Part shown: positions 1 to 36,952 of the stretch, one piece after another
How the letters are laid out: the number at the start of each line of letters is the position of its first letter
Position numbering within the stretch: position 1 is the stretch's first letter
From: a virus
Virus record (IMG/VR): IMGVR_UViG_3300033571_029942
Coordinates: 1-36,952 of that record
Reading direction: 5' to 3' (one strand)
DNA length: 36,952 bases
The notes under the pieces: model-generated
Database searches by the model: none
What the model saw: only the letters and a program-made list of their open reading frames with translations
What the model was told of the DNA's origin: nothing
Program-made: the position numbers and the translations under genes

Positions 1-99
1 ACCAGGTGGCAGGCTCTTGAGAGAGTCCAACCTGACATCACCCTGGTTCTGAAACCGGACACCAGGTGGGAGACTCTCGAGGGAGCTCAAATAGAGATT
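1..99 (-). repeat. 60-bp coding repeat (20-residue LPPGV unit), cut by the window edge
   Basis: Positions 1-60 encode one full unit ending SLKSLPPG, and 61-99 encode the end of the previous unit ending SLESLPPG. At DNA level both share ACCAGGTGG and a CTC-rich segment, read on the plus strand. More units probably follow beyond the left edge, but that cannot be seen here. Confidence 0.7.
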
Positions 100-189
100 C
101 TCCTGGTGAGTCACTAGGATCTCGTTCCCTTCCATTTCATAGGAGTATTTCTTCTTATTTAATATCTTGATAAATTCCTCCCGTGTCAT
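1..189 (-). CDS. Partial leucine-rich 20-residue-repeat protein (N-terminal 63 residues)
   Basis: The ATG at 189-187 overlaps the TGA of the preceding gene (188-186) as ATGA, and the frame stays open to the left edge, so only 63 N-terminal residues are visible. A short charged head (MTREEFIKILNKKKYSYEME) leads into a periodic pattern: NLYLSSLESLPPG, then VRFQNQGDVRLDSLKSLPPG. The unit is 20 residues, with SL-x-SLPPGV and F-x-N-x-G-x-V-x-L positions. Such patterns suggest a solenoid or beta-helix-like repeat protein, which I recall from annotated phage genomes as hypothetical proteins. Function is unknown. Translational coupling to the giant wedge protein suggests co-expression, possibly as a virion accessory protein. 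The frame is certain; the role is not. Confidence 0.75.
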   Translation of the reverse strand, partial: MTREEFIKILNKKKYSYEMEGNEILVTHQENLYLSSLESLPPGVRFQNQGDVRLDSLKSLPPG

Positions 190-3100
190 ATAGTATTTTC
201 TTGTATTTGAGGAGGAGAATCTATAATGAACCTAGAAAGAGGGGGAAATCCAGCTTCTCTTCTGTTTTCATAGATGCTTCTTTTTAAGAAGTCTTCTGGA
301 TTTACAACCTCAGGAGTTAAATCCCCAGCAAAAGGCGTTTTGTGATCTATAACGCGAATTTTTCCTTTGTGTGTGGTTTCATAAAGATTTCCATTCGCGT
401 CTTGTAGCTGACAAGAAATGGTGTAAAAACCGGGCTTCAGAAAGGTCCAGATAAAATATGGAGTTTTTCTTACTCTAACCACCTCTTCCCCTGATTCCGT
501 ATCAACAAGAGACCATATATGGTTTTTCTTCCCTGGTATTAATGAATCTATAGGGTTTATAAATATAGTAGAGGCTAAAGGTATCTCAAATTCTTGCTCG
601 TACAATTTTTCTTCCTTCCAAGACCAAGAATGTGATCCCAACCAGGATTGAACAGAGCCAATTTTAAGACCTGAGTGAAATCTTTCCTTTGGTATTTTAC
701 CTAAAAAGGCATCAATTGCTCCACCCTGAGGAGAGGAGGTCACAAAAGGAGAAAAATCCGCACCTGATCCAGTAAAGTATCCAGTTATGTAAATGTTTTC
801 TTCTTCGTCTAAAACTAGATCTGCTCCCCTATCGTTACTAACTCCACCAGCAGTAACTATATCAACCAAAGTTCCGTCTTTATTGAACTTGGTTAAATAG
901 ATATCAGTTCCACCCCTTGAATTAACCTCCTCTGGAGAAAAATATGCTGTTCCTGTATAAGATCCTGTGATATAAACATTTTCCTCTGAGTCACTTTCAA
1001 TATCAAATGCTTGGTCTCCTGAGGCACCTCCGCACATCTTCATCCATACAAGTTTTCCAGTTGATAGCAATTTTATTACAAATATATCAGTTGTTGAAGG
1101 AAAAGAAGAAAGAGTTTTATTTTCTATTTCTATTGTTCCCGAAAAACTTCCTGTTACTAAAACGTGTCCTTTTGGATCAACTGTGATCGAAGAATTACCA
1201 AAGGAAGTGGAAGAATCATATGCAAAAGATTCCGCCCAAAGACAAGACCCATCAGATGTGGAAAACTTTCCTACAAACATATCAGGAGCACCTGGGCCAG
1301 AAAGTACTATAGGGCCTAAATCTACGTCCGTTGTGAAAATTCCGGTCACATATAAATAATCTTCTTTCAAAATACCCAATTCTAATCCAGAGGAAAAAGA
1401 TGTGGTTTCTAGTTTTTTAGCCCACACAAAATTTAAGGTGGCATCAAGTTTGGCTAGGAATCCAGAAGATAAGCCAATAGAGTTTAGGTTAAACGTTCCG
1501 AGAGATAAAGCGCCTTCAAATTCTCCACAGATATAAAGATTTTCATAGAGATCCACTTTAATATCGGCAAGAAGTTGAACAGGGAAAACTGGTACATTTA
1601 TCGTGTTCAGTAAAACACCAGAACTGTTGTATTTATTTATTTGGATAAATCCTGTTATGCTGTCATCTAAAACCACATAGATATTTGAATTGTCGTCGGT
1701 GATAATAGATCTGGCGTTTAGTTGACTTCCTAGGGATGGATTAATTGCTCTTGCCCATTGAATAACACCAACCTTATTGTATTTTGCAACAAAAACACTA
1801 GGATCTACAGAATTGAGGTAGACGTCTTGGGTTCCTATATTATTAACTTCCCCCATAAAGATACTTCCGTTATAATCCCCAATAACGATAATATCTCCCT
1901 CTGTATCTACTGTGACTTTTACTCCCTGGTCTACGCTAGTGTTACCTAGAGTTATTATCCATTCAAAATTTTCAAAAAGATCTCTAGATTGTTTTTGAGC
2001 TATTCTTTCTATCTGAGAATTTCTCCAGTAAGCTTCTTTTGTGGCTTTTCCTTTGATAATATCTCTCAGAGGAGCATACAAAAACACATTGTCAAGATCT
2101 AAAGAAGGGAACTGATTTTTAAGATAATCAATGTTGTACCTCTGCCAAATTGGTTTACTCCATGAATACCTATCAACCGAAGGCATAACAGGTCTAGTTA
2201 TATCGGAATTAAGTGTGATGTTGTCGTAAAGAGGTCCAACAATAAAATTAAAATTCAGCTGTGAAATTCCAATTCCTGAATTGTAAACATACTGGATTGC
2301 AGGAAGGGGGATGGAGGTTTCGTGGTAAACAAAATCCCATCCAGGAGTTCCCGCAAATTTAGAAGTGGCGTGTATATATGGAATGATATAATCTAGCTTT
2401 CCTATCTCCCCTTGGTTTGTAACAAAGATGAGATTTTTAGGATAAGTTGTCTCCCCATTTTTTATAGTCTTCCATGGTGCAGAAAGTGCAGATTTTCCAT
2501 AAAAGTTAGGACAAGGACTAATTAAACTAGTTCCATCATTTCTATAAAGAACTTTTGTGAAATAATATCCATCAAAGAAATAAAGTTCATTATCTCCTGG
2601 GGAAGACACGGGATCAACAACAAACCAAATGTTGGCATTTCCTGTTTCAACTATATTTGTAATGTTTCCAGAGGATAATTCAGGATTAGTTGAGTTATTC
2701 CAAACCGCCCATCTTAAATGATCCCAGTAGACAAGACCAGAAGAGGTTCCAATCCATTTGTGGTTAAGCTTATCCAATTCAATCGAATAAACATCGTTTG
2801 AAGGAATACCAGAATTGTTCGTATCATAGTTTTTAAAATCTATTCCATTAAATCTAGAAAGTCCTTGATCTGTTGCGATCCAAAGGTACCATTTATTTAT
2901 GTCATAATACTGCAATCTAAGATCCCTAATAGTTGCAGAAGATAAATTAGAATTACTAGGAGTTAATAAGCTCCAGGATTTTGCATATCCGTCGTAATAA
3001 AGAAGTCCGTCGTAAGAAGGTGAAGATCCAGAAATAAATGCTGCAAAAACGTCTCCCGTTTGTGGGTTTATCTCAATAACTCTAATGCTGGAGGGAACCC

Positions 3101-6100
3101 CATAAACTACAGGGTTTCCTCCGTTATCTATAAAATCATTAACCGAGTAAGCAACACTTTGTGAAGGGTCTCTTTCGTCTATTTTAACTAAAGGAATAAG
3201 ATCGTTTTCTATCCCGATCCACTTAACGTCATTTCTGTCTATTTTTATACAATTAGTCAATAAGCCAACTCCCGGTAATGGAGAGTTACTGGAATCATAT
3301 GTCGTAAAATTAATACCGTCAAATTTAATAACATCTTCTCCAGTTACCCATATATCACCATCACCGTCCCAAGCAATGCTCGTAGGCGTAAAAAGAACTG
3401 GTGAATACGTAGGGATTTTACTGAAGCTGGAAAGAATATTTTTTGGTCCTGGATTTGTGCTAAGATCTGGTGATATAGGATTTCCGTTATCATTGTAATA
3501 CAAAGGAAGATCTGAATATCCCCTAACCACATAGTTAAATCTAGAGATATTTTCGTCCGGGGATTGGTTTAGTTGGTCAGCAGCTTCAGTAAGATCTAAA
3601 TAGTTATTACTTGGAGAATCAGTTTCTCCTAAAACAACCCCATTGGTAAGGCTGGTAACTCTCACCCTGTCTCCATATTGCAAAGAATAAAGAGAGAATC
3701 CGCCTAACCAGTCATTGTGGTAATCAAACATATCCCAAGTGTGAGCATATGCTTTAGTGAATTCAAAATCTTCGAAAGCATCCCAAGAAATCCCTTTTGT
3801 TCCCCAAAGCTTCATTTTTGGATTAGGATAAGAAGTGAAATCAAAAGGAACATAAGATTGTGTCTGATTTACACCTCCGTTGAATAAAACTGATCCAGGA
3901 TTGGAAAGTAAAGAGCCTGTAACAGGAACAGAAACTAATTTTCCATTCCATATTACCCCAGTGTTGTTTGGTGCTTGTAACACAAATGTTTTGTAATTGG
4001 GGACGGTAGAATCCGTTAGACTAATAACTTTATATTTCGGGAATAATGGAGAAGAGTTTATTGTGCTATAGATTAAACTTGCAGTGGATTCTATGTCTCC
4101 TTGGAAAGTAACACTGGCAATTTCTAATCCATCAGCAATAACCTTTATCGTACCGGATCCATAAACATATGCTCCTGTTATAGGAGATATTACAATCTGG
4201 GGTATTTCAAAGGTGTTGGGCGAAAGCACGGTTATAGGGAAACTTCCATAAGGATTACCAGAAGAATCATAAATCCAAACCTGACTACCAGAAGAGAAGC
4301 TGTGATTTGTTGTTGTTGTAACAATAGCAAAAGTGTAACCTGTTCCAGTAAAGGTGCTGACAATCGAAGTTATGTCTACTTGAAAGACTCCTATATCAAA
4401 AGTGCAGGTTGCCCTAACCTCCGGAATATCAACTAAAACCTCACAAGATTGACCCTCATTAAAATTGTTAGAATATTCAGGGAAATTTGATATGTAATCA
4501 GAAAGGTCTTTAATAGTGTCGGTGTTTTCAACAGGAAAAATCCACTGTGATGGATAAGAATCCCATTGTAAAGGCATATTATCAAAATTATAAATTTCAG
4601 ATTTTCTGAACCTAGTTAATGTGTTTAATTCGATCCCCCTCTTTTCTACCTTTATGACATTCTTTTTTATTCCCAAAGAAATAGCGTTAAGTGTGTCCCA
4701 TACCCTACACTGCACTGTATATTCTCCTGTATAAGGAAGAAAATGTGGTAGCACATCTAGATCTGGGAGACCTCCTCTGATTTGGAAAAAATATGGACTT
4801 GCATCTTCTTTGGAGATTGTCCACTCTATTTCATAAAAATCCAAATAAGGTAATCTTTCCCATGAATAAAATCCACCAGATTTAAACCAATTTTCATAGT
4901 AATTAAATACATAAGAGCTGGAAGAAATGTTTGTTGGGATAACATACCAACTTGAATAAGCTCCTCCTCCCCTAATATATGTTGGTCTAATTATTAAATC
5001 TCCGGTTAGTGTGTTATAATCCCCTTGACTGACATATCCCAATAATAAATTACCAGGAGAAGACACAGATTCTATTCTGATTAACAAAACCTCCGGTGAA
5101 GTTGCTGAAAACCAATTATTTCCTGTTCCTATATTAATTGTTACCGCTTGGGGTATATTAACAGAATCTAAATCTAAAATAGATGAAGAAGTGACAAGAG
5201 ATAACGGATAACCAGGATTATCAACTAAGGTTGAAGTGTAATTAGCAATATCTAGGACAGTTGATAAAAAATTCGGATCTAATGTTTCCCAATTCCCGCT
5301 CATTTCCCCCCAACTTAGATCAAATGTTTTATTTGTTAAGACAACAGGAAATCCTGCAGGAAAGAAATGATCTTCCCCTGTAGAAAACAGTTTATAAGTA
5401 GGTGGATCAAAATCACCGTCACCTAAAAATTTAGGAAGTGTACCGTCTTCTATTTTTTGATAAAATCCTGTAATTGAATTAGCTAAATCTGGTATATTAG
5501 AAATTGGATATTTTTGAAAAAAAGAATATGGCTCTATAGTGTTTCCTAGGTAGCTAATTCCTGGCTCGGTTCCCTCTACAGCTGGATAGAGTAGGCCTTG
5601 TTGGTTTGGCTTGGTGTAAAAAACTCTTAAATCTTCAATAAATCCATTTTCAGGAAAAACAGTAAAATCTACTTCTATACCAGATCTAACCTCGTCAATC
5701 TTTAGCTGGTCTACCCATCCCCTTGTTTTGTAGATGTTAAAATAAACCCCTTCCCCTGTTATATCTACTATTCTAGCATTAAGAGGAAGATAATCCTGTT
5801 TTAGTCTTTCCTTTAGTCCAAAAAGCTTTATGAGAACTTCTTCGGGGCTAAATAAAAAAACATCTTCTACAACAGGATATCCAAATTGATCTTCTTCTTG
5901 ATCTTCTACCACTCGGTTTATGTCATAAAAAAGACCAAATAAGGAAGTTTTCTTATAAGATTTAGAGGGAAATATCTGTTCATATTGTTTTTTTAAACCA
6001 AAAGTCCCGTCAGATTTTTTTCCATAAACCTCTACTTGTTTGAATTTTCCTTCGTTTTCGTCCCGTAAAAGATTATCAATTAATTCTGAAGATTTATTAA

Positions 6101-6986
6101 GTCCAAGATTTAATTGCTTTAACACCTTCGAATTTTGCTGCAGTGGTGTCAAGACATCAGCAGAATCGATTTTGACATTTAACCAATATTCTTTGATCTT
6201 TAAATCATAATACCCAAAAAATTTAATTGCATTAAAAAGACTTTTATAAGAACCAAGATAAGGAAAAATAGATTCTCCTGTCAAAAGGAGCTCTTTTCTT
6301 TTTCTATTTACTACCGTCCAATCAGGAAGCGGTTCTTTAGGATCAGTTTCTCTTGTTATTAAAGAATCTGCTTCTGTAAATTGTCTTCCAAAATTTGACA
6401 ACAAAACAGAAAGTCTACTATCTTCTCCTTCAACTTCACCATGAAAACTAAGCTTTAAAATTGTAACGGGATTATTAGAATCTGTATAATCTTCTAAAAT
6501 TAAAGTGCGGTCGTAAATCCCCTCTGTGGTTGAATTTAATGCAATGTTTATTTGCATAGAAGAGGAAGTGATCTGAGAAGTGATTACTATACCTGTTGGA
6601 GAATCTACCGTGTCCCCTGGGACAACTTCAGGATAAACCTCGATGCTGGTACCTTTCACCAGATATGGGGCATCTAGCTCGGGATCTATCCCTAGTTCAT
6701 ATGTGTAAATAATTGAGCTAACGTCGGTCTGCCCGTCGTAATCAGATTCCCATCTTGTTCTCCAGACCGGTGTAGATGGACTTGTTGTATCTTCGTGAGG
6801 AAATCCATACTCTGTTTCGAGGGTACTAGCATTAATAAACTTTTCAATAACAAATACATGCTCGATCTCAAAAAGTCTTTCAGCAACTAAAGGAAAAAGT
6901 ACTGCACCTTCCCAATAATTTCCGTTCCATTGAAAATTATATCTGTCTCCTTTTTTATCAAAGAATAAAAGATTTTGAATATTCAT
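186..6986 (-). CDS. Giant gp7-like baseplate wedge protein with two beta-propeller regions
   Basis: This 2266-residue protein follows the gp25-like and gp6-like genes, the position of gene 7 in T4-type phages (T4 gp7 is about 1030 residues). Residues 1 to about 480 look like a wedge domain, with motifs such as SLFNAIKFFGYYDLKIKEYW. Residues about 733-790 are PKD-like (YTGEYTVQCRVWD). Residues about 1190-1500 carry 'two-component regulator propeller' repeats such as KWIGTSSGLVYW and WIATDQGLSRFNG. Residues about 1675-2100 carry SBBP-like repeats such as YITGSYTGTAYF and YITGYFTGSGADF, each followed by a F-x-x-K-F/Y strand. A second PKD-like domain lies near 2130-2190. The propellers could bind host-surface glycans. 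The start abuts the upstream stop (TAAATG). Assignment to gp7 rests on order and resemblance only. Confidence 0.75.
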   Translation of the reverse strand: MNIQNLLFFDKKGDRYNFQWNGNYWEGAVLFPLVAERLFEIEHVFVIEKFINASTLETEYGFPHEDTTSPSTPVWRTRWESDYDGQTDVSSIIYTYELGIDPELDAPYLVKGTSIEVYPEVVPGDTVDSPTGIVITSQITSSSMQINIALNSTTEGIYDRTLILEDYTDSNNPVTILKLSFHGEVEGEDSRLSVLLSNFGRQFTEADSLITRETDPKEPLPDWTVVNRKRKELLLTGESIFPYLGSYKSLFNAIKFFGYYDLKIKEYWLNVKIDSADVLTPLQQNSKVLKQLNLGLNKSSELIDNLLRDENEGKFKQVEVYGKKSDGTFGLKKQYEQIFPSKSYKKTSLFGLFYDINRVVEDQEEDQFGYPVVEDVFLFSPEEVLIKLFGLKERLKQDYLPLNARIVDITGEGVYFNIYKTRGWVDQLKIDEVRSGIEVDFTVFPENGFIEDLRVFYTKPNQQGLLYPAVEGTEPGISYLGNTIEPYSFFQKYPISNIPDLANSITGFYQKIEDGTLPKFLGDGDFDPPTYKLFSTGEDHFFPAGFPVVLTNKTFDLSWGEMSGNWETLDPNFLSTVLDIANYTSTLVDNPGYPLSLVTSSSILDLDSVNIPQAVTINIGTGNNWFSATSPEVLLIRIESVSSPGNLLLGYVSQGDYNTLTGDLIIRPTYIRGGGAYSSWYVIPTNISSSSYVFNYYENWFKSGGFYSWERLPYLDFYEIEWTISKEDASPYFFQIRGGLPDLDVLPHFLPYTGEYTVQCRVWDTLNAISLGIKKNVIKVEKRGIELNTLTRFRKSEIYNFDNMPLQWDSYPSQWIFPVENTDTIKDLSDYISNFPEYSNNFNEGQSCEVLVDIPEVRATCTFDIGVFQVDITSIVSTFTGTGYTFAIVTTTTNHSFSSGSQVWIYDSSGNPYGSFPITVLSPNTFEIPQIVISPITGAYVYGSGTIKVIADGLEIASVTFQGDIESTASLIYSTINSSPLFPKYKVISLTDSTVPNYKTFVLQAPNNTGVIWNGKLVSVPVTGSLLSNPGSVLFNGGVNQTQSYVPFDFTSYPNPKMKLWGTKGISWDAFEDFEFTKAYAHTWDMFDYHNDWLGGFSLYSLQYGDRVRVTSLTNGVVLGETDSPSNNYLDLTEAADQLNQSPDENISRFNYVVRGYSDLPLYYNDNGNPISPDLSTNPGPKNILSSFSKIPTYSPVLFTPTSIAWDGDGDIWVTGEDVIKFDGINFTTYDSSNSPLPGVGLLTNCIKIDRNDVKWIGIENDLIPLVKIDERDPSQSVAYSVNDFIDNGGNPVVYGVPSSIRVIEINPQTGDVFAAFISGSSPSYDGLLYYDGYAKSWSLLTPSNSNLSSATIRDLRLQYYDINKWYLWIATDQGLSRFNGIDFKNYDTNNSGIPSNDVYSIELDKLNHKWIGTSSGLVYWDHLRWAVWNNSTNPELSSGNITNIVETGNANIWFVVDPVSSPGDNELYFFDGYYFTKVLYRNDGTSLISPCPNFYGKSALSAPWKTIKNGETTYPKNLIFVTNQGEIGKLDYIIPYIHATSKFAGTPGWDFVYHETSIPLPAIQYVYNSGIGISQLNFNFIVGPLYDNITLNSDITRPVMPSVDRYSWSKPIWQRYNIDYLKNQFPSLDLDNVFLYAPLRDIIKGKATKEAYWRNSQIERIAQKQSRDLFENFEWIITLGNTSVDQGVKVTVDTEGDIIVIGDYNGSIFMGEVNNIGTQDVYLNSVDPSVFVAKYNKVGVIQWARAINPSLGSQLNARSIITDDNSNIYVVLDDSITGFIQINKYNSSGVLLNTINVPVFPVQLLADIKVDLYENLYICGEFEGALSLGTFNLNSIGLSSGFLAKLDATLNFVWAKKLETTSFSSGLELGILKEDYLYVTGIFTTDVDLGPIVLSGPGAPDMFVGKFSTSDGSCLWAESFAYDSSTSFGNSSITVDPKGHVLVTGSFSGTIEIENKTLSSFPSTTDIFVIKLLSTGKLVWMKMCGGASGDQAFDIESDSEENVYITGSYTGTAYFSPEEVNSRGGTDIYLTKFNKDGTLVDIVTAGGVSNDRGADLVLDEEENIYITGYFTGSGADFSPFVTSSPQGGAIDAFLGKIPKERFHSGLKIGSVQSWLGSHSWSWKEEKLYEQEFEIPLASTIFINPIDSLIPGKKNHIWSLVDTESGEEVVRVRKTPYFIWTFLKPGFYTISCQLQDANGNLYETTHKGKIRVIDHKTPFAGDLTPEVVNPEDFLKRSIYENRREAGFPPLSRFIIDSPPQIQENTI

Positions 6987-7229
6987 TTATCTTACGTATT
7001 TGTTATTTTTTGGGACTGTATAATTAATATAATTTTTAATGTACTTGGTCGTTTCAAATAATTGGAAAACAATTCTCTCCATAGAAGCTAAAATTTCCAT
7101 TCGGTTAGTGTCCCCTTGTAAAACCTGATTAGAAAGGGTTTTTTCAAAAATCTTACCCTCGTAATCAAATCCCTCATTAGTTCTAACCGTATTTTGGTTG
7201 TTTATAAATTCGTACCAGCTTTTTTTCAT
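6987..7229 (-). CDS. 80-residue protein between the wedge genes, unrecognised
   Basis: This small protein starts one base after the stop of the gp6-like gene and ends immediately before the ATG of the giant wedge gene, so it is almost certainly translated with them. It has no signal peptide or membrane segment. The central part (MEILASMERIVFQLFETTKYIKNYI) looks helical and amphipathic, and the N-terminus is polar (MKKSWYEFINNQN). It could be a small baseplate component or an assembly chaperone. I recognise no family. Confidence 0.65.
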   Translation of the reverse strand: MKKSWYEFINNQNTVRTNEGFDYEGKIFEKTLSNQVLQGDTNRMEILASMERIVFQLFETTKYIKNYINYTVPKNNKYVR

Positions 7230-7230
7230 T

Positions 7231-8928
7231 TTAGTTTCCTATTTTAAGAGAAGATTTCAATTGTTGATTAATTCTGGTATTGTATGTTACAGGAACAATA
7301 GCTCTAATATCTACATTAACAGAAGATAGATTTTCAAGACCTGCTCCATAATCATAATAGATCCCATTTCTATCTTCCCATCCTCCAGAAATAACAACGA
7401 CTTCATCTTTCCCGATTACTATGTCACCAAATTCGTCTAATCCTATTTCGGGTGCATTTGGGTTTTGAATTTTAGATTCTTCATTTTTTTCACAGATGAA
7501 ATAGAGAGAAACAGAATCTATTCCGTCTAATCCTTCTATAGCAGCAACTAAATCAGATCTAGGTATTTTATCTCTCCTTCTAATATTAAGGAAGTAATCA
7601 CTCAGTGTGTCTATAATCTGTGTTTTTATTGTGGTTGGATCGTATCCCTCGAAAATTGTAATGGCTACATTAACAACATACCTAGATATCAATGGATCTA
7701 AAATTTTTACTACAGTAGTAACTATTTTTTGTCCACTTTCATCAAGAAGTTGATAGATCCTATCTATTTGCGGGCCAGTTAATTTAAACCTAGAAGGAGG
7801 GATATCAAAATAAGTTTCATTGGTTTTAAGAGTGAGTTGAATATTAGGGACTAATATCAAATAAATGATATTATCGTCATCTATGTATTGATCATCAAAA
7901 GTCGTAAAAGCTTCTATGATAGAAAATTGCCCAAACTTTTCAAAAAATGTTACATAGTTTGTTGGATTTGCTAAAACAAAACTTCTTGATGTCTTTGGTG
8001 CAATAATTCTTGTAAGATCAATTGGTTCTTGGTTAGCACCCAATTGGGGAGCAATAGAACAGGTTGGTTGAAGAACATCAGATAGGGTAACGTTGTTACC
8101 AAAAAGATCTGTCCCGTCTGAATCAAATCTCATAATAACCTGTGAAGAATCTTCAACAGTTATATTTCCAAAAGCACCTGATGATTCTAGGTAAGTCACT
8201 TCAATTATAGAGCCAGCGGGAGGAGGGAATCCAAAATCTACAGTACCAAAGAAAATATCTATACCTGAAATTAAAGAGCTTTTTACAATATAACCATTTC
8301 CGTTTCTTGGTATATCATAAAGGGAATCATATCTTTTCCATGTTTCTCCATTAACCTTAACTTCCACCTCATAGTTTTCTATGCCTGAAGTTCCCCTAGA
8401 TGAGATGTTATAACTCTGTAAAAGATTACCTGTCCCCGTGTATTGATTTGTGTTTCTTCTTCCCTCGAAAATGGATGCAATAATTTTAGCACCAGGTTCA
8501 AGGTTCAATCTAATGTATTCTTGTGGAAGTTTTAAGAAATAATTTTTTCCGTTGTTAACACAATTTAATTGTGCATAATTGGGAACCAAAATAGCGCTAC
8601 CGCCAACATTCTCAAAAGATCTTCCGTTCCACGTGATAACTACCTCACCCTTTGCAGAAATTGCTCTTGTTGGATTATGACCAGCTAGAGTTGCTAATCC
8701 GTAAATCGAAGATTCTCTAGTTGCCTGGTTTATGTTGAGCTCTGTGATAGAATCCTCTATGAAAAAAAGGATAAATTGGGAAAGGTTATCAAGAACAAAT
8801 ATAATTTGTCCCCAAACCGAAGCCACTGTGAAGAGCTGGTTAGACATAGAATATCTAGCTTGGATCAGATCAAAAGTCTGTGCGATCAGGTCAGATATCT
8901 TTGCTTTATTTTTTTGTAGTAAATCCAT
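7231..8928 (-). CDS. gp6-like baseplate wedge protein (baseplate J family)
   Basis: This 565-residue protein fits the gp6/baseplate-J group, which forms the inner wedge ring around the hub of contractile tails. The N-terminal helical part leads into SIYGLATLAGHNPTRA at about residues 74-89, a conserved feature of this group. The middle has the typical strand-rich section with GIENYEVEVKVNGETW and IDIFFGTVDFGFPPPAGSII. The C-terminus has RRRDKIPRSDLVAAIEGLDG, as in J-like proteins that end in an alpha/beta module. It sits directly after the gp25-like gene, with one base between that stop and this ATG, as expected for wedge genes. Length is close to T4 gp6 (660 residues). Confidence 0.85.
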   Translation of the reverse strand: MDLLQKNKAKISDLIAQTFDLIQARYSMSNQLFTVASVWGQIIFVLDNLSQFILFFIEDSITELNINQATRESSIYGLATLAGHNPTRAISAKGEVVITWNGRSFENVGGSAILVPNYAQLNCVNNGKNYFLKLPQEYIRLNLEPGAKIIASIFEGRRNTNQYTGTGNLLQSYNISSRGTSGIENYEVEVKVNGETWKRYDSLYDIPRNGNGYIVKSSLISGIDIFFGTVDFGFPPPAGSIIEVTYLESSGAFGNITVEDSSQVIMRFDSDGTDLFGNNVTLSDVLQPTCSIAPQLGANQEPIDLTRIIAPKTSRSFVLANPTNYVTFFEKFGQFSIIEAFTTFDDQYIDDDNIIYLILVPNIQLTLKTNETYFDIPPSRFKLTGPQIDRIYQLLDESGQKIVTTVVKILDPLISRYVVNVAITIFEGYDPTTIKTQIIDTLSDYFLNIRRRDKIPRSDLVAAIEGLDGIDSVSLYFICEKNEESKIQNPNAPEIGLDEFGDIVIGKDEVVVISGGWEDRNGIYYDYGAGLENLSSVNVDIRAIVPVTYNTRINQQLKSSLKIGN

Positions 8929-8929
8929 T

Positions 8930-9301
8930 TTATACTATTTTTATTCCCACTAAGGGGTTTCCTTTAATTGCAAAATCAATAACACACGTGTCCCTGGTAG
9001 ATCCTCTTAAAAACCCAACACTAAAGTCAACTTCATATTTACTAGAGGCCAACGGGACATAAGTTAAAAGATGTAATCTTATAGCACGCTCTAGTGTTGC
9101 TTGGTCCACTTCTAGATCAAATAGCATACCTTCCAAATCTATCCCAAAATAGGGATCTCCTAGGACCTCTCCTGGTCTAGTTAACATACATTGTTTGATC
9201 ATACCGATAAGAATTTCAACCTCATCATCAGTATGCAAAAGTCCTTCTTTGTAATTAGGATCGTCTGGGTTCTTTGGATAAATTTCGGAAAATCTTGCCA
9301 T
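8930..9301 (-). CDS. gp25-like baseplate wedge protein
   Basis: This 123-residue protein matches the gp25/GPW family, which joins the wedge to the tail sheath. The hallmark stretch is TRPGEVLGDPYFGIDLEGML at residues 41-60, in which a GE turn and the P-x-FG motif are family features. The start is ATG at 9301. Upstream lie only 34 nt before the nuclease gene's stop, holding an AT-rich box (9308-9317). The gp6-like gene follows with a one-base gap, the usual pairing. Family length is about 120-140 residues, so the gene is intact. Confidence 0.9.
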   Translation of the reverse strand: MARFSEIYPKNPDDPNYKEGLLHTDDEVEILIGMIKQCMLTRPGEVLGDPYFGIDLEGMLFDLEVDQATLERAIRLHLLTYVPLASSKYEVDFSVGFLRGSTRDTCVIDFAIKGNPLVGIKIV

Positions 9302-9307
9302 CTTAAC

Positions 9308-9317
9308 CTATATATTC
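9308..9317 (-). promoter_or_regulatory. Candidate late-type promoter box upstream of the gp25-like gene
   Basis: On the minus strand this reads GAATATATAG, ending 6 nt before the ATG at 9301. The identical 10-mer lies 3 nt before the amidoligase-like gene (12816-12825). It resembles T4 late promoters (TATAAATA), but the short distance to the start codon would imply a nearly leaderless transcript. It could also be only an AT-rich translation leader. Confidence 0.35.
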
Positions 9318-9335
9318 AATAAAATAAGAGTGTAA

Positions 9336-10541
9336 CTATTTTATTGATTTTTCACCTCTTGAGTTATAGATCCAAAATTCAAAAGAAATCCCTAGATCGA
9401 GACATGCTTGTTTTTTTCTAATATTTATTGAATATGCTGCTTTGTAAGTGTATTCTGACTTAACCTCTATTATTTTATTATCCCCAATCAAATAAATATC
9501 TGGGTAATACTTTCTTTTCTTCCTTTCAGAATCTAAATACCATATTGTACCCGTGTGCGATTCAATCTCTTTATTGGATACAATTATGTCATCTTCCTTA
9601 TATCCTGCATCTAAAAGATCATTTAAAGCAAATCCTTCATACCCTTGTATTTTTTCAACCCTACCTGAAGGGAAAACAAAAATCTTTTTCTTGTATGACG
9701 TGTTTAAAGATTTTTCAAATGAAGGGGTGTAGTGCATAACCTGCTCCACTCCATATTTTTTAAGCATAGATTCTTTAAATTTTTTCTTAAAATCCTCACT
9801 TTGTACATACCAATCCGTACCTCTTTTTCTCCTGTTCGTTTCTTTAGATTTATTCTTTATCTCCTCCGAGCACATACTGGAATTTCCTCCATATTTTAAA
9901 TTATTGGTTATTCTAGATTTTTCTTTTATTTCTGGATTATCTAAAGAGTGCTCAAATCCATATTTTTCTTTGTTTGTTTTTCTTTTCTTGTCCTGTGTTT
10001 CTTTTAGCTTAGTTGGATGACCACCATATTTTTCCTCGAAAGTCTTTTTAACCCTCTCTTTAAAATCTTCAGTTTCTGTATAGAAATCCACTCCATATTT
10101 TTTCCTGTTATTTTCCTTAATCTTATTTAAAGCACCAGGAACCTCCGTTGGATTTGTAGTTCCGTGATTTTTCATCATAGCCTTGTCAGTTTTATCCTTG
10201 TTATATTTTTTATTACAAGATTCAGACATACACGTCCCGTAATAATTAACAGAATTAGTGGGTTTTATCCCATATCTGTCAATTGAAAACTTTGGCTTCT
10301 TTGCAAACATTCTAGGAGAGTCACAATAGGGACACCTCTCAATTTCATAGAACCCAAACCACACATGATAAAATCTCTGTTGAATAGAAATTTTTTCGGG
10401 ATTATAAATTGGATTTAGAAAAGAAGTCAGAGATTTTAATTGTTCAATATCTTCAGAATCCTTTGAAAGATTCCTTATGATAGTTCCAAAAGCTTTACCT
10501 GTCTTAGATCTCCACCCTTCGATTTTTTGTAATATGCACAT
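9336..10541 (-). CDS. Free-standing PD-(D/E)XK endonuclease with KYG repeats (homing-type)
   Basis: Three parts are visible in this 401-residue protein. Four cysteines near the N-terminus (C70-P-Y-C73 and C104-x4-C109) could bind zinc. Residues about 125-285 hold repeated lysine-rich units centred on KYG (NRKKYGVDFY, FEEKYGGHP, NKEKYGFEHS, NLKYGGNSS, LKKYGVEQV), a pattern I associate with phage homing endonucleases, probably DNA-binding. The C-terminus has P347-D348, then E359-V-K361 (YYPDIYLIGDNKIIEVKSEY), a PD-(D/E)XK core. The gene is set between a possible connector gene and the gp25-like gene and has its own hairpin-like leader, as expected of an intruding mobile gene. The target site is not visible. 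It could instead be a repair-type nuclease. Confidence 0.75.
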   Translation of the reverse strand: MCILQKIEGWRSKTGKAFGTIIRNLSKDSEDIEQLKSLTSFLNPIYNPEKISIQQRFYHVWFGFYEIERCPYCDSPRMFAKKPKFSIDRYGIKPTNSVNYYGTCMSESCNKKYNKDKTDKAMMKNHGTTNPTEVPGALNKIKENNRKKYGVDFYTETEDFKERVKKTFEEKYGGHPTKLKETQDKKRKTNKEKYGFEHSLDNPEIKEKSRITNNLKYGGNSSMCSEEIKNKSKETNRRKRGTDWYVQSEDFKKKFKESMLKKYGVEQVMHYTPSFEKSLNTSYKKKIFVFPSGRVEKIQGYEGFALNDLLDAGYKEDDIIVSNKEIESHTGTIWYLDSERKKRKYYPDIYLIGDNKIIEVKSEYTYKAAYSINIRKKQACLDLGISFEFWIYNSRGEKSIK

Positions 10542-10568
10542 TGGATATTTTTAATATTATATATCCAA
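10541..10568 (-). other. Inverted repeat over the nuclease start codon
   Basis: TTGGATAT (10541-10548) and ATATCCAA (10561-10568) form an 8-bp stem with a 12-nt AT loop. It lies at the very 5' end of the nuclease gene, so it could mask translation initiation. T4 homing endonuclease genes are often silenced early by such leader hairpins. Stability would be modest because the stem is AT-rich. Confidence 0.35.
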
Positions 10569-10584
10569 ATATAATGTATATTTT

Positions 10585-11364
10585 TCAATTCCACTGCAAA
10601 AAATAACTTGGAGTGTTCTCAGAATTTATCTGGTTTATTATCTCAGTTTTCTCGTTCTGTCCAAGAGTTTGGATGTTATTATAGTTAATTCTAACACCGC
10701 CAGGGAGGTTATATTCGAATGTCCCAAGTAATCTACCTATATTAATTTTTGCCTCTGCTAGAACGTATCTAACGAACAATTCGTCATCATATAAGCTTTC
10801 TTCTGGAATAGCTATATAAGCTCTAACTCCTACATCAACACCAGTAAAAAGATTCGAAGATGTTCCTCCATCTGTCTGATATGTTCTGTTAGGATCTCTA
10901 CCATTTATGGTTAATTTTTTGGTGTTTTTATTATAATTAAAGGCATAGCTTTCTAAGAGATAAGCCTTTGCAAGATCAAAGAAAGAATAGAGAACCGTTC
11001 TATAAACTAAGTTGTCCCCAACAAAAGGAGAAAGCATAAGCTCAGATCCAAGGAGTTTAGAGTCACTAAAATCTTTGTCTGGGGTTCCTATTAATCCAGA
11101 TCCATTTACCTCTCTGACGTCATAGACAGATACCACACACCCAGGGAGTTGTATTTGTCTCGTTGCTCTAAAAGATGCGGTAGAAAAAAGCTCCCTCCCT
11201 AGTACAAATATTCTATCCTCTACTGCGTATTGGTAGTTGTCGTACATATAGGCCCTAGCACGTTTAATAATTCTTTTGATCTCTTGATCGTTTAGGTTAT
11301 ATGGCAAAGAACAAGAATGTGAAATTTCGTCTTTGACCTCTTGGATTAGTTCTACTTCTGTCAT
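10585..11364 (-). CDS. Putative virion structural protein, possibly connector/neck type
   Basis: This 259-residue soluble protein begins with an acidic helical region (MTEVELIQEVKDEISHSCSL), followed by a basic helix with an NYQYAVED segment and then strands (RQIQLPGCVVSVYDVREV). That arrangement recalls head-tail connector or neck proteins of large myoviruses, but I cannot name the family. It overlaps the end of the amidoligase-like gene by 4 nt (ATGA), so the two are translationally coupled. A 43-nt spacer with the nuclease leader hairpin follows. A structural role is inferred from order and general look only. Confidence 0.5.
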   Translation of the reverse strand: MTEVELIQEVKDEISHSCSLPYNLNDQEIKRIIKRARAYMYDNYQYAVEDRIFVLGRELFSTASFRATRQIQLPGCVVSVYDVREVNGSGLIGTPDKDFSDSKLLGSELMLSPFVGDNLVYRTVLYSFFDLAKAYLLESYAFNYNKNTKKLTINGRDPNRTYQTDGGTSSNLFTGVDVGVRAYIAIPEESLYDDELFVRYVLAEAKINIGRLLGTFEYNLPGGVRINYNNIQTLGQNEKTEIINQINSENTPSYFLQWN

Positions 11365-12812
11365 TGGGGTGGTTCGTTATTTTCTTTAAAGTTGATTCCT
11401 GGAATACCAGAAGGTTTACTGTTATTATCCTTAAATAGAGGATGTTCATGTTTAGGAAAACCGTCGTTTCTGTCTGGAAACGGTCTTTTTCTCATGCTTC
11501 CTTTTAATTTCTTATCATCCTCTGTGTCTCCAATAACTTCGGTTTCCGGTGAAATTGTAGCCAATTTTCCGATGAACCCGGATCTAATTATACCACCAAA
11601 GACTTCACAGTTAATTTCTTTGTCCTTATTATCTACATATGAATCATGGAGAACATTAGTAAACATGATATCAGAAACCATAATTTTAGATGTGTATATT
11701 TCATTAGAAGTGATTAAATCACATTCTTCCATGCTACAATCTCTTAATGTGGAATTAAATATTCTACAATTAAAAAGGTTTCCTGTTATATCAGATTCTA
11801 AAATGTCATAATCTTTTAGAAGATAAGCCTTGTTTGTTTTAACGTCCTTTATTTGGAATTTTCCAAGATTACTGTCATAGTTTACTAATCCTTCTTTAAT
11901 TCCATTCTCTACTATTAAATCATAAAGAACTTCTCTTATGTTTATAAAAAAAGATCTTATGATTTGAGGATCAGATCTGAGGTCTATCATTATAGTAAGA
12001 TGCGGATAGTTTTTTTGAAAGGTTTCCGGATCAGAAAAACTCGAAGCACTCTTGTAAATCTCCTTTAATCCACTCTTTAGAATTTTTAAATCATTGTCAG
12101 TAAAGAAATCATTATATTGTAAAATCTGGAGAGTGAAAGTGATTACGTAATCAATTATCTCCTTTATAGAGGTATACTTTTTTTGATAATCTGTTCCTCC
12201 TAAATATCTAACCTCAAAATATCCTTCTGGAAGTTTAAGAAAATTTATTCCTAGATTTTTTTCTAAAGGAACATCAAATAAATTCTTATCAATAAAAGAA
12301 AGATTGGATGGATCTACAAACTTATTAGAAGGTAATATCCTTTTGATAGATTTAGCATATAAAGAGCCAGATCTTTCGGGAAATCTTCTATAGATTTGAT
12401 TCTCGTCAAACCCCAATACAAATTTTAGAATATTGAGTTTAGTAATTGAAGGAATTTCTGGATAAATTGATGTATCAAAACTAACGCCAAACTGAAATGC
12501 ACATTTTTTATCGGTGTATCCGTTTTGATCTATCCACTTAAGGGTTTTTATTAAAATGGGAATAGCCTCGAAATAAGGAAGAGGACCAGTGACGAGTTCA
12601 ACCATCTTGGATCCTCCAGAGTAATCTGGCTCTAGCTTAAATGTGCTAGGAGTTGGTTTAAAAAAAGAATGATACTTTTTAAAAACTAGAATCTTTTTAC
12701 CTAATACTTTTCCTAATTCGTACGCAATTTGGTTCCTGTTCTCATTACTATAAAATTCAAACTCAAAACCCACTGTGGCAGAGTACAGAAAATCTCTTGA
12801 ACTAATATTCAT
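11361..12812 (-). CDS. Amidoligase-like protein with pentapeptide-like C-terminal region
   Basis: The N-terminal ~300 residues of this 483-residue protein resemble the COOH-NH2 amidoligases of the glutamine-synthetase fold. These features are VGFEFEFY at 14-21 (metal-binding E17 and E19), PDYSG at 62-66, and MVELVTGPL at 70-78 with E72. The family usually also shows G-x-HVHV; here the matching place reads FQFGVSFD, so the HVH motif is missing and activity is uncertain. Residues about 340-420 have a pentapeptide-like rhythm (FNCRIFNSTLRDCSMEECDL), suggesting a right-handed beta-helix. The end is Pro/Asn-rich. The gene is coupled to the following gene by a 4-nt overlap. Its neighbours are virion-type genes, so it might modify or crosslink a protein or peptide during assembly, which is inference. 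Confidence 0.6.
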   Translation of the reverse strand: MNISSRDFLYSATVGFEFEFYSNENRNQIAYELGKVLGKKILVFKKYHSFFKPTPSTFKLEPDYSGGSKMVELVTGPLPYFEAIPILIKTLKWIDQNGYTDKKCAFQFGVSFDTSIYPEIPSITKLNILKFVLGFDENQIYRRFPERSGSLYAKSIKRILPSNKFVDPSNLSFIDKNLFDVPLEKNLGINFLKLPEGYFEVRYLGGTDYQKKYTSIKEIIDYVITFTLQILQYNDFFTDNDLKILKSGLKEIYKSASSFSDPETFQKNYPHLTIMIDLRSDPQIIRSFFINIREVLYDLIVENGIKEGLVNYDSNLGKFQIKDVKTNKAYLLKDYDILESDITGNLFNCRIFNSTLRDCSMEECDLITSNEIYTSKIMVSDIMFTNVLHDSYVDNKDKEINCEVFGGIIRSGFIGKLATISPETEVIGDTEDDKKLKGSMRKRPFPDRNDGFPKHEHPLFKDNNSKPSGIPGINFKENNEPPQ

Positions 12813-12815
12813 GTT

Positions 12816-12825
12816 CTATATATTC
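12816..12825 (-). promoter_or_regulatory. Candidate late-type promoter box upstream of the amidoligase-like gene
   Basis: On the minus strand this reads GAATATATAG, 3 nt before the ATG at 12812. The 10-mer is identical to the box before the gp25-like gene. It lies downstream of the S1-gene terminator, where a new promoter is expected. The short spacing would leave almost no leader. Confidence 0.35.
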
Positions 12826-12936
12826 ACAAAGGAAAAGATAAATTCTTTAATCTTTTTATAATCTTTCCTGGTCCAATATAATTTAGGATCATTCTTTGAG
12901 TTTTTTCCTATATAGATCTTACTATTAATTAAGTTT

Positions 12937-12953
12937 GTTGTTTTATAAACAAC
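12937..12953 (-). other. Small hairpin in the 213-nt intergenic region
   Basis: GTTGTTT and AAACAAC form a perfect 7-bp stem with a 3-nt loop. No T-run follows on either strand, so it is not a terminator by itself. It lies just downstream of the S1-gene terminator on the minus strand and may protect the RNA end or be chance in AT-rich DNA. Confidence 0.3.
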
Positions 12954-12965
12954 CATAAATAAAAA

Positions 12966-12997
12966 AGAGTTTTACTTAGATATCTAAGTAAAACTCT
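12966..12997 (-). terminator. Rho-independent-type terminator after the S1-like gene (32-nt perfect palindrome)
   Basis: The two 16-nt arms AGAGTTTTACTTAGAT and ATCTAAGTAAAACTCT are exact reverse complements. On the minus strand the stem is followed directly by a T-run (TTTTTT then ATTT), so it suits termination of the S1-like transcript, whose stop is 28 nt upstream. The stem is AT-rich but long. A 13-nt half of the arm also occurs in the leader of the same gene (14148-14160). Confidence 0.75.
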
Positions 12998-13025
12998 AAT
13001 TCAAAAAACCCATTATGATTAGGTA

Positions 13026-14141
13026 CTAAACCTCAATTAATTGCACTTTTAGTGTGGATGGATCCACGCTAGAGACTGAGCAATTTACCGATTGTCCCTC
13101 CTCATAATCTTTAATAGTGTTAACTAATTTCTCCCTCTCAATAAGTCCTGTCATTCCGTTTTCTAATTTAACAAAAACACCGAAGGTTTTTAATTTAGTT
13201 ACCTCCCCTTTATATATTTTCGTTTCATAAGTTTCGCCTAAAACTTCACCGGAGTTATCCTTAAGCTCTTGGAGATTTTTCATTTTTTGGTTTGGCTCGG
13301 TATGAGAAAGAGTGATTCTTTGTGGATTTTTAATGTCAACAACATAAAAAGATATTGTATCTCCCTGCTTTAAACCTTCTAATTTTTCTTTATTTTTTTC
13401 TTCAAAAGGAATCATTCCTGTAAAAATATCATTCCATTCAACAAAAACACCATTAGCAGAAGTCCCAGTAACAGTTCCCTCATAATTTTCACTAAATGAA
13501 AGTTCCCTAACTTTTCCTGTTATAATCTTTCCTAGATATTTTTTGAAGGAAACTACAAAAATATCCCTTTTTTGATCATACATCTCTATCATAACGTTAA
13601 TCTGTTTTCCAACATAATCTTGGAAATTCATGATTCTGTTTGCAGCTGCAAGACTTCCAGGAAGAAAACATTCAAGACCAGTCAGGTCTACCATAAATCC
13701 TCCGTTGCATACGCTCTTAACTTTTACGGAGAATGCGCAATCTTCATTCTTTATTGCTTTAAATAGTTCCTCTCTCAGGACTTTTTCATATCCTGCAGAA
13801 AGAGATCCATTAAAAGATCCAGTGACATCCTTATACACAACCACATCAATAAGATCTCCTATCTCAGCTTGGATATTGGGGTATCCCATTTTTCTAAGGC
13901 TCTTTTCCTCTTTTTTAAGATTGATAACGATTGACTGTCCAAAGAGAGTTTCCCCAATTAGTGTTCCGTTTTCTTTGTTGTGGATTGTTATTCTAACCTT
14001 AGTAGAGGAATTATCCTGTAGATCTTTTCCTTTGAACCAAGAAGCGCCAAATTCTTCAGGAAGAGAGTCTGAATAAAATTTTTCAAGAGTTTCTCTCTCT
14101 GCTTGTTCGTAATCGTAACAACTGTATTTTCCTTTTTTCAT
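13026..14141 (-). CDS. Phage-encoded protein with four S1/OB modules (bS1-like)
   Basis: This 371-residue protein has successive OB/S1 modules at about residues 48-117 (divergent), 135-200, 217-281 and 306-369. The last is the most typical (KGEVTKLKTFGVFVKLENG, then MTGLIEREKL). The third has YEGTVTGTSANGVFVEW and the second has VKSVCNGGFMVDLTGLECFL. Bacterial S1 has up to six such modules and holds mRNA on the 30S subunit. Phage homologues of bS1 have been reported from metagenomic genomes. It may redirect host ribosomes to AU-rich phage mRNAs that lack Shine-Dalgarno sites, or act as an RNA chaperone, though both are inference. It is alone between two non-coding gaps, with its own terminator, suggesting a separate transcript. 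Confidence 0.85.
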   Translation of the reverse strand: MKKGKYSCYDYEQAERETLEKFYSDSLPEEFGASWFKGKDLQDNSSTKVRITIHNKENGTLIGETLFGQSIVINLKKEEKSLRKMGYPNIQAEIGDLIDVVVYKDVTGSFNGSLSAGYEKVLREELFKAIKNEDCAFSVKVKSVCNGGFMVDLTGLECFLPGSLAAANRIMNFQDYVGKQINVMIEMYDQKRDIFVVSFKKYLGKIITGKVRELSFSENYEGTVTGTSANGVFVEWNDIFTGMIPFEEKNKEKLEGLKQGDTISFYVVDIKNPQRITLSHTEPNQKMKNLQELKDNSGEVLGETYETKIYKGEVTKLKTFGVFVKLENGMTGLIEREKLVNTIKDYEEGQSVNCSVSSVDPSTLKVQLIEV

Positions 14142-14147
14142 TTTTGT

Positions 14148-14160
14148 AGAGTTTTACTTA
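14148..14160 (-). repeat. 13-nt leader element repeated in the terminator of the same gene
   Basis: AGAGTTTTACTTA (plus strand) here is identical to 12966-12978 and, inverted, to 12985-12997. It sits 7 nt upstream of the S1-like start codon. In the RNA the leader copy could pair with one arm of the terminator hairpin or serve as a common binding site, for example for the encoded RNA-binding protein. Pure chance in AT-rich DNA is possible but not likely over so short a distance. Confidence 0.5.
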
Positions 14161-14198
14161 TTTTGTATCCAAAGATTGTGGAAAGATTTCCAATTTTA

Positions 14199-17100
14199 TT
14201 ATATTTTTTTGATGCTAAAAGCTTTTTGTAGTTCATCAGGAAGCTCTGGTAATGGATAAACAGGATCAGCAGCACCAAAGAAGAATTTAAAGAGGCCAGA
14301 GACATCTGCAGCAGATCTTAAAAATTCATCTAAATAGACCACATAGAGTGTATTATTTAAACTCATTCTTCTCCATGCTGGGTGGTCATCTCTGAGACGC
14401 AGTGGGTTAATTAAATTAATTACATTTCTTCCCAAAAGAACAGCTATTGGCCACGGAACATTAGAAAGGAGGGAGGAAGCCAATTTGACAACCGGCTGGA
14501 TTATTTCTTCCGGAAGGGGACTTTTTGGGGATCCCAATAAATATTGCCACAAAAGACTCTGTGGTAACCTTGCTATAGGAGGAACCCCTAATCCAACAGA
14601 AACTTGCTCTACCATATCGGTTGGCCTGGCCAAGGGCAAAACGGGAACCTGGGTAAGTTCTAAAAATGGTGGAATAGCACCTTCTGGGTTAAGTGTATCT
14701 CTGACTAAATTCCTGGCCATTTTCTGTATATCCTGTGGCTGTAGATTGATGAATTTTGGTGAATCAATGTCATTGATCTCTGGCATTAATTGTTCTAAAA
14801 TTCCACCATTTAAAACAGTTCCCACTGCTTCTTTAACAAAACCCTTTATCACTGAACCGGGTATAGTTATTTGTGGTATTCCACCTAAACCAGGACTCTG
14901 AGAAAGTTGGTCTTGTTTAGGAGGAAATAATGTGGTCAGCTCAAAAGCTGAAATAGCATTACCAAACCCGCCGCTTAGAGATTCTAGACAGCACAAAGGA
15001 CCTTCTGGATGGGGAAATCTAGAAATTAGTGGTTCTTCTAAATCCAGTGGTCTTTCTAGCTCGAATGGACCCCTTCTCGATAAACCCAGTTTTTTAGAGA
15101 TTAATTTTTTGAGGTCCTTAACCCTAATAACCATTTGTGGGGTTTCTCCATCATATCTCACATATCTAGCAAAATCTTGTGGAGTATATTGTGCTGAAGA
15201 CATTCCGTCCATAAGTCTTAGATAAATCTCTTCGATTATAGGATTGGAAACCTTGGGAAGATCTAAAGGGGAAGGAGCAGAATTGGTAATGCTTAGTGGT
15301 GGAAATGAAAATGTCCCTCCGTAATCGCAAAACGAGAGTGATGAAAATGACCCACCTTTTATTTTTTCCAACACGGAAAATTTGTTCCCCCTCATAAGGA
15401 TATGAGTTATAACCAGAGAAGTGGATCTTATCCCGTCTACCAATTCGCCGAACTCCACCCCGTTCATACTACGTGGATCTTTATTCACACGAAGGAAAAT
15501 TTTACTTTGATTTGATAATTCAGAATTTTCAGAAGAATATTGCGAAGGCGTAGGAATTTTTAGAAGTTTTAGAATCTCTTTAATTTCCTCCTTTATGTTA
15601 ACATATTCAGGGCACTTTAAAGGAACAAAACTAGCCTTCATGTCTTTGAGATCCAAGAAAGATTTGACAATACCAGGGATATCAGTTTTTAGTTTATCTT
15701 TGTCCTTAGGAAAAACTATAGATTTTGGCTCAGGTATACCCGTTTCTATATAATCCTTAATCGTTGTGATTAGAGCATTTTTTCTTTCCTGTATTAAGCC
15801 TCTAAGAGCTTCTTTTTGTGCATTTACATCCGGCTCTGGAACATCCAAAAGAGCTGCCTGTTTTTGATAATCTTTAATTTTACCATCTATCTCTGCTTTT
15901 AAAGCTATCTCCCTGTCCTGTAAATTCCTTATAGCATTCATATTTCCTGGGGCAGGAACACTATCAAATATCTTGGTAAAATTTGTTTGAAGATCGCTAA
16001 GAATTCTTTCTGGTGAATCTATATCATCTAATCCAAAGTTAGGTAACGGGATTAGTTTATCCGGGATTCCAAAAGTTAGTGCCTGTTTAATTTGTTCCAG
16101 AGGATCGGGGAGGGGTGGATCTGATCTTCTTGGAATAAATCTTGGTCCTCTAATTCCCGTTAAAAATAAAGAGCTTCCTGTGATAAATTCTTTAAGATAC
16201 ACGAGAGGAGTAGGCATAAATCCTCCTATGAGAGGAATAAAAATAACTATCATTCCTAATCCTAACGGTAAAGGCAATATTATAGGAGGAATAACATTCC
16301 AGATCATAGGAAGAGGAATCCTAATATAAGGTTGTCCATCAATAGGATTCGGAATAGGTATAGGAATAAAAGCAGGTGGAAGATAGCCAACTGGCCAATA
16401 TTTTAAACCAAAACGAACAGAAGGACCTTGAGCAAGAAAAAATGAAGGATCCTCTATTGGTGGTATTCCGTTAGGATAAGGTAATAATCCAACTGTCGTA
16501 GCATGTTCACAGAATTTTTTCCACCAGCAAGTTTGATAAATCGTAGGACAATCTGAAGCAGGAGGGAGCGAAGTTAAAAAATCACCAAAATTAAAATCAG
16601 ATCCAGCATCTCCACAACAAGCAGGTGGGCAATTTTCCTGATCTGATATTTCTCCTTCTCCTCCACAATTACAACTTTGAAATTTAGTTCTAACTGACTC
16701 TCCTGAGGTCTCTTCTTCTTTTTCTTCTCTCTTCTGAGCTGCAATAAGAAGTAACTCCTCTATTTGATCTTTTCTCCTTTTAATTTCAAAATATGAATCA
16801 AATATAGAGACAGTAACCTCGTCAAAAATAGGTAGAGTTTCGGCTAATCCTTGTGCAGCATTTTTTGATTGTTCCTTTATGTCTCTGATAGCAGGATCTA
16901 CAAAACTCTGCTTATTTTGGTTATACTTTTCACTCCACTTAGGTTTAAAATTTCCCCAGAAGTCTCTAAATTGTTGGTTGGGTTCTCCGTCTCCAATATA
17001 GCTAGATGGTCTTAATTTACTAGGATCTCTGGCATCGTTGTCACCTCTTTCTGTTGGATTAAAAAATAACCAAGTTGAAGCTGATTTCTCTATGAGTTGC

Positions 17101-19283
17101 CCGTACAAGACGCCATGGGAAGAAACCATTTCATTTATTATATCCTGCTTAGAATCTGATGTGTTGATAACTCTTTCAATAAAAGAATAAAAATCTGTAA
17201 CATCGTCTTGACCTGTTCTAATATTTACAAAATCATAAAAATTAGGTACTGGTGTAAGATAATCTGATGGGTAACCTATTAAAAGACCGCCATTAGCCCC
17301 ATATTCATTTCCTATTCTGATTTTTTCAATATCGGGCTCAAGAACTTGCTCTATAGGATTAGTGGATTCCCCAGTAATAGAAAGCTTTGCTGGTTTTTCA
17401 ACTAGCTTATAAGGTAAGGGAAATCCAAAATCTGCAGGATAAGCAAATGTAAATTTTAAAAGCCCTGTTGTGAAATCCACTGAAATGTCGGTGAACCTAG
17501 CAGAAAAATCTTTGACTTTTTTTATAAATTCAAATCCCCTTCCATCTTGTCCGATCTGGAGTCCGATAGGGAGAGGAGCAACTTCAAATACCCTCTGTAC
17601 CGCAAGTAGGTAAAGGCTAAACGTCGGATTGAATCCAGCAAAAAGAGGATTTAGATTTTCTGGATCTATCTCTTCTGGTTGAATTCCCTTTTTTTGAGCC
17701 AGGGACTCAATATAAGATTGTCTAACAGAAAAAAGATCTTCGAGGTCTTCTTCTAATAAATTTATAAAGTTATTTTTTATTAGAATATACCTAATCTCCT
17801 CTATTTTTTCAGTAAATAAACTTATAGCCTCATTTATGGGATATGTGTTATTTTCTTGGTTGATATTAATAAAACTATTGTTTCCGTTCGTGGATTGTGT
17901 GAAAAAATCTAGAAGTTGTGTTCCAGAAAATTCAGTGTCTGTTAAAGATATGCTAAAAAGATCGCTATTAAAAATAGGATTATTCTGGACGAAAATGTTC
18001 TGTGAATTTTTTAGATCTAGTTTTTGTTTTTGTATTTCTTGCCCTTTATTTAATATCAGGTCGTTATAGAGTAATATTTGAAAAACTAGATCAACAGGTT
18101 TTTCCTGTCCTTCTTGGGGAACACCTATCCTTTGTCTCCAAAAATCAACTAGATCCTTTTGAAAATCATGAATAATATCTATATGATAAAGTATTTCCTG
18201 CAGGTCCATTTCTATTTTTTGCCATCTCCCTAATTCCTGAGTGGATTTTTGGATCTCGTTGACTTTATCTAAAGCAGAATCTAAACAAGCCTGTATAGTA
18301 CTAGGATCAATTTGAGCAGGCTCTGGGTCAGGTTCGTTTGGATTAAGACCGGAAAAATCAAAAGGTGGAGGATCACAAAAATCATCAAATGTTTCTAAAA
18401 CATCAGCAGAAGTTTGAATGACATCACCAGTAACAGGATCTTCTGCATACCCAATAAAACAGTCAGGATCTATTGCAGGATCATCTCCGTCAGGAAAAAA
18501 GTTAGCATCATAATCTTCTATTCTAGAAGTTAAGTTCCTATCTACTAGATCTGAATTTTCTTTTTCAGTATCACACCCTTTAGAATTTTGATTAGCTTTC
18601 TGTATTATCTCATTGATCTTATTGATAGCCTCCTGATTTGTTTTCTTTTGACTATCCAATTTAAAATAAACAGGTGTTGTGCCTGCCATTATAACCTCAA
18701 GAGGAAGAGGAAATCCCAGAATATTTAAGCTCCTTTTTTTCTTAACTGAAGAGTTGCTGGGTTTTCCAAGAACTAAAGGATCTAAGTTATCAAAAATTTC
18801 TTCATTAATTTCTAACAAGAAAGATGGATCATTAGCTTCTAAAAATTCTATTACCTCCTTAGAAGCTGGGCAATTTTTTCTTTCGATGATATTAGTTTTT
18901 ATTCCAATATCTTCGGGGTTTATGTTTCTTGGTTTATCAACCCCTTCTCTAATGGCTTTTTCGTAAATAGATGGTTTTTTAACTTTTGTTATCTCCAATA
19001 GGATCAAAGCATATAAAGAATCTCCCTCACACAAACAAGCTAATTCATCAACCCTAGAAGCAGATATAGAAAGAGGTTTTGGTTGTAAACTAGAAAAAAG
19101 ATTGTCTACCTCTTTTTTTAGGTCGGATTGTATTTTTTCTGCCCCCTCTTTACTTTGAGGATCCACATAAGGCTTGTTGAGATCTATATCCGGTGCTATC
19201 GTCTTAATTACAAAATCTGACGTCAGCTCTGTCGGATCTACACTAAGGAGTTTGTCTATTCTGCTTTCAAAATTATCTGCCAT
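14199..19283 (-). CDS. 1694-residue virion-type protein, unrecognised
   Basis: This very large protein lies directly after the spike gene, with a 2-nt gap, inside the tail/baseplate block, so a virion role is likely. It is acidic and proline-rich. It has an eight-cysteine stretch at about residues 864-927 (CNCGG, CPPACCG, DCPT, TCWWKKFC), which could bind zinc or form disulfides. After it comes a proline-rich hydrophobic region at about 955-1035 (PPIILPLPLGLGMIVIFIPL). That region resembles a membrane-inserting segment and is rare in baseplate proteins. Helical segments follow (about 1090-1180). The upstream sequence GGAGGTTAAAT before the ATG is one of the few good ribosome sites here, though it also encodes Gly-Gly of the previous gene. 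It could be a hub-associated or DNA-ejection protein, but no family is recognised. Confidence 0.7.
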   Translation of the reverse strand: MADNFESRIDKLLSVDPTELTSDFVIKTIAPDIDLNKPYVDPQSKEGAEKIQSDLKKEVDNLFSSLQPKPLSISASRVDELACLCEGDSLYALILLEITKVKKPSIYEKAIREGVDKPRNINPEDIGIKTNIIERKNCPASKEVIEFLEANDPSFLLEINEEIFDNLDPLVLGKPSNSSVKKKRSLNILGFPLPLEVIMAGTTPVYFKLDSQKKTNQEAINKINEIIQKANQNSKGCDTEKENSDLVDRNLTSRIEDYDANFFPDGDDPAIDPDCFIGYAEDPVTGDVIQTSADVLETFDDFCDPPPFDFSGLNPNEPDPEPAQIDPSTIQACLDSALDKVNEIQKSTQELGRWQKIEMDLQEILYHIDIIHDFQKDLVDFWRQRIGVPQEGQEKPVDLVFQILLYNDLILNKGQEIQKQKLDLKNSQNIFVQNNPIFNSDLFSISLTDTEFSGTQLLDFFTQSTNGNNSFININQENNTYPINEAISLFTEKIEEIRYILIKNNFINLLEEDLEDLFSVRQSYIESLAQKKGIQPEEIDPENLNPLFAGFNPTFSLYLLAVQRVFEVAPLPIGLQIGQDGRGFEFIKKVKDFSARFTDISVDFTTGLLKFTFAYPADFGFPLPYKLVEKPAKLSITGESTNPIEQVLEPDIEKIRIGNEYGANGGLLIGYPSDYLTPVPNFYDFVNIRTGQDDVTDFYSFIERVINTSDSKQDIINEMVSSHGVLYGQLIEKSASTWLFFNPTERGDNDARDPSKLRPSSYIGDGEPNQQFRDFWGNFKPKWSEKYNQNKQSFVDPAIRDIKEQSKNAAQGLAETLPIFDEVTVSIFDSYFEIKRRKDQIEELLLIAAQKREEKEEETSGESVRTKFQSCNCGGEGEISDQENCPPACCGDAGSDFNFGDFLTSLPPASDCPTIYQTCWWKKFCEHATTVGLLPYPNGIPPIEDPSFFLAQGPSVRFGLKYWPVGYLPPAFIPIPIPNPIDGQPYIRIPLPMIWNVIPPIILPLPLGLGMIVIFIPLIGGFMPTPLVYLKEFITGSSLFLTGIRGPRFIPRRSDPPLPDPLEQIKQALTFGIPDKLIPLPNFGLDDIDSPERILSDLQTNFTKIFDSVPAPGNMNAIRNLQDREIALKAEIDGKIKDYQKQAALLDVPEPDVNAQKEALRGLIQERKNALITTIKDYIETGIPEPKSIVFPKDKDKLKTDIPGIVKSFLDLKDMKASFVPLKCPEYVNIKEEIKEILKLLKIPTPSQYSSENSELSNQSKIFLRVNKDPRSMNGVEFGELVDGIRSTSLVITHILMRGNKFSVLEKIKGGSFSSLSFCDYGGTFSFPPLSITNSAPSPLDLPKVSNPIIEEIYLRLMDGMSSAQYTPQDFARYVRYDGETPQMVIRVKDLKKLISKKLGLSRRGPFELERPLDLEEPLISRFPHPEGPLCCLESLSGGFGNAISAFELTTLFPPKQDQLSQSPGLGGIPQITIPGSVIKGFVKEAVGTVLNGGILEQLMPEINDIDSPKFINLQPQDIQKMARNLVRDTLNPEGAIPPFLELTQVPVLPLARPTDMVEQVSVGLGVPPIARLPQSLLWQYLLGSPKSPLPEEIIQPVVKLASSLLSNVPWPIAVLLGRNVINLINPLRLRDDHPAWRRMSLNNTLYVVYLDEFLRSAADVSGLFKFFFGAADPVYPLPELPDELQKAFSIKKI

Positions 19284-19285
19284 AT

Positions 19286-20152
19286 TTAACCTCCAGTTGC
19301 TCCAGTAGGTCCTAAAGAGACCGGAAAGTTATTTTCTGCAGGAACACTAGGCACTTCGGGGAAGTTCTCTCTTGTTACCCTAACAGTTTGACTCGTGGCT
19401 AATTGCTCAAAACTAGAAGCCAGAGTCGACATAACCCCTGGAGTGGAAGGAAGTTTTGTATCTACAGCTATTGCTAATTTTTTTAAAAAGTCCCAGAGAG
19501 GTTCAGCACAAACAGCAGAAAAGAGGGGTGAATGTCCCAGATTAGTGGTTTTTCCATCCATCCAAACTTCCTCAGATGAATTCTTGATCCTAGTTATAGC
19601 AGTGTTTTCTATTTCTTGGTCTGCATATTTAGTTATTTTTCCTCCCTTTAATTCTATAGAGGAAGTTTCGTCTGCGTGGGTGATTAGAATAGAATTATCG
19701 TTTCTTATAATGATCTTAGATTCTTTTAGATCGATCACAAGACCCTTTTCAACAGTATAGTATATTTTTAACTGTTCTATACCATCATAAATCAGAGAAT
19801 GAGCTCCATCATAACTTCTTGATATCTCGTCTATTAAATCCGGTGAAAGCTCTTGAACTGCTTTATACTCCGGACTATAATAATTACCATTATTAAATTG
19901 AACATGAACTACAGATCCGAGTTTGGGAACTGACATTCTACCAGATCCTCCGCCCAGACCAAAAGACATATCAAATCTTTGGTATGCCCATGGTAAATCA
20001 GCATCTGGAATATCATCAAATAACCCAAAAACTTTAACCTTGGCTCTTCCCCTAAATTCGGGGTCTTTATTATCTACAACCACACCCAAATAGTGTGTGA
20101 TTTCAGCATTAGATTCTTTTAATCTTTTCGAATTTACTACAGTCATATCCAA
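19286..20152 (-). CDS. gp5-like baseplate spike protein (OB-fold, no lysozyme domain)
   Basis: This 288-residue protein has the N-terminal OB-fold typical of gp5/VgrG spikes, with GRAKVKVFGLFDDIPDADLP followed by WAYQ and, further on, GSVVHVQFNNGNYYSPEY. The middle has short strand repeats (DLKESKIIIRNDNSILITHA, then SIELKGGKITKYADQEI), consistent with a triple beta-helix needle. Unlike T4 gp5 (575 residues) there is no lysozyme domain. The C-terminus ends in a Gly-rich tail (GPTGATGG). The neighbouring hub-like genes fit a central puncturing device. The start is ATG at 20152, 5 nt after the stop of the repeat protein. Confidence 0.85.
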   Translation of the reverse strand: MDMTVVNSKRLKESNAEITHYLGVVVDNKDPEFRGRAKVKVFGLFDDIPDADLPWAYQRFDMSFGLGGGSGRMSVPKLGSVVHVQFNNGNYYSPEYKAVQELSPDLIDEISRSYDGAHSLIYDGIEQLKIYYTVEKGLVIDLKESKIIIRNDNSILITHADETSSIELKGGKITKYADQEIENTAITRIKNSSEEVWMDGKTTNLGHSPLFSAVCAEPLWDFLKKLAIAVDTKLPSTPGVMSTLASSFEQLATSQTVRVTRENFPEVPSVPAENNFPVSLGPTGATGG

Positions 20153-20157
20153 TATTT

Positions 20158-22839
20158 TTATAGATTATCATTCTGAGAAGTTTCTTGTGAATTGGTGTTT
20201 GGATAGACTCTTCCGATTCTTAGAACGTCGTTACTCGTTGTTGTTTGGTATTCGTCTGAATTTATCGAGGGATAAACTCTGGAGGGAAGACCCAAATCTG
20301 GTCCATCCGATGTTTGATAGATATCTTCTACGGGTTCATCATAAACCCTACCAACCAGACCAAGATCTTCTCCGGGAACTCCGGGGTATTCATCGCCGCC
20401 TGGATTTTTGTATTCTCTGTCTGGTAAACCTAGATCGGATCCTTCAGATGTTGGGTAGACGTCTTCATTGGGTTCATTATAAACTCTTCCAAGAACCCCT
20501 AGATCTAAACCTGGTACCCCTGGATATTCGTCTCCCTGTGCACCAGTATACTGTCTAGCAGGAAGTCCAAGATCTGGTCCAGAAGAAGTTGGATATAAAT
20601 CTACTGAAGGATCTGAATAAATTCTATTAGGAGCTCCGAGTTCTGCTCCAGGAACATCTGGATATTGATCATCATTATTACCAGGATAAGTTCTATTAGG
20701 TAGGCCTAAATCTGCCCCGGGAACATCTGGATATTGGTCGTCATTTAGACTAGGATAAACCCTTCCTGGAACCCCCAACTCTGCTCCAGGAACATCTGGA
20801 TATTGATCATCATTATTAACAGGGTAAGTTCTATTAGGTAGGCCTAAATCTGCCCCCGGAACATCAGCATATTGGTCCCCTCCGGGTGGAGGATAAACCC
20901 TTCCTGGAACCCCCAACTCTGCTCCAGGAACATTGTTGTATTGATCGTCATTATTAGAAGGGTAAATTCTATTAGGTAGACCTAAATCTGTACCAGGAAC
21001 ATCCTGATATTGATCTCCCCCAGGGGGAGGATAAACTCTTCCAGGAACTCCAAGATCCGATCCGGGAGTGTTTCCGTATTGGTCATCATTGTTAACAGGA
21101 TATGTTCTATCAGGTAAACCAAGATCCGAACCAGGAACGTTTCCATAAACGTCTGTAGCAGTTGGTGTTCCGGGTTGACCTGAACCTGGTAATACGTTAC
21201 CTAAGTTTTCTGGAGTGGGTTCTGGTACACCTAAATAAACATCGTCATTTATCGCAGGATATGCTCTTTCTCCTGGTCCTCCTAATCCCTGAGTCTGTGG
21301 CCTGGTATCACTAAAAGGTGTAGGGGCTCCTCCGTTAATTAATCCAGATAGACCTTGAACACTCTGTGCTCCTTGCTGGAGATTTGAAAGTTGGAATCCA
21401 TAGATGTTTCCTAGTAACTCTCCCTCTACTATAGACACACCCTGATTTTTTAAATCTGCAACGGTGTTAGTAATAAAATCAGAAGCTAATTGTGCAAAAA
21501 ATCCTGCAGAATCAGCTCCCTCAGTAGGAAATTTCAGACCTTGTGTGGAAACATAATCTAAAGAATTGTACGGAGAGTTTGGTCCTCCCCAAATATCAGC
21601 TAAAACCATTTGTTGAATATTGTTATCCTTCTTAACAGTATCTGCCAATTGGTTAAATTGTATTTTATAATCTTTTACTCTTCCTACATGAATTTTAAAT
21701 TTAGTTGAAACTTGTTGTCCCCCCTTGTTATCAATAGTTCCAAAAGAAGGGTACGTCTCGTCAAAATCAAATTCGCATTGGTCAAGTTTATAAATCCAGG
21801 CATAAGGCATCATATCATAAGATCCCACCTTATCTGCTCCTATATTTTGAGAATTTGTTGATTTTTGTAAAAGACCCGCTGCTTCGTCTAGTAATCCAGT
21901 TTGACTATTAAAACTATCTAAAAAGTTAGCAGCTTGTGCAACAGATCCTATAGAAAAAGGATTTAAAATATCATTAATTCCATAAGTTAATTGTATATTT
22001 CGTATTTCGGTAATAACCAAATACATTCTAAATTTTCGGAGGTTTTCGGGAAGCATTATCCTATGATGTGTATAATCATAAATAGCTTTTCTATAAAGTT
22101 CTGCAATAGCAGAAAGTCTCATGTCAATAGATTCTAAACAATCTATAGTTAATGTACCTGCTCTTCTTGGTGCGCTTCCTTTTTTGTGATAGTTTTGTAT
22201 ATCAACCTTTAAAAGTGTTTCCAATCCAGAAAGGCTTTGAAAATAATATGGGCAATTTCTATTGATGTGATCCAATCCATTTTTAAAAGCCTCTATCATC
22301 TGGGATCTTTTATCTGATCTTCTTTTTAAAAACTCTTGTGCCCCGACATAAGCTAAAGGTTGGTGCACAGGAAAAGCACCAGTATTAATCATTCCATTTA
22401 ATTTGAACTTACTTCCGTAGAAAAAATCAGTGTCGGTACCAAATCCTCCCGCTGAGGCAGGATCAGTAAGTTGTTGTACTGTTGTTGGGTTTGGAATTCC
22501 TCCTGTAGGACCGGCCTGATTCGAAGCGACTTGCTCTTGAACTCTTTTAGAAAATGCTGCTTCGTAATCTGATTCTGTGAGTGATCCATCAGAAGATCTC
22601 CTAAAAAGTGGAGAAATAGGTAAAAAAGTACCCTCTTCGTCAAGAGAAGAAGTGTCACCAAAATCAAAAATAAATTTAAAATAAAGGTATGTGGGATCTT
22701 CTTTTTTCCCGTGCTTTGTGGTCGATATTCCCTTTAGAAACTTATCCCTCTGAAAATCTATTTTTCTCTGTAGTGCATCTCCAGTAGGGATTAATCTATT
22801 CCTAAGTCCGCCTCCAAAATCTGATATAAAATCTGCCAT
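20158..22839 (-). CDS. Tail-tube/hub-like protein with fourteen 23-residue C-terminal repeats
   Basis: Residues 1 to about 470 of this 893-residue protein look like a tail-tube or tube-cap type protein of large myoviruses, with PYYFQSLSGLETLL (197-210), IDCLESIDMRLSA (232-244) and MLPENLRKFRMYL (262-274). That resemblance is from memory. A Gln/Gly/Pro-rich linker follows. Residues 563-884 are fourteen tandem units of 23 residues, consensus D-x-Y-x-x-V-P-G-x-D/E-L-G-L/V-P-x-R-x-Y-P-x-x-x-x. Odd and even units differ (NRTYP-NND versus GRVYPPPGG), so the array grew as 46-residue pairs. Nine residues (QETSQNDNL) follow it. The repeats may form an extended arm on the tail. The gene sits between the hub and spike genes. 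Confidence 0.75.
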   Translation of the reverse strand: MADFISDFGGGLRNRLIPTGDALQRKIDFQRDKFLKGISTTKHGKKEDPTYLYFKFIFDFGDTSSLDEEGTFLPISPLFRRSSDGSLTESDYEAAFSKRVQEQVASNQAGPTGGIPNPTTVQQLTDPASAGGFGTDTDFFYGSKFKLNGMINTGAFPVHQPLAYVGAQEFLKRRSDKRSQMIEAFKNGLDHINRNCPYYFQSLSGLETLLKVDIQNYHKKGSAPRRAGTLTIDCLESIDMRLSAIAELYRKAIYDYTHHRIMLPENLRKFRMYLVITEIRNIQLTYGINDILNPFSIGSVAQAANFLDSFNSQTGLLDEAAGLLQKSTNSQNIGADKVGSYDMMPYAWIYKLDQCEFDFDETYPSFGTIDNKGGQQVSTKFKIHVGRVKDYKIQFNQLADTVKKDNNIQQMVLADIWGGPNSPYNSLDYVSTQGLKFPTEGADSAGFFAQLASDFITNTVADLKNQGVSIVEGELLGNIYGFQLSNLQQGAQSVQGLSGLINGGAPTPFSDTRPQTQGLGGPGERAYPAINDDVYLGVPEPTPENLGNVLPGSGQPGTPTATDVYGNVPGSDLGLPDRTYPVNNDDQYGNTPGSDLGVPGRVYPPPGGDQYQDVPGTDLGLPNRIYPSNNDDQYNNVPGAELGVPGRVYPPPGGDQYADVPGADLGLPNRTYPVNNDDQYPDVPGAELGVPGRVYPSLNDDQYPDVPGADLGLPNRTYPGNNDDQYPDVPGAELGAPNRIYSDPSVDLYPTSSGPDLGLPARQYTGAQGDEYPGVPGLDLGVLGRVYNEPNEDVYPTSEGSDLGLPDREYKNPGGDEYPGVPGEDLGLVGRVYDEPVEDIYQTSDGPDLGLPSRVYPSINSDEYQTTTSNDVLRIGRVYPNTNSQETSQNDNL
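20188..21153 (-). repeat. Fourteen tandem 69-bp coding repeats
   Basis: Exactly 966 bp, or 14 x 69 bp, in frame with no spacers. The central units (4-8) are the most alike, for example DQYPDVPGAELGVPGRVYP and DQYPDVPGADLGLPNRTYP. The units at each end are more diverged, with the last (DEYQTTTSNDVLRIGRVYP) the most degraded. Near-identical neighbours at DNA level suggest recent duplication, and copy number may vary among relatives. Confidence 0.9.
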
Positions 22840-22848
22840 TCTTTTTTA

Positions 22849-24474
22849 TTAATTTCCAAATATATCGTTCTTTATTTGCCCTAGTGAATCTGTAACTTCT
22901 GATGAAGCATTAGCAACAAGATCATTGAAGTTAGGATCATCAACTCTAGGGTTAAGTGTTTCAGGATCGGAAGAAAGCCCAGGGTTAAGTGCCCATTGTT
23001 TCTTGCCTAACAATAAAGATTGATACATTCCGTCTTTATTATTATACTCTATAGAGAACCCCAAGACAACATAATTTCCAGAAAGAAATATATTTGGTGT
23101 TTTTTGATCGGGTGAATTAGCCAAAGATGTTTCCTCACCTTTAGCTGCGGTGTATTTAGAATCTCCTGAAATAGTGTTACTAGAAAAATGAAAAATTGTA
23201 ACAGGGAAATTTTGACCCCTGTATAAAAAAGGAGTCCATTTTCTATTTCTAACCTTTAAAAGAATTTTATAGCTGTCACTTCTATTTAATATATTTTGAA
23301 CCTGTGCCTGTTGAAAGTTAGCGTGAACATTATCGAAATATACTGTTCCTACATATGTTTTTTTGATCTCCTCTTTATAAATATCCTCTCCTAGCCTTCC
23401 CTTATTTAATACGTCCCTAGATCCAAGATTTTTATTGGTAACTGCTTCAAGATTATAAGCTACAAATTTATTTTTAGGTTTATCTGATTTAAGAGTATCG
23501 TCGTAAAATTGTAATGTTTGAAAATATCCAAATTCGTTATTAATCTTTCCCGCATTATTTTCTAATGAAATAGCGGTAATAAATAAGGGTGATTTAGAGA
23601 CATTGGTTGCATTAGTTAAGACTAAAGGAAATTCAACTTCTAGAGTGTCTGCACCAGGAGCAACATCAGGAAACTCGTCTGGTCCATAAGCAACTCTCAT
23701 AGTTTCTATCACATCATTCTGCTCATCAAACTGTTTTTTAAGGTTAACAAAATTAATGTTGTAATATTGGTCTATCCAACAATCAAAATAATCTTCCTCA
23801 CCCAACCAAGAGGAATTAACAATTTGTTTTATTAGTGTTTCGTAATCAATATTAGGAGAAATCCATTTCATTCGGTCTACTGTTTTAACCTCGTTAGCAG
23901 CGAATCCTAATCCCAGTTCTTCTGCTATTTTAAGTAGTGTTTCTGAACTAGTTCCTTCATAAACCTTAGAAATGTGCTTATACAATTTAGGGATTCTAAC
24001 CTCACCAAATATCGTATATGTTTGATATTCACCGGAGGAAGAATCTAAATCATACGGCTGCTGTGTCATAACACCTTTAGAAAAGGGGGATATAACTCCA
24101 GTTATTATAAAATCCATCCTTATGGGTTTAAACATCTCCCCGAAAGCCCTGATATAAATAGAAGCAATATCGCCATCTTTAGGAAAAGATGTGTAAATGA
24201 ACCTTTCGTCGATGGTATTAAACCTAAATATTAAGGTGGGTTTAAACTCAGTTAAATTTAATTGAAAATATGTTAATCCAGAAACAACAGTATTATTAAC
24301 CTTAATCACTGGTTCCAACATCCCGTAATATTTCTTTTGGATGTTGTTTGATTGTTCGTCAGTGACTTTAGAATCGCCCTTTTGTACAGAAGTATCGATC
24401 GCAGAAAGTTCGTCCAACTGAATGTCAGGATTTCTATATTGAAGTATTGCTTTTCTAAGATTAAATTCTGCCAT
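22849..24474 (-). CDS. gp27-like baseplate hub protein
   Basis: This 541-residue protein fits the hub family (T4 gp27, Mu gp44/gpD type). There are two strand-rich domains in the first 200 residues (VVSGLTYFQLNLTEFKPTLI). A helical segment follows with SETLLKIAEELGLGF and then ISPNIDYETLIKQIVNSSW and DCWIDQYYNINFVNL. That combination is typical of hub proteins that stack on the tail tube. The C-terminal part has a further strand region (NYVVLGFSIEYNNKDGMYQS). It lies beside the gp53-like gene and two genes before the spike, matching the role of seating the spike. T4 gp27 is 391 residues, so this one is longer. Confidence 0.75.
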   Translation of the reverse strand: MAEFNLRKAILQYRNPDIQLDELSAIDTSVQKGDSKVTDEQSNNIQKKYYGMLEPVIKVNNTVVSGLTYFQLNLTEFKPTLIFRFNTIDERFIYTSFPKDGDIASIYIRAFGEMFKPIRMDFIITGVISPFSKGVMTQQPYDLDSSSGEYQTYTIFGEVRIPKLYKHISKVYEGTSSETLLKIAEELGLGFAANEVKTVDRMKWISPNIDYETLIKQIVNSSWLGEEDYFDCWIDQYYNINFVNLKKQFDEQNDVIETMRVAYGPDEFPDVAPGADTLEVEFPLVLTNATNVSKSPLFITAISLENNAGKINNEFGYFQTLQFYDDTLKSDKPKNKFVAYNLEAVTNKNLGSRDVLNKGRLGEDIYKEEIKKTYVGTVYFDNVHANFQQAQVQNILNRSDSYKILLKVRNRKWTPFLYRGQNFPVTIFHFSSNTISGDSKYTAAKGEETSLANSPDQKTPNIFLSGNYVVLGFSIEYNNKDGMYQSLLLGKKQWALNPGLSSDPETLNPRVDDPNFNDLVANASSEVTDSLGQIKNDIFGN

Positions 24475-24477
24475 GAC

Positions 24478-25083
24478 TTATCTTCTAAAAATGTTCTTTT
24501 GTGCTAATTTTGTTTTTATGTCAGTAACCGAAACGTTCCTTCTTGGTTTATTTCTACATTGACCTATATTAGGTCCAAAAATTAATTTTCCATCCTCTAC
24601 TAGAATTTGTTGTTCTCCTTCCTGTAAAAGGTTAGGTGGAAGAGGTGCTTCGGATATATTAGAAATGTTTCTAGCATTTAAGTATTCTAGTCTATCTGCA
24701 CTCACCTGTGATATTTTTTCCTGTAGTTCTTTTCTAAAAGTTTTGGCCTTTTGTTTTTGATCTGTTAGTTTTTGTCCTGATTTAAAAAGATCCTTTGTCA
24801 TTTTATCACTGGGAATAAGTAAAAGTTCATTTATTTTTAAACTTAACGGATTTGAAATATTATTAAGTTTTAAAATTGTACCCATCTTTCCTTGATCCCC
24901 TGAATAAAGCATACCTAAAAGATCCGGTCTCCCTTCAGTCTCCTCAGTCACAATAGCAATATTTTTTAACTGATATTGTATTCTTCTTGTGTCCCAAGAG
25001 GCCACAGTTAAATCTAAATATTGCTGTCTCGTTTTTGGATTTACGAAATAGGGTTTGCTTTCTATGACATCTATTGCTAACAT
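24478..25083 (-). CDS. gp53-like baseplate wedge protein with LysM-like segment
   Basis: This 201-residue protein has a LysM-like stretch at about residues 52-92 (RPDLLGMLYSGDQGKMGTIL, then LNNISNPLSLKINELLLIPS), the pattern seen in gp53 proteins that join wedge to hub. The first 30 residues (KPYFVNPKTRQQYLDLTVAS) fit a wedge N-terminus. The C-terminal half is basic, with a KRKK-like end (CRNKPRRNVSVTDI). T4 gp53 is 196 residues, so length agrees. The gene starts 2 nt after the preceding stop and ends 3 nt before the hub ATG. It could also be a generic LysM peptidoglycan-binding tail protein. Confidence 0.65.
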   Translation of the reverse strand: MLAIDVIESKPYFVNPKTRQQYLDLTVASWDTRRIQYQLKNIAIVTEETEGRPDLLGMLYSGDQGKMGTILKLNNISNPLSLKINELLLIPSDKMTKDLFKSGQKLTDQKQKAKTFRKELQEKISQVSADRLEYLNARNISNISEAPLPPNLLQEGEQQILVEDGKLIFGPNIGQCRNKPRRNVSVTDIKTKLAQKNIFRR

Positions 25084-25085
25084 AA

Positions 25086-26933
25086 TTAACTGGTTCCCTG
25101 TGGTGGTGTATTACCTTCCGTTGTTGAAATGTTTTGTCCTATTGTGGGTAATACACCTTGATTATTTTGGATTGCATTAACCTGTATTCCAGAAGTGTTG
25201 ATCCAAGCATTAGTGGATTCTCCAGCTTCCACCAATTGTCCAAGATATAATCTTCCGTTGCCTCTATTAAAAATAGATTCCCAGTCTCCTCTGTGTCTTT
25301 GTCTTCCGGGTTGGAGAGTGAACTGAGCCTGCATTGTTGTTGGAAAATCGTCGGGACCTAAATCTTCTCCTAAAGTTATCTTAATCCCGGTACAAACTAA
25401 ATTCCCCATCATTGCTATAGGGTTCAAAGGGTTTCCCACCACAACATGCCAAGATCCTGTAGGATATCCAGATAGCATAATCGGCTGAAAATAAATCTGT
25501 TTTAGGAAGACATCTGTCATCAAAACAGTCAGGGATTTGTACAATTTACTATCTCTATTTATACCTTTATCTGGATCATTAACAAAGTTTTTTAGCTCCT
25601 GTACGGCTCCTTCTATATCGGCTTTTAGATTTTTTTCTGCATCTAATATTTTTTGAACATTTGCTCCAGAAAGCATACCAGTTACCTGGTTTTGAATGAA
25701 TTGAACTGGATCTGTGATTGATTGTGCATATCCAGCGGCTCCTCCAGGAAATCCTATACCGACATTGCTCTGTTCCAATCTAAGTTCAGGTGTCAGAAAA
25801 GTTCCGTAATCTGAACCTAATGAAAGTAAGTTGGTCATCAAATCCAAAAAGAGAAGTTTAGAATTCATATCACCAACAGAGGTTAGGTTATAATCAAAGT
25901 TGAGAGTAAATGTTTCTGTACCTCCATTAAATCCTTGCTTTCTAGTTAAAACCTGGTCTACTGTATTAACGTTTACAAAAATCTTTTTTGAAAGTGGTCC
26001 ATCCCCTGTCGTAGCGGCATCGAGGTACATTCTTTTTAAAGCATTCAGGTTTTTCTGTGGATTAACTATAGCACCTGCTAAATTATCTATCGTATCAGGA
26101 TTAATCTGTGTGGTCCCTGTTGCTAAATAACTTTTTATCAAATCACCAAAAGGAGAATTCATGAGTCCAGGATCCCCAGTTTTTTCATTTTTCATTGGGG
26201 TTTGCCCTTCATAACTAAAATTTAACCCTGTATTTATACCAAGGATAGTATTCAAACTATTACCTGTTCCATCACCAAAATAGGTTACCGCTTGAGCAAC
26301 AGGTAGAACTGAATTATATTCACCAGTAGGATCTAATAATTTTCCAATGTCCCCCTGATTAACAGGTTTTGTTGCAATCTGTCCATTTTCAATGACATAA
26401 TCATACTTTGCTCCACTGGGAGATATAGTCCTTAAGGAATCCAACGTGGGGGAAGGAAATCTCCTTAATGTTATCATTCTGTTATTAGGAATGACCCCAT
26501 AGTGCTTGCAAAAAATAAAATCTTTAACGTTGTACAATTGCCCCCGATAAGGACTAGAAGGATCCGCATAGGCTGGTATCCCTGTTGATCCCAAAGCAGT
26601 AACGCTAGAAATAATTTGTTGAGCAGTGGGATTTCTAGATTCTTTTGAGGTTATTTTTGAAACATATTCTGGTTTGTCAGAAAGAGCGTATTTAACCGAT
26701 CCTCCTGAACTTTTACCTAAAACATAATAGGCAAAGAGGCCCTCATAAGGTCCTCTGGATGTTGCACCATCATAAAATAAACTTTTAGGGAGTGCTTTTA
26801 ATTCGCTCTCCTCGAAAGTGGCATAGGTCTTATCGGCTTCATTTGCAAAAATACCGCCAGCAAACCTCTGGATGTCAGAGTCTAGAATAATTCCTGATAC
26901 AGCACCTTGGCTATTTTGTAAATCATTTGGCAT
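25086..26933 (-). CDS. Tail-tube/baseplate interface protein
   Basis: This 615-residue protein opens the tail block. The C-terminal 100 or so residues resemble tube-initiator/cap proteins, with GSWHVVVGNPLNPIAMMGNL and then CTGIKITLGEDLGPDDFPTT, followed by RQRHRGDWESIFNRGNGRLY. The N-terminal half is strand-rich with Gly/Ser loops. T4 gp48 and gp54 (about 360 and 320 residues) are the nearest functional analogues; I cannot say which it matches. The start is ATG at 26933, preceded by AGAGAGT and by a TATATATA box (26941-26948). No terminator separates it from the small gene upstream. Confidence 0.65.
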   Translation of the reverse strand: MPNDLQNSQGAVSGIILDSDIQRFAGGIFANEADKTYATFEESELKALPKSLFYDGATSRGPYEGLFAYYVLGKSSGGSVKYALSDKPEYVSKITSKESRNPTAQQIISSVTALGSTGIPAYADPSSPYRGQLYNVKDFIFCKHYGVIPNNRMITLRRFPSPTLDSLRTISPSGAKYDYVIENGQIATKPVNQGDIGKLLDPTGEYNSVLPVAQAVTYFGDGTGNSLNTILGINTGLNFSYEGQTPMKNEKTGDPGLMNSPFGDLIKSYLATGTTQINPDTIDNLAGAIVNPQKNLNALKRMYLDAATTGDGPLSKKIFVNVNTVDQVLTRKQGFNGGTETFTLNFDYNLTSVGDMNSKLLFLDLMTNLLSLGSDYGTFLTPELRLEQSNVGIGFPGGAAGYAQSITDPVQFIQNQVTGMLSGANVQKILDAEKNLKADIEGAVQELKNFVNDPDKGINRDSKLYKSLTVLMTDVFLKQIYFQPIMLSGYPTGSWHVVVGNPLNPIAMMGNLVCTGIKITLGEDLGPDDFPTTMQAQFTLQPGRQRHRGDWESIFNRGNGRLYLGQLVEAGESTNAWINTSGIQVNAIQNNQGVLPTIGQNISTTEGNTPPQGTS

Positions 26934-26940
26934 ACTCTCT

Positions 26941-26948
26941 TATATATA
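26941..26948 (-). promoter_or_regulatory. Candidate late-type promoter box before the tail block
   Basis: On the minus strand this reads TATATATA, 7 nt before the ATG at 26933, with AGAGAGT in between. The gap to the previous gene is only 17 nt, so this would be the natural site for a promoter of the tail operon. It is one of several AT-rich boxes close to start codons in this window. Confidence 0.35.
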
Positions 26949-26950
26949 TT

Positions 26951-27274
26951 TTAGTTTTTATTCTCAACTAAAACTATATCATAAAAGTCATGTCCAAAAA
27001 CTTCTAAAAATTTCTCTTTGATAAATGATAAAAAATGTGGGCTTGGTGATTCATAAACAATAACAACAAATGTTTCGTTCCCTTCTTTTAATTTGATAGA
27101 AGACACCTTTTTTGTGATCCAGTCCTCAAAAATGAATTGCCTTACACCATTCATCTCACCTGGCGTGAGTCCGTGGGTTTTAAACCAAGAATTCACATCT
27201 ATGTTAATAGGATCTTTAGGACAAAGATCTTCTTCTTTAATTCTTTCTATTTTTTCAACTAAAAAAACCTTCAA
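26951..27274 (-). CDS. 107-residue protein with TTG start, unrecognised
   Basis: The start codon is TTG at 27274-27272, overlapping the TGA of the previous gene as TTGA, with AGGAGAC just upstream. The in-frame ATG is 40 codons further on and would remove the first strand (VFLVEKIERIKEED). Such a Shine-Dalgarno-like sequence is unusual in this window and supports the TTG. The protein is soluble, mixed alpha/beta, with FETFVVIVYE-like strands (NETFVVIVYESPSPH) and a helix (LSFIKEKFLEVFGHD). Coupling to the previous gene suggests shared expression. I recognise no family. Confidence 0.65.
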   Translation of the reverse strand: MKVFLVEKIERIKEEDLCPKDPINIDVNSWFKTHGLTPGEMNGVRQFIFEDWITKKVSSIKLKEGNETFVVIVYESPSPHFLSFIKEKFLEVFGHDFYDIVLVENKN

Positions 27275-27456
27275 GTCTCCTGTTCCTTAGATTTTTTACT
27301 CGTGTTTCTCTGTTCAGTTAAATTTCTTAATCTAATTAAGTTTCCAACTGCTTTAGCTCTATGGGAGATCTCCTCTTTTTCTTTTTTGGTTTTTCCCTTA
27401 GTTAAGCCCATTTCTTTTACAAGCTTTCTTCTTTCTTTTCTATTAGGCAATCTCAT
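27271..27456 (-). CDS. 61-residue basic protein, unrecognised
   Basis: It overlaps the end of the Nudix gene by 14 nt and ends in the TGA that overlaps the next TTG start. It is very rich in Lys, Arg and Glu (MRLPNRKERRKLVKEMGLTK), with no hydrophobic segment. A small nucleic-acid-binding or host-takeover role would be typical for such a protein, but nothing shows it. The tight overlaps on both sides support it as real. Confidence 0.55.
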   Translation of the reverse strand: MRLPNRKERRKLVKEMGLTKGKTKKEKEEISHRAKAVGNLIRLRNLTEQRNTSKKSKEQET

Positions 27457-28003
27457 TTTGTTCTGTTTTTTTGATAAATAAATCTTTGAAACATTTAATG
27501 AAAAGAGCAGAAACTAAAGCATCGTCTATTTCTAATGCTTCAGAAACACTTATCAGTTCAAATTTTGAATCTTCTTCGTCTTGTGACCCGTCTGTTTCTT
27601 TTTCGTTTGCAACAAGCGAAGTGATATTAACTGCAAAACATGGATTAGGATTAACAACTAATTTAGAAGTATAAATAGTTCCCAAGAACTTCCATCTTTT
27701 AAGATCAGTTACTTCGAACCCAGATTCTTCTTTTAATTCTCTAACCGCAGTCTGAAAAATGTTATCGTCGTCATCATCAGGGGTTCCAGTAATTAATGTT
27801 TTTGTCATGCCTCCTGCTCTAGAATCTGAAATCTCGTTCAATATTCCTATCTCAATAGGAATTTTTTCATCATCTTGGGTATACGGAAGAATAATAACTC
27901 CTGGATTAATTTGCTTAACGAATAGTCTGTTGTCGATTTCAACAACCTCAATATTCTTCTTCTTGTGTAGAGATGTTTCCTCTCGTTTTTCTAATGGTTC
28001 CAT
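27443..28003 (-). CDS. Nudix hydrolase
   Basis: The Nudix core RELKEESGF is intact at residues 88-96 of this 186-residue protein, which places the catalytic glutamates at 89, 92 and 93. The preceding glycine (G73) is one residue further away than in the strict G-x5-E-x7-REUxEExGU pattern, and a run of five Asp sits where the E is expected. I start at ATG 28003, not at an upstream ATG (28078), because the longer form would run 130 nt into the preceding gene and adds a hydrophobic head not typical of the family. Nudix enzymes cleave nucleoside-diphosphate-linked compounds (nucleotide sugars, NAD, dinucleotides). The substrate cannot be told. Confidence 0.85.
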   Translation of the reverse strand: MEPLEKREETSLHKKKNIEVVEIDNRLFVKQINPGVIILPYTQDDEKIPIEIGILNEISDSRAGGMTKTLITGTPDDDDDNIFQTAVRELKEESGFEVTDLKRWKFLGTIYTSKLVVNPNPCFAVNITSLVANEKETDGSQDEEDSKFELISVSEALEIDDALVSALFIKCFKDLFIKKTEQNEIA

Positions 28004-28553
28004 CACCCTTATATATCTCTTTAATTTGATTACGCAAGCTCTGCTTAACCAACTCAATATCAAGATCTTTAACAACAAACTCTATAATTTCCTCTTCTGC
28101 GTCATCAAAAGAACCGCTAAGGACACTATACAAGCTTTTAGTTGGAAGATTAAGCTTTAATTTTATCCCAACTTCTATCCAGTTTGGTTTTTGCTTTTCC
28201 AGTAGGGAAACAATGGGATTAGATTCCGTATATTGAATGGATCTCGTTTCTTCCGATAACATGACGTTTCTACCGGGACTTGTAGGAGTATTATAAACAG
28301 GAGATGCGGGCAAAGCCTTATTTTGTTGCAACTGGGAAGGTTCCAGCCTAAGCATAAATTCATCTAAAAGAATGTAATTTATCCTAGATCCGTCTTTAAA
28401 ATTAATCCAGATCGTTCCTGTTGTGGGTTCTTTAAAAACCTTATCATATTCACAAACAGTGCCTGAGTTTTCTCCTTTAGTCCACTTGTATACGAAATAT
28501 TTTAATTCCGAATCGAGTTGTTCTAAATCTATTTCGGTTTGAAAATTATCCAT
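27948..28553 (-). CDS. Hypothetical protein, about 201 residues, unrecognised
   Basis: I start at ATG 28553, four nt after the preceding stop. An upstream ATG at 28592 would overlap that gene by 35 nt. The N-terminal half is strand-rich (ELKYFVYKWTKGENSGTVCE, then TTGTIWINFKDGSRINYILL), followed by a Pro/Asn/Ser-rich linker and a C-terminal helical part (DDAEEEIIEFVVKDLDIELV). Its end overlaps the Nudix gene by 56 nt. No catalytic motif, signal peptide or membrane segment is visible. Confidence 0.55.
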   Translation of the reverse strand: MDNFQTEIDLEQLDSELKYFVYKWTKGENSGTVCEYDKVFKEPTTGTIWINFKDGSRINYILLDEFMLRLEPSQLQQNKALPASPVYNTPTSPGRNVMLSEETRSIQYTESNPIVSLLEKQKPNWIEVGIKLKLNLPTKSLYSVLSGSFDDAEEEIIEFVVKDLDIELVKQSLRNQIKEIYKGDGTIRKTRGNISTQEEEY

Positions 28554-28557
28554 TTTT

Positions 28558-28809
28558 TTATTTCTTCTTATTTTTCTGAGAAGGTTCCACATCTTCTTCT
28601 ATTTTTATTTCTGTGTAGCCTTCCTGTCTAAGTTTAGAAATCCACGACTCTATATCTTCTCGTATTATCCACGTGTCATTGTATTTTTTACTCTTAAGGC
28701 TATTTACAATCACTATATTATCCAAAACTGGATCACTGTGAAACTTTAATTCCACCGCAGAAGTTCCTTTAGGATTAGAGCATATTATTTTTTGTCCTTT
28801 TGTGATCAT
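28558..28809 (-). CDS. 83-residue protein, unrecognised
   Basis: A small alpha/beta protein with a basic Lys-rich tail (EPSQKNKKK). An exact TATAAATA (28816-28823) lies upstream of the ATG. It opens the group of small genes that ends with the TTG-started protein. No recognised domain. Confidence 0.6.
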   Translation of the reverse strand: MITKGQKIICSNPKGTSAVELKFHSDPVLDNIVIVNSLKSKKYNDTWIIREDIESWISKLRQEGYTEIKIEEDVEPSQKNKKK

Positions 28810-28815
28810 AATTTA

Positions 28816-28823
28816 TATTTATA
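28816..28823 (-). promoter_or_regulatory. Exact T4-late-type box (TATAAATA)
   Basis: TATAAATA on the minus strand, ending 6 nt before the ATG at 28809 and lying in the 29-nt gap after the cassette. This is the T4 late promoter -10 consensus. At this spacing the transcript would start at or near the ATG. Chance is possible in AT-rich DNA. Confidence 0.45.
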
Positions 28824-28838
28824 GATAAAAAGTAGAAA

Positions 28839-29462
28839 TTATTTCAATCCCAATATAAAATTAAAATCTCGGTCGAATTCTTCTACGGCGATAAGATTAA
28901 GAATTTGTTTTTTATTTTCTTTGAAGAAATCCCAATTAAGAGCATCGTTCGGAAAAACATCAAGTGTTTCCGAGGGAGATTTCCTAATTATACCTACTCC
29001 CCAATCTGTATCTATGGTGGTTAGACAAAGATCTGCCTTATAAAGCCTTAATTTTATCAGGGCTAAATAAACCGTCCCGTTCCAGTCACCATTAGCTGGC
29101 GGGCCATATACAGGAGTCTCTCCTGCATGAAATTTTGTAGGAGGATTACAATCGTGTAGTAAAATAACCCCATCCTCACTTAAAAATTTTAAAGAGTTTT
29201 CTATGTCCCGATAGACCTGTTCATCTAGGTGTAACCCATCTATAAAAACACAATCAAATTTAGTGTCTTCGTTTAGAGAAGCAAAAAAATCATCAGAAGA
29301 CATTTCATGAGTTGTAGATTCGCTAATCTTTACTGGGTCCACTCCTAATTTATTTTCACAGGCAATCTTCTGAAAACATTCTCCGCCCCTGACCCCTATC
29401 TCTAAATAATTTTTATAACCCTTAGAGACTATAATTTTGTTAATAATATCGTATCTTTTCAT
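28839..29462 (-). CDS. Class I SAM-dependent methyltransferase
   Basis: Residues about 15-30 have the SAM-binding glycine loop (YLEIGVRGGECF). The later DCVFIDGLHLDEQVYRDIEN and GVILLHDCNPPTKFHAGETP are typical of the Methyltransf_24-type group found with sugar genes. The start chosen is ATG 29462, which overlaps the preceding TGA as ATGA; ATG 29480 in the same frame is possible. Length is about 207 residues, which suits the family. The substrate could be a sugar hydroxyl or carboxyl or a small metabolite. It is the last gene of the glycan cassette. Confidence 0.75.
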   Translation of the reverse strand: MKRYDIINKIIVSKGYKNYLEIGVRGGECFQKIACENKLGVDPVKISESTTHEMSSDDFFASLNEDTKFDCVFIDGLHLDEQVYRDIENSLKFLSEDGVILLHDCNPPTKFHAGETPVYGPPANGDWNGTVYLALIKLRLYKADLCLTTIDTDWGVGIIRKSPSETLDVFPNDALNWDFFKENKKQILNLIAVEEFDRDFNFILGLK

Positions 29463-30178
29463 TTTAAATAATTTTTCCATTTTTCTTGAAAGATTGGCTG
29501 TGATCCAGTAGTTAATTTATCCATTTCCTCTTTTGTTTCCACCACCCTTTCTGTTGTTTTTCCTATGTTTTTTTCGTGATGTAACACGATAGACTCGCTC
29601 ACAAGAATATGTTCGAGATCTAATGATTGTAAGGTCATAGCATAGTCATTATCACAGAACCAATGGAAAAATCTTTCATCAAGGTCTCCTATCTTATCAT
29701 AGATCTCTCTCTTTTGTACTATGCACCAACCGGAAATTTCTCTTCTTATCCCGTGTCCTTTATGAAAGCCCGTATTCGGATTAATCCCGTATTGTGTCTG
29801 TGTTAATGGACAAAGGGGGGAAAAGGAAAGACAATCTGGGTTTTCCTCACTGGCCTTTAGTATTTTTGTGAACCACCGTGGGGAAAATAAAAGATCATTA
29901 TTACATAAAGCTACCCATTCAGAGACTCCTTTTTTTCTCCCATAGTTTAAGAATTTGTGATAACCATATGGAAGGGGTGCAAAATGTGTTTTAACGTTTG
30001 GAAAAATTTCGGCCCACGAAACACCTTCTTGTGATTCTATCACGATCACATTAAAAAGGGTTTCCGAATCCTTTTCAGAAAGGAGTAAAGACCTTAAACA
30101 TTCCTCTGTTGTCTTTCGACAGAATTCATCTTTGGAATAGCTTATAATAACAATATCAGCTTTTGGCGACTGTGACAT
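29459..30178 (-). CDS. Family 2 glycosyltransferase
   Basis: This 239-residue protein has a GT-A fold pattern: a VIISY strand near residue 10, the NND metal-binding equivalent of D-x-D at 93-95, and GWCIVQKREIYDKIGDLDER in the C-terminal half, where D-E-R-F-F is typical of rhamnosyl- or fucosyl-transferase-like GT2 enzymes. I start at ATG 30178, preceded by AAAGAGAAT. A longer start (30235) would overlap the isomerase by 50 nt and only adds unrelated residues. It would transfer a sugar from a nucleotide donor, perhaps GDP-fucose made by the neighbouring gmd and fcl products. Confidence 0.8.
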   Translation of the reverse strand: MSQSPKADIVIISYSKDEFCRKTTEECLRSLLLSEKDSETLFNVIVIESQEGVSWAEIFPNVKTHFAPLPYGYHKFLNYGRKKGVSEWVALCNNDLLFSPRWFTKILKASEENPDCLSFSPLCPLTQTQYGINPNTGFHKGHGIRREISGWCIVQKREIYDKIGDLDERFFHWFCDNDYAMTLQSLDLEHILVSESIVLHHEKNIGKTTERVVETKEEMDKLTTGSQPIFQEKWKNYLK

Positions 30179-30185
30179 ATTCTCT

Positions 30186-30764
30186 TTATGATTTCGATTT
30201 TTCCCCCAAATATCCACCATGGTGTCTTTTTGCATATTCTTCTTTAGTAAAATTACTTTTATTCATTAGACCAACAACTATCAAATCACATATAACAGAC
30301 ATACAAGTTGTTGAGGTTGTTGGTGTTAATCCCAAAGGGCATATTTCTTCAACTGGACCAAATTGTAGAACCAAAGAAGTTTTAGACTCTACCTCATCGT
30401 TAGATTCTCCAAATATACAAAGTATTCTTAAATCAGGATGAAGATTTTTAGATAAATTAATCAATTCTAGCACCTCTCTAGTTTTTCCCGAATTTGAAAA
30501 TACTATAAGAATATCATCTGGACAGATAATACCTAGATCCCCATGCTGTGATTCTGATGGATGTAAAAAGTAAGAAGGTGTACCGGTAGAGCTTAACGTA
30601 GTGGAAAATGTGTGTGCTATCTGACCGGCTTTTCCCATACCAGAACAAATTATTCTGCTATTTTTAGAAATGACCGAATGCAAAAGCTCTACGAAAAATT
30701 CAATCTTATCTAATGGAATTTTAGAAATATAGTGTATCTCTTTAAGAAGTAACTCAATGTACAT
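30186..30764 (-). CDS. SIS-domain sugar-phosphate isomerase, KpsF/KdsD-like, without CBS domains
   Basis: The SIS fold is clear. Counting from a possible GTG start at 30770, these are SGMGKAGQIA at 43-52, HPSESQHGDLG at 70-80, SNSGKTREVL at 92-101 and EICPLGLTPTTSTT at 142-155. The HHGGYLG end (183-189) is the usual KdsD/KpsF close. These enzymes convert ribulose-5-phosphate to arabinose-5-phosphate for Kdo. E. coli KdsD adds two CBS domains, but this protein stops at about 193 residues, as some SIS-only isomerases do. I prefer ATG 30764 to the GTG. It overlaps the gmd end by 11 nt. Another sugar-phosphate substrate is possible. Confidence 0.8.
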   Translation of the reverse strand: MYIELLLKEIHYISKIPLDKIEFFVELLHSVISKNSRIICSGMGKAGQIAHTFSTTLSSTGTPSYFLHPSESQHGDLGIICPDDILIVFSNSGKTREVLELINLSKNLHPDLRILCIFGESNDEVESKTSLVLQFGPVEEICPLGLTPTTSTTCMSVICDLIVVGLMNKSNFTKEEYAKRHHGGYLGEKSKS

Positions 30765-31773
30765 TTTCACTTATTTTAGATCTAACCATCTCATCCAATA
30801 TCTCATGAAGTCCCATATTAGCTTTCCATCCTAATATAGACTCAGCTTTTTCTGGATCCCCCATTAATAGATCAACCTCTGAGGGTCTAAAATATTTTTC
30901 ATCAATCGTAACAATAACTTCCCCTGTTTCTTTATTTTTTCCCACCTCGTTTAATCCTTCACCATCCCATACTATATGTACACCTAAAATAGAAGCAGTC
31001 ATTTCAACAATAGATCTAATAGTATAGGTAATTCCAGTAGAAAGAACAAAGTCATCAGGGGTTTCCTGTTGAAGTATCCTCCACATTCCTTCAACGTATT
31101 CTTTGGCGTGTCCAATATCTCTCTGAGAGTTGAGGTTACCTAAAGAAAACGATTTTATCTTCTTGTTGTAAATAATATCAACTAGTGAATCTACTATCTT
31201 CTTCTCAACAAAATTCTCACCCCTTCTTGGAGATGTATGATTGAAAAGAATACCGTTACAAGCAAACAGATTATATGCTTCTCTATAGTTTTTAATTATC
31301 CAAAATCCATAAAGCTTAGCAACCCCATATGGAGATCTTGGATAAAAAGGAGTTTTCTCATTCTGTGGAATTTCTTGTACTTTACCATAAAGCTCTGAGG
31401 TAGATGCTTGATAGAGTTTGGTTTTCGGAGAATGTGTTCTAATTGCTTCTAGGACATTTAATGTGCCAATAGCATCCACTTGACCAGTATAATAAGGTAT
31501 TTCAAAAGAGATCTTGACGTGACTCTGTGCAGCTAAATTGTAAAATTCGTCGGGCTGAAGATCAGAAACCAGGTTACTAATAGAAACAGGGTCTGTGATA
31601 TCAGCATAATGCCATTTAAACCTAGGATGTTCCCTTAGGTGATCAATTCTTTTGGTATTAAAGGAGGAGGTTCTTCTTATAGTTCCGTGTACCTCGTACC
31701 CCTTTTCTAAGAGAAGCTCGGCTAAATAGCTGCCGTCTTGTCCATTAATTCCTGTAATTATTGCTATTTTCAT
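30754..31773 (-). CDS. gmd: GDP-mannose 4,6-dehydratase
   Basis: This 339-residue extended short-chain dehydrogenase makes GDP-4-keto-6-deoxymannose from GDP-mannose, the first step to GDP-L-fucose. Seen are the NADP-binding ITGINGQDGSYLAELL at 6-21, the family STSELYG at 124-130 (T125, E127), SPYGVAK with Y149 and K153 as the catalytic pair, and HTSPRRGENFVEKKI, the strong GMD signature. I start at ATG 31773, preceded by AAAGAGAGAT; a longer start at 31851 would add 26 residues inside fcl. The gene overlaps the end of fcl by 29 nt. Length fits the family (about 340-370). Confidence 0.93.
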   Translation of the reverse strand: MKIAIITGINGQDGSYLAELLLEKGYEVHGTIRRTSSFNTKRIDHLREHPRFKWHYADITDPVSISNLVSDLQPDEFYNLAAQSHVKISFEIPYYTGQVDAIGTLNVLEAIRTHSPKTKLYQASTSELYGKVQEIPQNEKTPFYPRSPYGVAKLYGFWIIKNYREAYNLFACNGILFNHTSPRRGENFVEKKIVDSLVDIIYNKKIKSFSLGNLNSQRDIGHAKEYVEGMWRILQQETPDDFVLSTGITYTIRSIVEMTASILGVHIVWDGEGLNEVGKNKETGEVIVTIDEKYFRPSEVDLLMGDPEKAESILGWKANMGLHEILDEMVRSKISENVH

Positions 31774-32692
31774 ATCTCTCTTTATAGAACTCATAAGTGG
31801 TTTTAATTCCTTCTCGGAGAGAAATTTTTGGGGACCAGCCCATATTTTCAATCTTTGAAACGTCTAATACCTTTCTCATTGTACCGTCTGGATAAGAGGA
31901 ATTAAAAACGATCTCTCCTTTATAATTAACTACAGATTTGATCATCTTTGCCAATTCTAAAATCGTCAGATCCTCACCTGTTCCGACATTAATGATCTCT
32001 GGCCCAGTGTAATTTTCAGAAAGAAAAATTAATGCTTCTGCTAAATCTTCAACATGCAAGAATTCTCTTCTTGGTCTTCCTGTTCCCCAGATCTCAACTG
32101 AAGAAGATCCTAAAATTTTGGCCTCGTGAAATTTTCTGATTAGTGCAGGAAGCACGTGACTACTATTTAGATCAAAATTGTCTCCTGGACCATAAAGATT
32201 AGAAGGCATAACTGAAATAAAATCGCTTCCGTACTGTTGATTATAGGATTGACACATTTTGATTCCTGCTATTTTAGCAACAGCATAAGCATCATTGGTC
32301 AGTTCTAATGGACCAGTTAAAAGGTATTCCTCTTTAATTGGTTGTGGACACTCCTTTGGGTAAATACAAGACGATCCTAAAAAAACTAGCTTCTTAACAC
32401 CAGAAAGATGACAAGCTTCTATCACATTGGTTTGGATCTTAAGATTCTCTGTGATAAAATCTGCCTTATAGTCGTTGTTGGCTTTAATTCCGCCAACCTT
32501 AGCTGCACAAAGAAATACCAAATCTGGCTTAATGGAAAAAATATATTCTGTGGTTTTTCTCCAATCACAAAGATTAACCTCAAAGCTTCTTGGTGAAAAA
32601 ATATTAGATCCTGGATATTTCTCTCCATATTTTTTCAAGAGATTAGAACCTACCAGTCCGGTTGATCCAAGTATTAGGACTTTACTCTTCAT
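31745..32692 (-). CDS. fcl: GDP-L-fucose synthase
   Basis: This 315-residue epimerase/reductase converts GDP-4-keto-6-deoxymannose to GDP-L-fucose. It has G9-S-T-G12-L-V-G15 for NADPH, VFLCAAKVGGIKANN at 59-73, S107/S108 in FLGSSCIYP, and Y136-x3-K140 in NDAYAVAKIAG. Length and motifs fit E. coli Fcl (WcaG, 321 residues). The ATG overlaps the preceding TGA as ATGA. With gmd just after it, the pair forms a complete route from GDP-mannose. GDP-mannose itself must come from the host. Confidence 0.93.
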   Translation of the reverse strand: MKSKVLILGSTGLVGSNLLKKYGEKYPGSNIFSPRSFEVNLCDWRKTTEYIFSIKPDLVFLCAAKVGGIKANNDYKADFITENLKIQTNVIEACHLSGVKKLVFLGSSCIYPKECPQPIKEEYLLTGPLELTNDAYAVAKIAGIKMCQSYNQQYGSDFISVMPSNLYGPGDNFDLNSSHVLPALIRKFHEAKILGSSSVEIWGTGRPRREFLHVEDLAEALIFLSENYTGPEIINVGTGEDLTILELAKMIKSVVNYKGEIVFNSSYPDGTMRKVLDVSKIENMGWSPKISLREGIKTTYEFYKERYENSNNYRN

Positions 32693-33318
32693 TTCTTCTT
32701 CAATATAAATAAATTACTACTCTCCATATCACTAAAATCATACAAAATATCATATTTTAAAGATCCTATAATATCATAATTTTTAAATTCTCCAGATTGT
32801 AGCATTTCATCTACTACCACTTTAACTTCTGGACTATGCAAAGAATCTAGATAATCATCAAAAATTAAATATCCTCCTTTTCTAACTAGAGGCGAATAGT
32901 TTAAGTAATCTGTAATAACTCCTCCTTTAGAATGATCTCCATCTATAAAAAGGATATCTATCATTCCAACTTTTTCTTTGACAAAATTTACAATTTCACT
33001 AGATTGGGAGTTTCCTTTTATATATTTAAAAGAATTATTTTCTCTCTTAAACTTATTTACGTTCCTCTCTACAACCCCTTGATCGATAGGATAAGAAAGG
33101 TCTATAGAAAAACAATTTGTTTGATACGGATGTGAGCACATCAAACTTGCTGATCCACCAGCATATGCACCTATCTCAAGATATTTTACAGCAGATGCTT
33201 TTCCGATAGAGGTTCTTATGTCATAAAGTATATGAGTGTGAAAATGGAAAGTTTTTTCTTCCATTTTTTCTGAAATTTCCTTGTTTACTTCCAGGGATTT
33301 TTTTGTTATTTTAAACAT
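32689..33318 (-). CDS. Class I SAM-dependent methyltransferase (Methyltransf_24-like)
   Basis: This 209-residue protein has the SAM glycine motif YLEIGAYAGGSA at 46-57. It also has IDILFIDGDHSKGGV with the D-G-D-H acidic motif, then GGYLIFDDYLDSLHSPEVK. The group is common in polysaccharide and natural-product clusters. It is not closely similar to the 28839-29462 enzyme outside these motifs, which suggests a separate origin. Its end overlaps the fcl start by 4 nt (ATGA). The substrate is not known. Confidence 0.75.
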   Translation of the reverse strand: MFKITKKSLEVNKEISEKMEEKTFHFHTHILYDIRTSIGKASAVKYLEIGAYAGGSASLMCSHPYQTNCFSIDLSYPIDQGVVERNVNKFKRENNSFKYIKGNSQSSEIVNFVKEKVGMIDILFIDGDHSKGGVITDYLNYSPLVRKGGYLIFDDYLDSLHSPEVKVVVDEMLQSGEFKNYDIIGSLKYDILYDFSDMESSNLFILKKK

Positions 33319-33321
33319 AGT

Positions 33322-34029
33322 TTAATAATTTTTTTCGTATCCTTCCTCGTCGTGTCTACAGGTCATAATATTAATATGAAAAGATTTTAATCTATTTTCT
33401 GTAATAAATTTTCCGACCCTTTCCCAAAAATCTGCGTCTCCTGCATGTCCAATTACGCCGTCTCTTTCGTACACGTTTTCGTGTCTTAAATTAATCTTTG
33501 AAAAATCCATTGCGGTAGAGGAATGTATCAATTTACAGGGCTCAGGTATAGAAGAATTATATTTATTCCCGCCAAGTTTAGGTAAATAATTATGTGGATA
33601 ACAATAAGTTGCTGAGGTATAAACAAAAGATGCCCCAGTTTCTTCCACACATTTATTTATTTCCTCCAAATGGTTTTCGTACCACCAATCATCGTGGTCT
33701 AGGTGACACACAAAGGAGTACCCTTCGGATATACTTTTTTCTATACCGTAGTTATTTGCGTAACATCCTCCATAATTCCATATTATTTTTTGATCTGTGT
33801 ACTTGTCTCTCTCTGCAGCAAAGGGGAGATTTTCAGAATACATTTTTTCTTTTCCATAAGGTTTGACTATATTTTCAAATTCGGACGAATCTTCGTATTT
33901 GTCCCCTATTACAAAAACTTTAAAATCCTTGTGGGTTTGATTAAAAATTGAATCTAAAGCCCTTTTTAACAATTCTGGGGTTTTTCCGTCTTTTCTTTTG
34001 TATGTTGGTATGACTATTCCAAATTTCAT
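33322..34029 (-). CDS. Family 2 glycosyltransferase
   Basis: This 235-residue GT-A-type enzyme begins MKFGIVIPTYKR, the usual GT2 nucleotide-binding strand. It has D111-H-D113-D114-WW in the family's D-x-D position. The C-terminal part (GHAGDADFWERVGKF) has the conserved D-x-x-F-W-type helix seen in GT2 enzymes. A TATAAATA box is found upstream, 10 nt before the ATG (34040-34047). Donor and acceptor sugars are not known. Confidence 0.85.
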   Translation of the reverse strand: MKFGIVIPTYKRKDGKTPELLKRALDSIFNQTHKDFKVFVIGDKYEDSSEFENIVKPYGKEKMYSENLPFAAERDKYTDQKIIWNYGGCYANNYGIEKSISEGYSFVCHLDHDDWWYENHLEEINKCVEETGASFVYTSATYCYPHNYLPKLGGNKYNSSIPEPCKLIHSSTAMDFSKINLRHENVYERDGVIGHAGDADFWERVGKFITENRLKSFHINIMTCRHDEEGYEKNY

Positions 34030-34038
34030 AATCTGATT

Positions 34039-34818
34039 TTATTTATATGTTGGTTTGTATTCATAGGGATTAGGAAATCCTCTAGAAATAAAATCTTGGC
34101 TATCTAGATCGGTATATCTGAAATGACACGACCATCTTATAGAATCATCTTTTATTTCACCAGACTCATGAATTAATAGAGTTGAAAAAATAGCGACATC
34201 GCCAATATTCATTTCCGGTTGAATAGAGTTCATATACCCTTCCGGAATATTTACTTTAGCAAACCCTCCAGTTTTTTCGTACTCAAGGGGGCCAAGAAGA
34301 TGTGTTTTAGGATAAAAAATAACCGATCCATTTTGAGCATTTACATTGATCAAAGGAACCCAAATTACAACTGAATTGTCAGAAGATTGCATAGAAGGCC
34401 AATCCTGGTGTGGGGGTGTTTTGTAGTAGACTGTGTCTTTAGCCAATCTTTTATTATTAAAAAAAAGAACGGGTCTTGTACAAAGATTTGGTGTTTTTAA
34501 TCCCAATTTAGACAGTATATTTTTTATTTTTTGGTCTGTTGCCATTTCATAAAGACTCCACAATCCTTGTTGTATAGTTTTTCCGCAATTTACAAAAGTT
34601 TCAAAGTCTTCTTCAAATAATTTTTGGATATTTTGTCTAAAATCACCAGAATAATTAGAATTTATAAATTGTCTTTCGAAGACACTCTCTGCATCTTTTC
34701 TTAGAATTTCTATTTTTTCTACTGGAAAAAAATTTCTAATTAAAATAATCCCCTGAGTTTCAAACTGGGTTTTCAGATACTGCGTATCCGATTCCGCTTT
34801 TACCAAATCCATTTCCAT
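34039..34818 (-). CDS. Phytanoyl-CoA-dioxygenase-like Fe(II)/2-oxoglutarate oxygenase
   Basis: This 259-residue protein has the PhyH-type double-stranded beta-helix core. Iron ligands are visible as H137-x-D139 (PPHQDWPS) and H217 (LLIHESG), and R228 or R234 could bind 2-oxoglutarate (RWSCHFRYTDLD). Such enzymes hydroxylate small molecules and occur in capsule and O-antigen clusters as well as in marine phages. The substrate may be a sugar or a lipid-like group and cannot be told. The first 59 nt overlap the end of the propeller gene in another frame. Start is ATG 34818, with ATG 34812 as an alternative. Confidence 0.8.
   Translation of the reverse strand: MEMDLVKAESDTQYLKTQFETQGIILIRNFFPVEKIEILRKDAESVFERQFINSNYSGDFRQNIQKLFEEDFETFVNCGKTIQQGLWSLYEMATDQKIKNILSKLGLKTPNLCTRPVLFFNNKRLAKDTVYYKTPPHQDWPSMQSSDNSVVIWVPLINVNAQNGSVIFYPKTHLLGPLEYEKTGGFAKVNIPEGYMNSIQPEMNIGDVAIFSTLLIHESGEIKDDSIRWSCHFRYTDLDSQDFISRGFPNPYEYKPTYK
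34040..34047 (-). promoter_or_regulatory. Exact T4-late-type box (TATAAATA)
   Basis: TATAAATA on the minus strand, 10 nt before the GT2 ATG at 34029. It overlaps the stop region of the oxygenase gene. It matches the T4 late -10 consensus but, being at a stop codon in AT-rich DNA, could be chance. Confidence 0.35.
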
Positions 34819-35686
34819 TATAAAACATTATTTTTTTATCAGATTCTTCAACTATATATGGATAAGCTACCATTATGTTATCCCATGAATCAAATTCAGA
34901 TCTGAAAAGTTCTATGCCAGTTCTTTCCCATTTTATTCCATCATAAGAGAAAGCTCCTTCGATTCTATAGGATCTTTCAGGATCTTCCCTGTATCCAGTT
35001 CGATCCCTTATAGAAAACCACATTCTATAAACACCATCATTGTCTATTATTACACGAGAAGAAGAAATCCCACCTTCTTCGTTCTGTAATTCTATACAGG
35101 TAATATCCCAAGGATCCCAGTTAATAGCATCAAGAGATGTTGCATATTTTATGTCATATATTGGCTCCATAATCCCGTTGTTGTGTATCCATTTCCTACA
35201 CGATAGATACCACATTTTAAATATACCTTCATCTTTAATCACTTCGGCAGTTCCGATATATCCGGGCTCTTTATAAGATGTATGAAATACAGGTCCATTT
35301 GAAAATTTATTCCACGTATTCCCTCCGTCATTACTTATTGCAAGGCCTAAATTATTATGATATGGAACATCTAATCTTCTAGACCATCCTATATAATACA
35401 AATATTTCTCCCCAGATTCTAGAGTTATAATTTTAGTAGGCATTATCCCAGACCAATCAAAAAAACCAGCCTCTCCTAATTTTAGATCAACATTAAACGG
35501 TCCTTCGTATTTTAAAAGATCTTTAGATAAATCAAAATACATTGGAATACTCCTGCCTTTATCATCCCTAGTAGAATAATAAATTCTATAGAAATTATTC
35601 ATAACATCAACAACAGGAAGCTGTGAGTGGTGCTCATTAAATATGTTCCTAACCCTATTCCAATTTTTACTATTATTAATATACAT
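34760..35686 (-). CDS. Five-bladed beta-propeller glycosidase-like protein (GH43/32/130-type)
   Basis: This 308-residue protein has repeated blade motifs. These include YRIYYSTRDDKGRSIPMYFD, YLYYIGWSRRLDVPYHNNLG, FKMWYLSCRKWIHNNGI, YRMWFSIRDRTG and IMFYNGNGFGKSGIGYA. The short 'Y/W-x-S-D-G-x-W' turns (ISNDGGNTWNKF, FSYDGIKWERTG) are typical of glycosidase-type propellers found in surface-polysaccharide clusters. Whether it hydrolyses, phosphorolyses or just binds sugar cannot be told, since the catalytic acids are not clear by eye. It overlaps the acyltransferase by 11 nt at its start. Confidence 0.7.
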   Translation of the reverse strand: MYINNSKNWNRVRNIFNEHHSQLPVVDVMNNFYRIYYSTRDDKGRSIPMYFDLSKDLLKYEGPFNVDLKLGEAGFFDWSGIMPTKIITLESGEKYLYYIGWSRRLDVPYHNNLGLAISNDGGNTWNKFSNGPVFHTSYKEPGYIGTAEVIKDEGIFKMWYLSCRKWIHNNGIMEPIYDIKYATSLDAINWDPWDITCIELQNEEGGISSSRVIIDNDGVYRMWFSIRDRTGYREDPERSYRIEGAFSYDGIKWERTGIELFRSEFDSWDNIMVAYPYIVEESDKKIMFYNGNGFGKSGIGYAVSENPV

Positions 35687-36347
35687 CTATAGCTATTCTA
35701 TCTTGTTTTTTAGACGGAGATCCCAGATAAAAGGCTCCGTCCTCGGTATTTTTTGTTACGAGAGATCCCATTCCTATGAGACATCCCTCTCCTATTGTAG
35801 TAAAGTCTCTTATTGTAGAGTTAACCCCTATCCATGCCCTTTCTTTTATATGACAATGTCCAGACATAACTACATGGGATGTAAAAAAAACATGATCCTC
35901 TATAACTCCATGGTGTCCTATATGATTACCGCTCCATAATACTACGTTATTTCCTATTATGGTAAAGGGCTGTATAGTGTTATCCTCTAATATGAAACAA
36001 TTTTCTCCTATTTGATTATTAAAGACCGTTGCTTTTGAAGAAATGTAAGAAATATATTCATATCCCTTATCTTTACCCTCTTGATATATTTTTTTCCTGA
36101 GCGTATTCATTTTAATTCCAGTCATAGGACAAAATAAATAATAGTCCTCTGGTGGGTATATTTTTTCAAGCTCTTCAAAGGGAACTACTGGATATTCTTT
36201 TTCACTACCCCTAGGTTTGAATGAACTTTCCTTAATGTAATCCTTGTTAATAGTAAAAGCTTCTACTTCATAAGGAGAATCATTAGTAAGGTAATAATGT
36301 GCTAATTCTGCAGTATCAAGAACTCCGAATACTATAACTTTTTTCAT
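35676..36347 (-). CDS. PglD/NeuD-like sugar O- or N-acyltransferase
   Basis: This 223-residue protein has an N-terminal Rossmann-like domain (MKKVIVFGVLDTAELAHYYL) and, from about residue 100, a left-handed beta-helix of hexapeptide repeats (IGENCFILEDNTI, IGNNVVLWSGNHIG, IGEGCLIGMGSLV). The catalytic His is probably H145 or H146 in NHIGHHGVIEDH. This domain order is typical of the NeuD/PglD family, which acylates sialic acid or UDP-linked aminosugars with an acyl-CoA. The N-terminal domain binds the sugar nucleotide. It is the second gene of the visible cassette. Confidence 0.8.
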   Translation of the reverse strand: MKKVIVFGVLDTAELAHYYLTNDSPYEVEAFTINKDYIKESSFKPRGSEKEYPVVPFEELEKIYPPEDYYLFCPMTGIKMNTLRKKIYQEGKDKGYEYISYISSKATVFNNQIGENCFILEDNTIQPFTIIGNNVVLWSGNHIGHHGVIEDHVFFTSHVVMSGHCHIKERAWIGVNSTIRDFTTIGEGCLIGMGSLVTKNTEDGAFYLGSPSKKQDRIAIDVY

Positions 36348-36351
36348 AACT

Positions 36352-36952
36352 CTATTTTTTAATAATATAAGCGGTAGGCATCCAAGAATTATTTAATGTC
36401 TCTATCTTTTCATCAGGAAGTAATTCTTTAACTGCCATAGATTCACCAGGGGATAGCTCGTGTCCAAATTGATCCAATATTAATATCCCCCCTTTATTAA
36501 GTCTAGGCCAAAGTATTTCTATGGACTTTTTAACAACATCATAAAATCCAGCATCTAAGAATACACATTTAAAATAAAAATGCGGATTCTTACTAAAGAA
36601 CTCTTCCAGCTCCGTTAGAACATTTAATTTGTGTACAAAGCAATTATTTTCTAATCCCTGATATTTTATAACATTAAGAAGATCTTCATATTCATAAGAA
36701 TAGCTGCCTTTTTCGATTTTAAGTTCAACCGAATCTTCCCCAGTCCCTTTAAACCAATCAAATCCATGAACTTGAGTAAGTGAATTAGGCTCAAATAATT
36801 GAACTAGCTTAGTGAACCACAATAAAGAAGTACCCTTGTAAGTCCCAACTTCTGCAATATGACCGGATATACCAGATGTTTTTTTATAAAGTTCGTATAG
36901 TGTTAAATATCTTCCTATACTCATATGGCCAGAAAATCTAGGAAAATCCTCT
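36352..36952 (-). CDS. TylF-like methyltransferase (5' end cut by the window edge)
   Basis: The frame is still open at the right edge: codons before the internal ATG (36924) read EDFPRFSGH, then MSIGRYLTLYELYKK. The phrase before and around the Met suits TylF/MycF proteins, in which that helix is internal, so the true start is probably outside the window. Seen are IAEVGTYKGTSLLWF for SAM binding, and FLDAGFYDVVKKSIEILWPR with KGGILILDQFGHELSPGES, as in TylF-type O-methyltransferases. These are metal-dependent and act on sugars. At least 199 residues are visible, and the substrate is not known. Confidence 0.8.
   Translation of the reverse strand, partial: EDFPRFSGHMSIGRYLTLYELYKKTSGISGHIAEVGTYKGTSLLWFTKLVQLFEPNSLTQVHGFDWFKGTGEDSVELKIEKGSYSYEYEDLLNVIKYQGLENNCFVHKLNVLTELEEFFSKNPHFYFKCVFLDAGFYDVVKKSIEILWPRLNKGGILILDQFGHELSPGESMAVKELLPDEKIETLNNSWMPTAYIIKK

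What the first reader, a model, noticed from the sequence alone, without database searches (positions are those of the whole stretch)
13026..14141. Phage-borne S1-like protein with four OB modules inside the tail block
A protein related to ribosomal protein bS1 sits on its own transcript between spike-proximal and connector-type genes. Few genes here have a Shine-Dalgarno sequence and most leaders are A/U-rich. S1 is the 30S protein that holds such leaders, so a virus-made S1 could favour phage mRNA. It lacks at least two of the six modules of E. coli S1, and its first module is divergent, so it may bind RNA without docking to the ribosome.
Basis: partly seen in the sequence, partly recalled or inferred. 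Interest (0 to 1): 0.75.

Follow-up and report, generated by a model that had tools for sequence, protein, structure and literature searches.

The report
Phage-made copy of ribosomal S1
A large T4-like virus, almost certainly of Bacteroidota bacteria, carries a trimmed, fast-evolved relative of the ribosomal protein that feeds messenger RNA into the ribosome; it belongs to a widespread family of such viral genes and still has most of what looks like the ribosome-docking end.

Summary
On the minus strand at 13026-14141 lies a 371-aa protein with four S1-type OB barrels and an N-terminal helix. It corresponds to domains D1-D4 of bS1 and lacks D5-D6.

It is not an oddity. IMG/VR holds at least 598 relatives. 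All sampled viral copies form one clade, under strong purifying selection. In the window's own lineage the gene is a fixed member of the baseplate/neck cluster.

The host phylum is almost certainly Bacteroidota. The phage N-terminal helix matches that of Bacteroidota bS1, the segment that docks E. coli bS1 on uS2. So 'may not dock' is weakened, although the second anchor (E. coli Lys43) is gone in this lineage. 'Own transcript' and 'few SD sequences, hence S1' do not hold: relatives' S1 abuts or overlaps the next gene, and S1-less Tenacibaculum phages and Bacteroidia hosts are equally SD-less.

Best explanation (0.5): a late, substitutable bS1 that docks on the Bacteroidota 30S and biases A-rich, SD-less initiation towards phage mRNA. 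Ribosome binding is inferred, not shown.

S1-domain proteins in huge phages were already reported (Al-Shayeb 2020): a new member of a known kind. New here: family structure, docking-end retention, and host phylum as confounder of the published S1/SD correlation.

The parts
13026..14141 (-). Viral S1-like protein, 371 aa, four OB (S1) domains corresponding to bS1 D1-D4
14061..14111 (-). Residues 11-27, YEQAERETLEKFYSDSL: N-terminal helix equivalent to the uS2-docking helix of bS1 (L19 = E. coli F5, Y23 = F9)
   Evidence: AF2 helix 13-26; MAFFT with cellular bS1; PSSM scan
13794..14012 (-). OB1 (residues 44-116), divergent; E. coli Lys43 position is Gly68, followed by invariant Gln69
13533..13739 (-). 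OB2 (residues 135-203), the most conserved domain; keeps aromatic mRNA-pocket positions F149 and F159 (E. coli F120, F130)
   Evidence: pocket defined in PMC10123108
13299..13493 (-). OB3 (residues 217-281)
13029..13226 (-). OB4 (residues 306-371), best single Pfam S1 match
12966..12997 (-). Perfect 16-bp palindrome followed by T-run: terminator-like, directly after the S1 gene
14142..14198 (-). 57-bp leader between the upstream tail gene and S1: A-rich, no SD (aSD duplex energy -1.0)
11361..12812 (-). Downstream gene, 483 aa: amidoligase / glutamine-synthetase-like fold with C-terminal pentapeptide-like region; abuts or overlaps S1 in many relatives
14199..19283 (-). Upstream gene, 1694 aa, unknown tail-cluster protein
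19286..20152 (-). Baseplate hub (gp5-like OB, Phage_base_V)
10585..11364 (-). Neck / head-tail adaptor protein; isolate relatives are nearly all phages of Bacteroidota

Best explanation
This is a virus-encoded bS1 paralogue, a trimmed D1-D4 form, in a T4-like large phage of Bacteroidota. It most likely docks on the host 30S platform through its N-terminal helix and OB1, in place of or in competition with host bS1. OB2-OB4 would then hold the A-rich, SD-less leader of phage mRNA at the mRNA exit site. The gene lies in the late structural cluster, so it is probably made when late mRNAs must outcompete host mRNAs. Shown here: homology, domain make-up, retained docking helix, synteny, selection, host phylum (indirect). 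Inferred: ribosome binding, replacement of host bS1, preference for phage mRNA, late timing.
For: Collinear with bS1 D1-D4 by sequence and fold. The N-terminal 17-mer helix is of Bacteroidota bS1 type: a PSSM from 30 phage helices scores 17 of 28 Bacteroidota bS1 above the best of 78,437 background windows, at the same place before OB1, and 0 of 5 other bS1. MAFFT independently aligns E. coli F5 and F9 with L/M and Y/M of the phages. OB2 is the most conserved domain, with F149 (F/Y) and F159 (invariant) at the mRNA-pocket positions F120 and F130 (PMC10123108). dN/dS 0.06-0.11. In Bacteroidota SD pairing does not work and bS1 is the proposed recruiter (PMC3155529). In F. johnsoniae added bS1 doubled initiation on an SD-less mRNA (PMC9976891). 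On the ribosome bS1 D1 anchors and D4 reaches mRNA -12 to -15 (PMC6847099), so D1-D4 is the set that would span anchor to leader; leaders of this contig are A-rich there (0.58-0.62 A at -14 to -11).
Against: Lys43, which enters the uS2 zinc pocket, is Gly in 23 of 24 sampled phages of this lineage, although it is Lys in 28 of 28 Bacteroidota and 5 of 6 other huge phages. OB1 and OB4 are weakly conserved, and the Lak phage copy ends with little or no OB4. NCBIfam rpsA equivalog cut-offs are far from met (92.5 bits against 577). Phage and host leaders look alike, so preference for phage mRNA is not explained by leader composition. No bS21 was found in eight larger relatives, although they may be fragments.
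Confidence: 0.5

Rival explanations
1. Off-ribosome RNA-binding protein: it coats or stabilises A-rich phage mRNA, melts structure or serves as cofactor of a phage or host RNase or RNA polymerase, as host S1 does for T4 RegB, without stable ribosome docking.
For: All OB domains are S1-type; Lys43 contact lost; OB1 diverged; Al-Shayeb 2020 leaves 'on or off the ribosome' open.
Against: The docking-type N-terminal helix is conserved across the family and resembles that of Bacteroidota bS1; no catalytic partner domain.
Confidence: 0.22
2. Host shut-off factor: it occupies the bS1 site or binds host bS1 and poisons host initiation, with phage mRNA escaping for another reason.
For: Inference from anatomy: a D1-D4 form that keeps the anchor helix but lacks D5-D6 could act as a dominant negative.
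Against: Phage and host leaders are indistinguishable in SD content and A content, so the phage would poison itself; location among late genes.
Confidence: 0.13
3. Virion or tail-assembly protein that uses OB folds structurally, hence its fixed place in the baseplate cluster.
For: Strict synteny hub-(1694 aa)-S1-p483-neck-gp25-wedge in all close relatives whose contig reaches far enough.
Against: In a Lak phage it lies by tRNA-His guanylyltransferase, and in a Bacteroidetes-bin phage contig near GroEL and ribonucleotide reductase; OB2 aromatic RNA-pocket residues are conserved; no PHROG tail match.
Confidence: 0.1

Closest known systems
S1-domain ('rpS1') proteins of huge phages (Al-Shayeb et al. 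2020, PMC7162821; LR745206/LR7565xx and Lak genomes)
   Same: Homologous along the length, about 360-390 aa, four OB domains (OB4 lost or degenerate in Lak); carriers lack SD; one viral clade
   Different: The window lineage has lost the Lys43 equivalent, has the invariant CFLPGSLAAAN and GQ motifs, and sits in the baseplate cluster next to an amidoligase-like gene
Cellular bS1 (rpsA) of Bacteroidota
   Same: N-terminal helix motif Y-x(3)-ER-x(2)-L-x(3)-Y-x(3)-F; FDW/FNW extension in one phage sub-lineage; D1-D4 order
   Different: Bacteroidota bS1 is about 580-800 aa with six OB domains and has Lys43; the phage form is about 370 aa and forms its own clade on a long stem
bS1 of Microcystis jumbo phage PhiMa05 (PMC13157829)
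   Same: Phage-encoded, about 359 aa, several OB domains
   Different: PhiMa05 S1 is close to cellular bS1 (290 bits to an rpsA model against about 90 for the window), groups with cellular bS1 and stands beside bL21/bL27 genes: a separate acquisition

Membership tests
Cellular bS1 (rpsA) equivalog | Score above curated rpsA equivalog cut-offs | tested here: not met
   TIGR00717 92.5 of 577 bits; PRK06676 90.1 of 368
Cellular bS1 (rpsA) equivalog | Tandem S1-type OB domains in D1-Dn order | tested here: met
   D1-D4 collinear; D5-D6 absent
Cellular bS1 (rpsA) equivalog | N-terminal uS2-docking helix (E. coli F5/F9) | tested here: met
   By sequence only: L19/Y23, Bacteroidota-type helix
Cellular bS1 (rpsA) equivalog | Lys43 for the uS2 zinc pocket | tested here: not met
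   Gly68; Gly in 23/24 of the lineage, Lys in 28/28 Bacteroidota
Cellular bS1 (rpsA) equivalog | Association with the 30S subunit | not testable with these tools
   Needs biochemistry
Huge-phage S1-domain proteins (Al-Shayeb 2020) | Homologous S1-domain protein in a phage genome, one clade with the published ones | tested here: met
   tblastn to LR745206, LR756500-504, Lak; tree support 100/100 for all viral rows
Huge-phage S1-domain proteins (Al-Shayeb 2020) | Carrier genome over 200 kb | tested here: inconclusive
   Window and its 59,939-bp parent contig are fragments; relatives reach 219 and 289 kb
Huge-phage S1-domain proteins (Al-Shayeb 2020) | Carrier genes rarely have SD | tested here: met
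   3/45 = chance; but S1-less phages of Bacteroidota are the same
Baseplate OB proteins (gp5-like) | Phage_base_V or PHROG tail match | tested here: not met
   No PHROG hit; the only OB families matched are S1 type
RNase or PNPase S1-domain enzymes | Catalytic domain next to the S1 domain | tested here: not met
   Whole 371 aa is OB domains and helices

The most novel reading that the evidence does not exclude
A whole lineage of large Bacteroidota phages swaps its own four-domain S1 into the host 30S late in infection. It keeps the Bacteroidota-specific docking helix but drops the Lys43 anchor, so that it can displace host bS1 and steer SD-independent initiation: a virus-made ribosomal subunit swap in bacteria whose start-site selection is thought to rest on S1.
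Probability: 0.3. Interest if true: 0.75.

Novelty: new member of a known kind. Interest (0 to 1): 0.5.

Why it matters
Bacteroidota choose start sites without SD pairing, and bS1 is the proposed but untested selector. A compact viral S1 that still has the docking helix gives a natural tool to test that. It also shows that the published link between phage S1 and missing SD sequences can be explained by host phylum, because S1-less phages of Bacteroidota are equally SD-less.

Tried and rejected
SD deficit as evidence for S1 function: rejected after comparing S1-less relatives and host loci. A separate transcript: not supported by relatives. A short promoter-like element (GWATATAW) was below chance. 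The 14-bp identity between the S1 leader and the terminator arm (14147-14160 and 12985-12998) is not visible in the nearest relative's leader and was left unexplained. bS21 partner search in eight larger relatives: none. Phage S1 as sister of Bacteroidota bS1 by tree: not recovered, but not rejected (AU p=0.277, long branches). The genome-contig scan found one relative, on a phage-like contig in a Bacteroidetes bin. One search repeated by mistake and added nothing.

Full report
What is there. The window (36,952 bp) is wholly contained, at 100% identity, in a 59,939-bp IMG/VR contig that also carries a T4-type major capsid protein (Gp23). On the minus strand, 13026-14141 encodes 371 aa. Pfam gives S1 domains at E=8.8e-20. 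phmmer against the PDB gives E. coli bS1, collinear over the end of D1 to D4. AlphaFold2 on 33 family members predicts an N-terminal helix (13-26) and four OB barrels (mean pLDDT 81, pTM 0.54). Foldseek's best PDB match is bS1 in a 30S mRNA-delivery complex, and the best viral matches are 'S1' proteins of other uncultured phages.

A viral family. Relatives of similar size (about 360-390 aa) occur in the LR7452/LR7565 huge phages of 462-735 kb and in Lak phages of Prevotella. In a tree of OB2-OB3, all 30 viral rows of this family are one side of a branch with 100/100 support, apart from 24 Bacteroidota bS1, the gammaproteobacterial bS1 and PhiMa05 S1. The root is unknown, and grouping with Bacteroidota is neither recovered nor rejected (AU p=0.277). 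Pairwise dN/dS is 0.06-0.11 in five pairs. OB2 is the most conserved domain (25 of 69 columns invariant) and OB1 and OB4 the least.

Place in the genome. In the close relatives fetched, the gene order hub, (1694-aa protein), S1, p483, neck, [HNH], gp25, wedge, p80, large tail protein is kept wherever the contig reaches. These are the 80 best-scoring hits and include near-duplicates, so this is a statement about the lineage, not a random sample. In many relatives the S1 ORF abuts the next ORF or overlaps it by a few to a few tens of nucleotides; start codons were chosen mechanically. In the window there are 213 bp between them, with a perfect 16-bp palindrome and T-run right after S1. The gene is therefore better read as the end of the upstream tail operon than as a transcript of its own. 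In a Lak phage and in the phage-like contig of a Bacteroidetes bin the S1 gene lies elsewhere, which speaks against a tail-structural role.

Host. Relatives of the neck protein among annotated phage records are phages of Prevotella, Tenacibaculum and Chryseobacterium, plus unassigned huge phages and Sphingomonas phage PAU. The only cellular-genome hit of the S1 family is in a Bacteroidetes bin. Leaders are A-rich and SD-less, as in Bacteroidota. The host phylum is thus very probably Bacteroidota, but this is indirect.

The docking end. In E. coli, bS1 anchors to uS2 through F5/F9 of an N-terminal helix and Lys43 of OB1, and OB2 F120/F130/K117 contact the mRNA (PMC10123108). In a joint alignment, F5/F9 fall on L19/Y23 of the window protein. 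The helix itself (YEQAERETLEKFYSDSL; relatives such as YDTAERERLEAMYNGTF) matches Bacteroidota bS1 (YSDAERVKLEEEYAGTF, YAEAERLKYDKVYDNTF). A PSSM built only from phage helices scores 17 of 28 Bacteroidota bS1 above the maximum of 78,437 background windows, directly before OB1, and 0 of 5 other bS1; the outgroup is small. A second phage sub-lineage also has the FDW/FNW extension seen in several Bacteroidia bS1. Lys43 is Lys in 28/28 Bacteroidota and 5/6 other huge phages but Gly in 23/24 of this lineage. OB2 keeps aromatic residues at the F120 and F130 positions in all viral rows.

The SD argument. SD-core motifs precede 2/43 genes of the parent contig, 7/156 and 15/135 in its two groups of relatives (the latter above its shuffled rate, z=2.8), and 3/100 in the LR huge phages, but also only 1/34 in PTm1 and 0/46 in pT24. 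These are phages of Bacteroidota in which a profile search found no S1; T4 has 18/29. PAU, also without S1, has 5/49. Bacteroidia host loci with the FxW-type bS1 have 5/64. Missing SD therefore follows the host phylum. Al-Shayeb et al. noted that huge phages with S1 rarely have SD and took it as a hint of a role in initiation (PMC7162821); these comparisons suggest the correlation is confounded by host.

Mechanism. In Bacteroidota the 16S tail is sequestered and bS1 is the proposed selector of start sites; bS1 D4 can reach mRNA -12 to -15; added bS1 doubled initiation on one SD-less mRNA. A four-domain S1 keeps the span from anchor to leader. I therefore favour a substitutable late bS1 (0.5), with off-ribosome RNA binding (0.22), host shut-off (0.13) and a virion role (0.1) as rivals. 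Ribosome binding, timing and mRNA preference are inferred.

Novelty. The kind is known: S1-domain proteins of huge phages (2020) and a separate phage bS1 in PhiMa05 (2026). What I did not find in the searched papers is the family's unity and size, the Bacteroidota-type docking helix with loss of Lys43, the fixed place beside an amidoligase-like gene, and the host-phylum confounder.

Noticed in passing
window 11361-12812 (-): Gene after S1: Amidoligase_2-like (8 of 16 relatives match, best 8.1e-5), with weak Foldseek similarity to glutamine synthetase and pentapeptide-repeat proteins; also present in the LR huge phages that carry S1, mostly not adjacent there.
   Followed up: partly
L014 9006-10484 (-) (parent contig): RimK ATP-grasp domain fused to a Zn-protease-like domain, next to a very acidic repeat protein (10556-11221); RimK modifies bS6 in E. 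coli, and bS6 is part of the anti-SD pocket in Bacteroidota (RimK function from general knowledge).
   Followed up: no
window 27900-36924: By eye, a block of sugar and methyltransferase genes (GDP-sugar enzymes, glycosyltransferases, SAM methyltransferases, a PhyH-like oxygenase, an acyltransferase): a possible glycan or capsule-decoration island inside the phage.
   Followed up: no
window 20617-21116: Tandem repeats of 69/138 bp within the 893-aa tail-cluster protein; motif like DLGLPNRTYPxNNDDQYPDVPG.
   Followed up: no
window 9336-10541 (-): Homing-endonuclease-like gene (DUF7487) between neck and gp25 that comes and goes, sometimes on the other strand, among relatives.
   Followed up: partly
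window 14147-14160 and 12985-12998: 14-bp exact inverted match between the S1 leader and the terminator arm; not evident in the closest relative's leader. Unexplained.
   Followed up: partly
L096 and L009: S1 lies near GroEL and ribonucleotide reductase in the Bacteroidetes-bin phage contig, and near a tRNA-His guanylyltransferase in a Lak phage.
   Followed up: partly
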